From: Allacma fusca
Lineage: Eukaryota > Arthropoda > Collembola > Symphypleona > Sminthuridae
Assembly: GCA_947179485.1 (NCBI GenBank)
Contig: OX359246.1
Location: 52,617,632-52,681,631 of the forward strand
Length of the DNA: 64,000 bases
Reading direction: 5' to 3'
Under the pieces are notes generated by a model. It was not told the origin of the DNA. It did not search any database and worked only from the letters and a program-made list of their open reading frames with translations. Shown here one piece after another: positions 1 to 64,000 of this stretch; the first letter of the stretch is position 1; each line of letters begins with the position of its first letter. The position numbers were made by a program, and so were the translations under genes.

Positions 1-1343
1 TTTCGGATTATTTAAAACAGCTTATAAGCTGCAGACTTTTGTGTGTACAAAAGAAAAATCGTACGTAATTGTGTAATCAAAATAAAATTACATAAAGAGC
101 GCTCCATAAATTGATGATTTTAACCTTTAAACTACAATAATTCTTAACAATGAAGAAATATTTAGTTGTACTCAAAGTAAGCAATTTATGTTGAAATTGC
201 GCTTCTTTTTAGTTTGTTATTCCTTACAATAAACAAAGAGGACTGGGATTTTGTTGTATTAAATGCAGAGGAGTAAAACATTACCGTTCAAGCAATTCTT
301 CTCTGCGCATTCCAGTGAGATATTATTTCTGTGTGGAAACAGACAGTGCCTACATGGTTTCATCAACTGCATAATTTGCCAATGCTGTGTAATGGTTTTC
401 TTTTCCGATATGTATATACATGTATCTATGAATGGATGTTATACATAAATGTAAAATAGTACTAATGTGTTATCAAATACAAATAGCAAACGAAGACCGA
501 AACCGTGTTTAAATGTGAATAAAGCCGAGGTTGAGGTTGCGTAAAAGAAAGAAATTGCGAAAAATAACATAGAAAAACATGATCTACTTTGTGATCTCTG
601 GGTTCAGTTGACAATGGACACATCCTTGATATTCTGTCTATTTTCTATTTTTTATGTTGAGTATGTTTGAAATTAAATGATTATTGAAATTTAATCGTAG
701 CAGACAACAAAGTTACAAATACGTACTGTGACCTTAAGGAAATGCGTGTGGTCTGGGGGTCATCAAATTGTGGATGAGTACTCAATGCTACCACTCAATT
801 AGTAGAAGAATACAAATTCTGCCTGTGCTACATAAAACGGTTTCACGCGCTTCTTAGAGGAAGTTTCCACATTGGAATGAATGATATGAGTAAAAGTGTG
901 ACGGCTTAAGCTAAATGCATAACGAAAAAGTAAAAATGCTAGACTAAAAATAAGCCGCGTTATTCTGTATGCGTGACATGGTTCATATGTATATGCACAG
1001 CAAAGCTGTCTGGTCTGTCTGCATGAAAACCTTGAATAATTAAAAACTAGTCAAGACCAAGACGAGATGCATACTCCCATGAAACATGAGCGGTCTAACT
1101 TACACTCTCGCTTACACAATTAACTTTAGTATCAGCGGGCGACAGATTTTTTAATTCTCTGTTCAATGATCTGAAAAGGATAGTACCTACAGACACCAAC
1201 TGTTCGTCATCAAATCTGAAAAACTTATGTATTCTCAAGTTAAGGAAGGCAATCAAGGTCCGCTATAATCAACGACCTGATCTCAGACACTGGGACTACA
1301 AGTTTTTGACTTGTCAATTACAAAATATACTCAAATTACTTAC
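1..1343. other. intron/intergenic DNA, nothing recognised
   Basis: No convincing coding sequence, RNA gene or repeat was found here. Because the exon at 1344-1956 is on the minus strand and ends in a splice donor, this stretch is probably the beginning of that gene's next intron. The short open frame at 263-448 has no family resemblance. Confidence 0.5.
1338..1343 (-). promoter_or_regulatory. 5' splice donor of the TGF-beta-like exon
   Basis: GTAAGT directly follows the last conserved prodomain residues on the minus strand. It explains why the family similarity stops exactly here. Confidence 0.7.
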
Positions 1344-1956
1344 GGACTCTGGAAAAGGCGATAATTTTCTCGGTTGTCGCGTGATCATCATCGTAGTCAT
1401 CTCTTGGAGAGTCATTCGGCATATCAATGAATTCATTAATGTAGTCCGGCGGAATAGGAAATCCCTTTCCAGTTACATTTGGAAGCCTATTTTCATCCAT
1501 TCTTAATTTCCTCAAAATTTCATGCCGGATCATTTGCAAACTAAGCATTTTCATGTCAACCCCAGTAGGTCTCTGACATCCAGTTTTTTCATTGCACAGT
1601 CTACCATTTCCCAATGAAGGATCAGTAGTGGAATTTCCTGCAACTCTTTGAATGCCCGAAAGTTGGAATGATCGTTGCGATGACTTCAGCAAGGTGCTGT
1701 TGCTGTAACTTCGAGTTGATATGTCTTGACTGTTGCTATCACTAATTGAGATACTATCACTTTGGGAATTACGTCCGGGAAAGTTACTAAATTTAACATG
1801 AGGATTCTGCGCTACCCGCATTGGTTCACGTGGTAACGGCGCAGGAGCCGCAGCGAGCACGCTATGTTCTGACGGCGACATTTGTATATAAAACGCAGTC
1901 ATAATTATTGTTAATGAGAATAATGAATAATTACCATTGCATCTGCTGCAAGCCAT
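1344..1956 (-). CDS. TGF-beta family ligand, 5' coding exon (prodomain)
   Basis: This looks like the first coding exon of a secreted TGF-beta superfamily ligand. The open frame begins at 2064, but the ATG at 1956 (MACSRCNGNY...) is preferred because it puts a hydrophobic signal-like stretch (LFSLTIIMTAFYIQ) at the N-terminus. A Ser-rich linker follows, then a Cys pair and the segment LSLQMIRHEILRKLRM...PNVT, which matches the first helix of the latency-associated prodomain in GDF8/11-, activin- and myoglianin-type ligands. The exon ends in HATTEKIIAF, another prodomain-like motif, directly before a consensus donor GTAAGT (minus strand, 1343-1338). Reading on gives a stop after a few codons, so the splice is expected, in phase 1. 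The cystine-knot mature domain is not in the window and should lie off the left edge. Family membership is fairly secure; the exact subfamily (myoglianin/GDF8/11, activin or dawdle) is not. Confidence 0.75.
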
Positions 1957-2064
1957 GACTAATATGTTAAGGGTCGTCGACTCTTTTTCCACTTGAAATA
2001 TATTCCTCCTGACTTCGTATTCGATTTTATAGACACTTGTTGTCACTTTTTTAAACGGTATCAC

Positions 2065-4930
2065 AGATTATTAAAATGGAGGAGTTATTAACTATTCGTC
2101 AAATTTGAAAAGACATTAGTTTTATACGTACACAGCTGAGAACCACAGTGAAACCTTGTAGCCCCACTTAAAATTTTAACTTGTGGTCAGTTACGCTGAA
2201 AATGGACGTGGGAAGTGAGTTTTGTTGTGCAAACACAGTATTGGCAAGAAACTCCACTCACTATAATTTAAAAGTCTGTAAAATTTCGTTTTCTACAGAG
2301 ATGAAAATAAAACGAGTGAGATGCAGATGTGGAGTGGAACAAGAAGACAGAGATTCGTGTCTTTGGATTTAGACGAATGACAGTATGTGGCTGCTCTTAA
2401 AATAAAGTAGCTGCTGGCAGCTGACAGGAATGACCAATCTTCTACACGTTCTTCCAGAGATGCTCACAATGAAATTGAACCTGCTTGAGCGGAGGAGATT
2501 AAGTTGTAAATGTATAGTGAAATCTATGATATTGGCATTAATTACTGCCTTGCTCTAACAGCATACTCTAATTTTCTTCTGTAAAAAACCTAATATAACA
2601 AAGTATTGAAAGAAAATTGTATTGTGGAAATACCTACAGATTGATTTTGGCCTTAATTTTCAATGGTGTATTTTCTCTGCAAATGGGCGACTCAGTGTAA
2701 GTAAGCTAGTTAACAGGACTGGCTTTCTTCACTGCTTCTCTACCATTTGAAATGACCAACTGAAGTTTCATGGCTCCAGTATTTATACAGTCTTGATACT
2801 ATCCCCTACAGCGTTGTTGGGGAATCAGTCGGAAGCTGCTTCTCTTCCACAAAAAGCGTCCCCCATGCTGATTCACATTTAACACGCTTATCCATTGTGG
2901 ATTTTAAAATCATATAGGTTTAACTACGTTATGCTAAAGTATAACTTCGTAAGGTACTTGTGCATACACCGAGAAATTGCTTCCAAATATCATGAATGAT
3001 AATTTATAGATTATGAGGTTCAAAGTGAATATCAAATTTCTTCGGTCCATTATTTCCCACTTAAAAGTCGTGCACTTTAATACACACTGAGAAGGAATTC
3101 CGCTAAAATAATTCAATTTCTCAGTCAGTATTCATCACCACACTAGAGTTTTTTGTGGTTCATGCATAATTGATGGTGCTAAGTAATGGTGAACAGTACA
3201 CAGAATGGTGAATAAAAGTAGTGAATTAATGGAGTTTGCGATTACAGCTTGTATGAATAATACGAAGTTGAGGAACTTGTATGAAATATTATGGATAAAG
3301 AAATACATAGCTTGTCCGCCTCATATTTAGCTTGCTAGGATCTGAGATGATTATCTCCAGTTGCCTGTGCAGGACAAGAATATGAAAAACCTGATTTAAT
3401 CGTCAAGAGATTTTCTTAGGCTTCGATGGTATAAAAACGATGTACTTATGCATTTTGGTGCATCCGTATTGCAGTTATCTGATGAATGAAATACTGATTG
3501 ACAGAACGAAGAATATTGAATTTATGATTGGGAAACTTTTTAAAGGTAACGCTAATAGAAAAGAATAACTAGGATGCATACGACAAAATAACAAATCGGG
3601 TGTGTAGCTAGAGGTGACTGTACCCTTAAACTGGTTGCAGTTTTGTTAAATATTCATTAAGTAATGTCTCCAGACTTGCAGATGCTTTGATTTTGCGACA
3701 CAAAAATTGATGATGGGGATAAAATGCAAAATATCAAGAATGGCATTCTTGATGTTACCAAGAATGCCGTTATTTAAATATTTAGCTCTCGTTTCCTGCT
3801 AAAATATTTAAAAGTTTGTTCATCAGCCCTTGGAAGCAAACTGAAAGTAACCTCAACTGGGCTATAACTTTTAAGTCAAAATTCTTGCCCATAGCCATCT
3901 ACGATGTGACATATGACATAAGCACATGCTAACATCTTCAACTTACAGTCAGTAATAATGCATTTTAAGTAGGGTTCACTAAGGGGGCGAAGTGAAACGA
4001 AGTTCACTATTGTGATGCTTGCTTGTCCGTAGTCACCATGAATGCCAAACCAATGTTGCCAGACAATTCAAACTTTTTTGTACAGCTATACATTACTTCA
4101 TCAGTCTGATGCGTATTGTTTTTTAAGAACATCGGCCCAATTCATTTGACGACAATAAATAATTTTCATAATTTGATTCTCCCATTTTTTCCAAATCAAT
4201 GCCTGATTTTCAAAAATTAACATCCTTTACATGGGTGTACTCTTCACAGAGTTGGAAGCAAAGTTAAGCAAAGTTGGATTATTTTTAAAATACTAATTTC
4301 TTCATTTGGTTATTCTCATAGATAATGTTTTCAGAAACATTTTGAATATGCTCATTTGTAGGAATATTCAGGGAGCTACTTCACAAGCCTCTAGAGAATT
4401 GTGGACATAATTGGAGGGGTCAGTGATCAAGTTTGGGGATACTATGCTCCAGGAACGAAATTCAAGTAAATGCAAGGAGAAACTTCTGATATTGTCATTT
4501 TAATATGGAAGATCAATATATTTTAAATTGGAGGGCCGGTAGCAAATTTCATTGGGATTCATTTTCATGAAATATCATAAAATCTTCAAGAATGGAGATA
4601 ATCATTTAAACATATGCGAGAAGATTATGACTTATTTTAAAATTTGTCATTAAGAACAAATGATTTTCGCTTTATTTAACGCATATGCAACATGTTTGGG
4701 TTGAGTGTTCCCTATATTTTAAATGGACTTGATATTAATCGGTAAATATCCTATAAACGAGTTTCTGCGTTTTTTTCATTTTATATTTTGACCAAAAAAA
4801 TTTAAAAATTGCCGAAGAATATTTATTTTTACGTTTTAGTTATTCTGTCTTTGCTATCTAACACTAACATTGACGGCAATGATTTCTAAATTTGAATTGT
4901 ACATAATTTAATTCACAGTTTGATGGACAT
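2065..4930. other. upstream/intergenic DNA, nothing recognised
   Basis: No supported gene. The part next to 2064 should contain the 5' UTR and promoter of the TGF-beta-like gene, but I see no clear TATA box or initiator. The small open frames at 2181-2372 and 2934-3116 look like chance. Confidence 0.4.
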
Positions 4931-5075
4931 CAGTGCTCGGCACGGGTACGCAAAATAGAGACCCTGACTCGTATCCGTACCCGAAGTGCGGGTATTGCAA
5001 TATCTGGTATCTATACCCGTACTCATACCCGAGTATCCGGGTACAAATTGTTCATACTTGAACCCGCAATGTAGT
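4931..5075. mobile_element. hAT-like element end with GGGTAC-type subterminal repeats
   Basis: The sequence starts CAGTGCTCGGCACGGGTACG and continues with many degenerate copies of CGGGTAC/GTACCCG. CAGTG at the tip with short subterminal word repeats is typical of hAT superfamily ends. A facing end, GTACCCATGCGGGGCACTG, lies at 8059-8077. The 8 bases outside the two ends (ATGGACAT and ATTCGAAA) do not match, so they may belong to different copies or a rearranged one. Confidence 0.5.
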
Positions 5076-5729
5076 CTGAAACCAGGTATAATATATCAAT
5101 AATCGTGTCGAGTATTTTATTGTGAACTAATCTGACATACATGCAACTATTTAGTGATAAATCATAGCTAGCTTTTAATTATATGTCTTATATATACGAC
5201 CTACACAACAATACTTCATAGTACTAATATAGTAAGTACCACTAATACAATAACATTAACTCGGAATATGAGTAAAAAACATCATAAACTAAATTTACAT
5301 CCCCTGTATAGACCAACAGCAAGCCGGGTTTGCACAACCTCTAAAATTACCTGTAAATAAATCTATAAGTTTACTTAAAATTACGCATATATTGGACTAT
5401 GAAAATGATTAATAAATTAAGCGTAAATATACTTGTTAAAGTCAAGAGAAAAAATTAATTGTCATCCAAGTAATCTAAAATTATGGTTGTTCAAGAAACG
5501 TTTCGAGAAAATCAATAAGAATACGAGTACAAAATAATGTCTTCAACAAATTATTTCTTCGACGATAGTAATTTTGCGGGGGCATCTTTTAACCAGTCCT
5601 AAATGACATTTTCAATACAGCAGACATTTCGTTCATTTTGTCCTAAAATGTCATGCACACAATCTGAAAAATAGTTTTTTATAAATGTAGCAACTAATCA
5701 TTATTTAAAACATGCAAAATTATTACTTA

Positions 5730-5760
5730 CTAGCATGCAAGCCATCCACCAAGGTGGATG
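5730..5760 (-). mobile_element. Helitron-type 3' terminus (minus orientation)
   Basis: On the minus strand an 8-bp hairpin (CATCCACC, TT loop, GGTGGATG) is followed by GCTTGCATGCTAG and then T. A short GC-rich hairpin about 10 bases before a terminal CTRR, with T as the next base, is the 3' signature of Helitrons. The same hairpin and tail recur in the opposite orientation at 13839-13870, so this is a repeated family. The 5' end (TC...) of this copy was not identified. Confidence 0.6.
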
Positions 5761-7855
5761 AAAAAACTGGGATATCAATGGTTTGTAGACCATAAAAGAA
5801 CATTAAACTTAACAATATATAATTAGGCCGTTTTTACATAAGGCTGCTCTTCATTTAAATAAATGCAACGGATCCTTTAAAACTAATCCGTTTGTATTGG
5901 ATAAAATCTGTGACAGAAACCAACTTCGTCGCTTATTAATAGCTTTACATTAATTTTTTCATTACTTTCCTTGCAAAGGTAAGTTAAATTTAAAATTATT
6001 AAAACCCTATGTGAATTTAAGGGGGGTCAACTCTGGTCCTACCAGGGTGCAAAATAGGCCCTCAGATTCCATGCGGAAAGGTCTTTCTATTTATTTGACT
6101 ATTTCTGTTATTCAAAGTTCCCCGTCACTGACCTACATAAACAATGGTTTAATATTAACTGTTTTACCTACATTTCGTATATAGGTTTTTGAAGTAACTT
6201 CACAGTTGTATTAGCTTCATCTGTAGTCACAATTAAACATCGAATGGAACTGGCTTAGTAGCTAGATATATAAACAACTCTTAGGAAAACTAAAACTATC
6301 CTATTTATGTTAGCAACATTGCCACAGACTGGTAAAAATACAATTAGCTGATTTTAAAAAACTGAAGCCTCTCTTTTTATTACGTGAAGTCGGTACTCAA
6401 AGAATAATTTTTAGAATTATTGTTCTCAAAGTTTTCCGTGGCATAAATGTGTTTTTGACAATATTTCAATGCTGTTTAGTAAATAGGTGCTATACAGGGT
6501 ACTAATAAAATGGTAATTAAATTATTTCAGCTGAGCAAATGTTTGAAATTTAAAATTGTCTTTGTTTATATGCTTTTTGCTGGAACCCATTATTAAAATT
6601 ATAAGAATTGACCACAAAATATTAGCTATCCCTAATTTAATAAATCTATAAGACCCTAATTTTTGACCATGAGTGTCAATTTTTTAGTAATCCAGGATGC
6701 TGTCAATGCATAAAGCTACATCATTTTAATTAATTTTATGTCTGACATGTGTTGGTGTACCCCAAAGTTACTCTTATACTCTAAATTACTCTCATATCCA
6801 AAGTTAGAATACTTCGTGGTAGTTAAAAGACGATGGCCAATCAATATTAGCCAAACTGTACTAAATATTCTAAGGCGTACATAATAAGCAAGTAGTAGTT
6901 GATTCGAATTAACCATACAAATTCCAAGATGCAAGATAGTAACTTGTTTAGCAGTGCGGAATTTCTTTTCTCTTTTTTAATTTTTTCTGGTTTGTAATCT
7001 AAAATGGCATTATTTTTTGTTGACTTGAACCGGATGAAGTTGTAGTAACATTTGGTTACTATAATTTAAGCCTGTCGAAGTAAACAAAAAAGAAATGTTA
7101 AAAAAGAATAGATTTTTTTTCATTCGTGCAAATAAATTCTTTACAATAAAAATTAAAGCATTTTTTGCATGAATAAAAGAAAAAAATGAACCGCTATGCT
7201 TCAACATGTCATGTGCATAAGTGACGACTGGCACCATCATCATCATCATCAAGACAATCACTTTCAAATTAGTATAAAGGATTCAAATGTTTTAATTGAC
7301 AAATTAATATGAAACTTCGGCTGGTTCCGCAAAATAGTATAACCTAACCGTACTGGTATCTGTGATTGGTCCTGAAGTTGATCGGCCTTCTGAGGTATGG
7401 ACGGGAAGATATGACAGATGCCAGAGACTCTAAAATATTATAGAATGAAATAATTGCATTTACAAACGAATGGGTATAGCTGACATTGCAAACATTGCTT
7501 TTATTTGCTCAGATCCACCTAGTTCAAGCGGACAGTGTTGACAATTTCTTGTGGCCCTTGTTGTTCGGGTAGATCCAAAGTTTAAAATCAGTAAAGTTGT
7601 ATTAGAGCTGTTTCGTTCAGTCTTGTGCATAGATGGGCCTTTTTGTCTCCCTCTGCCTCTTTGTGCCAGGGATAGATTACAGTTAGCAAGCACTCTCCCT
7701 CGTCATCAATCAAGCATCACGTTGCGGATTGTTCTCGCCCTCACCCGAGCTAATTTTTAATTAAGTTTCTGACCCCAGTGACCTTGGATAAAATTAAACT
7801 TTAAGTACTGATAGGTCTCATAGTTTCATCTTTCAGTCTTTAATTTAGCCCAATC
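5761..7855. other. AT-rich spacer, no gene recognised
   Basis: Probably the body of the minus-oriented Helitron-like copy and/or a decayed hAT element. There is a short CAT microsatellite near 7231-7250. The open frames here (6716-6934, 7010-7267, 7460-7693, 7551-7760) have no family resemblance and overlap on both strands. Confidence 0.35.
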
Positions 7856-7858
7856 GTT

Positions 7859-8077
7859 TGAATATACCCCGTTAGTCCCAGGTATACTCTTAATATATAC
7901 CCGGGTACAAAAACCTTTTTGAGTACATTACGGATGCAGGCACGTTTCAGGTAAAGTCACTCCCCATTAAGTTTGGGAACAGGTACAGGTTCAGGAAAAG
8001 TGAAACTGTGTAGTCAGGTACAGATAAACATGTACCCGAATTCAGGAACAACATTTTTGTACCCATGCGGGGCACTG
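7859..8077. mobile_element. hAT-like element end with GTACCC/GGTACAGG words
   Basis: Degenerate tandem words (GTACCCGGGTAC, GGAACAGGTACAGG, GTACCCG) end in GCGGGGCACTG at 8067-8077. This is the inverted counterpart of CAGTGCTCGG at 4931. It is treated as a hAT-type terminus, with the same caveat about the unmatched flanking bases. Confidence 0.45.
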
Positions 8078-8508
8078 ATTCGAAATCAGCAAAAAATCCC
8101 ATCCGGGGTGCCCATGTATGGTCTTGTGGGCGACTTTGAAATTTTATTAAAACACTGATATAAATCCCGAGTAAAATTCTGCAATCGCTTGAAACATCTG
8201 TCAATAGCTGTACAAACTGTGTTTCGAGAGACTTTTCGAATGTGAAGAAGAAACAGGGCTGTCCTGAAGACTTTGGTTGAAGCTTCAAATGCTAGGCAAC
8301 GACGAGTCACGTAAGCATGAAGGACCGTATGGTTTTTGCAGTTGCATCCTTTGTGGATTTCATCGGAGGACTCTGGAACTGCTTTGCCGGCTTTCGTTTT
8401 TTTCATTGAGGTCACTAGTTTGCCGCCATTATCCATACTAACTTTCCAGGCTGGTCTCTGGATTAAAAAATACATTTTAAAACTTTCAAAAACAGATAAT
8501 CCTATCTA

Positions 8509-8976
8509 CTAAGTTGAAAGAGTGGGCCGTCTTCGTCTTCGTTATCGTCTTCGTCTTGGTGTAATACAAATTTGAGATTCAAATTTCCGCGCGCTGTTTT
8601 TCATTGGCTGAGCCAGCAATAACTGGCTAAATAAATTATTAAAATTATTTTTTTTAAATTAAAAAAATATTAAAGCATTATACTGTTTTGTGCTTTTTCT
8701 TTTTCCTCTTTGAATAATTTTGCTCAAAAATGAAAAAAGGATGCTAAAAAGTCTTAATAATTTGAAATTTAGTAAAAAAACGTTTTTACAATTTTTTTTA
8801 TTGATTTGAGATTCAAATTTAAGCGAGCTTTATTTTGATTTGCTGAGCCAGTAATAGCTGACTAAATAAATTATAAAAAATATTTTTAAAAAAATAAAAA
8901 CATTATACACTAGCAAGGGCGGCGGCATTGCACGGGCAGACGTCCACAACCAAGACGGTCCACTCTTTCAAATTAG
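8509..8976. mobile_element. non-autonomous inverted-repeat element, copy 1
   Basis: The termini are inverted repeats: CTAAGTTGAAAGAGTGG at the left and CCACTCTTTCAAATTAG at the right, continuing inward as GGCCGTCTTCG / GACGGTC. The interior is AT-rich and non-coding. A second copy in the same orientation lies at 13884-14326. No convincing target duplication was seen, so the superfamily is unassigned. Confidence 0.6.
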
Positions 8977-9060
8977 AAATTAGCCTAATTATATAATGCC
9001 AAGTTTAACATTTTGTATAAATTACAAATCATTATACGCGTGAAGAAGGCCCCAACTCAG

Positions 9061-9424
9061 TACAACACATAGTCGGCTAACACGGCATTCGGCTTCAAAG
9101 CATGCACCCTAATAAAATCTAAACTTCCCAACCGATTTCAATGCAAATGATTTCCCCGAACTCGGCATGAAGAGTTGTGGTGGTACACCTCGAAAAACCG
9201 CACAATATCCCGCCCCGTAGAAATTGCAATTGCCCAGCCCCATATGGGGAAATATCAATGTACTCTGATAACATCTAAAGTTCTTAACCGATTTCAACAA
9301 AAATGGGCTCCCAGAACTCAGCAAGAAAAGTTGTGGTGGTACATCTCGAAAAACCGCAAAATTTCCTGCCCCTAAGAAATTTCATTTACCCAGCCCCAAA
9401 TGAGAGAATTCCAATGTACTCTAA
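9061..9424 (-). repeat. Helitron-associated minisatellite, two ~170-bp units
   Basis: Two tandem units, each containing AACCGATTTCAA, CTCAGCA/CTCGGCAT..GTTGTGGTGGTACA and CCCAGCCCCA, end in CAATGTACTCTRAT. The same unit occurs in inverted orientation at 13520-13760, upstream of the Helitron-type 3' end at 13870. Internal tandem repeats of this size are usual in non-autonomous Helitrons/helentrons (DINE/HINE-like), which is the basis for the assignment. Confidence 0.55.
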
Positions 9425-9550
9425 TATATATAATATATATATATAATCTTTATTCAGGTTGATTTTTGGCGTAAGCCCTTACAACCTTTAGATGCGTGTA
9501 CATTATTTCTTAAAATAGTTTTGTAATAATACTTAACCTACTTAATTTAG

Positions 9551-12500
9551 TTATTCACAGCCAGTCATATAATTATAATACAGTTGTCTTAGTTTTACCG
9601 CGTAGCACCAGAATATGTATAAGTTCTTGTATTCCTGTGTTGTCATTCCCTCTTGAAACATAAGTGTTAAAAAGTCACTTCTTTTGCATTGGCCTTTATT
9701 TATCTTTAACAAATGCCTGCCGTCTTTGTAGTGTGGGCAAATAAACATCACATGGTAGGTATCCTCTGTGTCATGTAGATTACATAGTTCACATTTGTAT
9801 GTTTTATCTATTTTCCAAAGTTTGTTGAGTGAAATCAGTTTGTACGTCTTTCCATTAACGCTTAAGTAGGGCATTCCTCCTCTAAGTGTTTGAATGAGTC
9901 TTATTACATTCCAGTTTAAATCGCAGTCAAAGTGTTGGCTCTTGCTTATGTATGTTTTGAAACTGGGAAACTGGGGAAATTTTTGACTTTGTAGTATTTT
10001 CTTTACATCCTGGTTTACAAGCCATTGGGAGTATTTTGCTACTAATATATTAATGCTTGTATTCATATAGTCTTTGTTTAGCTTATTGTATTCCTCTAGC
10101 ATGTCAGCTTCCCTAAACATTATCTTAACACTATGTATCCAAGTCATTGTAGTATCCTCATTCTTTTTACATTCAAGGTAACAATTCAGACTTATATTAT
10201 CCTTTTCCTTATTCAATATTCTCCTGATGAGCTTAGCCGTTGCTCTAAATATTATACCCTTAACATTAACTGCTCCTGTTTCTAGCCTTAGCATGAAACC
10301 CGGTAATAGGTTTGAAGTGTGTAGTAATGTTCTTAGGAAGTTTGTTTGGAATCTTTCTATTTGTTCCAAGTACTTGAGAGACTGTATTGGTGCACAGTAT
10401 AGTAGGACTGAGTTAACTAAAGAATTAAAATTCTTAAGTGTATATCTATATTTACCGTTTTACTTTTGTATAGTAGAGCTATAAGCGTACCTTGGGCTTG
10501 CTTTGCCTTATTTACAAAGTGTTCCATTGTTTTATTAAAATTACCAGTGTAAAAGAAAGGTACTCCTAAGTATGCATATGAGTTTGATATTTCTATTTTG
10601 TCACTTCCCCAAAAGAAGTTCTCTCCCCTTGCTAATTTACCTCTGTTCCTGAATATTACTACTTTGGTTTTTGAGAGATTGACCTTAAGGTTATTACCCT
10701 CGAAAAAGATTTTGAGCGTATTGATCTGTTTTTGTAACTCCCCTTTGGTTGTGGCTAGGAGGATCATATCGTCCGCATATAATAGGATTTGCATTCCTGT
10801 TACCCACATTTTAATTCCTGTTATTTTACTTGCCCTCAAGATGGAGACAATTTCATTAATGTGTAAATTAAATAACGTAGGAGATAACGTCTCCCCTTGC
10901 AGAATTTCAGAGAGGATATTTATGTAATTCGTATAGCCATTATTGGTTCTTACCTTAGTCTTAGCTAATCTATACAATTCTTTAATTCTTTCAAGACAGT
11001 TAGGGGTTATGCCTAAATCACTTAACCTTTTCCACAGTTTGTTGTGCGTAATAGAGTCAAAAGCCTGCGATAAATCGACAAAAAGCGCATATAACCTTCC
11101 GCCTTTAATCCCTAGCCTTTTCTGTATCATGCAAGTCAGTGAGAATACATGTTCTACACAGCCTTTACCTTTCCTATAAGCTGCCTGATTTTCTGAGAGT
11201 ATGCTGTTAATGTTGCAGTACATGTTTACTCTCCTGGATATTAAGGATGTGAAGAATTTGGCTATAGAGTTTAGGAGACTGATTGGGCGAAAGTTGCCCG
11301 CTACATTTACACCCCCTTTTTAATGAATTGGTACTGTAATTATTTTACCCCAGTACTCAGGTATCCCTTTAGTTAGTGCCTTATTTAAACAGATTCGCAG
11401 ATAGTCATATAATTCCTCTGTCAGATTCTTATAGGCTTCATTGGGTATTCCATCCTCCCCAGCCGCTTTATTATTACCAAGGTCTTTAATAGCTGATTTC
11501 ACCTCAAGAACTGTGACCTCCCTATATAAAATGTTACTCAAGACAAATGTATGTGTATAATTGTGTTCCGGTGTGGTTTGGTCCACATTTTCGTTTTCGT
11601 ATACGCTTTTAAAGTGTGAGAACCATTCCTGGTTTGTAATGTTGTTATTTACATGCTTATATTTGATCTCTCTAAATGCGTTTAGAGCTTTCCAGAACTT
11701 GAGCGTATCTGTGGCAGAGTTTACATTTTCTCTAAGTTCTATATAGTATTCAGTTTTACGATTCTCACAGAGGGTCCTATATTCCTTCTTACATGTATGT
11801 ACTTCCTTTATTTGTTCATAATAGCTATTCCCGCTTCCCTTTTCCTTCCTTAGATTCCTTATAGCCCTGTTTACATCTTTCTTTTTGTCCTTGCACTCAC
11901 TATTAAACCATTTAGGAGCATGTATTTTCCCTTTGGTATACCATCCTTTGCATAAAAGTCCTGCATTTGATGCGGCTTTTCTTAAGATTTCATTTAACTT
12001 TTCAAAGCTGCAATTATCGAGGCACAAACTACTTTGTATGCACTCTACGTTGGCTTTGAATATATGGGCTCTTTCCCTTTCCAATGTATTTTGTTACATT
12101 CGATTTTATCAGTTTGTTTGTGGACATGCTTATCTATAGTTATACTAATTGGGAAGTGGTCAGAGAGCTCTGATTCTAATACAGTAAAGTCCCTTATCCT
12201 ATAGAGGGTATCAGGTGTGCATATAGCTAAGTCCACACAGCTTGCTCCATTACCATTACAGAAGGTTAACTCACCGTCTCTATCATATTTAGTCCTCCCA
12301 TTTAATAGTATCATGTCTCTATCAATTAGTAATTTATTTAGGATTTTTCCTCTAGTATTAACGTGAAGGTCTTTTGTTTTCCTTTCCTCGTATATATCTG
12401 CTGAGCTTAAAGTTATGAACTTATTGGCAATACCACATCTGGAATTTAGATCCCCCAATATTACTACATTTTCTTTGATTTGATTTATTCTTTCAAACAT

Positions 12501-12887
12501 GTATTGGAATTGATTATTTTGTTCTGCCTTTGGGGGAACATAACAAAAGACAATGTGCATAGGATTGTTTCCCTCTATTTTTATAATGCAATATTGGTCA
12601 TCCAACTCAATAACATTCATTGCCGTTCTATTCTTCAGGCCAATTAGGAGTCCTCCACTACCCCTTCCTTTAGTGTTACTTGCCTTAATACTAATCAATC
12701 TATAGTCATTATCAAACATATTCAGATTTAAATTATTACCCTCTTTTTGCCAAGTTTCCGCAAGACAGAAAATGTCCGGGTCCTTCTCAATTAAAAAGTA
12801 TAGCTTTCCTAAGGAATTTGTCATTAAACCGTTACAGTTCCAATAAATTATTCTATTTACAGTATTAGGTTGTAAGGACTTGCCCAA
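9551..12887 (-). pseudogene. non-LTR retrotransposon ORF2 (endonuclease-RT), broken
   Basis: ORF2 would encode the endonuclease and reverse transcriptase that nick target DNA and copy the element RNA. Residues from 12887 form an APE endonuclease (IIYWNCNGLM, FCLAETW, VILGDLNSR, SDHFPISI). RT motifs follow: AAGEDGIPNEAYK, VDLSQAFDSITHNKLW, GETLSPTLFN and the catalytic YADD near 10770. The C-terminus has CELCNLHDTEDTYHVMFICP, a CCHC-like motif. Three lesions are visible: a frameshift in the 12084-12045 overlap after the endonuclease, an in-frame TAA at 11322-11320 shortly before the RISLLN-like RT block, and a second frameshift between 10417 and 10369. It is therefore not expected to make active enzyme. 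Confidence 0.85.
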
Positions 12888-12890
12888 TCC

Positions 12891-13385
12891 TCAATTTGTT
12901 AGATTTGTCCCCGAGTTAACGTCATTCTGTCGGCCTGCGTAATACGCGGCTCTTGATTTCTTTTCTTTGCGGCTCTCGTACTTTGCTTCTGCAACCCTGT
13001 GTGGGTCATCTGGATTGACGAAGATTTTGATATCTTTTGCCTTGAGTACCCTCCGGGCATCCCACACTTTGTTTCTACCTGATATTTTGGTGAATCTGAT
13101 CACAAAATTTCTGGGACGGTTCGCTCTGGGTTTTCCTAATCTCTTTATTGTGTCATCATCTACATTGGAAATTTCTAAGTCTTCAGAGATGAATTTCTTG
13201 ATTCTTTCCTCGAGCTGTTCGGTTGTCTCGCCCTCCGTCTCCTTCAGGCCACTGACTACCAGGTTATTTCTTCTCACTTCAATCCACAATCTGTCATTTT
13301 CATTTTTCAGAGAGATGTTTTCCTTCTCCAGTTCCTCACATCTGCTATCGACTTTGTCAATTTTTTCTAGGAGAGAGTCAAACAT
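12891..13385 (-). CDS. non-LTR retrotransposon ORF1 (coiled-coil RNA-binding protein)
   Basis: This is the nucleic-acid chaperone ORF of the element. The N-terminal part is a coiled coil (LLEKIDKVDSRCEELEKENI), which extends upstream of the ATG as RILEKLDRLEN in the same open frame. It is followed by RRNNLVVSGLKE and IKRLGKPRANRPRNFVIRF, resembling the RRM-like domain of L1-type ORF1 proteins, and then a basic C-terminus. At 164 aa from the first Met it is short for the family, consistent with 5' truncation. ORF2 begins four bases after its stop. It is intact as far as it goes but belongs to a dead copy. Confidence 0.7.
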   Translation of the reverse strand: MFDSLLEKIDKVDSRCEELEKENISLKNENDRLWIEVRRNNLVVSGLKETEGETTEQLEERIKKFISEDLEISNVDDDTIKRLGKPRANRPRNFVIRFTKISGRNKVWDARRVLKAKDIKIFVNPDDPHRVAEAKYESRKEKKSRAAYYAGRQNDVNSGTNLTN

Positions 13386-13540
13386 GTTCTCCAGTCTGTC
13401 CAGTTTCTCTAGTATCCTATCGGCTGTACTGGAATTGATTCCATCTCCCTTGGTTGCAGGTTCCTCAGTTTTCCTCTTCTTGTTCTCTGCCTCCTTATGT
13501 TGGTCAAACGAGAAATCTTGATATGCTAACTGTTCCGTAG

Positions 13541-13870
13541 TTTCATTGAAATCGGTTGCGAAGTTAACATTTTACAAGGATACATTGAAATTCTCTCATT
13601 TGGGGCTGGCTAAATGAAATTTCTTCGGGGTGGGGAAATTTGACGGTTTTTTTTAGATGTACCACCACAACTCTTCATGCTGAGTTCGGGGAGCCCAATT
13701 TAATTGAAATCGTTTGGGAACTTTAGATTTTATTAGAGTACATGTTTTGAAGCCGATGAATTTGTTGGCCGATGAGTTGGGGCTGAGCCTGAGTTGGGAC
13801 CTTTTTCACTGCTATAAAATCATTGAAATCCCTTTTTCCCATCCACCTTGGTGGATGGCTTGAATGCTAG
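13541..13870 (+). mobile_element. Helitron-type non-autonomous element, 3' part
   Basis: One inverted minisatellite unit (same family as 9061-9424) is followed by a spacer and a perfect 9-bp hairpin CCATCCACC-TT-GGTGGATGG (13839-13858). The terminal GCTTGAATGCTAG ends at 13870 and the next base is T. The hairpin plus CTAG matches Helitron 3' ends and is nearly identical to the minus-strand end at 5730. Confidence 0.6.
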
Positions 13871-13883
13871 TCCTTTCTCTAAG

Positions 13884-14326
13884 TTCAAAGAGTGGGCCGT
13901 CTTCGTCTTGGTGTAATACGAATTTGAGATTCAAATTTACGAGCGCTTTCTTTAATGCTGATTAAAAATTCGTATTAAACATTTAAAAAATGCTAAAATT
14001 AATACTATTTCATTTTATTATTATCTATAAAAATTTCATTCAAATGAAAAAAGAAAATGTTAAAAATAATTCTTAATAATTCGAAATTATTAAAATAAAT
14101 GTTTCACATTTTTGAATAATTATAATAAAATTTTGAAGATTACCATCTATAGCATGCAATTATTTCCTCCTTTTTACTTTTTTTGCCATTCTTACAATGA
14201 TCCAGCAATGGCTGGCTAAATAAATTAAAAATAAAGTTATTTTAAACAAATAAAAGAGATATTAAAACATTATACAGTACCATGGACGGCGTCATTGCCA
14301 CGAGCAGCCGTCACACCCTCTTTCAA
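13884..14326. mobile_element. non-autonomous inverted-repeat element, copy 2
   Basis: It starts TTCAAAGAGTGGGCCGTC and ends CACACCCTCTTTCAA, the same inverted termini as the copy at 8509-8976 in the same orientation, with shared internal AT-rich sequence. It begins 13 bases after the Helitron terminus. No coding capacity. Confidence 0.6.
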
Positions 14327-14869
14327 ATCAGAAGAGAGAATTATTTAAAACATTATTAATGCAAAATTAAATTAAAAAATCATTATAACGGTAGTTTATA
14401 CACTTTTACTAGGGTTGTGCAGCTATTGCTGTTGCATACAACTATTTACTGCATTCCCTATTTACATTTGCCTTGCGGAGCCACCAATATTACTGGCTGT
14501 GCAATGCTCCTGTTTTATTAAAAATGTAAAAAAAATTAGATTTATTTGCCATCCCAGTCCGAAGAAAATGGGTGGGCGACGGAAGTTTGATGTTCGCTTC
14601 GTGACATTAATCCAATGCTAGCCGTGGGACTGCCTGCGGGTCAGGATTGTATATGCCCGGCAGATATTCGCCCCCGGATCAGAACGAGATCATTTAACTG
14701 TTAATTATAAGTACAGAAGGCGCGTAGTTTTGTTACTAGTAATGCCAGCGCAGTAAATATAATTTGTGGGCGTTGCATATTTATGTATGCACTTGTATGC
14801 TGAGGCGAGGCTAATAATTATTACAGAAATCAATTGTAATTTTATTTTACAACGCGTTTATTTCAACAA
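14327..14869. other. AT-rich spacer, nothing recognised
   Basis: No supported gene or repeat. The open frame at 14415-14621 shows no domain. Confidence 0.4.
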
Positions 14870-16499
14870 TTAGCAACCATAGGAATACACAAAATGTTGT
14901 GCATCTTCTAAGGGTACAAAAACGCATTTTCTTATCGGATTAACGGTATTTAATGTTAACAAGGATGTAACTTCAGTATATTTTACTAGATAGATGGAGA
15001 GCAAAGAGCTTGGTACAGGAATAATGAACAGATCTTTTACATTTATAAATTCGACCCCTTTCACAAGTTTAGGGCTGTTCGTATTGACCACTTATCTTTC
15101 TTTAATTTGAACAGCATCACCATTGTTGTCTAAAAATGTATTGTCTCCCTGACGACTTGACATTTGGTTGAAACGGTGTAATCTTGCAAGACTGAATATC
15201 TATTGTCAATATTCGGCGTATACACTGTGCTAAATGGCTATACCGCACTCTAATCATCCGTTTTAACCCTTGCAAAAAGTTTTAAAAATTAAAAGCACTT
15301 ACATTATCCAATGGGCCAAATTTTAAAGCGTCATCTGCTAGATGTATTAAACTATGCACGTTGTACACGAGCCACTCTTTTGAGCATAGTCTACTAATTC
15401 TGGAAAAAATTTGAACAAGAGGTTTCTAGCTAAATCATTCCATACTTTATCCTGCTCATTTTCACTGGGAAGTATATAGGTTGCAACGCTCAACATCATA
15501 AAATGCTCATACGTTTCTGAGCTTAAAACTTGCCGCAACACCACTGGGCTGTAATTCAGTAAAAACGAACGGAGTTGTGTAGCCTTGTACCTATCTACCT
15601 AAAAAACAGGTCGTGGCTTCCTGTGAAATTCTTTAGGAATAAAATATTTAATTCTTTGCAAACCTCCGTTTAAAATTTTAATATTTCTACGGTTTAAACC
15701 GATTGGTTTTGTTAATTTGACCCACCCTCGTAACAATTTTTGCATAACTCCTAAGCAAACCATATGCATGTAGTCAAGAGGGACTTGGGAAACTAAATCA
15801 ATGTTGAGACGAGCTAGTGGGGATTCTCCATTATGATGGCCAAAATATAGTAGTAATTTAAAAGAAGAGCCCGTTCGTTTGCGACACTTACTATCAGAAA
15901 ACATTATTCTTCCGCAAAATTCCCCTTTTACCACCAATGGATACAAGAAATCTTCCACGCTATTTGGTTTCCACTGTCCATAATAAATACCAATAGCGAA
16001 GTTATGGCAAACGTTTGATCTTTTAACACAACCGAATATTGGCCAAAAACACTTGGAACTGCTATGACTCAGTGGAAGACCAACAATACCCACAATAAAA
16101 TTAATTTTGTTGGTTGTAAAATTTGCGGAAGGGAGACTGCTTTTTACACCACAATGGTGTAATGTCTGCCAGCCACTTCTTGTATATTATATTTTAAAGA
16201 ATATTTCCTGTAACTGCCCAATTGCGCGGATCGTCTCTTAAATCGCACTGGTTGTGTGCAATATCGCTGTCACAGCTCGATTCATTAACATCGTTGCTAC
16301 TAGATTCAATCTCTAATATTGTATCATTCGAATCCGATACAGAAGCTGTGTCAGATTCTAGATCTGTAACATGAACATTCGAATGGTCAACAAAATCTTC
16401 AATTTCAGTTACCTTTGTGCTAGAGCCTAAATACGGCTCCTTTGCTGCGGCGTTGCTTAGGAGTTTGCTTTTCGGATTAGATCCTAATTCCATTAACAT
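14870..16499 (-). pseudogene. tnp2-like (CACTA/EnSpm-related) transposase gene remnant
   Basis: Several minus-strand fragments line up in order with the transposase-domain proteins common in arthropod genomes. 16499-16194 is an acidic Ser/Asp-rich N-terminus ending PRNWAVTGNI. About 16165-15599 contains VGIVGLPLSHSSSKCFWPI, then FAIGIYYGQWKP, then LARLNIDLVSQVPLDYMHMV with CLGVMQKLL, the most characteristic motif. 15544-15347 is VLSSETYEHFMMLSVATYIL, and 15091-14870 is a C-terminal VNPIRKCVFVPLEDAQ segment. A frame change between the first two blocks and further breaks point to decay, although some gaps could be introns. It probably formed a transposon with the DUF4806 gene immediately upstream. 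Confidence 0.6.
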
Positions 16500-16827
16500 T
16501 GACTGATATAATGCTGATACATTTGGTACTTAACGCTTCTAGAAAATCCTGCCATCTAAGACAATAATGTTAAACATTAACGACGGCAAGTTATTCTCCT
16601 TTCTTCTTGTGCGAACTTCCTGTTGATCTGTCTTTTACCAGTGGCAGCACATCCGCTATAGTTGCGCTCTGGTAGAAATCATGCTTTCGGGTTGATCCTA
16701 TGTTAGTATAAATATAAATATATTATTAAGCTCAAATTATTTAGGAGGTATCTGGCAGAAATAACATCCGGGCGCTGCTCTAATTACAATTCCACAGTGA
16801 TAGTAAAAATAATCTCGTTCAAAACAA
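16500..16827. other. spacer between two transposon-related pseudogenes
   Basis: No coding signal. Both neighbours are on the minus strand and separated by about 330 bases. Confidence 0.4.
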
Positions 16828-17684
16828 TTAAAACTTTAACATACTTATCACCGTTTGATGAACATTTACAAAATGTTTAAATGCCAGCTCAGCGTTTCCT
16901 CTTCCCGAAAAACTCACACTGATTGCAAACGTATCCGTGAGAATCCGTTTCAGAATGATATTCACTGTTTTCTTAAGAGTAGCTACGCCCAGCAACGCAA
17001 GATACCTCTCCTGCAAATATTCCAAAAAATGTTCCAGATTCCAGTGATCCCAGTAATTATAAATAATTTACGAACATTGACAATAATGGTATGCGGTATT
17101 TACCAAAGTAATAACAACTGACCAGTTTGCTTTTTTCTTCTTTATGTTCCACAAATTGTTCCAAAGTTTCTAAATTTTCTTTTGAGCTGCATGAATCGGA
17201 AGTGATTCAAAATCTTCAAGATTAACTTTCTTGTTTTGGCCAACAACTACCAGAATACGTTTCTGTGTCAATTGAATATCTGCTAGTTTTTTCAGTACCA
17301 ACTCCTGGAACTCTGAAAACAAAATCAGTATCCCCATCAATTATTTCTGATTCAAAATTACTTACTTTGATGTAATGTGATCTTCATTTACAGTAATAAT
17401 ACTTTCAGCTAATGAGTACCATTACTGCATCGTTTATTTGCAATTGGTGGGCTTATTTTCATGAGAATCCTTCCTAGAGTGCATGCCAAAGGTTTCCTTT
17501 CTGATGAATTCACACAATCATTTTGAGAGAGTAGTTGAAACAAGATCTGATCGCTTTGCAAATCTCTTTGCAAGAACACTTGCTTTGAGCCTGGAACCTC
17601 GTTTGTGCTTGCAGCTTCGTCAGCTTGATCCTTACCACTGCCTGAATTTACACCAAAGTTACCTGAGAATGATTCCATTCAAAT

Positions 17685-17706
17685 AAAATAAAATAAAATA
17701 AAAAAG
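17685..17706 (+). repeat. (AAAAT)n microsatellite
   Basis: A short run of AAAAT/AATAA repeats lies between exon-like pieces of the DUF4806 remnant. Confidence 0.7.
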
Positions 17707-18041
17707 CTACTTCACCACAAAGTATTCACTAGTAAATACTTACTTTGAAATAACCCTAGATCAGGAATTACAGGATCAGAGGTTGGTTAGTAAGATTATC
17801 CGGTTCATCTCCAGATTCCCGTTCTTCCGAATCGACTCGCAGGTTGTGACGGCGATGACTTCTGGTTCTGGACCTTGATTCCGTTGAGGGAGATACATCC
17901 GTACTTTCCGTTTCACTCGAGTCACTTTCAAGGGCAGACGTGTACAAGGATTTCTCCTAAGCTTGTCGAGCAGACTTTAAAGTCTGCAAAAATCAAACAA
18001 AGTTAAAATTATGATTTGAATGGATTTTTTAACACAGTATA

Positions 18042-18563
18042 CAGGGTTGGTTTGGTTTAAACCAAACGATTTAAACCAAAGATTAAACCATGGTTTAAAC
18101 CAAACGGTTTTTTTATAAAAACCAATGGTGTAAACCAAACACCTAAAATTTTAATATTTTCAACCGAAAATGCTTATATTTCGTCGTGCACAAAACTTGT
18201 GCAGTTACTGTGATAATGTGTAGTTAAACTTTAGTGAAGTAAATAATACTATTAGCTTTTAGTCGTACATTTAGAAATTCGGAATCGTTTGTAAAATGAA
18301 AAATGTCAAGCTTGTGTGTATGCTGCAAAGTTATCGTTAAAATTATATCTAAATTATTAAATATTTAATGCTTTTGGATACTAACTGAGTTTGGAAAATA
18401 AGTAAATTTGTTCAAATTCACATGTTTTTGCATATTAATGAATGTTTTGGATTGAAAATTTGTTTAAACCAAAAAAACCTGGTTTAAACAAAAAAAACCG
18501 GTTTAAACCAAAAAACCTGGTTGTTCGGTTTTTTTGAAAAAAACCAAAAAAAAACCAACCCTG
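18042..18563. mobile_element. hAT-type non-autonomous element with GGTTTAAACC words
   Basis: The termini are CAGGGTTGGTTT and AAACCAACCCTG (12-bp inverted repeats). They are flanked by a perfect 8-bp target duplication ACAGTATA at 18034-18041 and 18564-18571. Subterminal regions are packed with degenerate GGTTTAAACCAAA words in both orientations. CAGGG tips with 8-bp duplications define the hAT superfamily. 522 bp, non-coding. Confidence 0.9.
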
Positions 18564-18953
18564 ACAGTATATGAATTAAAGTTGGTTTAATTTATTTAAA
18601 CAACTTACTATATTTCCGCAGACTTTGAGCGTTGTGCAGTTCTCAGCTTTCACGCGGAACTGAATTGGGATTCACGACTGCCTTTTTGAATTTTGAACCG
18701 ACAAAATCTGTCCAATAACACTGTAAATGGTCATGAGTCAACCAACAGACAGGAACAATTGATGCCTCGTCACCACCACCAAAGATAACTACTGCAAATG
18801 TTTTATTTCTGGTGCTTTTAGATATACTGGAGGACACGTTGTCAGCAACACATTCACCAGACCAAAACTGACTCAATTAAAGTGAGCGTTAAAAGATGCA
18901 CGATTGGCATATGTCGCCTGGATATCATTTTATTGTGCGCAGTGTGGTAGCCC

Positions 18954-19415
18954 TAGGGCTTCTGTTTAGGACGGGACGTCTCGAGGTTTTCGGGACGGGA
19001 CCGGGTTCGGGGCAGTACCGGGACAAAATATTTGTCCTCAAACGGAACAATGGATCGGGACAGAATAATATACCCGTACAGTATACTATGGCTGTAAAAA
19101 AGAATATGCATGGGAATCGTTCCGTTTAAAATTCGTTGTTCTATATAAAAATATTTTTTAAAGTAACATTTCGGTATTATTGGAGGTATTCTTGTAGAAA
19201 TAAAGGAATTTGGAGCATTTCATAAGACTGGGATTATAACCGGGACGGGACGTCCCGAGGTATTCGGGACGGGACCGGGATCGGGACAGTTTCGGGACAA
19301 AATATTTGTCCCTACGTAATTTCGGGGCTGGATCAGGACGTTTTTTTGTCCGGAGGATTTCGGGACGGGACGGAATTTTCACGGTGACAAAAATATTGTC
19401 TCAGCAGAAGTCCTA
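18954..19415. mobile_element. hAT-type non-autonomous element with GGGACGGGAC words
   Basis: The termini are TAGGGCTTCTG and CAGAAGTCCTA, flanked by a perfect 8-bp duplication GGTAGCCC at 18946-18953 and 19416-19423. Subterminal sequence is a degenerate tandem of CGGGACGGGAC/GGGACAAAATATTTGTCC at both ends. 462 bp, non-coding; the small open frames across it are chance. Confidence 0.85.
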
Positions 19416-19423
19416 GGTAGCCC

Positions 19424-20690
19424 TTCCACATCTCGGGGCGGCATGCTTTTGGAAGCAATATGCGAGCATTGGGGCGACGTAAGAAAATACTAACCAATTT
19501 GAGGCCAGCAGGTGACCAATATTTATGTTTGCCCATCATGGACGCTTTGACATCGCCTGTACTGTAGTAGCTTACATATGGGCTACGGTAAACACTAAAA
19601 TGAGGGGCGCCCTAATTGTGATATTTTGGCGCTTGAGGTTATAATATATATATAACTAATGCGATTATAATAAGTTGTTTGCTGTCTGAATTAGCGCAAG
19701 AAGGCCACTACATTTTCTTGCATTCATCAAAACGCCATTTATAAGGAACATCATAATTACCAGGCTGAAATTACAATGCTGTGGACTGCATTCTGTAAAC
19801 CCATTTTTTAAATTATTGTTAGTAATTAGTATTGCAATGCCGATTTTATACCCCTTCATGTCATGTACAATTACTTTTGACAGAACTTTGTCTAGATTAA
19901 TTTGGGTTAAACTGTAACAGTCGTTTTATTTCAACTTATATTTTTTTACAATTTAGTGATAATGAAATGGTAATTTTAAGTAATTTATAAGATTATTATT
20001 AAATCCAATGTATGATTTCGATATTTCTTTGGACTATACGTTTAACTTTGAAAACAGTTTTGTGACAAGTTAACACAAGGTTGCTGCCAAGGTTCTTTTC
20101 AGTGCAGAAATATATTGTTGCAATTCTTTGCAATTTTCACTTTCACATTTTGGTTGATTAAAAATGCAGATTCACAGGATAGATTAGCGTGTAAACTGAT
20201 TTTTCTCGAATGTTCGTTTACATGTATGTTGTGCTGACGCAATTGAACTCTGTAAATCGTTGAACAAGATATTTTCCACTACAAACAAAGTTTTTATGTC
20301 GCTGTAAATTATTTTCGAATGGAAAGAGCTGAAATCGTCTAATGTCCCAAATCGTGTAGCATCAGAACAAATATGAAGAAATCCGTCTATTTTGTGTGAA
20401 ACTTGCTATTATTGATTATATTATATGCCATATATCTGTGCAAACATTCCTAAGAAGTACGACTTCAACTATTTCACATATTTTATCATTTTTTTCTTAT
20501 CAAGTACAGAAAATGATTGCAAACCTCATGCGTTAGAATTCCTTTTAATACTACCGGAGACAAATACTACAATAATAAACTGTATTGAGCCAACACCTTC
20601 TGGTTTATTGGGATGGTTTTTTGGATTTTTCATCTGGTGCTGACACTGGACCAATTGCATCTGGTCTGGTTCAACACTTGGACCATACCG
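19424..20690. other. AT-rich spacer, nothing recognised
   Basis: No supported gene. The open frame at 19665-19859 and others have no domain resemblance. Confidence 0.4.
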
Positions 20691-20729
20691 GACCTTTGGA
20701 ATCCCTATAACCCAGCTAGTGCTGTCCAT

Positions 20730-20905
20730 GGGAACAGGAGACACCCAGGTTTTTGGGAACAGGTACAGGAATGGGTGCGTACGGGAACACAAATTTTGTT
20801 TTCCCAAAACTCTTTGGGAACGTTTGGGAACATAGAATTGTTCCCAACATATGGGAACAAAAGCGGGTTTGGGAACAGGAACAAAACGTGTACCTACCTG
20901 CTATT
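20730..20905. mobile_element. truncated hAT-like end with GGGAACAGG words
   Basis: It begins near AGTGCTGTCCATGGGAACAGG and continues with many degenerate GGGAAC/GGTACAGG words up to about 20905. The pattern parallels the subterminal regions of the other hAT-type ends in the window. The matching opposite end is missing; AT-rich sequence leading into the satellite follows directly. Confidence 0.4.
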
Positions 20906-23900
20906 CACATGAAGTTTATAATATAAAAATACCTCACAAACAAAATATTATTTTAAAGTACGCCGCAACATATCAAATAAGTCACAAATAATATATTATT
21001 TTTATTCATAGAATATTTATATGTAATTTATTTACAAATTATTTGTAATAAATTATTTTGATTTATAGAATATTATATGTAATTTATTTACAAATTATTT
21101 GTAATAAATTATTTTTATTTATAGAATATTTATATGTAATTTATTTACAAATTATTAGTAATACATTATTTTTATTTATAGAATATTTATATGTAATTTA
21201 TTTACAAATTATTAGTAATAAATTATTTTTATTTATAGAATATTTATATGTAATTTATTTACAAATTATTTGTAATAAATTATTTTTATTTATAGAATAT
21301 TTATGTTATTTATTTACAAATTATTTGTAATAAATTAATTATACAATATTTATATGTTATTTATTTACGAATTATTTGTTAAAAATTATTTATATAATAT
21401 TCATATGTAATTTATTTACAAATTATTTGTAATAAATTATTTATATTTATATAATATTCATATGTAATTTATTTACAAATTATTTGTAATAAATTATTAT
21501 ATTTATAGAATATTTATATGTAATTTATTTACAAATTATTTGTAATAAATTATTTATATTTATATAATATTCATATGTAATTTATTTACAAATTATTTGT
21601 AATAAATTATTATAGTTATATAATATTTATATGTAATTTATTTACAAATTATTAGTAATAAATTATTTTTATTTATAGAATAATTATATGTAATTTATTT
21701 ACAAATTATTAGTAATAAATTATTTTTATTTATAGAATATTTATGTTATTTATTTACAAATTATTTGTAATAAATTAATTATATAATATTTATATGTTAT
21801 TTATTTACGAATTATTTGTTAAAAATTATTTATATAATATTCATATCTAATTTATTTACAAATTATTTGTAATAAATTATTTATATTTATATAATATTCA
21901 TATGTAATTTATTTACAAATTATTTGTAATAAATTATTATATTTATAGAATATTTATATGTAATTTATTTACAAATTATTTGTAATAAATTATTTATATT
22001 TATATAATATTCATATGTAATTTATTTACAAATTATTTGTAATAAATTATTATATTTATGTAATATTTATATGTAATTTATTGACAAATTATTAGTAATA
22101 AATTATTTTTATTTATAGAATAATTATATGTAATATATTTACAAATTATTAGTAATAAATTATTTTTATTTATAGAATATTTATGTTATTTATTTACAAA
22201 TTATTTGTAATAAATTAATTATATAATATTTATATGTTATTTATTTACGAATTATTTGTAATAAATTATTTATATAATATTCATATGTAATTTATTTACA
22301 AATTATTTTTAATAAATTATTTTTATTTATATAATATTTATATGTAATATATTTACAAATTATTTGTAATAAATTATTTATATTTATATAATATTTATAT
22401 GTAATTTATTTACAAATTATTTGTAATAAATTTTTGATATGTATATAATATTCATATGTAATTTATTTACAAATTATTTGTAATAAATTATTTTTATTCA
22501 TAGAATATTTATATGTAATTTATTTACAAATTATTTGTAATAAATTATTTTGATTTATAGAATATTATATGTAATTTATTTACAAATTATTTGTAATAAA
22601 TTATTTTTATTTATAGAATATTTATATGTAAATTATTTACAAATTATTAGTAATAAATTATTTTTATTTATAGAATATTTATATGTAATTTATTTACAAA
22701 TTATTTGTAATAAATTATTTTTATTTATAGAATATTTATGTTATTTATTTACAAATTATTTGTAGTAAATTAATTATATAATATTTATATGTTATTTATT
22801 TACGAATTATTTGTAATAAATTATTTATATAATATTCATATGTAATTTATTTACAAATTATTTGTAATAAATTTTTAATATGTATATAATATTTATAAGT
22901 AATTTATTTACAAATTATTTGTAATAAATTATTTATATTTATATAATATTTATATGTAATTTATTTACAAATTATTAGTAATAAATTATTTGTATTTATG
23001 GAATATTTATATGTAATTTAGTTACAAATTATTAGTAATAAATTATTTTTATTTATAGAATTTTTATGATATTTATCTACAAATTATTTGTAATAAATTA
23101 ATTATATAATATTTATATGTAATTTATTTACAAATTATTAGTAATAAACTATTTTTATTTATAGAATATTTATATGTAATTTATTTACAAATTATTTGTA
23201 ATAAATTATTTATATTATATTCATATGTAATTTATTTTCAAATTATTTGTAATAAATTTGATATGTATATAATATTTATATGTAATTTATTTTCAAATTA
23301 TTTGTAATAAATTTGATATGTATATAATATTTATATGTAATTTATTTACAAATTATTTGTAATAAATTATTTTTATTTATAGAATATTCATATGTAATTT
23401 ATTTACAAATTATTTATAAAAATTATTTATATTTATAGAATATTTATATGTAATTTACTTAGAAATTATTTGTAATAATTTATTTATATTTATATATTAT
23501 TTATATGTAATTTATTTACAAATTATTTTTAATAAATTATTTATATTTATAAGTAATTTATTTACAAATTATTTCTAATAAATTATTTATATTTATATAA
23601 TATTTATATGTAATTTATTTACAAAATATTTGTAATAAATTATTTATATTTATATAATATTTATATGTAATTTATTTACAAATTATTAGAAATAAATTAT
23701 TTTTATTTATAGAATATTTATATGTAATTTATTTACAAATTATTAGTAATAAATTATTTTTATTTATGGAATATTAATATGTAATTTATTTACAAATTAT
23801 TAGTAATAAATTATTTTTATTTATGGAATATTTATATGTAATTTATTTACAAATTATTAGTAATAAATAATTTTTATTTATGGAATATTTATATGTAATT

Positions 23901-25464
23901 TATTTAAAAATCATTAGTAATAAATTATTTTCATTTATAGAATATTTATGTTATTTATTTACAAATTATTTGTAATAAATTAATTATATAATATTTATAT
24001 ATTATTTATTTACAAATTATTAGTAATAAATTATTTTTATTTATAGAATATTTATGTTATTTATTTACAAATTACTTGTAATAAATTAATTATATAATAT
24101 TTATATATTATTTATTTACAAATTATTAGTAATAAACTATTTTTATTTATAGAATATTTATATGTAATTTATTTACAAATTATTTGTAATAAATTATTTA
24201 TATTATATTCATATGTAATTTATTTTCAAATTATTTGTAATAAATTTGATATGTATATAATATTTATATGTAATTTATTTTCAAATTATTTGTAATAAAT
24301 TTGATATGTATATAATATTTATATGTAATGTATTTACAAATTAATTTTAATAAATTATTTTTATTTATAGAATATTCATATGTAATTTATTTACAAATTA
24401 TTTATAAAAATTATTTATATTTATAGAATATTTATATGTAATTTACTTAGAAATTATTTGTTATAATTTATTTATATTTATATATTATTTATATGTAATT
24501 TATTTACAAATTATTTTTAATAAATTATTTATATTTATAAGTAATTTATTTACAAATTATTTCTAATAAATTATTTATATTTATATAATATTTATATGTA
24601 ATTTATTTACAAAATATTTGTAATAAATTATTTATATTTATGGAATATTTATATGTAATTTATTTACACATTATTAGTAATAAATAATTTTTATTTATGG
24701 AATATTTATATGTAATTTATTTACAAATTATTAGTAATAAATTATTTTTATTTATAGAATATTTATATGTAATTTATTTACAAATTATTAGTAATAAATT
24801 ATTTTTATTTATGGAATATTTATATGTAATTTATTTACAAATTATTAGTAATAAATTATTTTTATTTATGGAATATTTATATGTAATTTATTTACAAATT
24901 ATTAGTAATAAATTATTTTTATTTATAGAATATTTATATGTAATTTATTTACAAATTATTAGTAATAAATTATTTTTATTTATAGAATATTTATATGTAA
25001 TTTATTTACAAATTATTAGTAATAAATTATTTTTATTTATAGAATATTTATGTTATTTATTTACAAATTATTTGTAATAAATTAATTATATAATATTTAT
25101 ATATTATTTATTTACAAATAATTTGTAATAAATTATTTTTATTTATAGAATATTTATGTTATTTATTTACAAATTACTTGTAATAAATTAATTATATAAT
25201 ATTTATATATTATTTATTTACAAATTATTTGTAATAAATTAATTATAAAATATTTATATGTAATTTATGTACAAATTATTTGTAATAAATTAGTTATATA
25301 ATATTTATATATTATTTATTTACGAATTATTTGTAATAAATTATTTATATTTATAAAATATTGATATGTACTTTAATTACGAATTATTTGGAATAAATTA
25401 TTTATATTTATATAATATTTATATGTAATTTACTTAAAAAATATTTGTAATAATTTATTTATAT

Positions 25465-27888
25465 TTATATAATATTTGTATGTAATTTACTTACAAATTA
25501 TTTGTAATAAATTTTTATATTTATATAATATTTATATGTAATTTATTTACAAATTATTTGTAATAAATTATTTATATTTACATATTTTTTAGATGTAATT
25601 TATTTACAAATTATTTGTAATAAATTATTTTTATTTATAGAATATTTATATGTAATTTATTTACAAATTATTTGTAATAAATTATTTTTATTTATAGAAT
25701 ATTTATATGTTATTTATTTACAAATTATTTGTAATAAATTATTTATATAATATTTATATGTAATTTATTTACAAATGATTAGTAATAAATTATTTTTATT
25801 TATAGAATATTTATGTTGTTTATCTACAAATTATTTGTAATAAATTAATTATATAATATTTATATGTAATTTATTTACAAATTATTAGTAATAAATTATT
25901 TTTACTTATAGAATATTTATATGTAATTTGTTTACAAATTATTAGTAATAAATTATTTTTATTTATAGAATATTTATATGTAATTTATTTACAAATTATT
26001 TGTAATAAATTATTTATATTATATTCATATGTAATTTATTTTCAAATTATTTGTAATAAATTATTTTTATTTATAGAATATTTATATGTAATTTATTTAC
26101 AAATTATTTGTAATAAATTATTTTTATTTATAGAATATTTATATGTTATTTATTTACAAATTATTTGTAATAAATTATTTATATAATATTTATATGTAAT
26201 TTATTTACAAATGATTAGTAATAAATTATTTTTATTTATAGAATATTTATGTTGTTTATCTACAAATTATTTGTAATAAATTAATTATATAATATTTATA
26301 TGTAATTTATTTACAAATTATTAGTAATAAATTATTTTTACTTATAGAATATTTATATATAATTTGTTTACAAATTATTAGTAATAAATTATTTTTATTT
26401 ATAGAATATTTATATGTAATTTATTTACAAATTATTTGTAATAAATTATTTATATTATATTCATATGTAATTTATTTTCAAATTATTTGTAATAAATTAT
26501 TTTTATTTATAGAATATTTATATGTAATTTATTTACAAATTATTTGTAATAAATTATTTTTATTTATAGAATATTTATATGTAATTTATTTACAAATTAT
26601 TTATAAAAATTATTTATATTTATAGAATATTTATATGTAATTTATTTACAAATTATTTGTAATAAATTATTTATATTTATATAATATTTGTATGTAATTT
26701 ACTTACAAATTATTTGTAATAAATTTTTATATTTATATAATATTTATATGTAATTTATTTACAAATTATTTGTAATAAATTATTTATATTTACATATTTT
26801 TTAGATGTAATTTATTTACAAATTATTTGTAATAAATTATTTTTATTTATAGAATATTTATATGTAATTTATTTACAAATTATTTGTAATAAATTATTTT
26901 TATTTATAGAATATTTATATGTTATTTATTTACAAATTATTTGTAATAAATTATTTATATAATATTTATATGTAATTTATTTACAAATGATTAGTAATAA
27001 ATTATTTTTATTTATAGAATATTTATGTTGTTTATCTACAAATTATTTGTAATAAATTAATTATATAATATTTATATGTAATTTATTTACAAATTATTAG
27101 TAATAAATTATTTTTACTTATAGAATATTTATATGTAATTTGTTTACAAATTATTAGTAATAAATTATTTTTATTTATAGAATATTTATATGTAATTTAT
27201 TTACAAATTATTTGTAATAAATTATTTATATTATATTCATATGTAATTTATTTTCAAATTATTTGTAATAAATTATTTTTATTTATAGAATATTTATATG
27301 TAATTTATTTACAAATTATTTGTAATAAATTATTTTTATTTATAGAATATTTATATGTTATTTATTTACAAATTATTTGTAATAAATTATTTATATAATA
27401 TTTATATGTAATTTATTTACAAATGATTAGTAATAAATTATTTTTATTTATAGAATATTTATGTTGTTTATCTACAAATTATTTGTAATAAATTAATTAT
27501 ATAATATTTATATGTAATTTATTTACAAATTATTAGTAATAAATTATTTTTACTTATAGAATATTTATATATAATTTGTTTACAAATTATTAGTAATAAA
27601 TTATTTTTATTTATAGAATATTTATATGTAATTTATTTACAAATTATTTGTAATAAATTATTTATATTATATTCATATGTAATTTATTTTCAAATTATTT
27701 GTAATAAATTATTTTTATTTATAGAATATTTATATGTAATTTATTTACAAATTATTTGTAATAAATTATTTTTATTTATAGAATATTTATATGTAATTTA
27801 TTTACAAATTATTTATAAAAATTATTTATATTTATAGAATATTTATATGTAATTTATTTACAAATTATTTGTAATAAATTATTTATAT
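25465..27888. repeat. 1,212-bp higher-order satellite duplication
   Basis: Landmark variants recur at exactly 1,212 bp: the AATATTTGTATG variant at 25471 and 26683, CATATTTTTT at 25581 and 26793, and GTTGTTTATC at 25815/26251 and 27027/27463. Inside each copy a 436-bp sub-repeat occurs twice. Boundaries are approximate. Confidence 0.8.
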
Positions 27889-30795
27889 TTATATAATATT
27901 TTTATGTAATAATTTACAAATTATTTTTAATAAAGTATTTATATTTATAAGTAATTTATTTACAAATTATTTCTAATAAATTATTTATATTTATATAATA
28001 TTTATATGTTATTTATTTACAAAATATTTGTAATAAATTATTTATATTTATATAATATTTATATGTAATTTATTAACAAATTATTAGAAATAAATTATTT
28101 TTATTTATAGAATATTTATATGTAATTTATTTAAAAATTATTAGTAATAAATAATTTTTATTTATGGAATATTTATATGTAATTTATTTACAAATTATTA
28201 GTAATAAATAATTTTTATCAATGGAATATTTATATGTAATTTATTTACAAATTATTAGTAATAAATTATTTTTATTTATAGAATAATTATATGTAATTTA
28301 TTTACATATTATTTGTAATAAATTATTTTTATTTATAGAATAATTATATGTAATTTATTTACATATTATTTGTAATAAATTATTTTTATTTATAGAATAT
28401 TTATATGTAATTTATTTACAAATTATTCGTAATAAATTATTTTTATTTATAGAGTATTTATATGTAATTTATTTACAAATTATTCGTAATAAATTATTTT
28501 TATTTATAGAATATTTATATGTAATTTATTTACAAATTATTCGTAATAAATTATTTTTATTTATAGAATATTTATATGTAATTTATTTACAAATTATTTA
28601 TAATAAATTATTTATATTTATATAATATTTATATGTAATTTACTTAGAAATTATTTGTAATAAGTTTTTTATATTTATACAATATTTATATGTAATTTAT
28701 TTACAAATTATTTGTAATAAATTATTTTTATTTATAGAATATTCATATGTAATTTATTTACAAATTATTTATATTTATAGAATATTTATATGTAATTTAT
28801 TTACAAACTATTTGTAATAAATTATTATATTTATATAATATTTTTATGTAATAATTTACAAATTATTTGTAATAAATTATTTATATTTATAAGTAATTTA
28901 TTTACAAATTATTTCTAATAAATTATTTATATTTATATAATATTTATATGTAATTTATTTACAAAATATTTGTAATAAATTGTTTTTATTTATAGAATAT
29001 TTATATGTAATTTATTTACAAATTATTTGTAATTAATTATTTTTATTTATAGAATATTAATATGTAATTTATTTACAAATTATTTATAAAAATTATTTAT
29101 ATTTATAGAATATTTATATGTAATTTATTGACAAATTATTTGTAATAATTTATTTATATTTATATCATATTTTTATGTAATAATTTACAAATTATTTTTA
29201 ATAAATTATTTATATTTATAAGTAATTTATTTACAAATTATTTCTAATAAATTATTTTTATTTATAAAATATTTATATGTAATTTATTTACAAATTATTT
29301 GTAATAAATTATTTATATTTATATAATATTTATATGTAATTTATTTACAAATTATTAGTAATAAATTATTTTTATTTATGGAATATTTATATGTAATTTA
29401 TTTACAAATTATTAGTAATAAATAATTTTTATTTATGGAATATTTATATGTAATTTATATACAAATTATTAGTAATAAATTATTTTTATTTATAGAATAT
29501 TTATATGTAATTTATTTACAAATTATTAGTAATAAATTATTTTTATTTATAGAATATTTATATGTAATTTATTTACAAATTATTAGTAATAAATTATTTT
29601 TATTTATAGAATATTTATATGTAATAATTTACAAATTATTTGTAATAAATTATTTATATTTATAAGTAATTTATTTACAAACTATTTCTAATAAATTATT
29701 TATATTTATATAATATTTATATGTAATTTATTTACAAAATATTTGTAATAAATTATTTTTATTTATATAATATTTATATGTAATTTATTAACAAATTATT
29801 AGAAATAAATTATTTTTATTTATAGAATATTTATATGTAATTTATTTACAAATTATTAGTAATAAATAATTTTTATTTATGGAATATTTATATGTAATTT
29901 ATTTACAAATTATTAGTAATAAATAATTTTTATTTATGGATTATTTATATGTAATTTATTTACAAATTATTAGTAATAAATTATTTTTATTTATAGAATA
30001 TTTATATGTAATTTATTTACAAATTAGTAGTAATAAATTATTTTTATTTATAGAATATTTATATGTAATTTATTTACAAATTTGTAGTAATAAATTATTT
30101 TTACTTATAGAATATTTATATGTAATTTATTTACAAATTAGTAGTAATAAATTATTTTTATTTATAGAATATTTATATGTAATTTATTTACAAATTATTA
30201 GTAATAAATTATTTTTATTTATAGAATATTTATATGTAATTTATTTACAAATTATTTGTAATAAATTATTTTTATTTATAAAATATTTATATGTAATTTA
30301 TTTACAAATTATTTGTAATAAATTATTTATATTTATATAATATTTATATGTAATTTATTTACAAATTATTAGTAATAAATTATTTTTATTTATAGAATAT
30401 TAATATGTAATTTATTTACAAATTATTCGTAATAAATTATTTTTATTTATAGAATATTTATATGTAATTTATTTACAAATTATTTGTAATAAATTATTTA
30501 TATTTATATAATATTTATATGTAATTTACTTAGAAATTATTTGTAATAAGTTTTTTATATTTATACAATATTTATATGTAATTTATTTACAAATTATTTG
30601 TAATAAATTATTTTTATTTATAGAATATTCATATGTAATTTATTTACAAATTATTTGTAATAAGTTTTTTATATTTATACAATATTTATATGTAATTTAT
30701 TTACAAATTATTTCTAATAAATTATTTTTATTTACAGAATATTCATATGTAATTTATTTACAAATTATTAGTAATAAATAATTTTTATTTATGGA

Positions 30796-30799
30796 ATAT
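30796..30799. repeat. target-site duplication ATAT (left)
   Basis: ATAT precedes the 5' LTR and recurs at 59464-59467 after the 3' LTR. Removing the element and one copy restores the satellite phase exactly (GGAATATTTATATG). Confidence 0.85.
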
Positions 30800-30813
30800 T
30801 GTTACAGATATAT

Positions 30814-30822
30814 TATAAATAG
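30814..30822 (+). promoter_or_regulatory. TATA-box candidate in the LTR
   Basis: TATAAATAG lies 15 bases from the LTR start. If used, U3 would be very short and transcription would start near 30845; this is not proven. Confidence 0.4.
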
Positions 30823-31217
30823 ACTAGAATAAGCATAATCTAAGTCAGCAAATAGTTTGGAAGGTCGTAAGCAGAAGCTACGTGACGCCAAACGCTGACA
30901 TAACATAATTATAAGTAAAGGAAAGGAAATGAGTCAGATTATTTAATAAACAATAAAGATAGGAATAAGATTTAGATTTAAACACGTAGATTAAGTACAA
31001 GTTCTAATCTCGACTTCAAGCAAGCAACATCAAGAGGAGCCGCACCTAGAGTCCATTCCCTCCGGGATGGAGCTCAAAAGGTAGCAAGCGGGGCAACGTG
31101 AAATTCGGAGAATTTCAGGAAGAAGAGATTTAGAATTCAAATTCTATTTTGTGTTAAATGTAAATTGTTCAGTGTAAATTGTATCAGTTCTAGGAACATT
31201 AAATTGGCCCAAAGTTA

Positions 31218-31223
31218 AATAAA
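31218..31223 (+). terminator. polyadenylation signal candidate in the LTR
   Basis: AATAAA at 31218 is duplicated at 59311 in the 3' LTR, where it would act. Earlier AATAAA hexamers at 30945 and 30952 are alternatives, so the R/U5 boundary is not fixed by sequence alone. Confidence 0.4.
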
Positions 31224-31387
31224 AGAACTACACACAGAATTCAATAGTTCCATTTATTCATGAGTTTCACCAACATCGAAACCATAATTCAGGGGAATGG
31301 AACGCCCGAACCTAGGCTACATTGACTATTACCCACACAACATCAATACCCGGGTGATAGCAACGTAACATGATGTTTCTGCCAGGC

Positions 31388-31443
31388 CTTCGGGTTTTAT
31401 TTGGTAAGGACCCGGAGGATCCGTAGGTCGGGGACCTGCGGAT
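31388..31443 (+). promoter_or_regulatory. double hairpin just downstream of the 5' LTR
   Basis: CTTCGGGT (31388-31395) pairs with ACCCGGAG (31410-31417). Two bases on, ATCCGTAGGTC (31419-31429) pairs with GACCTGCGGAT (31433-31443) over 11 bp with one G-U and a GGG loop. The position suggests a role in packaging, dimerisation or priming; this is inference. Confidence 0.6.
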
Positions 31444-32040
31444 GACCCTGTGACAAAAGACCATTCTTTGTAGCAAGTAAGGTCGTTAGTCAAACAAAAT
31501 TCATGGGATGGAAGTATGGGGCTCGATAAGGAGAAGATATTTCATTTCTCTCCAGGGCCACCCGAAACTTCTCGTGAAAGGCAGTTATAACATGCAACAA
31601 TGTTACCTCAAGAAAGAAAATTTGGCCATTATCATCACGCGCGGATTCAAATAACAGTTCAGAAGTCCTAGTGCGGCACTAGAAAAAGAACTATTTTTGT
31701 GGCCACGAATACTATTTTAAGTGCTAGTGAAATTGGGACTCTTTCCAACCGGAAAATTAGGAGAAGAGGACGTCCAATAAGGTAATACTATTTTCTTTAA
31801 GGTTCATGAATTTCATGTTTAGGAGCATATTAATTTTGTAATGTAGTTACGAAGCGTAGCTAATATTCAGGAGTAATTAACCAGAGTTTAGATACAAATC
31901 ATATGTCCAAATTAGAAAATTGCGCATATATGTATATGTATTTTGTGGTTTTCAGAGTACATAGTAGGTGTGTGTGCATTAAAATTTTCACCAAAATTAG
32001 CTTCTTCCAGTAAAATAAGTCTTCTTCTATCTTTTTAGAC

Positions 32041-32068
32041 GCCTAAAGGGCCGGGTCTGAGCGTAGGC
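32041..32068 (+). ncRNA. leader hairpin 1
   Basis: Stem GCCTA/TAGGC encloses the 18-nt loop AAGGGCCGGGTCTGAGCG. It is preceded directly by a polypyrimidine tract ending in AG. Confidence 0.7.
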
Positions 32069-32095
32069 ATAAACAGTGTTCGTATTGTAAAGGGA

Positions 32096-32138
32096 ACTAT
32101 TCCGGCTGAAGTGCCGTTCCTGTGCGCAGTATAATAGT
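32096..32138 (+). ncRNA. leader hairpin 2
   Basis: The outer stem ACTATT/AATAGT and inner stem CTG/CAG enclose AAGTGCCGTTCCTGTGCG, the GTG variant of the shared loop. Confidence 0.6.
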
Positions 32139-32165
32139 AATCTTTCTCTTCGTAAGTTTAAGGTT

Positions 32166-32199
32166 AATTTCAAAAGGGCCGTTTCTGAGCGTTGAAATT
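32166..32199 (+). ncRNA. leader hairpin 3
   Basis: A perfect 8-bp stem AATTTCAA/TTGAAATT encloses AAGGGCCGTTTCTGAGCG. The stem is unrelated in sequence to those of the other copies. Confidence 0.75.
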
Positions 32200-32439
32200 C
32201 TTTTAACTCTTCAAATTACTTTTAAAGTTTTGGGAAACCCCAGGCTAGGGGATAGGAACCCAAAACACAATTAAAAATCTTTCAATTAATTAGGACATTT
32301 TTTTATTAATACCAGACTCTCAAAATTCACTTTCCAAGCTTAGTTTAAAGCAAAAATATGATCTATCTTTCAGTAATTAACTCAAAAATAATTTTTCACT
32401 CTCTTCTTTCTCTACATCTTTTCTCCTTCTAGTATAAGC

Positions 32440-32471
32440 ACATCTGAAGGGCCGGGATTGAGCGCAGATGT
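32440..32471 (+). ncRNA. leader hairpin 4
   Basis: A perfect 7-bp stem ACATCTG/CAGATGT encloses AAGGGCCGGGATTGAGCG. It follows a long pyrimidine tract ending CTTCTAG. Confidence 0.75.
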
Positions 32472-32655
32472 CTGTAAATTCTTTAACCTCCAAATTACGT
32501 AATTAAGAGCCCCATGGCAAGGTGGCAAAACCCAATTAAAACTCTTTCGCTGAAAATTACTTTCTTTACCTGATGTGTAGGTTTACACGGGTAACAATAG
32601 GACCTAGCATAAACTTTTCACAAACTTCTTTTCTTCTTCCATCTTTCCAGTTCCA

Positions 32656-32680
32656 CCAGAAATGCCGTTCTGTGCGCTGG
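32656..32680 (+). ncRNA. leader hairpin 5
   Basis: Stem CCAG/CTGG encloses AAATGCCGTTCTGTGCG, again the GTG-type loop. A pyrimidine tract ending CCAG lies immediately upstream. Confidence 0.55.
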
Positions 32681-32738
32681 GTAATTAGGACATAATTTGT
32701 CATGTTTTTTTTGGCAAATATTAGGACTCTAAAGTTAA

Positions 32739-32764
32739 TCCGGAGGGCCGAATGTGAGCACGGA
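32739..32764 (+). ncRNA. leader hairpin 6
   Basis: Stem TCCG/CGGA encloses GAGGGCCGAATGTGAGCA. Confidence 0.6.
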
Positions 32765-32878
32765 GCATATCAGATTTCAGTTAGTCAGTTTGCAAATCAA
32801 AACCTATATAGCTCAGTTAGAGAGCATAGGTAGATCAGACCATCTAAAGATTATAGTATGTAAGGTGAACAAAATTTT

Positions 32879-32905
32879 CTCGGAGGGCCGAATATGAGCA
32901 CCGAG
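32879..32905 (+). ncRNA. leader hairpin 7
   Basis: Stem CTCGG/CCGAG encloses AGGGCCGAATATGAGCA. Confidence 0.65.
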
Positions 32906-32944
32906 GTGATTAGGACAGTTTAGTTAAGGTTTGAACAAAATTTA

Positions 32945-32976
32945 GTCCAAAGGGCCGAGGTACATTGAGCGTGGAC
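32945..32976 (+). ncRNA. leader hairpin 8
   Basis: Stem GTCCA/TGGAC encloses a longer 22-nt loop that starts AAGGGCCGAGG and ends TTGAGCG; the extra bases lie in the variable centre. Confidence 0.65.
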
Positions 32977-33034
32977 ACATTGGCATAGTACATAAGCATA
33001 CATATAAGAAAATTCTCATCTACGTAGTTTTAGG

Positions 33035-33063
33035 GATTCAAGGGCCGAAATGTGAGCGGAATC
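33035..33063 (+). ncRNA. leader hairpin 9
   Basis: Stem GATTC/GAATC encloses AAGGGCCGAAATGTGAGCG. Confidence 0.65.
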
Positions 33064-33771
33064 ATTGTTGTGTATAAGTTTTAGTACACGTAGAATCCGA
33101 GAGGCTAGGAAGATTAGGAGGAACCTTATGGTTTAGTAGGGTTCGAGTCATTCCAAGCACGGAGGTGATCGGATGGAGTGCCGACAAAAGTACCGATAAG
33201 CCTGTGACCTACTAGAGGTAATCGGAGAGGCTATGATTGACGCACCGATATAGGTATATGTTTGTAATGTGCCCGAGCTAGCGGATAGGTAACAGCAATG
33301 ACTATTACTAGTAAGGAGGTCCATGGGTTAGTGGATAGGATAACAGGGGACATTCCAAAGCACGGATGTTCACTTTAAAATCTATGTATGCGGTTTCCAG
33401 CTATGGCCATACATAGGGACTTTCATACTTATTACTTCTTCCATAGATGACTCATGGTTTTGAGTGCATCATAAGATTAGCCATTCTCGAAGGATTTTGC
33501 TAGAGTAGAGAGAATTGGCATAAGAAACCACAGGCTCATGGCTTTTGAGAGTTGGTTATAGGGATAGGAATTCAGTAAATTCTGGTGCTTTCAGTTTTGC
33601 TGTCTAACAACAGATACAAGCCTTGCTGATGGTAGGATCGGTTCAAGGAAGTTCTTAGGTACGAATTAGGACGCGAAACATATCCTTTGGGACAGAAGGG
33701 TAATTAGTAGCGAGGAATACAGTCCTTATTAATTCTGGGAATCATTACAGGAGTATTTAGGGAATTTAGGC

Positions 33772-33800
33772 AACACCGGCCCGAATGTGAGGAGTGTTGA
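33772..33800 (+). ncRNA. leader hairpin 10 (divergent)
   Basis: Stem CAACAC/GTGTTG encloses CGGCCCGAATGTGAGGA. The loop is the most diverged of the ten, but both conserved halves are recognisable. Confidence 0.55.
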
Positions 33801-33834
33801 TTGACAAAAAGACTGATAAGTTAAGGAGTTAGAC

Positions 33835-34110
33835 GCAACTAGCCATTGCAAATAAGTAAGTTTAAGAGGGTTAAGTTTTAAGGTGAGTAAGTTTAACAGC
33901 TTTAAGTTTTAAGGAGGATAGGATTAAGGAGACTAAATTTAGAGAAGGTTAAGTTTTAAAAGACACTAAGTTTTAAGGGGAATAGGTTTTAAGGAGTCTA
34001 AGTTTAAAGAAAGTAAGGTTACGACAGTTTAGGTTTTAAGGAAGGGTAAGTTTACGAAAGTTTAGGTTGTAAGGAAATTCAGGTGGTAACACCGGGAGAT
34101 ACTCATTGAA
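33835..34110 (+). repeat. C-poor degenerate TTAAGTTTTAAGG tract
   Basis: About a dozen imperfect copies of (T)TAAGTTTTAAGGAG-like words run through this stretch, with very few cytosines. It could be an unstructured landing region upstream of ORF1, or decayed tandem repeats. Confidence 0.6.
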
Positions 34111-34459
34111 AACGATAGGATTACAGAGATTAAGTTTAAGACGATTCACAGCTAAGGTTAGGGACGTTCAGGGATTGAACACGTAGGTTATAAGCACAGA
34201 AAAATTTCTTTTCTAAGTTATCATCACCAATTGGCACAATTATGTTTAACAACTAGGGTTACATAAGCATAGGCATACAAGGCAAAAATTTTAGGAAACG
34301 GTTTAAGTTGAAATTTGGCATAAGTTTTAAGAAGGTTTTCAGGATTGAAATTGACACAAAGAACTCTCACAATCGTCAAAACAAATTCATAAAACCAAAC
34401 TCTACGAAACGCCTTAGCATTTTTCAGCCCATCCAGAAAAAGTTAGGACGTTTACAGGT

Positions 34460-37400
34460 ATGGAACCCGAAAAGAACCAACATCCATCAAGAAGGGAACC
34501 ACCACCTGCACCTTCAATACCATCTCGAAGGACTACGCGATCGGCAGGACCAGTGCCACAGAATGAAACAGGCTTGGAGGAGATCCTCGCCCGTAGGAAA
34601 GAGGAGAGGAAAGCAGCGAAAGCCAAAGCTAATACAGCAACGGCAGGTGTAGACCTCTCTTCAACATCTTCAGCTTCGACATCTACAGTCATGGAAGAAT
34701 CCGGCAGTACAACCCTGGCATTATCTGCACAAAGTCCATCGGGCTCGCAGGCCATGGGGCACGGAGATAATCCTGACAATAATGATGAAAGCACGGATGT
34801 GTTCTTGGACACGGTGTCAACACCTGTAACAGGTACGGCAACCAGTCCTAAACGAACACCAACAGTATCGACAGCACAAACACCAAAGTTTTCAAAAACA
34901 AAGGTGGTGCAAGGACAAAATCTCCATAGACTAGCTATGCAACGAGAATTACGCGACCTCGAGGTAACCAACCTGGAGGGCCAACAGGTCCAACAAGACC
35001 AGGAGGTTGAGGCCACAGGCGAATTCATGCTAAATGCTAGAGGAGACATGGTTTTTGTCAGTCACGATGCTGACCCCACGATCAAGGAAATCCTGTCGCA
35101 ATTCAATCAACCTGAAGAAAGACCAACTAGTAGCGCTGCCATGTCATCATTCGAAATTCTCACGGATCCTGGAAGCAATCATACAAGCGCAGAAGAGGTC
35201 GATCAAGGATTTGCAACTCCAGAAAGTGAGATGGAAGACGTGACCAATGAATCACCCAACAATGTGGTTGTCAGCAACCTGACAAACCCAGTTGGCAACG
35301 GAGACATTCCTCAAGACACGAGTGTACAATCCCAACAGGATGTACAAAGTCAAGGAATGTGCAGCAAAGCTACTGGACAAACAGAACAACAGGTTAATCA
35401 GCAAAGCTCAACGGAATTGGATGATTTGGAGGATTCCAATAGACCAATTGCTATAGCAACAAGTACACCAGAGATTATCCAGCAAGGGAATCTCAGTACA
35501 CACTCATCATTTAGGGATAATTTAGCAATAACTCAATCGGACGAGTCAACCGAACAGAGCGAACAAGGTGACTCACCAGCAGGAGTGCCACGTACTAATA
35601 ACAGTATAGGGAGTGATCGTGACCAGGTCACTACTCAATTAAATCAGCAGTTATCAAACTTAAGCATTAGCGACCACCGTAAATCATCACAGTCGAATAC
35701 TACAGTTTCTCAACAACCAGACATACAACAACTTGTGCGAGATAGGTTCCTATCAAGACCATCTCCAGGATTTTCCAATAGAGGAGATTTAGGCTTTCAA
35801 AGAACACTCAGCCGGGTGTCTGAGTCTACAGAACAGGAAGGCCCAGTCGAGGATCAGTTACCACCGATCAGAGAAGGGCAAGATAACATCCAAAGATTGG
35901 AAGACAATTTCGTACAATTAGTAACAGGTACAGGTGTGATAGTACCAGCGGGTTCGTTTCAACAATTAGTGACCACAGCAGGCTTCCAACGGAACACAGT
36001 GGAAAATTTTCTGGTAGTTCGAGGATTGGAAGGACAGTTGATAGAGGTGTATCACAGGTTAGCTCAAAATCTTTATACAGGTACAGTCCAGTGGACACAT
36101 TTTTTCCTTAGATTAGCTGAAGTCACCCACAGACGGGACAATAACAGAGATCCGAATAGGGAAGAAAGGGAAGTGTTACGTACACGTGCCTTTGAGTACG
36201 GTCGGAACGTCAGGGACAACATTCTCATCCCCACAGACGTCATCCGAAACCTTTTAGAGCACCGGGTATTGTCGTTGAGAAGTCACCAGGCACACCAGGA
36301 TAGCCAGATTTTCTTCAACGATACACCTAGGTATACAACCGTGATACAATCCGGGAGACTTAGTGAAAACCTAGAATTTGGTCAACCACGACAAGAAAGG
36401 CGAGTCAGCGACGAGAGTAGGCCAGGTCCAGAACAAGATCCAGATAACAACGGGACCACCCAACAAAGTGTAATCGACTCCAGCGCTGACGACATCATAA
36501 GCAGGTACCTTAGGTACGACCAAAGAAACCCATCAGTAACACGGAATCCGGTTACGGGTCTATTAGAACCAGCATCTAGATCTACGCTAAGGACCATCTC
36601 AGGTGAGTCCACAGTACAACCCGTTACGTCACGAAGGATTTCACCGGAAAGCTTGAATACCAGCTCTAGTTCAATCAACAAGGCTATAGCCCAAGCAATA
36701 GCCTCAGCGACACTTCAAGCAGGGTTAAGAACCCCTCGAAATCGGAAGTCGAGTAACTCCGATCGTGACCATCTCAGACCAAGTAACCAGGTGACGGACA
36801 GTAACCAGGTAGATTACTCATCACCTAGGTCACAACTTTTCCAGAAATCGGTGAGAAGACACTACAGGGTAAATAGTGCTGAGGAAAACAGCAACTTAAA
36901 TCCCAGAACCAGTCCGCAAGGGACTACGACACGTGAGAGACCAAGCAACAGCCGTCGCGAGACAGCCCTTCAGAAGGGTAGCCCAAAAGCACCCACTACA
37001 TCACCTACAGTCCAGACAGGTAATCAAACACCAGCAGGGAGCTCTACGGCACAACCGAGAGTGACCCCGAGGTCCAGTAATTCCTGTCGCTCAGCACCTA
37101 CAACAGGTGACAGAGGGCAGTCAAGCCGACACAGCAACTCTCACGAGATAACACAGCAAATCAACCCAGTACACATCTCACCAACCAGTCAGAATAGACA
37201 GGTTTCAACGGAAAATACGCCAAGAAATCGACCAACTCAGCCTAACCTACAATTTAGACCACAACCCACCCAAGACGATTTGGAGACACCAACCGAGGAG
37301 GTCGAGACCACCCAAATTGGCAGTACATCGCAGGCTAACGTTAAGAGGGACTTAGCAACAACAAAATTGTACGTCAACACAGATTCCACCCAGGCAAATA

Positions 37401-40400
37401 ACAACGAGCAACTGGTACACCGAGTTTACCAGTCACCGGGAGGTCGAATCTACGTACATCCACCAGTGCATGCGTTACGAGCACCGCCACTTGACGTTAG
37501 TGAGACAGCTTTAAGAACATTGGTGCAAGTAGGGAGACAACTAAGAGAACAGAATCCGTCATTAACTATCGCAAATACCATCAGAAATTCTGACACAGGC
37601 ACTTACTATCAGGCATTTAGACCCCAGGACAGATTTACCGTCTATCAATCACCGAGAGGCTCGTTATATAACAGCCTACCGATAGGACGCACAGGTATAC
37701 ACCGCCACATTTTACGAGGTCGAGACATCCTGCAGCGAGCAACCAACAACGACAGGACCATCATAGAAGGTGGAGAGCTTGTAACAGCACCCCAACCACC
37801 ACCTTCGGAACAGACATCCAGAAGCAACGGGTCTTACGTCCAAGGTGACACCTTAAGGTCACGGACAGCAACACCCGCATCAACAACACGTGCAGCAACG
37901 ACCTTTGCAGTACCAGCTAGACCAACTGGAAGGTTCATAACCAGGTCAGCAAACCGACCAACGACACCGACAGCTCCAGCTGTCCCCGTCAGACCAAATT
38001 CGGCAGTAGCAGGACCATCTCGAGTAACAACAACTCCAACCACAAGTCAAGGTACAGTCAATTGGCTTGACGACTTACAATACGGAGTTAACATTTGGAC
38101 AGGACCGAGTGGCAGAGTATACACCAGCGAGAACGAAGCAACCGAAGACGAGTTAGTACCAAGCAGAATAACAACGAGACAATACTCTAAGATCGCGCGA
38201 CAACAAGATAGATTCAGAAACCAGGGGGTAGAAAACGAAGCGACTTGGACAGGTCAAGTGAGACGTCTGATCTATTATAACAGAAGGGACGGGATCATAC
38301 AACGAAGGTTCAGACCATCTAGAGACTCAAACTTTGAAGCGTTTGCAGCCACAAGAGCTGAACACGAAGAAATTGTTCTGAGTGAACATCCGATATTTAC
38401 CTTCTGGAACATAATCACCCGAAGATCTTTAGATCCAGGGCAGATCTCCAGCTACATCGCACCAAATTTCAGACTTTACCATCGACACATCAGTCTACCG
38501 AACGGCGTTCGCAGACAAAGGGTACCACCAGGCTTCTTGGAAAACATCGAGAACGAACACGACCACCAAGAGGCATTGAATAGACTAATTCACGATCCTA
38601 ACGTGGAAATCTTGAGTGACACATCCAGCGAGGAAGAAGAAGAGCAGGTAGTAGAGAGGGACACTCCAAGACGTGAGAGTGGTCAGCATAACAGTGCACA
38701 GTCTAGTGAAGAGACAGACCACATTTTTATTGGAGTTGACGAAGAGGACTTCATTATTCCAGAAGTACCAGGTCAATTTACGATAAGAATTTCTATAGAC
38801 GACGCCTACGACGCAGCGTTCAGAGCAATTGAAAGAGACGAAGAAATACAAGAGGAAGTCCGATTTGTGGATAATACCGGAGAAACTCACTTCTTCCCAA
38901 GAATCCGACTTCGAGACCTCAGTCCGGAAACTCAAGTTGTACTCACTCAAGTCAGAAAAAGACGTAAACCTTTAAGAGCACGCCGTCAAATCGGAAATAA
39001 CCAACCCAGACCACCAGGCCCAGGACCCAGTGGATCCGGGAGAGGAAATCACTCACGGGGGGCTAACAACAACAACTCCCACATCCAGCGACCATCTCAG
39101 TCAAGGTCAAATCCAGGTCGAGGAGGCTCAAGAGGAGGTAGACACATCGGAAGCAGACAGAGAGCAAGGAGTGACCCCGGAAGTTCCGGAGGAAGTAGCT
39201 CATCATCCAGCTCCAGTAGTAGCAACTCAAGTAACCCTCACGACTTTGAAGCCTTCGACAACTGGAGAAATAGACAAATTGTAAATAGAAATAACATCTT
39301 CAACCAGGTCAACGTTAACATCATCAACCCATACGTACCAATCAACCCAAATCAGGGGATACGTATTGAGGAAGTTGCAGACCAAGAACAGGTACGAATA
39401 ATTCCGAGGAGACATCTGGACGACGACATGACCGCCCTCATGTTTCCCAAAGTAGAATTCAAACCGGGTGTAGATGACCCCGAGACAGCCTTCGCAACAG
39501 CCGAACTTCAGACCAACAGGTTTGGAGGAGATACCATCATAACCAGGATGCAATACGTACAGATCATCTTTGACCCACCCGTTAGGGATTGGATCAGAAA
39601 TTGGATTGCCGAACGAAGACTACATGAGGAACTACCTTACGACACCATTAACTGGGACGAATTCAGAGAGGAATTTCTAATAAGGTACAGTATTACCGAC
39701 CAAATGATACGCACGCTAATGGAAAAGCGAAAGATGAACACTGATGAAGATCCATGCGCATACATAGATGCGAAATTAGCACTAATCAATAGAGTCGACA
39801 GATTTATGCCCGAGCTGGAGAAAATCAGACTCTTACGCGCAGGTTTAACATCCGAATACATAGTTTTCTGCCGAGGATGGACAGCAGGAACTGTAGCAGA
39901 TTTCATAGAGGGAATAAAGCAGTATGATGAAGACCGAAAGACGGACGGCGCGGAATCTATTGAGACAAGATTTGCCAAAGTCCAAGAAATGTTGGAGAAA
40001 TTGACCTCCGGAATGAAACCAGTTCCAGCGGAAACAACTGTAGTAAAAATAGCTGCAGTGAGAGAGCAACAGGACTATCGGAGACCCGAAAATAAACCTA
40101 ATGACCAACGAGGACGAAGTCCAGGTCAAGGAAACTTCAACAACTCACGAAATTCCAGTCCAGGTTACAACAACAATAACAACTACCCGGACAGGGGACG
40201 TAACAATCAAGGTTACGATGACCGAAGGAATTATGGGAACCGCGGTAGATCTCCAACACCTGAGAGATTCTACAATAATCAAGATAGGAGTAGGCCGCAG
40301 TATAGAAATGATGGCAACAACTCCAACAATCAAGGTTACCCTCAGAGGAACCAAAATTTCGGATCTAGACAAAGTCCGAACCGACAATACTATAACAACA

Positions 40401-41026
40401 ACCCTAACAACCAGGGAAATCGTCAGTGGAATGACCAACAGATGAACCAAGGATACAACCAATCCTACAATGGCTACAAAAGCCAAGGATTTAACCAAGC
40501 TCAAGGCTTCATGCCACCTCAAGGGTTCAATCCGAATCAAGGATACCCACCCCAACAGGGTTATGCACCGTTTCAGGGTTATGCACCCACCCAAAGTTAT
40601 GGACCAGCTCAAGGATACGTACCACAGCAAGGATACGGTCAAGGACAACATGCAGGGTACGCCAACCCTGGCATGCAACAAATTCAGGCCAACCCACAAG
40701 GTTATCAGAATCAGGGTTACCAGCCAAACAATAACCAAGGAGGTCAACGACCCCAACAATATAACAACAATAACAACAGGAGTAGAACTAACTCCAGGGA
40801 CCGGAACAGCCAAAGTAATGACAGAAACAACTCCTGGAGGAATCAATCAGACCGTCAGGAGCAGTCACAACCGATACCGGGACAATTGGCACTAGAATCC
40901 ACCCAAACCGACATAAAATGTTTCGGATGTGGAGAGATGGGCCACCTGAGGAGGAATTGCCCACACAAAAGACAGTCTAGCCCATATCCGTCGGGAAACT
41001 CACAGAGGGGGACGCACCCCCAGTAA
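34460..41026 (+). CDS. gag: ORF1: giant Gag-like protein (2,188 aa)
   Basis: Structural protein that should package the element RNA. Residues 1-1650 are mostly Ser/Thr/Gln/Asn-rich and probably disordered. A helical block lies at about 480-620, and a three-times repeated [VI][YW]xxPxGxxY motif at about 988, 1060 and 1211 (VYQSPGGRIY, VYQSPRGSLY, IWTGPSGRVY). Residues about 1655-1840 resemble the Ty3/Gypsy capsid (WDEFREEFLIRYS, MNTDEDPCAYIDAKLALINR, IRLLRAGL). A Gln/Asn/Gly/Tyr-rich prion-like region (repeats such as QGYAPFQGYAPTQSYGPAQG) follows, then a zinc knuckle CFGCGEMGHLRRNC (CX2CX4HX4C) at about 2154. The start ATG has G at -3 and +4. Typical Gypsy Gag is 300-500 aa. Pol follows 20 bases after the stop and its frame is open back to 40981 (-1 frame), so frameshifting or reinitiation are both possible. 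Confidence 0.9.
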   Translation: MEPEKNQHPSRREPPPAPSIPSRRTTRSAGPVPQNETGLEEILARRKEERKAAKAKANTATAGVDLSSTSSASTSTVMEESGSTTLALSAQSPSGSQAMGHGDNPDNNDESTDVFLDTVSTPVTGTATSPKRTPTVSTAQTPKFSKTKVVQGQNLHRLAMQRELRDLEVTNLEGQQVQQDQEVEATGEFMLNARGDMVFVSHDADPTIKEILSQFNQPEERPTSSAAMSSFEILTDPGSNHTSAEEVDQGFATPESEMEDVTNESPNNVVVSNLTNPVGNGDIPQDTSVQSQQDVQSQGMCSKATGQTEQQVNQQSSTELDDLEDSNRPIAIATSTPEIIQQGNLSTHSSFRDNLAITQSDESTEQSEQGDSPAGVPRTNNSIGSDRDQVTTQLNQQLSNLSISDHRKSSQSNTTVSQQPDIQQLVRDRFLSRPSPGFSNRGDLGFQRTLSRVSESTEQEGPVEDQLPPIREGQDNIQRLEDNFVQLVTGTGVIVPAGSFQQLVTTAGFQRNTVENFLVVRGLEGQLIEVYHRLAQNLYTGTVQWTHFFLRLAEVTHRRDNNRDPNREEREVLRTRAFEYGRNVRDNILIPTDVIRNLLEHRVLSLRSHQAHQDSQIFFNDTPRYTTVIQSGRLSENLEFGQPRQERRVSDESRPGPEQDPDNNGTTQQSVIDSSADDIISRYLRYDQRNPSVTRNPVTGLLEPASRSTLRTISGESTVQPVTSRRISPESLNTSSSSINKAIAQAIASATLQAGLRTPRNRKSSNSDRDHLRPSNQVTDSNQVDYSSPRSQLFQKSVRRHYRVNSAEENSNLNPRTSPQGTTTRERPSNSRRETALQKGSPKAPTTSPTVQTGNQTPAGSSTAQPRVTPRSSNSCRSAPTTGDRGQSSRHSNSHEITQQINPVHISPTSQNRQVSTENTPRNRPTQPNLQFRPQPTQDDLETPTEEVETTQIGSTSQANVKRDLATTKLYVNTDSTQANNNEQLVHRVYQSPGGRIYVHPPVHALRAPPLDVSETALRTLVQVGRQLREQNPSLTIANTIRNSDTGTYYQAFRPQDRFTVYQSPRGSLYNSLPIGRTGIHRHILRGRDILQRATNNDRTIIEGGELVTAPQPPPSEQTSRSNGSYVQGDTLRSRTATPASTTRAATTFAVPARPTGRFITRSANRPTTPTAPAVPVRPNSAVAGPSRVTTTPTTSQGTVNWLDDLQYGVNIWTGPSGRVYTSENEATEDELVPSRITTRQYSKIARQQDRFRNQGVENEATWTGQVRRLIYYNRRDGIIQRRFRPSRDSNFEAFAATRAEHEEIVLSEHPIFTFWNIITRRSLDPGQISSYIAPNFRLYHRHISLPNGVRRQRVPPGFLENIENEHDHQEALNRLIHDPNVEILSDTSSEEEEEQVVERDTPRRESGQHNSAQSSEETDHIFIGVDEEDFIIPEVPGQFTIRISIDDAYDAAFRAIERDEEIQEEVRFVDNTGETHFFPRIRLRDLSPETQVVLTQVRKRRKPLRARRQIGNNQPRPPGPGPSGSGRGNHSRGANNNNSHIQRPSQSRSNPGRGGSRGGRHIGSRQRARSDPGSSGGSSSSSSSSSSNSSNPHDFEAFDNWRNRQIVNRNNIFNQVNVNIINPYVPINPNQGIRIEEVADQEQVRIIPRRHLDDDMTALMFPKVEFKPGVDDPETAFATAELQTNRFGGDTIITRMQYVQIIFDPPVRDWIRNWIAERRLHEELPYDTINWDEFREEFLIRYSITDQMIRTLMEKRKMNTDEDPCAYIDAKLALINRVDRFMPELEKIRLLRAGLTSEYIVFCRGWTAGTVADFIEGIKQYDEDRKTDGAESIETRFAKVQEMLEKLTSGMKPVPAETTVVKIAAVREQQDYRRPENKPNDQRGRSPGQGNFNNSRNSSPGYNNNNNYPDRGRNNQGYDDRRNYGNRGRSPTPERFYNNQDRSRPQYRNDGNNSNNQGYPQRNQNFGSRQSPNRQYYNNNPNNQGNRQWNDQQMNQGYNQSYNGYKSQGFNQAQGFMPPQGFNPNQGYPPQQGYAPFQGYAPTQSYGPAQGYVPQQGYGQGQHAGYANPGMQQIQANPQGYQNQGYQPNNNQGGQRPQQYNNNNNRSRTNSRDRNSQSNDRNNSWRNQSDRQEQSQPIPGQLALESTQTDIKCFGCGEMGHLRRNCPHKRQSSPYPSGNSQRGTHPQ

Positions 41027-41046
41027 TTGAGGACATCCAAGAAAGA

Positions 41047-44000
41047 ATGAATGCAATTATAGCAACTAGAGTAGAAAGTCAGTCAAAAGACGACGAAGAA
41101 TTAGAAATTATTGATCTCAACCCATGTCGTTTATCCAACGGCAACAAGTCAACTTTACAAGTACAAATATGCAGCATGATGATACCAGCTTTACTAGATT
41201 CAGGAGCAACAAGATCCTGTATCCAAAGAAACTTAGTACCAAGATGTGCGGAAATAAAGGAAGTTCCAAGCGCTCTGCGAGTAGCAGTAGCAAATGCAGA
41301 ATTGGTAAAGCCAATTTGTCTCACCAAATTCACAATGATGATTGAAGGTGAAAAACTTTTATTCAAAGGTCTAGTGATGGAAACGCTAGAACCACGAATG
41401 ATTATAGGTGAAGATCTTTTATCACGTTACGGAATAACGTTGGATTACAAGAATAATGAAATACGGAGTGACCGATTTCAAACAGTTCCAATGACTAGAG
41501 ATACTCATCTCTATGTCGGGGAGAAAAAGGCCGACATAGAATTTGTCCGGTCAATTTTTTCATTTCATGAAGTCAAAGGACCGAAGAACATGATGTGCAG
41601 GACTCGAAAAGCAGTAACAATACCAGCCTATGGACACATGAAAGTGCCCATACAAATTCCAAAACGTATCAAAAAGGATTTTTATTTACAACCATCAGAA
41701 AAACTTTACACCAGCAAGCGACTCTTAGTAGCCGCAGGTGTAGTACCAAATGAAGAACCTTTTGCATATGTATTTAATCCAGCTCCATGCCCACAGACGA
41801 TGTATGGACGTACAGCTATAGGTCATGCTGAGGAAAATTTTGATCTCATCAAAATCAAACGCAATCAATTACGTGATGCTCATAAAAAGCTCACACAAGA
41901 ACAGCTCGATTGTTTCGACGTCAATGAAGAGCTCGATGAAGAAGGAAGAGCTAAGTACCGAGCATTGTTGACAAGATATCCAGAATGTTTTGCATTTAAC
42001 AAGAGAGATTTGAAAGAACCAGCATGGATTGATCCCATTCGGATCCATACGGGAAATAATCCACCCGTCCAGGCAAAACCTTTCCCTTGCTCACCTATGG
42101 AGCGACAAAAAGTACGAGAAGAAGTACAAAAGATGTTAGATGCAGATATTATTAAGGAAGTGAACGGACCTTACAGTAGTCCACTATTCCTCATCAAAAA
42201 GAAAGACGGAACATTTAGATCAGTTGTGGATTATCGAGCGTTAAACAAGACCATCACAGATCAAGTTTACCCTTTAGCAAGGATAGATGACATACTTATG
42301 CAATTTGGAAAATCTGCAATTTTCGATACTCTTGACATGGAGTCAGGCTTCTTTCAATTATTAATACATGAGGATGATCAAGTCATAACCTCGTTCATCA
42401 CACAGGACGGATTATATGCATTCAAACGACTACCTATGGGAGTCAAGATTGCACCGTCAGCTTTTCAGCGAGCAGCAGATCAAATGCTGGGCTCACTCAA
42501 ATTCAGAGGAGCCATGGTATATTTAGATGATGTAATCTCTTATGGAATTCATCTTTTGGACAAACTAGCATCTCTCGAAGAGTTGATGTTAAGAGCCAGC
42601 AACAAGAACTTTAAGTTCAAACCAAAGAAATGCAAATTCGGATATTTTGAAGTAATTGTTTTAGGATTTAAAGTCTCTAGGGAAGGCACCAGTCCAGATC
42701 CTGCAAAGGTGGACGCTATTAGACATGTGCCAGTACCAAAATCTGAAACGGAAGCAAGAAGATTTTTCGGAATATGCAGTTTCTATAGAAAATACATCAA
42801 GGACTTCGCAAAAATTGCTAGTCCCATCTCACAATCATGGATTGGAAGTAAGGGAAAATCTGAAGGACAAAAACGCATAAGATGCTTCCAATGGAGTGCA
42901 GATGCAACAAATGCCTTCAACATTCTCAAAACCAAATTAATGACACAGCCAGTTCTAGCTCATTTCAACCCAGAGTTGGATTGCATACTGCATACAGATG
43001 CATCAATTTCAGGACTAGGATGCTGTGTACTTCAAGATGATGGAGGAGAACATCCAATAGCGTATGCTTCAAGGACATTAATTCAGTCAGAAAAGAATTA
43101 CTCAGTCACAGAATTAGAACTACCAGCAGTCGTATATGCAGTTCGCAAATTCAGACAATATCTTTATTTGAGAAAATTTTTAATCAGATCAGATCATTTA
43201 GCATTATGCTACCTACGATTACAAAAAGATCCAAACCACCGTATAAGTAAGTTCGTAAATAAACTACAAGAATTTGACTTTCAAGTTACATACAAGAAAG
43301 GAGCACTACATTTGGATGCAGACTTTCTATCCAGAGCTCCATTACCCTATACAAAGGAAGATTTGGAGGATACAGAGGACCGAGTGATCGAATTTGAACC
43401 AGACCCGGTCAAGGAACACAAAATTGCTTTGGAAGAGCAAAAACAAATCCCTCAGGGGAATATAATAATGCCACCACCAGCGTGTGCAGCCAGCCTTACG
43501 ACCAGGGAAAGCTATAAGGGAAAATATTGGACGGATGACGAAAGTCAATCCTCAGACGAAGAAGAACCCATAATCCCACAGCGGCAAAATCCATGGTCAG
43601 GGAGATTGAAAGGCCAACCTAGACGTAAAGTCAAATCACAAGTGGAAATTTTAGTACCTCAACCGAATTTGGAGGAAACGGATTGGGAGAACCATACAAT
43701 GAGCGTAAAGAGCCGTGTAAATGAAGTAACACACAGCTACTCAGCGCTCAAAGAATGGAAATTATCCGTAGATGACATCATTACAATCCACGAATTTCGG
43801 GAGGATGACCCACAAGAGGATGAAAACACCTGGAAATACACGAATGAGTATATCTACGAGAAAAATCTCAAACTAATACAAGATATAGAGCTTCACAATG
43901 CAACAATAAATGATTTAGACATGAAAGAATTTTTATCGCCAAAGAGAGCTCAAGTTCAAAATGAACATGAAGATTTTGACAGAAATACTATCACTGACAT

Positions 44001-47000
44001 TGGAATGGGGACTGATTGGTCTCCTACTCCAAAGTCAACGACAGCAATAACGTCACAAAGTCCAGCCAATGGGAAGGCTGACATTGATTCACCAAAATCC
44101 CTAGGGCAGATGACACGGAGTACAATGGAATTCACAACAATGGATGGGGCAGGTGAGGCTGAAACAAAAGCTGTACATCTACCACCAGCCATAATTGTAG
44201 ACTCCGATACGGAAGTCCATGATCAAGCCTTGAAGGATCAGGAAACAGCGGATCTGGTGAGCCAGGCAGCTGAGACTACACAAAAGAAGTCCTCAACTTT
44301 CCCGCCCACCCATCCCGCCAGTCCTAAAGAGGCCAAGAAATTGGTACTCACGGATGAGGATAGGAACGTCCAAAAGGAATGCGACCAACCGACACGGAAA
44401 CAGGAAACGTTCAGTGTGGAAAATCACATTCCATCCGGACACGATCCCACAGACGAGGAGAAATGGTTTGCATTTGAAGAGACTTGGAGGAATCCAACGT
44501 CAGCAAAAGGAGATGAATGGAAGCTCAAACAGGAAGTTATTTCGCAATTAAAGACATACACTGCACAATCTGCCAGGAAGACTGATCAAGTTCCTGATGC
44601 AGAAAGTCCAGGATATGTTAACAATCCGGATCTTGATACCCCACAGCGGATCAAGGCGATGAAGATTTCCAGAGATGTGGATGAATGGATGAAAAATATC
44701 CAACGAAGATCTGCAGCATGCGAGTCGGAGGAAAACAAAAACCCTCCGCCGTCGCATACGTACATATCCACAGAGAATCCAGTAAATGAAAATAATTACT
44801 CTCTACTGGCAACCACAGTAGAAGAGCTGAGGAAAAATATCCGGGAAGGTGAAATTAAATTCACCGATGGAAGATCATGGAAGATTCAACCTCTGAAAGG
44901 GCAGGGTGTTGTGACAAGTAAAAAGACGTCACATTCACTATGTCTTTCACAGGATGAAGACCAAAGGAATAAAGACGCTCAGAAAACTGAGGACATGTCA
45001 TTAAATAGAGCAATAAAATTTGTTCCAGGAGCTCACGCACTACAGGGGTGCGAAGGGAGCAAAGATACTTTTTCCACACACAAACCTGTGTGTAGGATAC
45101 TTGAAGATGAAGAGCAAGTTACTATGTTAGAGGAACATAACATGCAGGAGATGCAAAGGGACGACCCAGATTGTTTATTCATCATGGACAAAATAAAGAT
45201 GCGGCATACGTTAAATTGGAAGGACAAAGAAAAGTATAGCCGATATGAAATTGATGAAGAAGGGATTCTTACTATAGTACATAAAGATGGACGTAAGTTA
45301 TACGTACCCCGAGTACTTAGAAATTTCCTACTATCAAAAGCTCATGATGGGATCCTATGCGGAGGACATTTAGGATTCCAGAAAACTCTTCATAGACTCA
45401 ACAAAAATTATTTTTGGAGAAAAATGAACGTCTCAGTAGCAAAATATGTCATGTCATGTGAAAGTTGCCAAGCAGCTAAATCCATGAGAACGAAACCAGC
45501 AGGATTACTTCATCCAATCAGGATAGAAAATGTAGGAGATGCATTATGTATTGATCTCATTGGACCCATGCAAATTAGCATAAAAGGGAATAAGTACATT
45601 ATAATCGCACAGGATTATGTTTCAAAGTTCGTGATCGCAGAAGCAATTCCAGATAAAACTGCTGACAGGATAGCAGAGTTTTTGCTTCACAAAGTAGTTT
45701 TAAAATATGGACTGTTTAAAAACTTGCTGAGTGACGGAGGATCCGAATTCAGAGCGGAAATCACTCAAGCATTACTTCGCAGATTAGGCATGAACCATTC
45801 TACATCTACAGCATTAAGACATAATAGTGTTGGACAAATAGAAAGAATGGTCCAGACTATAAGCACTATGCTGAGTCATTATACTCAAAAAGAGCAAGCA
45901 CTATGGTGCAGTTGTTTACCGTTTCTAATAAACGCTTACAATTGCAGTCACCATGACGTGACCAAAGAAACTCCTTATTTTATGATGTTTAGGCGACAAC
46001 CCATATATGATTTTAACTTACAACTGTGTTTAAGCAGCGTCGACACAAATTTTATGAGTGCTGAGGAAGCCACTACTAGAATAGAAAAAGCTATTGCTAA
46101 GATAAGGGAACGTCAGGACTACAGTAAGGATTGGTATGATAGGAAAAGAAGGTTCGTTAAATTCAACATCGGAGACACAGTGCGAGTCTTTACACCGACC
46201 AGGATAGTTGGAAAGAGCGAACGCTTTCTTCATCCTTACAAAGGACCCTTTGTAGTCATAGAAGTTTTAGCCAAAGACAATTATATCATTCAAGACCTTA
46301 GGAATTCTAAAAAGAGACAGAAAGTCCATGTGGAAAGGCTTAAGAAGTGCCTGCAGCGAGAACACATTGAGGACGAGTATAGTTACGATTTAGATTCCGA
46401 TATAGTGGAATTGGTGACAAAACGAAATTGGAACAAGTGTGGAAAAGTTACAGTGAGTCAGCCACGGTCAATTCTTAAGAATTCGACCACTTCAGATAAC
46501 AGTTCAACGACGAGCAAGAAGGTGACTTTTAAAGTTCAACCTGCTCAAACCGAAGAAATAACTAGAGAATTTTCATCCGAAAATCACTCAGACAGTTCAA
46601 GTGACCAAACTCAGCCAGTACAACAGAGAGGAGAATTTTGTGACAAAAATTACTCACACTCTCAAATTACCCCAAGTGAAGGAGGAAGATCAAACCAGGG
46701 ATCATATCAACAAAAAGGTACTACTAAGCAGTCAAGTGCACAAGTAAGAAAATTTTCATCAGAAAATCATTCAGATAACCGGGAATTTTTAGATAAAAAT
46801 TACCCATATTTCACTCGCTCGAAAGTAAATGAACACTCTAGAGGAAATCAGGGACGAGATAAGGGGATTGAAACAACAGAGGAATTTAGTCCAAATCAAA
46901 ATTTGGAAGTACGCAGCTCAGGAAGAGTACATCAAACAGAGAATCGCAGCTTTAGAACTGCTAATTCAGGAAACAAAACCTCAAACGTCAAGTTTCTGCC

Positions 47001-48222
47001 CACAAGTGGAGAAATCACAAGACGAGGTTCCACCAGAGTAACTGATGACACATACAAAGAGAGAATTAATCCTAATCATCAAGGGATTACAAGCCCAATT
47101 AATCAAGGCAAAGGAGAACGAAATTCGTCTCCAACAAAGAATTTTACATCAGATTGCAGAACAGGAGGAAGTCCTGAGCAAACTGAAACAACTCGAGGGA
47201 GATCACAAAGCAACCCTTCAGGAAACTCAGAAAGCCAAAGAAGATATTTCGGATTTAATAAACCAGCTGAAAACAGCTCAGGTGTAACATCAGAAAGTGA
47301 GGAAGAAACTCAACCACTTATTGACGAAAGTGACTTTAAGACACTTAAGAAATTAAGTAGTTCAGGGATAAGTCCAACAGAATTTGATGTGGACGACAGC
47401 AGTGAGTGTAGAAAGACAAATTTTTACAATTCGGGATCAGAACCGAGAACTAATCAACCGCCTACGACAGAGAGAGGGAGACCTGGACAAATTAAAACAG
47501 GAAATCAAGGACCTTCAGAAGCGACTCCACGAGTTGAGGTGCCTTGGCCCTCAGTAGAGGCGGATATTTCGACACAATTGCTTCACTCAGATGAGCAAAA
47601 GGCCTTGGAAGAGCCCCCCTTTGTGGAACTCAACACCAAGCCCACCCAGCGAAGCTCAGAGACAAACACTGCAAAGCCTACAAGCGCAAGGCAGTCGGAT
47701 CAGAGAAGCAATAGCACGAGTGGAAAGAGAGATAGAACAAACCGAGAGAGTCAAGAACACTCTGAAAAATCAAATTCGAGCAGCCAACAGCTTAGCCAAC
47801 AATTCAACCAACCCTCGGAACGAGAAGTCCTTGTAGAAAATTCTACAGAAGAGGACGAAGTGTTCCAGGAAGTTCAAGAGGAAGAAACCGGACAAGACTC
47901 TGTAGATACGCATACAGAAGTCATTAATACACCTGTAGAATTTTCTACAGAAGAGGACAGGTCATTGGATGTCATCACGAAAGACAATCCCAGAAGGCCT
48001 GAGAGAATTAGAACGAATACGTCAGATCACCGAGAGACATTCAGCGATCCTCAAAACCCGACGAGTGCAAATCCAACAGGAACTTCAACAAGTTCAGGAG
48101 GAAATTCGGGAGTTAAAGAAGCAGGCGAAACACCTCAAGGAGAAAGCGCTGAAGACACCGGAGAAAGTAGACGATACCCAACTCGTACCCGAAAAAGGAC
48201 GAGAAGATTTGGATCAGTCTGA
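41047..48222 (+). CDS. pol: ORF2: Pol polyprotein (protease, RT, RNase H, integrase) with long extensions
   Basis: Encodes the enzymes for reverse transcription and integration. The aspartic protease is at about 49 (LLDSGATRSCI). RT spans about 345-570 with YLDD at 492. RNase H spans about 640-770 (TDAS with Asp 651, SDH, LDADFLSR). The integrase zinc-binding HHCC is at about 1433-1465 (HDGILCGGHLGF, CESCQAAK), its catalytic triad is Asp 1503, Asp 1563 and Glu 1599 (DX35E), and a GPF module (HPYKGPFVVIEVL) is near 1735. All catalytic residues are present. Two additions are unusual: a roughly 650-aa acidic, low-complexity spacer between RNase H and integrase, and a roughly 630-aa Ser/Asn/Thr/Gln-rich tail with repeated FSSENHSD and DKNYxxxxR motifs. 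The tail is overprinted in the +1 frame by small ORFs. At 2,391 aa it is about twice the usual Gypsy Pol. Confidence 0.95.
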   Translation: MNAIIATRVESQSKDDEELEIIDLNPCRLSNGNKSTLQVQICSMMIPALLDSGATRSCIQRNLVPRCAEIKEVPSALRVAVANAELVKPICLTKFTMMIEGEKLLFKGLVMETLEPRMIIGEDLLSRYGITLDYKNNEIRSDRFQTVPMTRDTHLYVGEKKADIEFVRSIFSFHEVKGPKNMMCRTRKAVTIPAYGHMKVPIQIPKRIKKDFYLQPSEKLYTSKRLLVAAGVVPNEEPFAYVFNPAPCPQTMYGRTAIGHAEENFDLIKIKRNQLRDAHKKLTQEQLDCFDVNEELDEEGRAKYRALLTRYPECFAFNKRDLKEPAWIDPIRIHTGNNPPVQAKPFPCSPMERQKVREEVQKMLDADIIKEVNGPYSSPLFLIKKKDGTFRSVVDYRALNKTITDQVYPLARIDDILMQFGKSAIFDTLDMESGFFQLLIHEDDQVITSFITQDGLYAFKRLPMGVKIAPSAFQRAADQMLGSLKFRGAMVYLDDVISYGIHLLDKLASLEELMLRASNKNFKFKPKKCKFGYFEVIVLGFKVSREGTSPDPAKVDAIRHVPVPKSETEARRFFGICSFYRKYIKDFAKIASPISQSWIGSKGKSEGQKRIRCFQWSADATNAFNILKTKLMTQPVLAHFNPELDCILHTDASISGLGCCVLQDDGGEHPIAYASRTLIQSEKNYSVTELELPAVVYAVRKFRQYLYLRKFLIRSDHLALCYLRLQKDPNHRISKFVNKLQEFDFQVTYKKGALHLDADFLSRAPLPYTKEDLEDTEDRVIEFEPDPVKEHKIALEEQKQIPQGNIIMPPPACAASLTTRESYKGKYWTDDESQSSDEEEPIIPQRQNPWSGRLKGQPRRKVKSQVEILVPQPNLEETDWENHTMSVKSRVNEVTHSYSALKEWKLSVDDIITIHEFREDDPQEDENTWKYTNEYIYEKNLKLIQDIELHNATINDLDMKEFLSPKRAQVQNEHEDFDRNTITDIGMGTDWSPTPKSTTAITSQSPANGKADIDSPKSLGQMTRSTMEFTTMDGAGEAETKAVHLPPAIIVDSDTEVHDQALKDQETADLVSQAAETTQKKSSTFPPTHPASPKEAKKLVLTDEDRNVQKECDQPTRKQETFSVENHIPSGHDPTDEEKWFAFEETWRNPTSAKGDEWKLKQEVISQLKTYTAQSARKTDQVPDAESPGYVNNPDLDTPQRIKAMKISRDVDEWMKNIQRRSAACESEENKNPPPSHTYISTENPVNENNYSLLATTVEELRKNIREGEIKFTDGRSWKIQPLKGQGVVTSKKTSHSLCLSQDEDQRNKDAQKTEDMSLNRAIKFVPGAHALQGCEGSKDTFSTHKPVCRILEDEEQVTMLEEHNMQEMQRDDPDCLFIMDKIKMRHTLNWKDKEKYSRYEIDEEGILTIVHKDGRKLYVPRVLRNFLLSKAHDGILCGGHLGFQKTLHRLNKNYFWRKMNVSVAKYVMSCESCQAAKSMRTKPAGLLHPIRIENVGDALCIDLIGPMQISIKGNKYIIIAQDYVSKFVIAEAIPDKTADRIAEFLLHKVVLKYGLFKNLLSDGGSEFRAEITQALLRRLGMNHSTSTALRHNSVGQIERMVQTISTMLSHYTQKEQALWCSCLPFLINAYNCSHHDVTKETPYFMMFRRQPIYDFNLQLCLSSVDTNFMSAEEATTRIEKAIAKIRERQDYSKDWYDRKRRFVKFNIGDTVRVFTPTRIVGKSERFLHPYKGPFVVIEVLAKDNYIIQDLRNSKKRQKVHVERLKKCLQREHIEDEYSYDLDSDIVELVTKRNWNKCGKVTVSQPRSILKNSTTSDNSSTTSKKVTFKVQPAQTEEITREFSSENHSDSSSDQTQPVQQRGEFCDKNYSHSQITPSEGGRSNQGSYQQKGTTKQSSAQVRKFSSENHSDNREFLDKNYPYFTRSKVNEHSRGNQGRDKGIETTEEFSPNQNLEVRSSGRVHQTENRSFRTANSGNKTSNVKFLPTSGEITRRGSTRVTDDTYKERINPNHQGITSPINQGKGERNSSPTKNFTSDCRTGGSPEQTETTRGRSQSNPSGNSESQRRYFGFNKPAENSSGVTSESEEETQPLIDESDFKTLKKLSSSGISPTEFDVDDSSECRKTNFYNSGSEPRTNQPPTTERGRPGQIKTGNQGPSEATPRVEVPWPSVEADISTQLLHSDEQKALEEPPFVELNTKPTQRSSETNTAKPTSARQSDQRSNSTSGKRDRTNRESQEHSEKSNSSSQQLSQQFNQPSEREVLVENSTEEDEVFQEVQEEETGQDSVDTHTEVINTPVEFSTEEDRSLDVITKDNPRRPERIRTNTSDHRETFSDPQNPTSANPTGTSTSSGGNSGVKEAGETPQGESAEDTGESRRYPTRTRKRTRRFGSV
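46829..47041 (+). CDS. overprinted small ORF a (+1 frame of pol), coiled-coil-like
   Basis: 70 codons in the +1 frame relative to pol. The product has Leu/Ile at heptad-like spacing with Glu, Gln and Lys between (EEIRDEIRGLKQQRNLVQIK, QRIAALELLIQE). Its TAA is followed four bases later by the ATG of the next ORF in the same frame. Whether it is translated is unknown; purine-rich pol sequence read out of frame could also give such composition. Confidence 0.35.
   Translation: MNTLEEIRDEIRGLKQQRNLVQIKIWKYAAQEEYIKQRIAALELLIQETKPQTSSFCPQVEKSQDEVPPE
47045..47287 (+). CDS. overprinted small ORF b (+1 frame of pol), coiled coil
   Basis: 80 codons, almost entirely a predicted-looking coiled coil (LILIIKGLQAQLIKAKENEI, LSKLKQLEGDHKATLQ, ISDLINQL). 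The main pol frame here is Ser/Asn/Thr-rich and featureless, the opposite of what is expected if the pol frame alone were selected. It uses the same +1 frame as its neighbours. Confidence 0.4.
   Translation: MTHTKRELILIIKGLQAQLIKAKENEIRLQQRILHQIAEQEEVLSKLKQLEGDHKATLQETQKAKEDISDLINQLKTAQV
47387..47557 (+). CDS. overprinted small ORF c (+1 frame of pol), coiled coil, 56 aa
   Basis: ATG at 47387, TAG at 47555-47557, same +1 frame. The product reads VERQIFTIRDQNRELINRLR and LDKLKQEIKDLQKRLHELR, clear heptads over about 45 residues. It is short, and falls between ORFs b and d. Confidence 0.35.
   Translation: MWTTAVSVERQIFTIRDQNRELINRLRQREGDLDKLKQEIKDLQKRLHELRCLGPQ
47591..47836 (+). CDS. overprinted small ORF d (+1 frame of pol)
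   Basis: 81 codons; the frame is open from 47558. A Pro/Ser-rich start is followed by a helical, coiled-coil-like half (LQSLQAQGSRIREAIARVER, EIEQTERVKNTLKNQI). Same frame as ORFs a-c and e. Confidence 0.35.
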   Translation: MSKRPWKSPPLWNSTPSPPSEAQRQTLQSLQAQGSRIREAIARVEREIEQTERVKNTLKNQIRAANSLANNSTNPRNEKSL

Positions 48223-48232
48223 AAGCGAATGA
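47969..48232 (+). CDS. overprinted small ORF e (+1 frame of pol), coiled coil
   Basis: 87 codons with strong heptads (LRELERIRQITERHSAILKT, VQIQQELQQVQEEIRELKKQ). It runs past the pol stop at 48222, and its TGA overlaps the next ATG as ATGA (48229-48232), an arrangement compatible with termination-reinitiation. Of the five overprinted frames this one is the most gene-like. Confidence 0.45.
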   Translation: MSSRKTIPEGLRELERIRQITERHSAILKTRRVQIQQELQQVQEEIRELKKQAKHLKEKALKTPEKVDDTQLVPEKGREDLDQSESE

Positions 48233-48555
48233 GCACCACCAGATACTTAACAACAATACCAAACTGTGTTAGTTTTGGTCAAAGCGAGATTGATCTCAAG
48301 ATTGGAGACCGTATAAATCTCATTAGTTACCTTATACGACAAGGTCGAAGGAGAATCCGATACGTAGGTACGTACACAATCATTAAAACAGATTACTGTA
48401 AAGTATTTTATCTGCAATCAGATGTCAGAGAAAAGAGGGTCACGTGCATCCGGGTCTCGAACCAACGAGACTCCACGCCAAGATGCCCTACCCGCCGTCG
48501 ACAGGGACGACGACGATCGACCACGTTATTGGACCCAATACGTGAGTCAAACTGA
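48229..48555 (+). CDS. small basic protein between pol and ORF3 (108 aa)
   Basis: No family recognised. It occupies the gap between pol (ends 48222) and ORF3 (starts 48422), and only its last 134 bases overlap ORF3 in another frame. The product alternates hydrophobic residues as in beta-strands (IGDRINLISYLIRQ, IRYVGTYTIIKTDYCKVFYL) and ends in an Arg-rich tail (PTRRRQGRRR). The tail coincides with the ORF3 overlap and may be passive. The ATG lies inside the stop of ORF e. The structured, non-overlapping N-terminal part makes it a plausible gene. Confidence 0.5.
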   Translation: MSTTRYLTTIPNCVSFGQSEIDLKIGDRINLISYLIRQGRRRIRYVGTYTIIKTDYCKVFYLQSDVREKRVTCIRVSNQRDSTPRCPTRRRQGRRRSTTLLDPIRESN

Positions 48556-51500
48556 AGTGGAAATACCACAAGCAAAAATCTTACCGAACTCAGATACGGG
48601 ACGACTGGAAGTTGTTCTCAGAGTAGACGGGAAGTTACCCCATAGAATTATCATCCAAGGACGAGATGGACGAGAAATCGTAACTCATTCAGTACTCATC
48701 GGAGCTCTCAGAAAACCTAGAGAATTAACATTAGATTATCGCATACTACGGCGAGAACCGCACTTTTGCGGGTCAATAAATTTTCCGGAACAGCAACTGG
48801 AAGTGGACAGAGGCGAGCGAGCGCCAGACGATCTTGTTTACCTTTTTAAAGGACAAGAGTTTAATCCCACTCCCATACGACGACAGATTCCTATCTGTAG
48901 AACACGTAATAGACAGCCAGATGATCCATGGCTAGTCCAAAATTACAGGCAAGAAAAGGACGTGCCCGGACAAAAGAATCCAAGGGGAGATTATGACCAT
49001 GATCCATGGGCATTTACTCCAGGCCTTCAGTATGAACGAGGCAAGACAAGTCGATGCTCATCACGGAAAGTGATGGGAGCCGACCCTATTTGTGGAGTAA
49101 CCCGAGTCAACATCCCCGAAATTAGTGAATGGTTACCGCAAAATGAAGAACAGGTCGAGGACGTAGCCCATAGAATCAGTAGACGTATTGATGACAACTA
49201 CGGACCCGATCTGAGACGAGGGAACTTGGAGGACCGACGAAGGGAGCCTCCGAGATTCGCAGCCTACTCGGCGCACATGGTACCCGCCGGGAGAGGCCGC
49301 GGGCGGGCCATCACTAATGGAGAAAGTTCGAGCAGACAACCCCGAAGCTCAAGAGAAAGTTCAAGGGAAAGACACAGCTCTAAGGACAGCAGGACCAGGA
49401 AGCGGGAGACAGAGTCGTCATCGGAGCGGAAGAAGCGACGGGAGGACGACAGGTCAAGGAGCCGCTACGACAGTCCAGCGGGGTCAAGGAGCAGGAGAGA
49501 GTCAACCCCACCACCTTCGCCATTTCTATCGCCAGCAGCGAGAGATTACAAGGACCGAATGGAGAGGGTGTCAACATTGACAGCACCCATAGCAGCCCCA
49601 GCTTTAAGTTACACAGCGGTCACAAAGATGCCACCGCCAACAATACCGATCAGTAGCGAACCACCTAAACCACAGCGTGCAGTTTGCATCGCTCAAAGAG
49701 AAAGACCAGTGGAAGTACCTGTAGTGACTCCACCACCAGTAGCAGTGACACCATGGAGCGAGGAAACAGCCACGGACACAGCTACAACAGCGGACAGAGA
49801 TACCGCCAATGAATCTTCTTCAGACTCAGAAGAGGAAGAGACAGTACCCATCCAAACCTGTAGTAGGAAAGGATGTAAAAGGGTACGACAAGTAATTGCA
49901 ACCGACAGTGGACCAGTGGTACAACAGGAATGTGAACATCATGCAAAGAAACGTGCAAAGAAGGCGAAGAAGGTCAAGAAGGAGGCTCAGATGACCATCT
50001 TAGAGCTATTTGGACAGAACACAGCACCAACCCAACCACCGGCGAAATGGCAGTCGAACATCCTAAAAATCGGAGAGGACTCCAGGAAAGCAGGGAAGCA
50101 CGAGGAAATGGTAAACCGAATAAAAGATCTCGGGGAAATCATCCGCAACCTTGCCAGACAGAATGTCAACGCGGACAGTGCGAAAAAGCAGAAGGAAGGA
50201 TTAATGAAAGAATTAGCATGCCACCGCCAGGAATGGATAAAGTGGAGAAATGATAACGACTTTCACTTGGTATGTGCTGAATCAAAGATAGACCTTCAAA
50301 CCAGAGAATTACCTCCAGCACACTTTGAACCAACGAACATTCCAACGTCAACAGCCACATCCGGAGAGCTAGAGCGTTTGCTCGCTCAGGAAAAACGAAA
50401 TGGTCCAGAAACTGCAAGCCTAACAGGAATGGCAACGGAAATGCCACCCTCACCAGGACAAAACGTCGAAGTTGCAACATCTGAGCTATCTATAGCTGAA
50501 CAACACAACGACCAGAGCAGTAGCTCAGAGGATTTTGAGGTGATCAGATCAAAGAGAAGACCCAAAGATCGAGAATCATCAATAACTTCAGATACAACGG
50601 AAATTGTTAATCACCACCAGCTTTCATTGGCCGATTTTGCCAACTCACCCCAAGACGGAACCGTCATTCTCAGTGACGACGAGGAACCACGTCAACCAAC
50701 CTCATCAATTCAAACGCCACCTCACGCACCGGAAATGGGACGTGGAGGAGGAGGAAGACGAGGAGGACCCATACCTTACCTCGGTAACAGTTGGTTATCA
50801 TTTTTATTAATGTTCGGTTTAATAACATCTGCTGTAGGACAATCCCAATTGAGAAAGGAATTGACGGGACACTACGGACCATATCCAACGACCCGGGCAT
50901 CACATTACCAGTGGTGGACCCGATTGGAAACTGAGAATCCAACCAGTCCAAGAGGCTTTGACCATGTCAGCCTAGACTTAGAAAATAAGGAAGACTCGGA
51001 GGAAATCGGACACTATGACCCTTACGGCCAACGGGAATGCCCACCGGTCGGAAATTCAGCCGTACGGTACCAAGGTTTCGGTTCAGCTACAGCGCACCGA
51101 CTCTGGCAGAATGGAGTAGTACGAGGAGTAGCAGGAGCCGTAGGCATGTGTACCACGGGAATGGTCATAGTAGGAGTCTATACCAGCTCAATCCTAGACG
51201 CAGTCAGGAGATGGAATAAACCACTAAAGACAGTCAAAATACCACAGGACTGGGTACTCATTGAGTCCCAACTACCAGACCAACGACCCATCTGGATGAT
51301 AATGCCCGTAAATGCCAGTGAGGAAAAAGAGTTAGAAGATTTTCTTAAGAAAGATCCAACAGCAACAGAAATATCTCCGAACTTAATAGCATTACCAGGT
51401 GATATCCAACGGAATGCTCATTACCTCAACGAAACTTCTGTAGCCAAAGTATGGAACCAAGCTTTAGGCAAAGAAGTGGACGCGGAAGAATCCGAAAACG

Positions 51501-52984
51501 GGAGAGAGCGACGACATGCTCCTGAGCCCACTTCGGAGGAAGAGGAACGACGACAAAAGATTCGAGATCAACGGAAATTACCGCAAGCTATTTGGTTAAT
51601 GTCACAAGCAATACGTGACGGTTACCATCTAACGACAAAAACTTTACAATCAGTCGCAATGGATTTAATCACAAAGACAATCCCGTTACCACTACAGACC
51701 AAATATGAAATTTGGAAGGAGTACGAGATACAGTACGGAACATTCATCAACAAAGTCATCAAAATTTTGGGACTTAAAAATACACATACACGTACCAGGC
51801 GAAGTATCTTGGCAAAAGACCAGATAAATAACCTACAACGCCAGATGCAAAACAACCCTCACAGTATCACAAAAGGGAAAGATTATGTTCATCCCACCGA
51901 GGAAATTGCAATAGGTGAAGTTGTACACTTCGCACTAGCAACAACAATCACAGAAGCAAACTGGACGATAGTTTTGCTCATACCACACATATACAACGGA
52001 GTTGACCATCTCGAAGAGGAAGAACTCAAAGGATGGGAGACAAAGGCACACGCCAACGTCTCACAAACCCACCCACTCTTCCAGCGAACGTCGGAACGAA
52101 CAGCCAGAGAACGGCAGAGACGAGATGCATTCGTAGGACCGACCAACGCATGGTCACCCGTCAGCTATAGTAAACAATTCTTAAAACAACAGCTACAGCT
52201 TATGCTGGCACGGATTGAGGAAGAGGAGGCTCACTCATCGTCAGGAAGACCAACAGGAATTATTCAGCAGCTTGTGCGATTTACCCTCAGAATGGTAATC
52301 TACATTGGCACGTCAGTTGGAATGGACTTCGGAGGGAACCAGGATCCTATACGGAAAGGTGACCCCGGAAGAAGCCACCCACGAAGGACAGAGGGAGCAG
52401 AAGGACCGGTTTTGGCCTCAGAAGAGGAACCGGCTGTGCCAACGGAACAAGCTGTGGAGGCTCAAGAAGAAGGAGCCGGAACATCATTAAAAGTAATCAA
52501 GGAAGAAGTCTTGGACGACGAGGAAAAGCCACCATCAGAACATCAGGTAGATAGTTCATCCGACAACGAGACAGACAGCAAGTGGGTGCAGACCAGATGT
52601 GAATATTGCCCACTCAAACACGGCCATAAGCCACCCGTAAGACAAAAGACCAAGTTAGCAGCACATGAAGCTTGGCAACGACAAAAGGATATACCTGTAC
52701 AATACATCCGAAGGAACAGACCAGAGTTGGACAGATTGTACGGACGAGACAACGCTCCAAACTGTACATTCCAATACAGAGGACGACGACGAGGTCCAGA
52801 GCCAGAAATTGAACGACCCAGGGTTAGAGTATACTCACCCATTAGGACTGTAATATTCAACGATACTAGAGACAGACGAGGATCAAGGTCACCATCACCA
52901 GGACCATCCACGATAGCGGGACAACCTATACCACCCATTGAAGACAAACTGAAGTCCAGACGAGCTAGACAACGTCAACGATAG
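48422..52984 (+). CDS. ORF3: large membrane-associated polyprotein candidate, env-like features (1,520 aa)
   Basis: No homologous family recognised. Residues 1-300 look folded. About 300-400 is an RS-rich basic region; about 490-530 has a Cys/His cluster (CSRKGCKR, CEHHAKKR) followed by Lys repeats. At about 788-807 is an internal signal- or membrane-like stretch (WLSFLLMFGLITSAVG), and at about 902-922 a Gly/Val-rich membrane segment (VAGAVGMCTTGMVIVGVY). Furin-type sites follow: RTRR at about 1124 and RQRR at about 1229. A third hydrophobic stretch lies at about 1284-1302, and several N-glycosylation sequons fall between them. The C-terminus is basic with CEYCPLKHGH. The arrangement of signal, sequons, basic cleavage sites and membrane anchor resembles an envelope-type polyprotein in general design only. 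It ends in UAG directly followed in frame by ORF4. Confidence 0.75.
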   Translation: MSEKRGSRASGSRTNETPRQDALPAVDRDDDDRPRYWTQYVSQTEVEIPQAKILPNSDTGRLEVVLRVDGKLPHRIIIQGRDGREIVTHSVLIGALRKPRELTLDYRILRREPHFCGSINFPEQQLEVDRGERAPDDLVYLFKGQEFNPTPIRRQIPICRTRNRQPDDPWLVQNYRQEKDVPGQKNPRGDYDHDPWAFTPGLQYERGKTSRCSSRKVMGADPICGVTRVNIPEISEWLPQNEEQVEDVAHRISRRIDDNYGPDLRRGNLEDRRREPPRFAAYSAHMVPAGRGRGRAITNGESSSRQPRSSRESSRERHSSKDSRTRKRETESSSERKKRREDDRSRSRYDSPAGSRSRRESTPPPSPFLSPAARDYKDRMERVSTLTAPIAAPALSYTAVTKMPPPTIPISSEPPKPQRAVCIAQRERPVEVPVVTPPPVAVTPWSEETATDTATTADRDTANESSSDSEEEETVPIQTCSRKGCKRVRQVIATDSGPVVQQECEHHAKKRAKKAKKVKKEAQMTILELFGQNTAPTQPPAKWQSNILKIGEDSRKAGKHEEMVNRIKDLGEIIRNLARQNVNADSAKKQKEGLMKELACHRQEWIKWRNDNDFHLVCAESKIDLQTRELPPAHFEPTNIPTSTATSGELERLLAQEKRNGPETASLTGMATEMPPSPGQNVEVATSELSIAEQHNDQSSSSEDFEVIRSKRRPKDRESSITSDTTEIVNHHQLSLADFANSPQDGTVILSDDEEPRQPTSSIQTPPHAPEMGRGGGGRRGGPIPYLGNSWLSFLLMFGLITSAVGQSQLRKELTGHYGPYPTTRASHYQWWTRLETENPTSPRGFDHVSLDLENKEDSEEIGHYDPYGQRECPPVGNSAVRYQGFGSATAHRLWQNGVVRGVAGAVGMCTTGMVIVGVYTSSILDAVRRWNKPLKTVKIPQDWVLIESQLPDQRPIWMIMPVNASEEKELEDFLKKDPTATEISPNLIALPGDIQRNAHYLNETSVAKVWNQALGKEVDAEESENGRERRHAPEPTSEEEERRQKIRDQRKLPQAIWLMSQAIRDGYHLTTKTLQSVAMDLITKTIPLPLQTKYEIWKEYEIQYGTFINKVIKILGLKNTHTRTRRSILAKDQINNLQRQMQNNPHSITKGKDYVHPTEEIAIGEVVHFALATTITEANWTIVLLIPHIYNGVDHLEEEELKGWETKAHANVSQTHPLFQRTSERTARERQRRDAFVGPTNAWSPVSYSKQFLKQQLQLMLARIEEEEAHSSSGRPTGIIQQLVRFTLRMVIYIGTSVGMDFGGNQDPIRKGDPGRSHPRRTEGAEGPVLASEEEPAVPTEQAVEAQEEGAGTSLKVIKEEVLDDEEKPPSEHQVDSSSDNETDSKWVQTRCEYCPLKHGHKPPVRQKTKLAAHEAWQRQKDIPVQYIRRNRPELDRLYGRDNAPNCTFQYRGRRRGPEPEIERPRVRVYSPIRTVIFNDTRDRRGSRSPSPGPSTIAGQPIPPIEDKLKSRRARQRQR
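52982..52984 (+). promoter_or_regulatory. in-frame UAG between ORF3 and ORF4
   Basis: The context is CAACGA-TAG-GTGGAG. The same frame stays open for 667 codons afterwards. Readthrough at UAG is known in gammaretroviral gag-pol; here it is only a hypothesis, and a fresh nonsense mutation is the alternative. Confidence 0.4.
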
Positions 52985-54988
52985 GTGGAGTTTAAGGAAG
53001 AACGCCAGGAAAACCCACCAGCTCCAGCACCGGAAGATCCACTGGCACAACCCGACTCACCTGATGTAAGATTCGTTGATTTAGCTCACGTATCATTTTA
53101 CATAGGAGTCCGTGGATGGATGGTAGCACCAAGTTGGGAAGATGAAGATGCGGAAATAGTCATCTTTACCAACCCGAACGAGACGCAGTTATACAGCCAA
53201 CTGGATCCGGTACGACTTCAAGTGAGAAATATGGTGGAAAGGGCCAATGACCCATTGGACCACTCACCGCCAAAATTTCCGGATCAAGTATTGGAAGATA
53301 TATCTGGAGACGAACGCCATAGCCGGATAGAAGCACAGTACTCCAGGAGAACCAATTACTTCAGCAACAACATGGACACCAGGGAAAGATCCACCATGTG
53401 TCCTCATTGTTACCAGAAATCTACCATCGACCCAGAGAGGTTTCCAACATATAATATCTCACATCGTTCAACCAACAGCCCAGAGCAAAATCTAGTGAGA
53501 TGGCTCAACAGAATGTACAGGGAGACATTTATCGAGAGACTCAACATCCATCAACAACCGACTCAACCACCTCAACTACGACTCGAGCAGTTACAAAGGG
53601 CGCTTAGCACCTTAAGCGAACCCAGAACAGATGCTCATGAATCAAATATAGAATACGCCGAACACCAGGCAGGAATAGATTACAACAATCACGGAGAATT
53701 AATCCGGGAAAGAAGGGCATTGCTGTATGATGCAATGGACCATCCCACAGATTATCGCAGACTAGACCCAAGGGAGCGAGACCTGCTCATCCTATACGGG
53801 CAAAGTCGAAGAAACGTACCAATGGAAAATACCCGTCTGGAAACAATGGCAGGAGACATGAACATCTCACCAGGGGAAATGATACCGAGACTTTGGACAA
53901 CATTGTTCAATGGTCAAAGAGGTATTGATAATCACCAAGTACCAACATATCTAACATGTCGGGAACATCAGGGAGTAATGCGAGGGCTCACGGGAACCGA
54001 GCTACGCAGATTGATTAATCAGATGTGGTTCGACATAGGAACTCAGCCAACCTGGCGAGAGCAAGAAATATGGATAAATAGTTTCCTACTTAGGGGAGAC
54101 GCCATCACCGGACGTGGAGAGAAAGCTTTACAGCAACTAGCGAGTATACCAATACACATGCTAAGTTTTCAAGAATTTGCGAGTATGACCGAGAGGATCA
54201 TAACTCTTTATCATCAGGACGCGGCAATTCAGGAGTGGCGACAATTCGGAGCAATAAACCAGAGCAGCGGAAGTCAACCCAATCCAATCGACGACATAGA
54301 AGAAGAACTAGGACAATGGGAAGACTGGATATTCGCAATGAAACTAGCGGGAGAAGGCCAAAAGCCAACTACCCTATATGCTAGAAAACTAAAAGGAGGA
54401 GTAGCCACTCTAAGACAACCCCGGAAAACAGGGTCTTTCAGAGACCTAAACGAACTTGTCACGATACGAATCTGGCAAAGAGAACACTTTCACAGGATTC
54501 GGGAGCAAATCAGCAACCGTGGAGATGGACCGAGTTACAAACCATACCAACTATCTCCAAGAAATGAAAGACGACCAGGAATAACACCCATACACATGGT
54601 ACCCAGCGCAATAGACCGATTCCAAACACCCCAATGGCGATCAGTTGTCATTGATGGAAGACCAGATGAACCTGATCTAATAAATCTCATACGAACCCTC
54701 AGAGGTCGAACAGGAATCGAAATAATTTTCCGAGACCTCGGATATGATTTCATACAGGAAGAACTCAGGAGAGACCCAGTGACACAACAAAGAACCAGCT
54801 ATCTTTCCATAACAAACCCTGTAGAGCATAGAAGGCTAATGGATCAGTTATGGGAAAGATCATCACGTGCAAGATGGGACCCGGAGATTTTATCCGAAAA
54901 TAGATTCGCAGTCATATCATTCCGAACACTAGCGGAAGGAGAGGAGGAGACCGGCACCCTCAGAGGGCCGTCCGAGGAAGACGATTAA
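52985..54988 (+). CDS. ORF4: unknown protein in frame behind the ORF3 UAG (667 codons)
   Basis: No family recognised. The frame follows the ORF3 stop (TAG at 52982-52984) without a break and begins with GTG, so it has no normal start at its 5' end. The first in-frame ATG is at 53120. Expression could be by UAG readthrough as a C-terminal extension of ORF3, from the internal ATG, or after splicing; or the TAG is a single nonsense mutation in what was one ORF. The product is soluble-looking and largely helical, with a CPHC motif near residue 140 and many Arg/Glu/Gln (YRETFIERLNIHQQ, REQEIWINSFLLRGD). The long intact frame downstream of the stop argues for function. Confidence 0.7.
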   Translation: MEFKEERQENPPAPAPEDPLAQPDSPDVRFVDLAHVSFYIGVRGWMVAPSWEDEDAEIVIFTNPNETQLYSQLDPVRLQVRNMVERANDPLDHSPPKFPDQVLEDISGDERHSRIEAQYSRRTNYFSNNMDTRERSTMCPHCYQKSTIDPERFPTYNISHRSTNSPEQNLVRWLNRMYRETFIERLNIHQQPTQPPQLRLEQLQRALSTLSEPRTDAHESNIEYAEHQAGIDYNNHGELIRERRALLYDAMDHPTDYRRLDPRERDLLILYGQSRRNVPMENTRLETMAGDMNISPGEMIPRLWTTLFNGQRGIDNHQVPTYLTCREHQGVMRGLTGTELRRLINQMWFDIGTQPTWREQEIWINSFLLRGDAITGRGEKALQQLASIPIHMLSFQEFASMTERIITLYHQDAAIQEWRQFGAINQSSGSQPNPIDDIEEELGQWEDWIFAMKLAGEGQKPTTLYARKLKGGVATLRQPRKTGSFRDLNELVTIRIWQREHFHRIREQISNRGDGPSYKPYQLSPRNERRPGITPIHMVPSAIDRFQTPQWRSVVIDGRPDEPDLINLIRTLRGRTGIEIIFRDLGYDFIQEELRRDPVTQQRTSYLSITNPVEHRRLMDQLWERSSRARWDPEILSENRFAVISFRTLAEGEEETGTLRGPSEEDD

Positions 54989-55504
54989 CAACGTCACAGA
55001 GGATAATAACCTGACCATTCCATCCAGGTCATGGTATAGTAAGAAGGAGAACTAGCGGGGAGAGCAGAAGCTAAATTACCTGATGACGGAAGAAATTCCC
55101 GAAGGGAATGTAAAGTGTAGATTATTTCGCAAGAGAGGATCTACGATAAAACATTTTTAAGATCTTATGCAGCATCAACCATCGGGATTACGGCGGATGT
55201 TACATAATGATCACCATAACAGAATAGTTAGAAAAGAAAAACAAATAAAAATAATTACAAAATAGAAAACCAAACAAAAAATAATTTACTTACTAACACA
55301 TTTCATAGAGTTCATAGGATAGAAATATTAACAAAAGATTATGTCACCGGAAGTGGGACATACAGATTACAACATCGGAATTAGGAAAAGAATTCTCTTT
55401 CGCAATCGGAAGATGAAAACACAAACAAATTAATTGATATAAATAAGAGACTCTTAAACCAGAGTACTCATTACAACCTCAACACCCACAGAGAGCTCAA
55501 ATAC
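54989..55504 (+). other. spacer between ORF4 and ORF5
   Basis: No coding signal. It is A-rich and may hold a splice acceptor or initiation region for ORF5; none is obvious. Confidence 0.5.
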
Positions 55505-55564
55505 TTGAGACTACTCAGGGATAAGGAACAGTTACACAAAAAGTTTTTTTTTCATATAGTGAAA

Positions 55565-56290
55565 ATGAAGTGTCAAAATCTTTTGAGCCTTGCAATAACT
55601 CTAATTGCAATGGACGTTTCCGAAACCAGGCCGATAGCACAGCCAAGTCCAGAACCATGGGGAGGACCACTGATGGCAGCTTTAGGAACCCAGGTCGGAA
55701 AATGGTTCGCAAACTACATGGTACCAGCCTTAACAGTCGGAAGCGGAGCCATCACGGCATCAGTGTTATCACAAAAGGACCCAGTAGTACATATACTACA
55801 CCACAAAGATGACGGGAAACTAGCCATAGTGCAGTATGACCCGAACGACCCAAACGTAGAAGCCCAGAGAATCATGGAGAGGAATCAACAAATGGCTTTA
55901 CTACAACCCCAACACCAATTCATACAAAATCAACAGCCCATTATGCCGAGAGATAGCAGACCACCATGGATGGAACAATTCAACGAAATTGATTGGAAAT
56001 CCAATGAGGTTCCAACATCAGACACGGATTACACCGTAGTCATTATTAGTTCATTCGGTTGTATTACCACAGTAGTGATATTTATATTCACAGTAATACT
56101 GTACCGAATTCGAACGCAGAAAAGAAAATCAGATCAACAAAAAGCGACCGAGAGAGAATTAGACAATGTTGCAGACACGGCAGCATTAGTCCAAAATTCT
56201 GTAGAGCAGTTAGTCGGATGCAGAATTGTGAGGCCCAACGTACAACCACAGGCCAGCAGACACACAACCAGAGCAACCGTACAACTATAA
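55565..56290 (+). CDS. ORF5: small membrane glycoprotein-like protein in env position (241 aa)
   Basis: No family recognised. The frame starts at 55505, but the ATG at 55565 is preferred: it has A at -3 and places a signal-like sequence at the N-terminus (MKCQNLLSLAITLIAMDV). A second hydrophobic stretch (MVPALTVGSGAITASVL) lies near residue 50. A strong membrane anchor (VVIISSFGCITTVVIFIFTV) near residue 165 is followed by a basic stop-transfer signal (YRIRTQKRK) and a cytoplasmic tail. The likely topology is type I or two-pass. It is the last ORF before the 3' LTR, where env lies in errantivirus-like elements, but it is far smaller and has no visible fusion peptide or cleavage site. Confidence 0.7.
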   Translation: MKCQNLLSLAITLIAMDVSETRPIAQPSPEPWGGPLMAALGTQVGKWFANYMVPALTVGSGAITASVLSQKDPVVHILHHKDDGKLAIVQYDPNDPNVEAQRIMERNQQMALLQPQHQFIQNQQPIMPRDSRPPWMEQFNEIDWKSNEVPTSDTDYTVVIISSFGCITTVVIFIFTVILYRIRTQKRKSDQQKATERELDNVADTAALVQNSVEQLVGCRIVRPNVQPQASRHTTRATVQL

Positions 56291-58882
56291 CACCGACCCA
56301 ACCGGGAAGGATCAACGCAAGAAAGAAAACAACAAAGAAAAATATGCAAAACCATAGAATTGTATGGAAAAATATTTAAAAATATTTATTAGTTATAAGA
56401 TAGGATAAGAGAAACAATAGAATAAGTAGTTATAAGTAGGATAAGGTTAGGAGAGAAAAAGATAGAAAACCAAGTTCATATAACACAAAAATATAAAAAT
56501 GCAATGAAAATAACAAAGTTCCAATAACGAACGAAAAGTTCAAGTTAGTTAAAGAGGCAGATCCCCAATAGGAGTAAAAGGAAGAATAGTCTAAAGATTG
56601 TGATTTGAATCACAGAATCTTTCGTGTCTCGATGGATTCATTATCCATTTTCTTTCCAATTTTCTTTCCACCCCATTGATTCCAGTGACTAGATTTTTAT
56701 TGGATATCAATCTATCAAGTCAGGCTATGTTTTGAAAACAAAAGTTTATTTTGTTAACGAGATGAAAACTGTTTCAAGATAAGGTTCAGTTCTAACCAAA
56801 ATATTTGGCCAATTATAATTCCTTGAGGCTTGTTCACCATGCAGCCAACGAGTGAGGATTATAATGCCTTGCGGTTTAGATTCATGACGTTTTAGGTTAT
56901 TCAACTCTATATGAGAAGGATAAAATTAAATTTCTAACCTACTCATCGCTTCGGATGAGCGGGATAACAAAATTCCAGCAAAAATCAGACCCCTGTATAA
57001 GCAAGTTCTCTACGATCAGGATCAGTTTACCTTTTAGCTTCAGTTAACCAAATTTACCTAGCTAGATGTGCTAATAAAAGATATTTTAGGTACCTAGAAA
57101 GACAGATTAAGTAAAACGGAAGTCTAAAGGATAGATTCTTCCAAAAGAATTTCTGTAGTATAGGTTCGTTTATAATTTATTTACTTGCAAGATGTATCGC
57201 ATTTTAAATGAAAGTTGACATGAATGTGCCCAGATCTGAAGGATCCTAGGAGCACTAGATCTCCTATAGGGACCAGAAAAATAAATAAAAATACATACTA
57301 TGAATAGGTAGGAGGAACTTTAAATAAAAATATAAAAAGTAAGAAAATTACAGTAATAGAGAAATTATATGACATGATTGATATGTCATCGACATATGCT
57401 AGTGCAGTTTCGTAATTTAAATCGCGAGGTTAAAGGCAATAAGATCTACATTGCAAACAGTGTTGACATCTTTTTACAATTTTAGTACACATCAGAGATG
57501 ACAATAGTTATCATTAGAAAAATTATCTCTTACAGTTTCGGTGATGGATTCCAACGGTTTACGGAATCATTAAATTCACTTCGTTTATACAATGATTAAA
57601 TTCAACATCTAGTGAAAAGGATCAAAAATTTTAAATCTTAAAAGATCAAACGCTTATTAGATTTGATACATTCCATAGTTTCCCAAGACAAATTGTATTA
57701 GGAAAACACAATTCTGAAAGAAATTTTAAACAGAAAATTTAGCTTACAAATTCGACACGTTCCATCAAATAGGATTTTTTACAGATCAAGGTATATGTAT
57801 CTCAGTTGAGGAAATAGTTCATGGTACAAAATGATTTTATGTCTTATGGAGTAGTAAGAACTACTTACTGAACTTCATGGAGCACGATGTTTTCACATTT
57901 GGTGAAACTGCCAACAGTTGTGCATGAGATGGACATAATTCCTAATCTAGCTACCCAAGAACAATTATTTCCACAAAAATTTTGTATTAGTGAGTGACGC
58001 TTTTGCGCTCAAGCCGTCACTTCTGGTGGAGAAAATTTTCGCACAACGATTTGTCTATGACAGGTTAAAGTGTTTCACAAGGAAACTCACGGGATTTTAC
58101 AAGCTTAATAATTAAAATACACCTTTAAAAATACATTAGACCACTACCCTAGTAAGAGCAGCAACTGACAGTAGTCACAATGTTTCAACAACTAGTATTC
58201 AGTATCAGAGTAAATTAGAAATCAAATGAGAATAGGAACAAGAGACAATGTTTCATATCTGCCTTCAAGTATTCTGCCAGTTTTTACAAACAAATTCTTT
58301 TTCAAAACATAGTATTTTAATGTATCTTTCGAGCTTCGAATTCTTGTTTAGACATATTATAATTGCGTGTACAAAATTTTCAATTCTGCCACGATGTTTC
58401 TAATCTTAGATATGACAGATAACATTAGAAATCCAGTTAAATCATTATGTAAATACGATGTATTCCATGTAAATATTGTATATGCAAATTGTAAAGGTAC
58501 AAGGATTGTATGATCTACATACAACAGATTTTATCAAAAGTTATGTGTTTTACTTGCTCTATGTATTTGTTATACTCTAATACCCATAATCTGTAATTCT
58601 TGTGTCATTCATAACAAGTATACAATAACACCAACAAATATTGTACAGCATTACAAAAGTATACATACATATGATGAAGAACATGTATGATAACCATATA
58701 TAATACCTTTACGATAATAATAATGCCCATGAATACCATCACGACCTTGCTACAAAGACCAGCCATTACCATTACGACCAAGATAAGCTACAAAGTATGG
58801 TAACAAAAATAAAATTAGTATAATTATAAATAATATGAACTTGAACTTCGACAGATGACATTGTCGAGGTCGACAATTACCC
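56291..58882 (+). other. 2.6-kb 3' non-coding region of the element
   Basis: No open frame of note. Local inverted repeats include TGTGATT/AATCACA (56599-56614), ATTATAATTCCT/AGGATTATAAT (56812-56865, one bulge), CTCATC/GATGAG (56942-56959) and AGTGACG/CGTCACT (57993-58021). Their role is unknown. Confidence 0.7.
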
Positions 58883-58892
58883 AGAAGAGGAA
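58883..58892 (+). promoter_or_regulatory. polypurine tract
   Basis: AGAAGAGGAA abuts the 3' LTR start, the expected primer site for plus-strand DNA synthesis. Confidence 0.85.
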
Positions 58893-59463
58893 TGTTACAG
58901 ATATATTATAAATAGACTAGAATAAGCATAATCTAAGTCAGCAAATAGTTTGGAAGGTCGTAAGCAGAAGCTACGTGACGCCAAACGCTGACATAACATA
59001 ATTATAAGTAAAGGAAAGGAAATGAGTCAGATTATTTAATAAACAATAAAGATAGGAATAAGATTTAGATTTAAACACGTAGATTAATTACAAGTTCTAA
59101 TCTCGACTTCAAGCAAGCAACATCAAGAGGAGCCGCACCTAGAGTCCATTCCCTCCGGGATGGAGCTCAAAAGGTAGCAAGCGGGGCAACGTGAAATTCG
59201 GAGAATTTCAGGAAGAAGAGATTTAGAATTCAAATTCTATTTTGTGTTAAATGTAAATTGTTCAGTGTAAATTGTATCAGTTCTAGGAACATTAAATTGG
59301 CCCAAAGTTAAATAAAAGAACTACACACAGAATTCAATAGTTCCATTTATTCATGAGTTTCACCAACATCGAAACCATAATTCAGGGGAATGGAACGCCC
59401 GAACCTAGGCTACATTGACTATTACCCACACAACATCAATACCCGGGTGATAGCAACGTAACA
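58893..59463 (+). repeat. 3' LTR
   Basis: 571 bp, TGTTAC...GTAACA, one difference from the 5' LTR (T at 59088). It is followed by ATAT (59464-59467), the right copy of the target duplication. Confidence 0.97.
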
Positions 59464-62400
59464 ATATTTATATGTAATTTATTTACAAATTATTAGTAAT
59501 AAATAATTTTTATTTATGGAATATTTATATGTAATTTATTTACAAATTATTAGTAATAAATTATTTTTATTTATGGAATATTTATATGTAATTTATTTAC
59601 AAATTATTAGTAATAAATAATTTTTATTTATGGAATATTTATATGTAATTTATTTACAAATTATTAGTAATAAATTATTTTTATTTATAGAATATTTGTT
59701 ATTTATTTACAAATTATTTGTAATAAATTAATTATATAATATTTATATATTATTTATTTACAAATTATTAGTAATAAATTATTTTTATTTATAGAATATT
59801 TATGTTATTTATTTACAAATTACTTGTAATAAATTAATTATATAATATTTATATATTATTTATTTACAAATTATTTGTAATAAATTAATTATAAAATATT
59901 TATATGTAATTTATGTACAAATTATTTGTAATAAATTAATTATATAATATTTATATATTATTTATTTACGAATTATTTGTAATAAATTATTTATATTTAT
60001 ATAATATTTATATGTAATTTACTTAGAAAATATTTGGAATAAATTATTTATATTTATATAATATTTATATGTAATTTACTTAGAAAATATTTGGAATAAA
60101 TTATTTATATTTATATAATATTTATATGTAATTTACTTAGAAAATATTTGTAATTATTTATTTATATTTATTTAATATTTATATGTAATTTACTTTGAAA
60201 ATATTTGTAATAATTAATTTATATTTATATAATATTTATATGTAATTTATTTACAAATTATTTGTAATAAATTATTTATATTTATATAATATTTATATGT
60301 AATTTACTTAGAAATTATTTGTAATAAGTTTTTTATATTTATACAATATTTATATGTAATTTATTTACAAATTATTTGTAATAAATTATTTTTATTTATA
60401 GAATATTCATATGTAATTTATTTACAAATTATTAGTAATAAATTATTTTTATTTATGGAATATTTATATGTAATTTATTTACAAATTATTAGTAATAAAT
60501 TATTTTTATTTATAGAATATTCATATGTAATTTATTTACAAATTATTAGTAATAAATAATTTTTATTTATGGAATATTTATATGTAATTTATTTACAAAT
60601 TATTAGTAATAAATTATTTTTATTTATAGAATATTTATATGTAATTTATTTACAAATTATTAGTAATAAATTATTTTTATTTATAGAATATTTATATGTA
60701 ATTTATTTACAAATTATTAGTAATAAATTATTTTTATTTATAGAATATTTATATGTAATTTATTTACAAATTATTAGTAATAAATTATTTTTATTTATAG
60801 AATATTTATATGTAATTTATTTACAAATTATTTGTAATAAATTATTTATATTTATATAATATTTATATGTAATTTACTTAGAAATTATTTGTAATAAGTT
60901 TTTTATATTTATACAATATTTATATGTAATTTATTTACAAATTATTTGTAATAAATTATTTTTATTTATAGAATATTCATATGTAATTTATTTACAAATT
61001 ATTAGTAATAAATTATTTTTATTTATGGAATATTTATATGTAATTTATTTACAAATTATTAGTAATAAATTATTTTTATTTATAGAATATTCATATGTAA
61101 TTTATTTACAAATTATTAGTAATAAATAATTTTTATTTATGGAATATTTATATGTAATTTATTTACAAATTATTAGTAATAAATTATTTTTATTTATAGA
61201 ATATTTATATGTAATTTATTTACAAATTATTAGTAATAAATTATTTTTATTTATAGAATATTTATATGTAATTTATTTACAAATTATTAGTAATAAATTA
61301 TTTTTATTTATAGAATATTTATATGTAATTTATTTACAAATTATTAGTAATAAATTATTTTTATTTATAGAATATTTATATGTAATTTATTTACAAATTA
61401 TTTGTAATAAATTATTTTTATTTATAAAATATTTATGTGTAATTTATTTACAAATTATTTGTAATAAGTTTTTTATATTTATACAATATTTATATGTAAT
61501 TTATTTACAAATTATTTGTAATAAATTATTTTTATTTATAGAATATTCATATGTAATTTATTTACAAATTATTAGTAATAAATTATTTTTATTTATGGAA
61601 TATTTATATGTAATTTATTTACAAATTATTAGTAATAAATTATTTTTATTTATAGAATATTCATATGTAATTTATTTACAAATTATTAGTAATAAATAAT
61701 TTTTATTTATGGAATATTTATATGTAATTTATTTACAAATTATTAGTAATAAATTATTTTTATTTATAGAATATTTATATGTAATTTATTTACAAATTAT
61801 TAGTAATAAATTATTTTTATTTATAGAATATTTATATGTAATTTATTTACAAATTATTAGTAATAAATTATTTTTATTTATAGAATATTTATATGTAATT
61901 TATTTACAAATTATTAGTAATAAATTATTTTTATTTATAGAATATTTATATGTAATTTATTTACAAATTATTAGTAATAAATTATTTTTATTTATAGAAT
62001 ATTTATATGTAATTTATTTACAAATTATTTGTAATAAATTATTTTTATTTATAAAATATTTATGTGTAATTTATTTACAAATTATTTGTAATAAATTATT
62101 TATATTTATATAATATTTATATGTAATTTATTTACAAATTATTTGTAATAAGTTTTTTATATTTATACAATATTTATATGTAATTTATTTACAAATTATT
62201 TGTAATAAATTATTTTTATTTATAGAATATTCATATGTAATTTATTTACAAATTATTAGTAATAAATAATTTTTATTTATGGAATATTTATATGTAATTT
62301 ATTTACAAATTATTAGTAATAAATAATTTTTATTTATGGAATATTTATATGTAATTTATTTACAAATTATTAGTAATAAATTATTTTTATTTATGGAATA

Positions 62401-64000
62401 TTTATATGTAATTTATTTACAAATTATTAGTAATAAATAATTTTTATTTATGGAATATTTATATGTAATTTATTTACAAATTATTAGTAATAAATTATTT
62501 TTATTTATAGAATATTTATGTTATTTATTTACAAATTATTTGTAATAAATTAATTATATAATATTTATATATTATTTATTTACAAATTATTAGTAATAAA
62601 TTATTTTTATTTATAGAATATTTATGTTATTTATTTACAAATTACTTGTAATTAATTAATTATATAATATTTATATATTATTTATTTACAAATTATTTGT
62701 AATAAATTAATTATAAAATATTTATATGTAATTTATGTACAAATTATTTGTAATAAATTAATTATATAATATTTATATATTATTTATTTACGAATTATTT
62801 GTAATAAATTATTTATATGTATATAATATTTATATGTAATTTACTTAGAAAATTTTTGGAATAAATTATTTATATTTATATAATATTTATATGTAATTTA
62901 CTTAGAAAATATTTGGAATAAATTATTTATATTTATATAATATTTATATGTAATTTACTTAGAAAATATTTGTAATTATTTATTTATATTTATTTAATAT
63001 TTATATGTAATTTACTTAGAAAATATTTGTAATAATTAATTTATATTTATATAATATTTATATGTAATTTATTTACAAATTATTTGTAATAAATTATTTA
63101 TATTTATATAATATTTATATGTAATTTACTTAGAAATTATTTGTAATAAGTTTTTTATATTTATACAATATTTATATGTAATTTATTTACAAATTATTTG
63201 TAATAAATTATTTTTATTTTTAGAATATTCATATGTAATTTATTTACAAATTATTAGTAATAAATAATTTTTATTTATGGAATATTTATATGTAATTTAT
63301 TTACAAATTATTAGTAATAAATTATTTTTATTTATAGAATATTCATATGTAATTTATTTACAAATTATTAGTAATAAATAATTTTTATTTATGGAATATT
63401 TATATGTAATTTATTTACAAATTATTAGTAATAAATTATTTTTATTTATAGAATATTTATATGTAATTTATTTACAAATTATTAGTAATAAATCATTTTT
63501 ATTTATAGAATATTTATATGTAATTTATTTACAAATTATTAGTAATAAATTATTTTTATTTATAGAATATTTATATGTAATTTATTTACAAATTATTTGT
63601 AATAAATTATTTTTATTTATAAAATATTTATGTGTAATTTATTTACAAATTATTTGTAATAAATTATTTATATTTATATAATATTTATATGTAATTTATT
63701 TACAAATTATTTGTAATAAGTTTTTTATATTTATACAATATTTATATGTAATTTATTTACAAATTATTTGTAATAAATTATTTTTATTTATAGAATATTC
63801 ATATGTAATTTATTTACAAATTATTAGTAATAAATAATTTTTATTTATGGAATATTTATATGTAATTTATTTACAAATTATTAGTAATAAATTATTTTTA
63901 TTTATGGAATATTTATATGTAATTTATTTACAAATTATTAGTAATAAATAATTTTTATTTATGGAATATTTATATGTAATTTATTTACAAATTATTAGTA
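59464..64000. repeat. 57-bp AT-rich satellite array, right block (continues off window)
   Basis: The same monomer family and phase as the left block. Higher-order structure differs: the TTCATATG variant recurs at 60401, 60971 and 61541 (570 bp, ten monomers) and at 62225 (twelve monomers later), and a longer block repeats about 2,822 bp apart (59911 and 62733). Open frames of 19-aa period are by-products of the 57-bp unit. Confidence 0.95.

Follow-up and report, generated by a model that had tools for sequence, protein, structure and literature searches.

The packaging signals of retroviruses lie between the LTR and gag, and the leader of Drosophila gypsy holds the Su(Hw) array. To our knowledge, there is little definition of how animal LTR retrotransposons choose their RNA, export it and pack it, and with an RNA of 28 kb a giant element makes the question more acute. 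The array of hairpins described here is likewise placed between the LTR and gag. Among the systems nearest to it, the available descriptions give a purine loop as a Gag site in MMTV (PMC8096270), the reading of a motif in many copies by a single coat protein as a principle of RNA viruses (PMC6281560), and the use of 12 clustered gypsy copies in insulator reporters (PMC9917439).

The window is the whole stretch of 64 kb of Allacma fusca DNA which was analysed, and its positions 30800-59463 are occupied by a gypsy-type LTR element of 28.7 kb with an internal region of 27.5 kb, surrounded by a 57-bp AT-rich satellite (Table 1). The LTRs and the order protease, RT, RNase H and integrase are those of a gypsy-type LTR retrotransposon. 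The best RT matches in the similarity search were RT-RNase H-integrase polyproteins of Cordylochernes, and the scan of viral contigs found no relatives of Pol among them. The CCHC knuckle of the Gag-like ORF comes after a long low-complexity C-terminal part. No Pfam match was obtained for ORF3, and the remaining ORFs of the element were without a Pfam family above the cut-off. The stop of ORF3 is a TAG, after which an open frame of 667 codons runs on in the same frame (48422-54988), and a 261-aa ORF at 55505-56290, Env-like by look, begins with hydrophobic residues and has a single strong membrane segment. On the minus strand of the window, 9551-12887 holds pieces of a non-LTR retrotransposon, among them endonuclease and RT.

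Table 1. Positions in the 64-kb window of the parts of the element, its ten leader hairpins and the sequence preceding the first of them.
Feature	Position	Strand	Description
5' LTR	30800..31370	+	571 bp; 99.8% identity to 58893-59463 (blastn)
5' leader	31371..34459	+	LTR-to-gag interval, 3,089 nt, 40 ATGs; all ten hairpins inside
3'-splice-site-like sequence TATCTTTTTAG	32017..32038	+	ends 2 nt before hairpin 1; putative splice use
Hairpin 1	32041..32068	+	stem GCCTA/TAGGC; core AAGG-GCCG-GGTC-TG-A-GC-G
Hairpin 2	32105..32130	+	stem GCTG/CAGT; core is the T/T variant
Hairpin 3	32166..32199	+	stem AATTTCAA/TTGAAATT
Hairpin 4	32440..32471	+	stem ACATCTG/CAGATGT; CCTTCTAG upstream
Hairpin 5	32656..32680	+	stem CCAG/CTGG; core is the T/T variant; pyrimidine tract and CCAG upstream
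Hairpin 6	32739..32764	+	stem TCCG/CGGA; purine mismatch swapped to G.A
Hairpin 7	32878..32906	+	stem TCTCGG/CCGAGG; swapped purines
Hairpin 8	32945..32976	+	stem GTCCA/TGGAC; apical loop 8 nt
Hairpin 9	33035..33063	+	stem GATTC/GAATC; inside the sole leader stretch still aligned to family C by blastn
Hairpin 10	33771..33799	+	stem CAACAC/GTGTTG; inner helix CCCG/UG-GG, not GCCG/UG-GC
Gag-like ORF	34460..41026	+	2188 aa; single C-terminal CCHC knuckle; candidate hairpin binder
Pol ORF	41047..48222	+	2391 aa; protease, RT, RNase H, integrase
ORF3	48422..52984	+	1520 aa; Arg/Ser-rich stretch; second candidate hairpin binder
3' LTR	58893..59463	+	571 bp; blastn partner of the 5' LTR

The leaders of related elements were grouped as family A (the window and 19 loci), A' (L057-L059 and L063), B (L051, L054, L055, L060 and L062) and C (L052, L053, L056, L064 and L065). 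In long blastn blocks the A and B leaders share 67-75% identity, and the A leader was aligned by blastn with three C loci over only about 60 bp, around hairpin 9; the Gag of A and the open frame of the C locus L052 are 30% identical over 753 aligned positions. Directly 3' of the LTR, the B leaders L054 and L055 carry TGGTGTTTCTGTCAGG and family A carries TGATGTTTCTGCCAGG (31371-31386 of the window). The former is a usual start of a primer-binding site. ARAGORN called no tRNA genes in the element of the window; by eye, 32803-32860 resembles half of a tRNA, with an A-box-like TAGCTCAG..TAGAGAG and a part like an anticodon arm, and it is kept in families A and B.

The first-pass annotation, made from the letters of the window, had claimed ten hairpins with different complementary stems around one shared loop. 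All ten sites were found on the plus strand at 32041-33799, within the leader, and the stems it named are present at sites 1, 3, 4, 8, 9 and 10 as given in Table 1 and at site 7 as CTCGG/CCGAG. From outside inward, each hairpin has an outer stem of 4-8 bp of free sequence, a purine-purine mismatch with a three-base bulge, a short and fixed inner helix GCCG/UG-GC which is interrupted by one bulged A or U, and an apical loop of 3-8 nt in the window and 2-10 nt in the relatives. The claim stands, with more behind it than was first put forward; its single loop has to be given up, as GCCG and UG-GC can pair as a second short helix. At site 10 the first pair of this inner helix shows a compensatory change, being C-G in families A and A' (window, L057-L059, L063) and G-C in the B leaders L055 and L062. 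The loop sequence quoted in the annotation is departed from at site 10 and, by the swapped purines, at sites 6 and 7. A possible eleventh site at 33210-33262 was rejected, since folding did not give the module and the covariance model does not list it.

The anatomy was tabulated for 107 distinct hairpins chosen for at least three stem pairs; seven of 302 cores were excluded by this rule, which by itself makes the three inner stem positions fully paired in the table. Among the seven excluded cores, the one at site 5 of L054 is a true site whose stem is broken, and the remaining six have the look of chance matches. Each of the three innermost outer-stem pairs is formed by four or five pair types. 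The purine-purine mismatch is A with G in 63, A with A in 25 and G with A in 16 of the 104 hairpins with a four-base 5' side. The compositions of the bulges are partly set by the core finder, because it restricts those positions (A/C, G/A, G/T; for the single bulge A/T) and can place the stem one base off, and they are to be read with this in mind: after the mismatch the 5' side reads A, a purine and G or T before the inner helix, and the single bulge is A in 99 and T in 8 of the 107. At the first inner pair 105 hairpins have G-C and two have C-G, with the finder missing site 10 of family B; at the last inner pair 102 have G.U.

The occurrence of the hairpin was profiled with a core-only search, in which no stem was required and no covariance model was used. 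In the window leader it gave 10 sense cores, all with a stem, and no antisense core; in the window outside the leader there were 2 sense and 3 antisense cores, none of them with a stem. In 34 element leaders, 295 of the 302 sense cores had at least three stem pairs, against 26 antisense cores with a single stem, and 20 dinucleotide shuffles of the same leaders gave on average 9.0 cores, 1.0 with a stem. The genome searched was an assembly of 392.7 Mb in 91 contigs, 386 Mb of it in six contigs of 48-82 Mb, and in this genome the exact core pattern had 635 matches and the reversed pattern 0; the initial exact pattern matched 9 of the 10 window sites and missed site 10. On contig C8, matches of family-B type at 35458370, 35465687 and 35473004 are spaced by 7,317 bases, as tandem copies of a piece of the element would be. 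A mitochondrial COX1 of this assembly has 93% identity to that of Sminthuridae and at most 87% to the other springtails among the 120 matches listed, which makes the host a globular springtail. The chromosome-size contigs C12, C5 and C8 also carry several near-complete matches to COX1, apparently mitochondrial inserts.

A covariance model was built from the ten sites, as the first-pass annotation had suggested. These sites score E 2.7e-8 to 1.4e-4, a match by construction, and on both strands of the 64 kb nothing beyond them was better than E 0.96, the remainder of the window serving as the test. The hairpin is carried by the leaders of relatives in A', B and C and is thus present in three element families, with 9 to 12 hairpins per B leader and two in each of the five C leaders (E up to 0.01). 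The core is identical in A and C despite their diverged Gags and leaders. Rfam 15 gave 0 covariance-model matches at gathering score in the window, and at E up to 10 the leader had two weak antisense matches, far below gathering scores; the earlier remark that no known RNA family has this motif agrees with that result.

The pairing of the outer stem was compared with shuffled partners. For the ten window sites, 87.9% of stem cells are paired vs 68.8% when partners are shuffled among sites, and the covariation score is 0.496 vs 0.150, neither value being reached in 500 shuffles; two weaker measures of covariation were reached by 1 and 11 of 500. A second set of 75 model matches at nine loci (62 distinct hairpins) has 90.7% of cells paired vs 70.8% shuffled and 20-48% when slid, with a covariation score of 0.531 vs 0.162, and is less clear for changes on both sides (28 of 500 shuffles as high) and for further pair types (182 of 500). 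Pair counts from such structure-fitted model alignments lean toward the structure, and the core-only search is model-free. In 113 distinct cores an average of 4.48 of the five inner stem pairs are formed, vs 2.73 with the 3' sides redealt (maximum 3.04 in 2000 shuffles), with a slight advantage to the observed stems, which could pick between two registers before shuffling.

Because the shuffles ignore relatedness, matching sites were also compared directly, with representatives picked by hand and over five inner pairs. Pairing is preserved by 12 distinct double changes, of which one distinguishes two duplicated hairpins of L060, and, as G.U, by 6 single changes; the sole other change is at an outer position already unpaired in the window. 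At site 9 the window has the stem GATTC/GAATC, A' and B have GATTG/CAATC, and C has GTTGG/CCAAC; at site 4 the window has CATCTG/CAGATG, where most other A copies have CATTTG/CAAATG. Compensatory changes thus preserve pairing across relatives, as in a structured RNA under selection. The hairpin is very probably a real RNA module with conserved pairing, and the earlier view that structure was conserved and not sequence is borne out by the shuffle tests, the compensatory changes and the restriction to the sense strand. Thermodynamic stability was dropped as a support, since the folding-energy z-scores of the ten isolated hairpins (-0.89 to +1.18) are near zero and no better than those of shuffled sequence. 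Only 74 of 110 distinct hairpins have an outer stem with a mean pair probability above 0.5; here the counts alone were used, and the mean energy gap was set aside as spoiled, perhaps by targets which the energy model forbids.

Substitution rates, as substitutions per compared pair, were taken from 20 A copies, the window (L001) and L002-L020, which are the best 20 of 40 scored matches, a choice that favours intact copies. The inner helix changes at 0.25% (3' side) and 0.55% (5' side) and the flanks between hairpins at 4.2%, and the helix is therefore about ten times more conserved. The outer stem changes at 3.8%, i.e. at the flank rate, yet is still paired, and the apical loop at 13.6%, about three times the flank rate. 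The bulged positions are not below the flank rate (5' bulge side 5.8%, single bulged A or U 8.6%, 3' purine of the mismatch 14.5%), and those bulge and mismatch positions with raised rates alternate between two bases. Gap differences of 7.4% on the 5' helix side belong to the loop, as surplus loop letters in longer copies had been assigned to the last window position ahead of them. These 20 copies have 199 model matches, where ten each would be 200; L011 is without a match at site 10. Other decay is seen at site 7 of L018, where the stem is down to 3 pairs, and at site 1 of L063, with TGAGT for TGAGC.

At site 2, a 4-nt T/T block is found in 11 of the 20 copies and a G/A block in 9, of which 8 have an 8-nt loop, and this exchange of whole blocks accounts for the correlated G-to-T change which the first-pass annotation had seen in the two loop halves. 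A partial correlation holds and a strict coupling does not: the combinations are G/A 89, T/A 10, T/T 7 and G/T 1 among the 107 distinct hairpins, and strict coupling was rejected as covariation with T/A commoner than T/T and whole apical blocks differing between copies at one site. Two genome-wide patterns agree with a coupling which is not strict, with some chance background (191 matches, 100 of them listed, vs 18 for the reversed pattern; 79 vs 19).

The ten hairpins are most likely copies of one RNA recognition module in the element transcript, and would offer the same docking site many times over to a protein in charge of the element RNA; the repeated binding site proposed earlier is still the most natural reading of the sequence. 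They have the look of a protein site on RNA because selection keeps one strand, one inner helix, and the pairing but not the sequence of the outer stem. The protein may read the inner helix with its bulges, the outer stem would merely present this helix, and the apical loop would not be read; that the bulges are read is a guess, since their substitution rates are no lower than those of the flanks and they alternate between two bases. The element's own Gag is the first candidate binder because of its position and its CCHC knuckle, and is the likeliest of the proteins considered. The Ty3 nucleocapsid is described as also having a single CCHC finger (PMC4974528). The next candidates are ORF3, with its Arg/Ser-rich stretch, and host proteins.

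Several leader sites bound by Gag could mark the full-length 28-kb RNA for packaging, and binding at hairpins 1, 4 and 5 could also mask the neighbouring 3'-splice-site-like sequences, to the advantage of unspliced RNA. To Gag-directed packaging of full-length RNA through the array we give a rough probability of 0.4, which makes it the leading reading and a tentative one. The rates of the bulged positions and the folding results given above count against it, as do the following observations. Family C retains just 2 hairpins in 5 of 5 leaders; and in family A the best 5'-splice-site-like sequence (33883) is 3' of all ten hairpins, so that a transcript spliced there would retain them, which is poor for selecting unspliced RNA.

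A control of splicing or nuclear export, which the first-pass annotation had not named, is the main rival, though a doubtful reading. In it, some hairpins would sit at leader 3' splice sites, and a protein bound to them, either a Rev-like protein encoded by the element or a host export receptor as for the CTE, would block splicing and export the unspliced RNA; the Arg/Ser-rich stretch in ORF3 would suit it. It draws on the three best 3'-splice-site-like sequences of the window leader, which end at 32650, 32432 and 32038, i.e. 2-8 nt before hairpins 5, 4 and 1 (3 of 3; P about 0.0007 if the places were random, with limits set post hoc). The top three lie before hairpins in 3 of 3 cases also in L058 of A' (0.0015) and L060 of B (0.002), in 2 of 3 in L055 of B (0.065; top five 4 of 5, 0.002), and in 1 of 3 in L054 of B (0.37; top five 3 of 5, 0.02) and in each of L052 and L056 of C (0.12), but the distance limits were set after looking and the leaders are related, so that these tests are not independent. 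Leaders of A, B and C alike have TATCTTTTTAG ahead of hairpin 1, with the same 11 letters in 9 of 12 other leaders compared from A', B and C and a one-letter difference in L058, L054 and L065, and it is kept there although blastn fails to align A with C at this place. L055 and L060 of family B each hold the unit of CCTTCTAG and hairpin twice. In the three B leaders tested a 5' splice site of full consensus occurs 255-275 nt upstream of hairpin 1, but the window leader and the two C leaders tested have no 8/9 or 9/9 site within 300 nt before it, and hairpins 6 to 10 are without a 3'-splice-site-like neighbour. This control and packaging by Gag can hold together.

A translation module, which the first-pass annotation had named beside packaging by Gag, is improbable: the hairpins would recruit a host or element factor for internal ribosome entry or for bypass of the leader. 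With 40 ATGs in the 3,089 nt before gag, 27 of them after 32038, ribosomes must on this reading enter internally or bypass the leader, and pyrimidine tracts adjoin several hairpins; against it, family C carries only 2 hairpins and the last hairpin ends 660 nt upstream of the gag ATG. Lower still stands a site for a host RNA-binding protein, which the element would exploit or which would restrain the element. The sequence gives no sign that the binder is encoded by the element, and the best 20 copies keep nearly all their sites (199 vs 200), but among the 100 listed of the 635 exact core matches nearly all are, by eye, clustered or of the single-match family-C type, with one single B-type match.

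A DNA-binding array like the Su(Hw) sites, which would be in the same place of the same type of element, is very improbable and is largely refuted by the covariation: no duplex site of fixed sequence was found, the flanks are free but covarying, the orientation is single, and the spacer between the two halves varies from 2 to 10 nt. The small self-cleaving ribozyme which the first-pass annotation had also entertained, with a fixed core with bulges and a free outer stem in its favour, is hardly credible, given very few fixed unpaired bases, a hypervariable apical loop, no Rfam ribozyme match, and the destruction of the genome RNA that ten leader cuts would bring.

The preferred reading, a docking array for Gag, can be widened to a proposal which we hold to be rather unlikely as a whole: a giant LTR element would use a new RNA recognition module, in up to twelve copies per leader, as a packaging array which nucleates its own protein on a 28-kb RNA and covers the leader splice sites. 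In a literature search of titles and abstract openings we found no description of a covarying or tandem hairpin array in LTR-retrotransposon leaders, nor of such an array in giant elements of springtails. The module is compact, with a clear sequence-structure rule and many natural variants in three families, and its binder can thus be sought directly. The pattern of rates, with a fixed inner helix, a drifting but paired outer stem and a hypervariable loop, tells beforehand which parts to mutate.

Among known systems, the Su(Hw) array of Drosophila gypsy is alike in having repeated sites in a gypsy leader and unlike in that its sites are DNA and these are covarying RNA hairpins. The Burro elements of planarians are also giant gypsy-type LTR elements with extra coding capacity, given as up to 25 kb where the internal region here is 27.5 kb, and the parts of that account drawn on here mention no leader hairpin array (PMC6431247). 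The MPMV CTE and the HIV RRE share the character of structured cis-acting retroelement RNA, and the CTE has internal loops as well; it is described as a single extended stem-loop, 150-175 nt in length and with two such loops, whereas here there are ten separate short hairpins, three of them beside 3'-splice-site-like sequences (PMC7551171). The dispersed packaging signals of RNA viruses, from the available summary, resemble the array in their many sequence-structure motifs with a common recognition motif, and differ in that the motifs here are confined to the leader of the window's element, with a putative contact to a coat protein (PMC6281560). Retroviral psi hairpins, as in the description of the MMTV purine loop, share the leader region, the exposed purines and the hairpin context (PMC8096270), but here ten near-identical modules stand in one leader, each with a fixed inner helix with bulges that is a candidate for binding.
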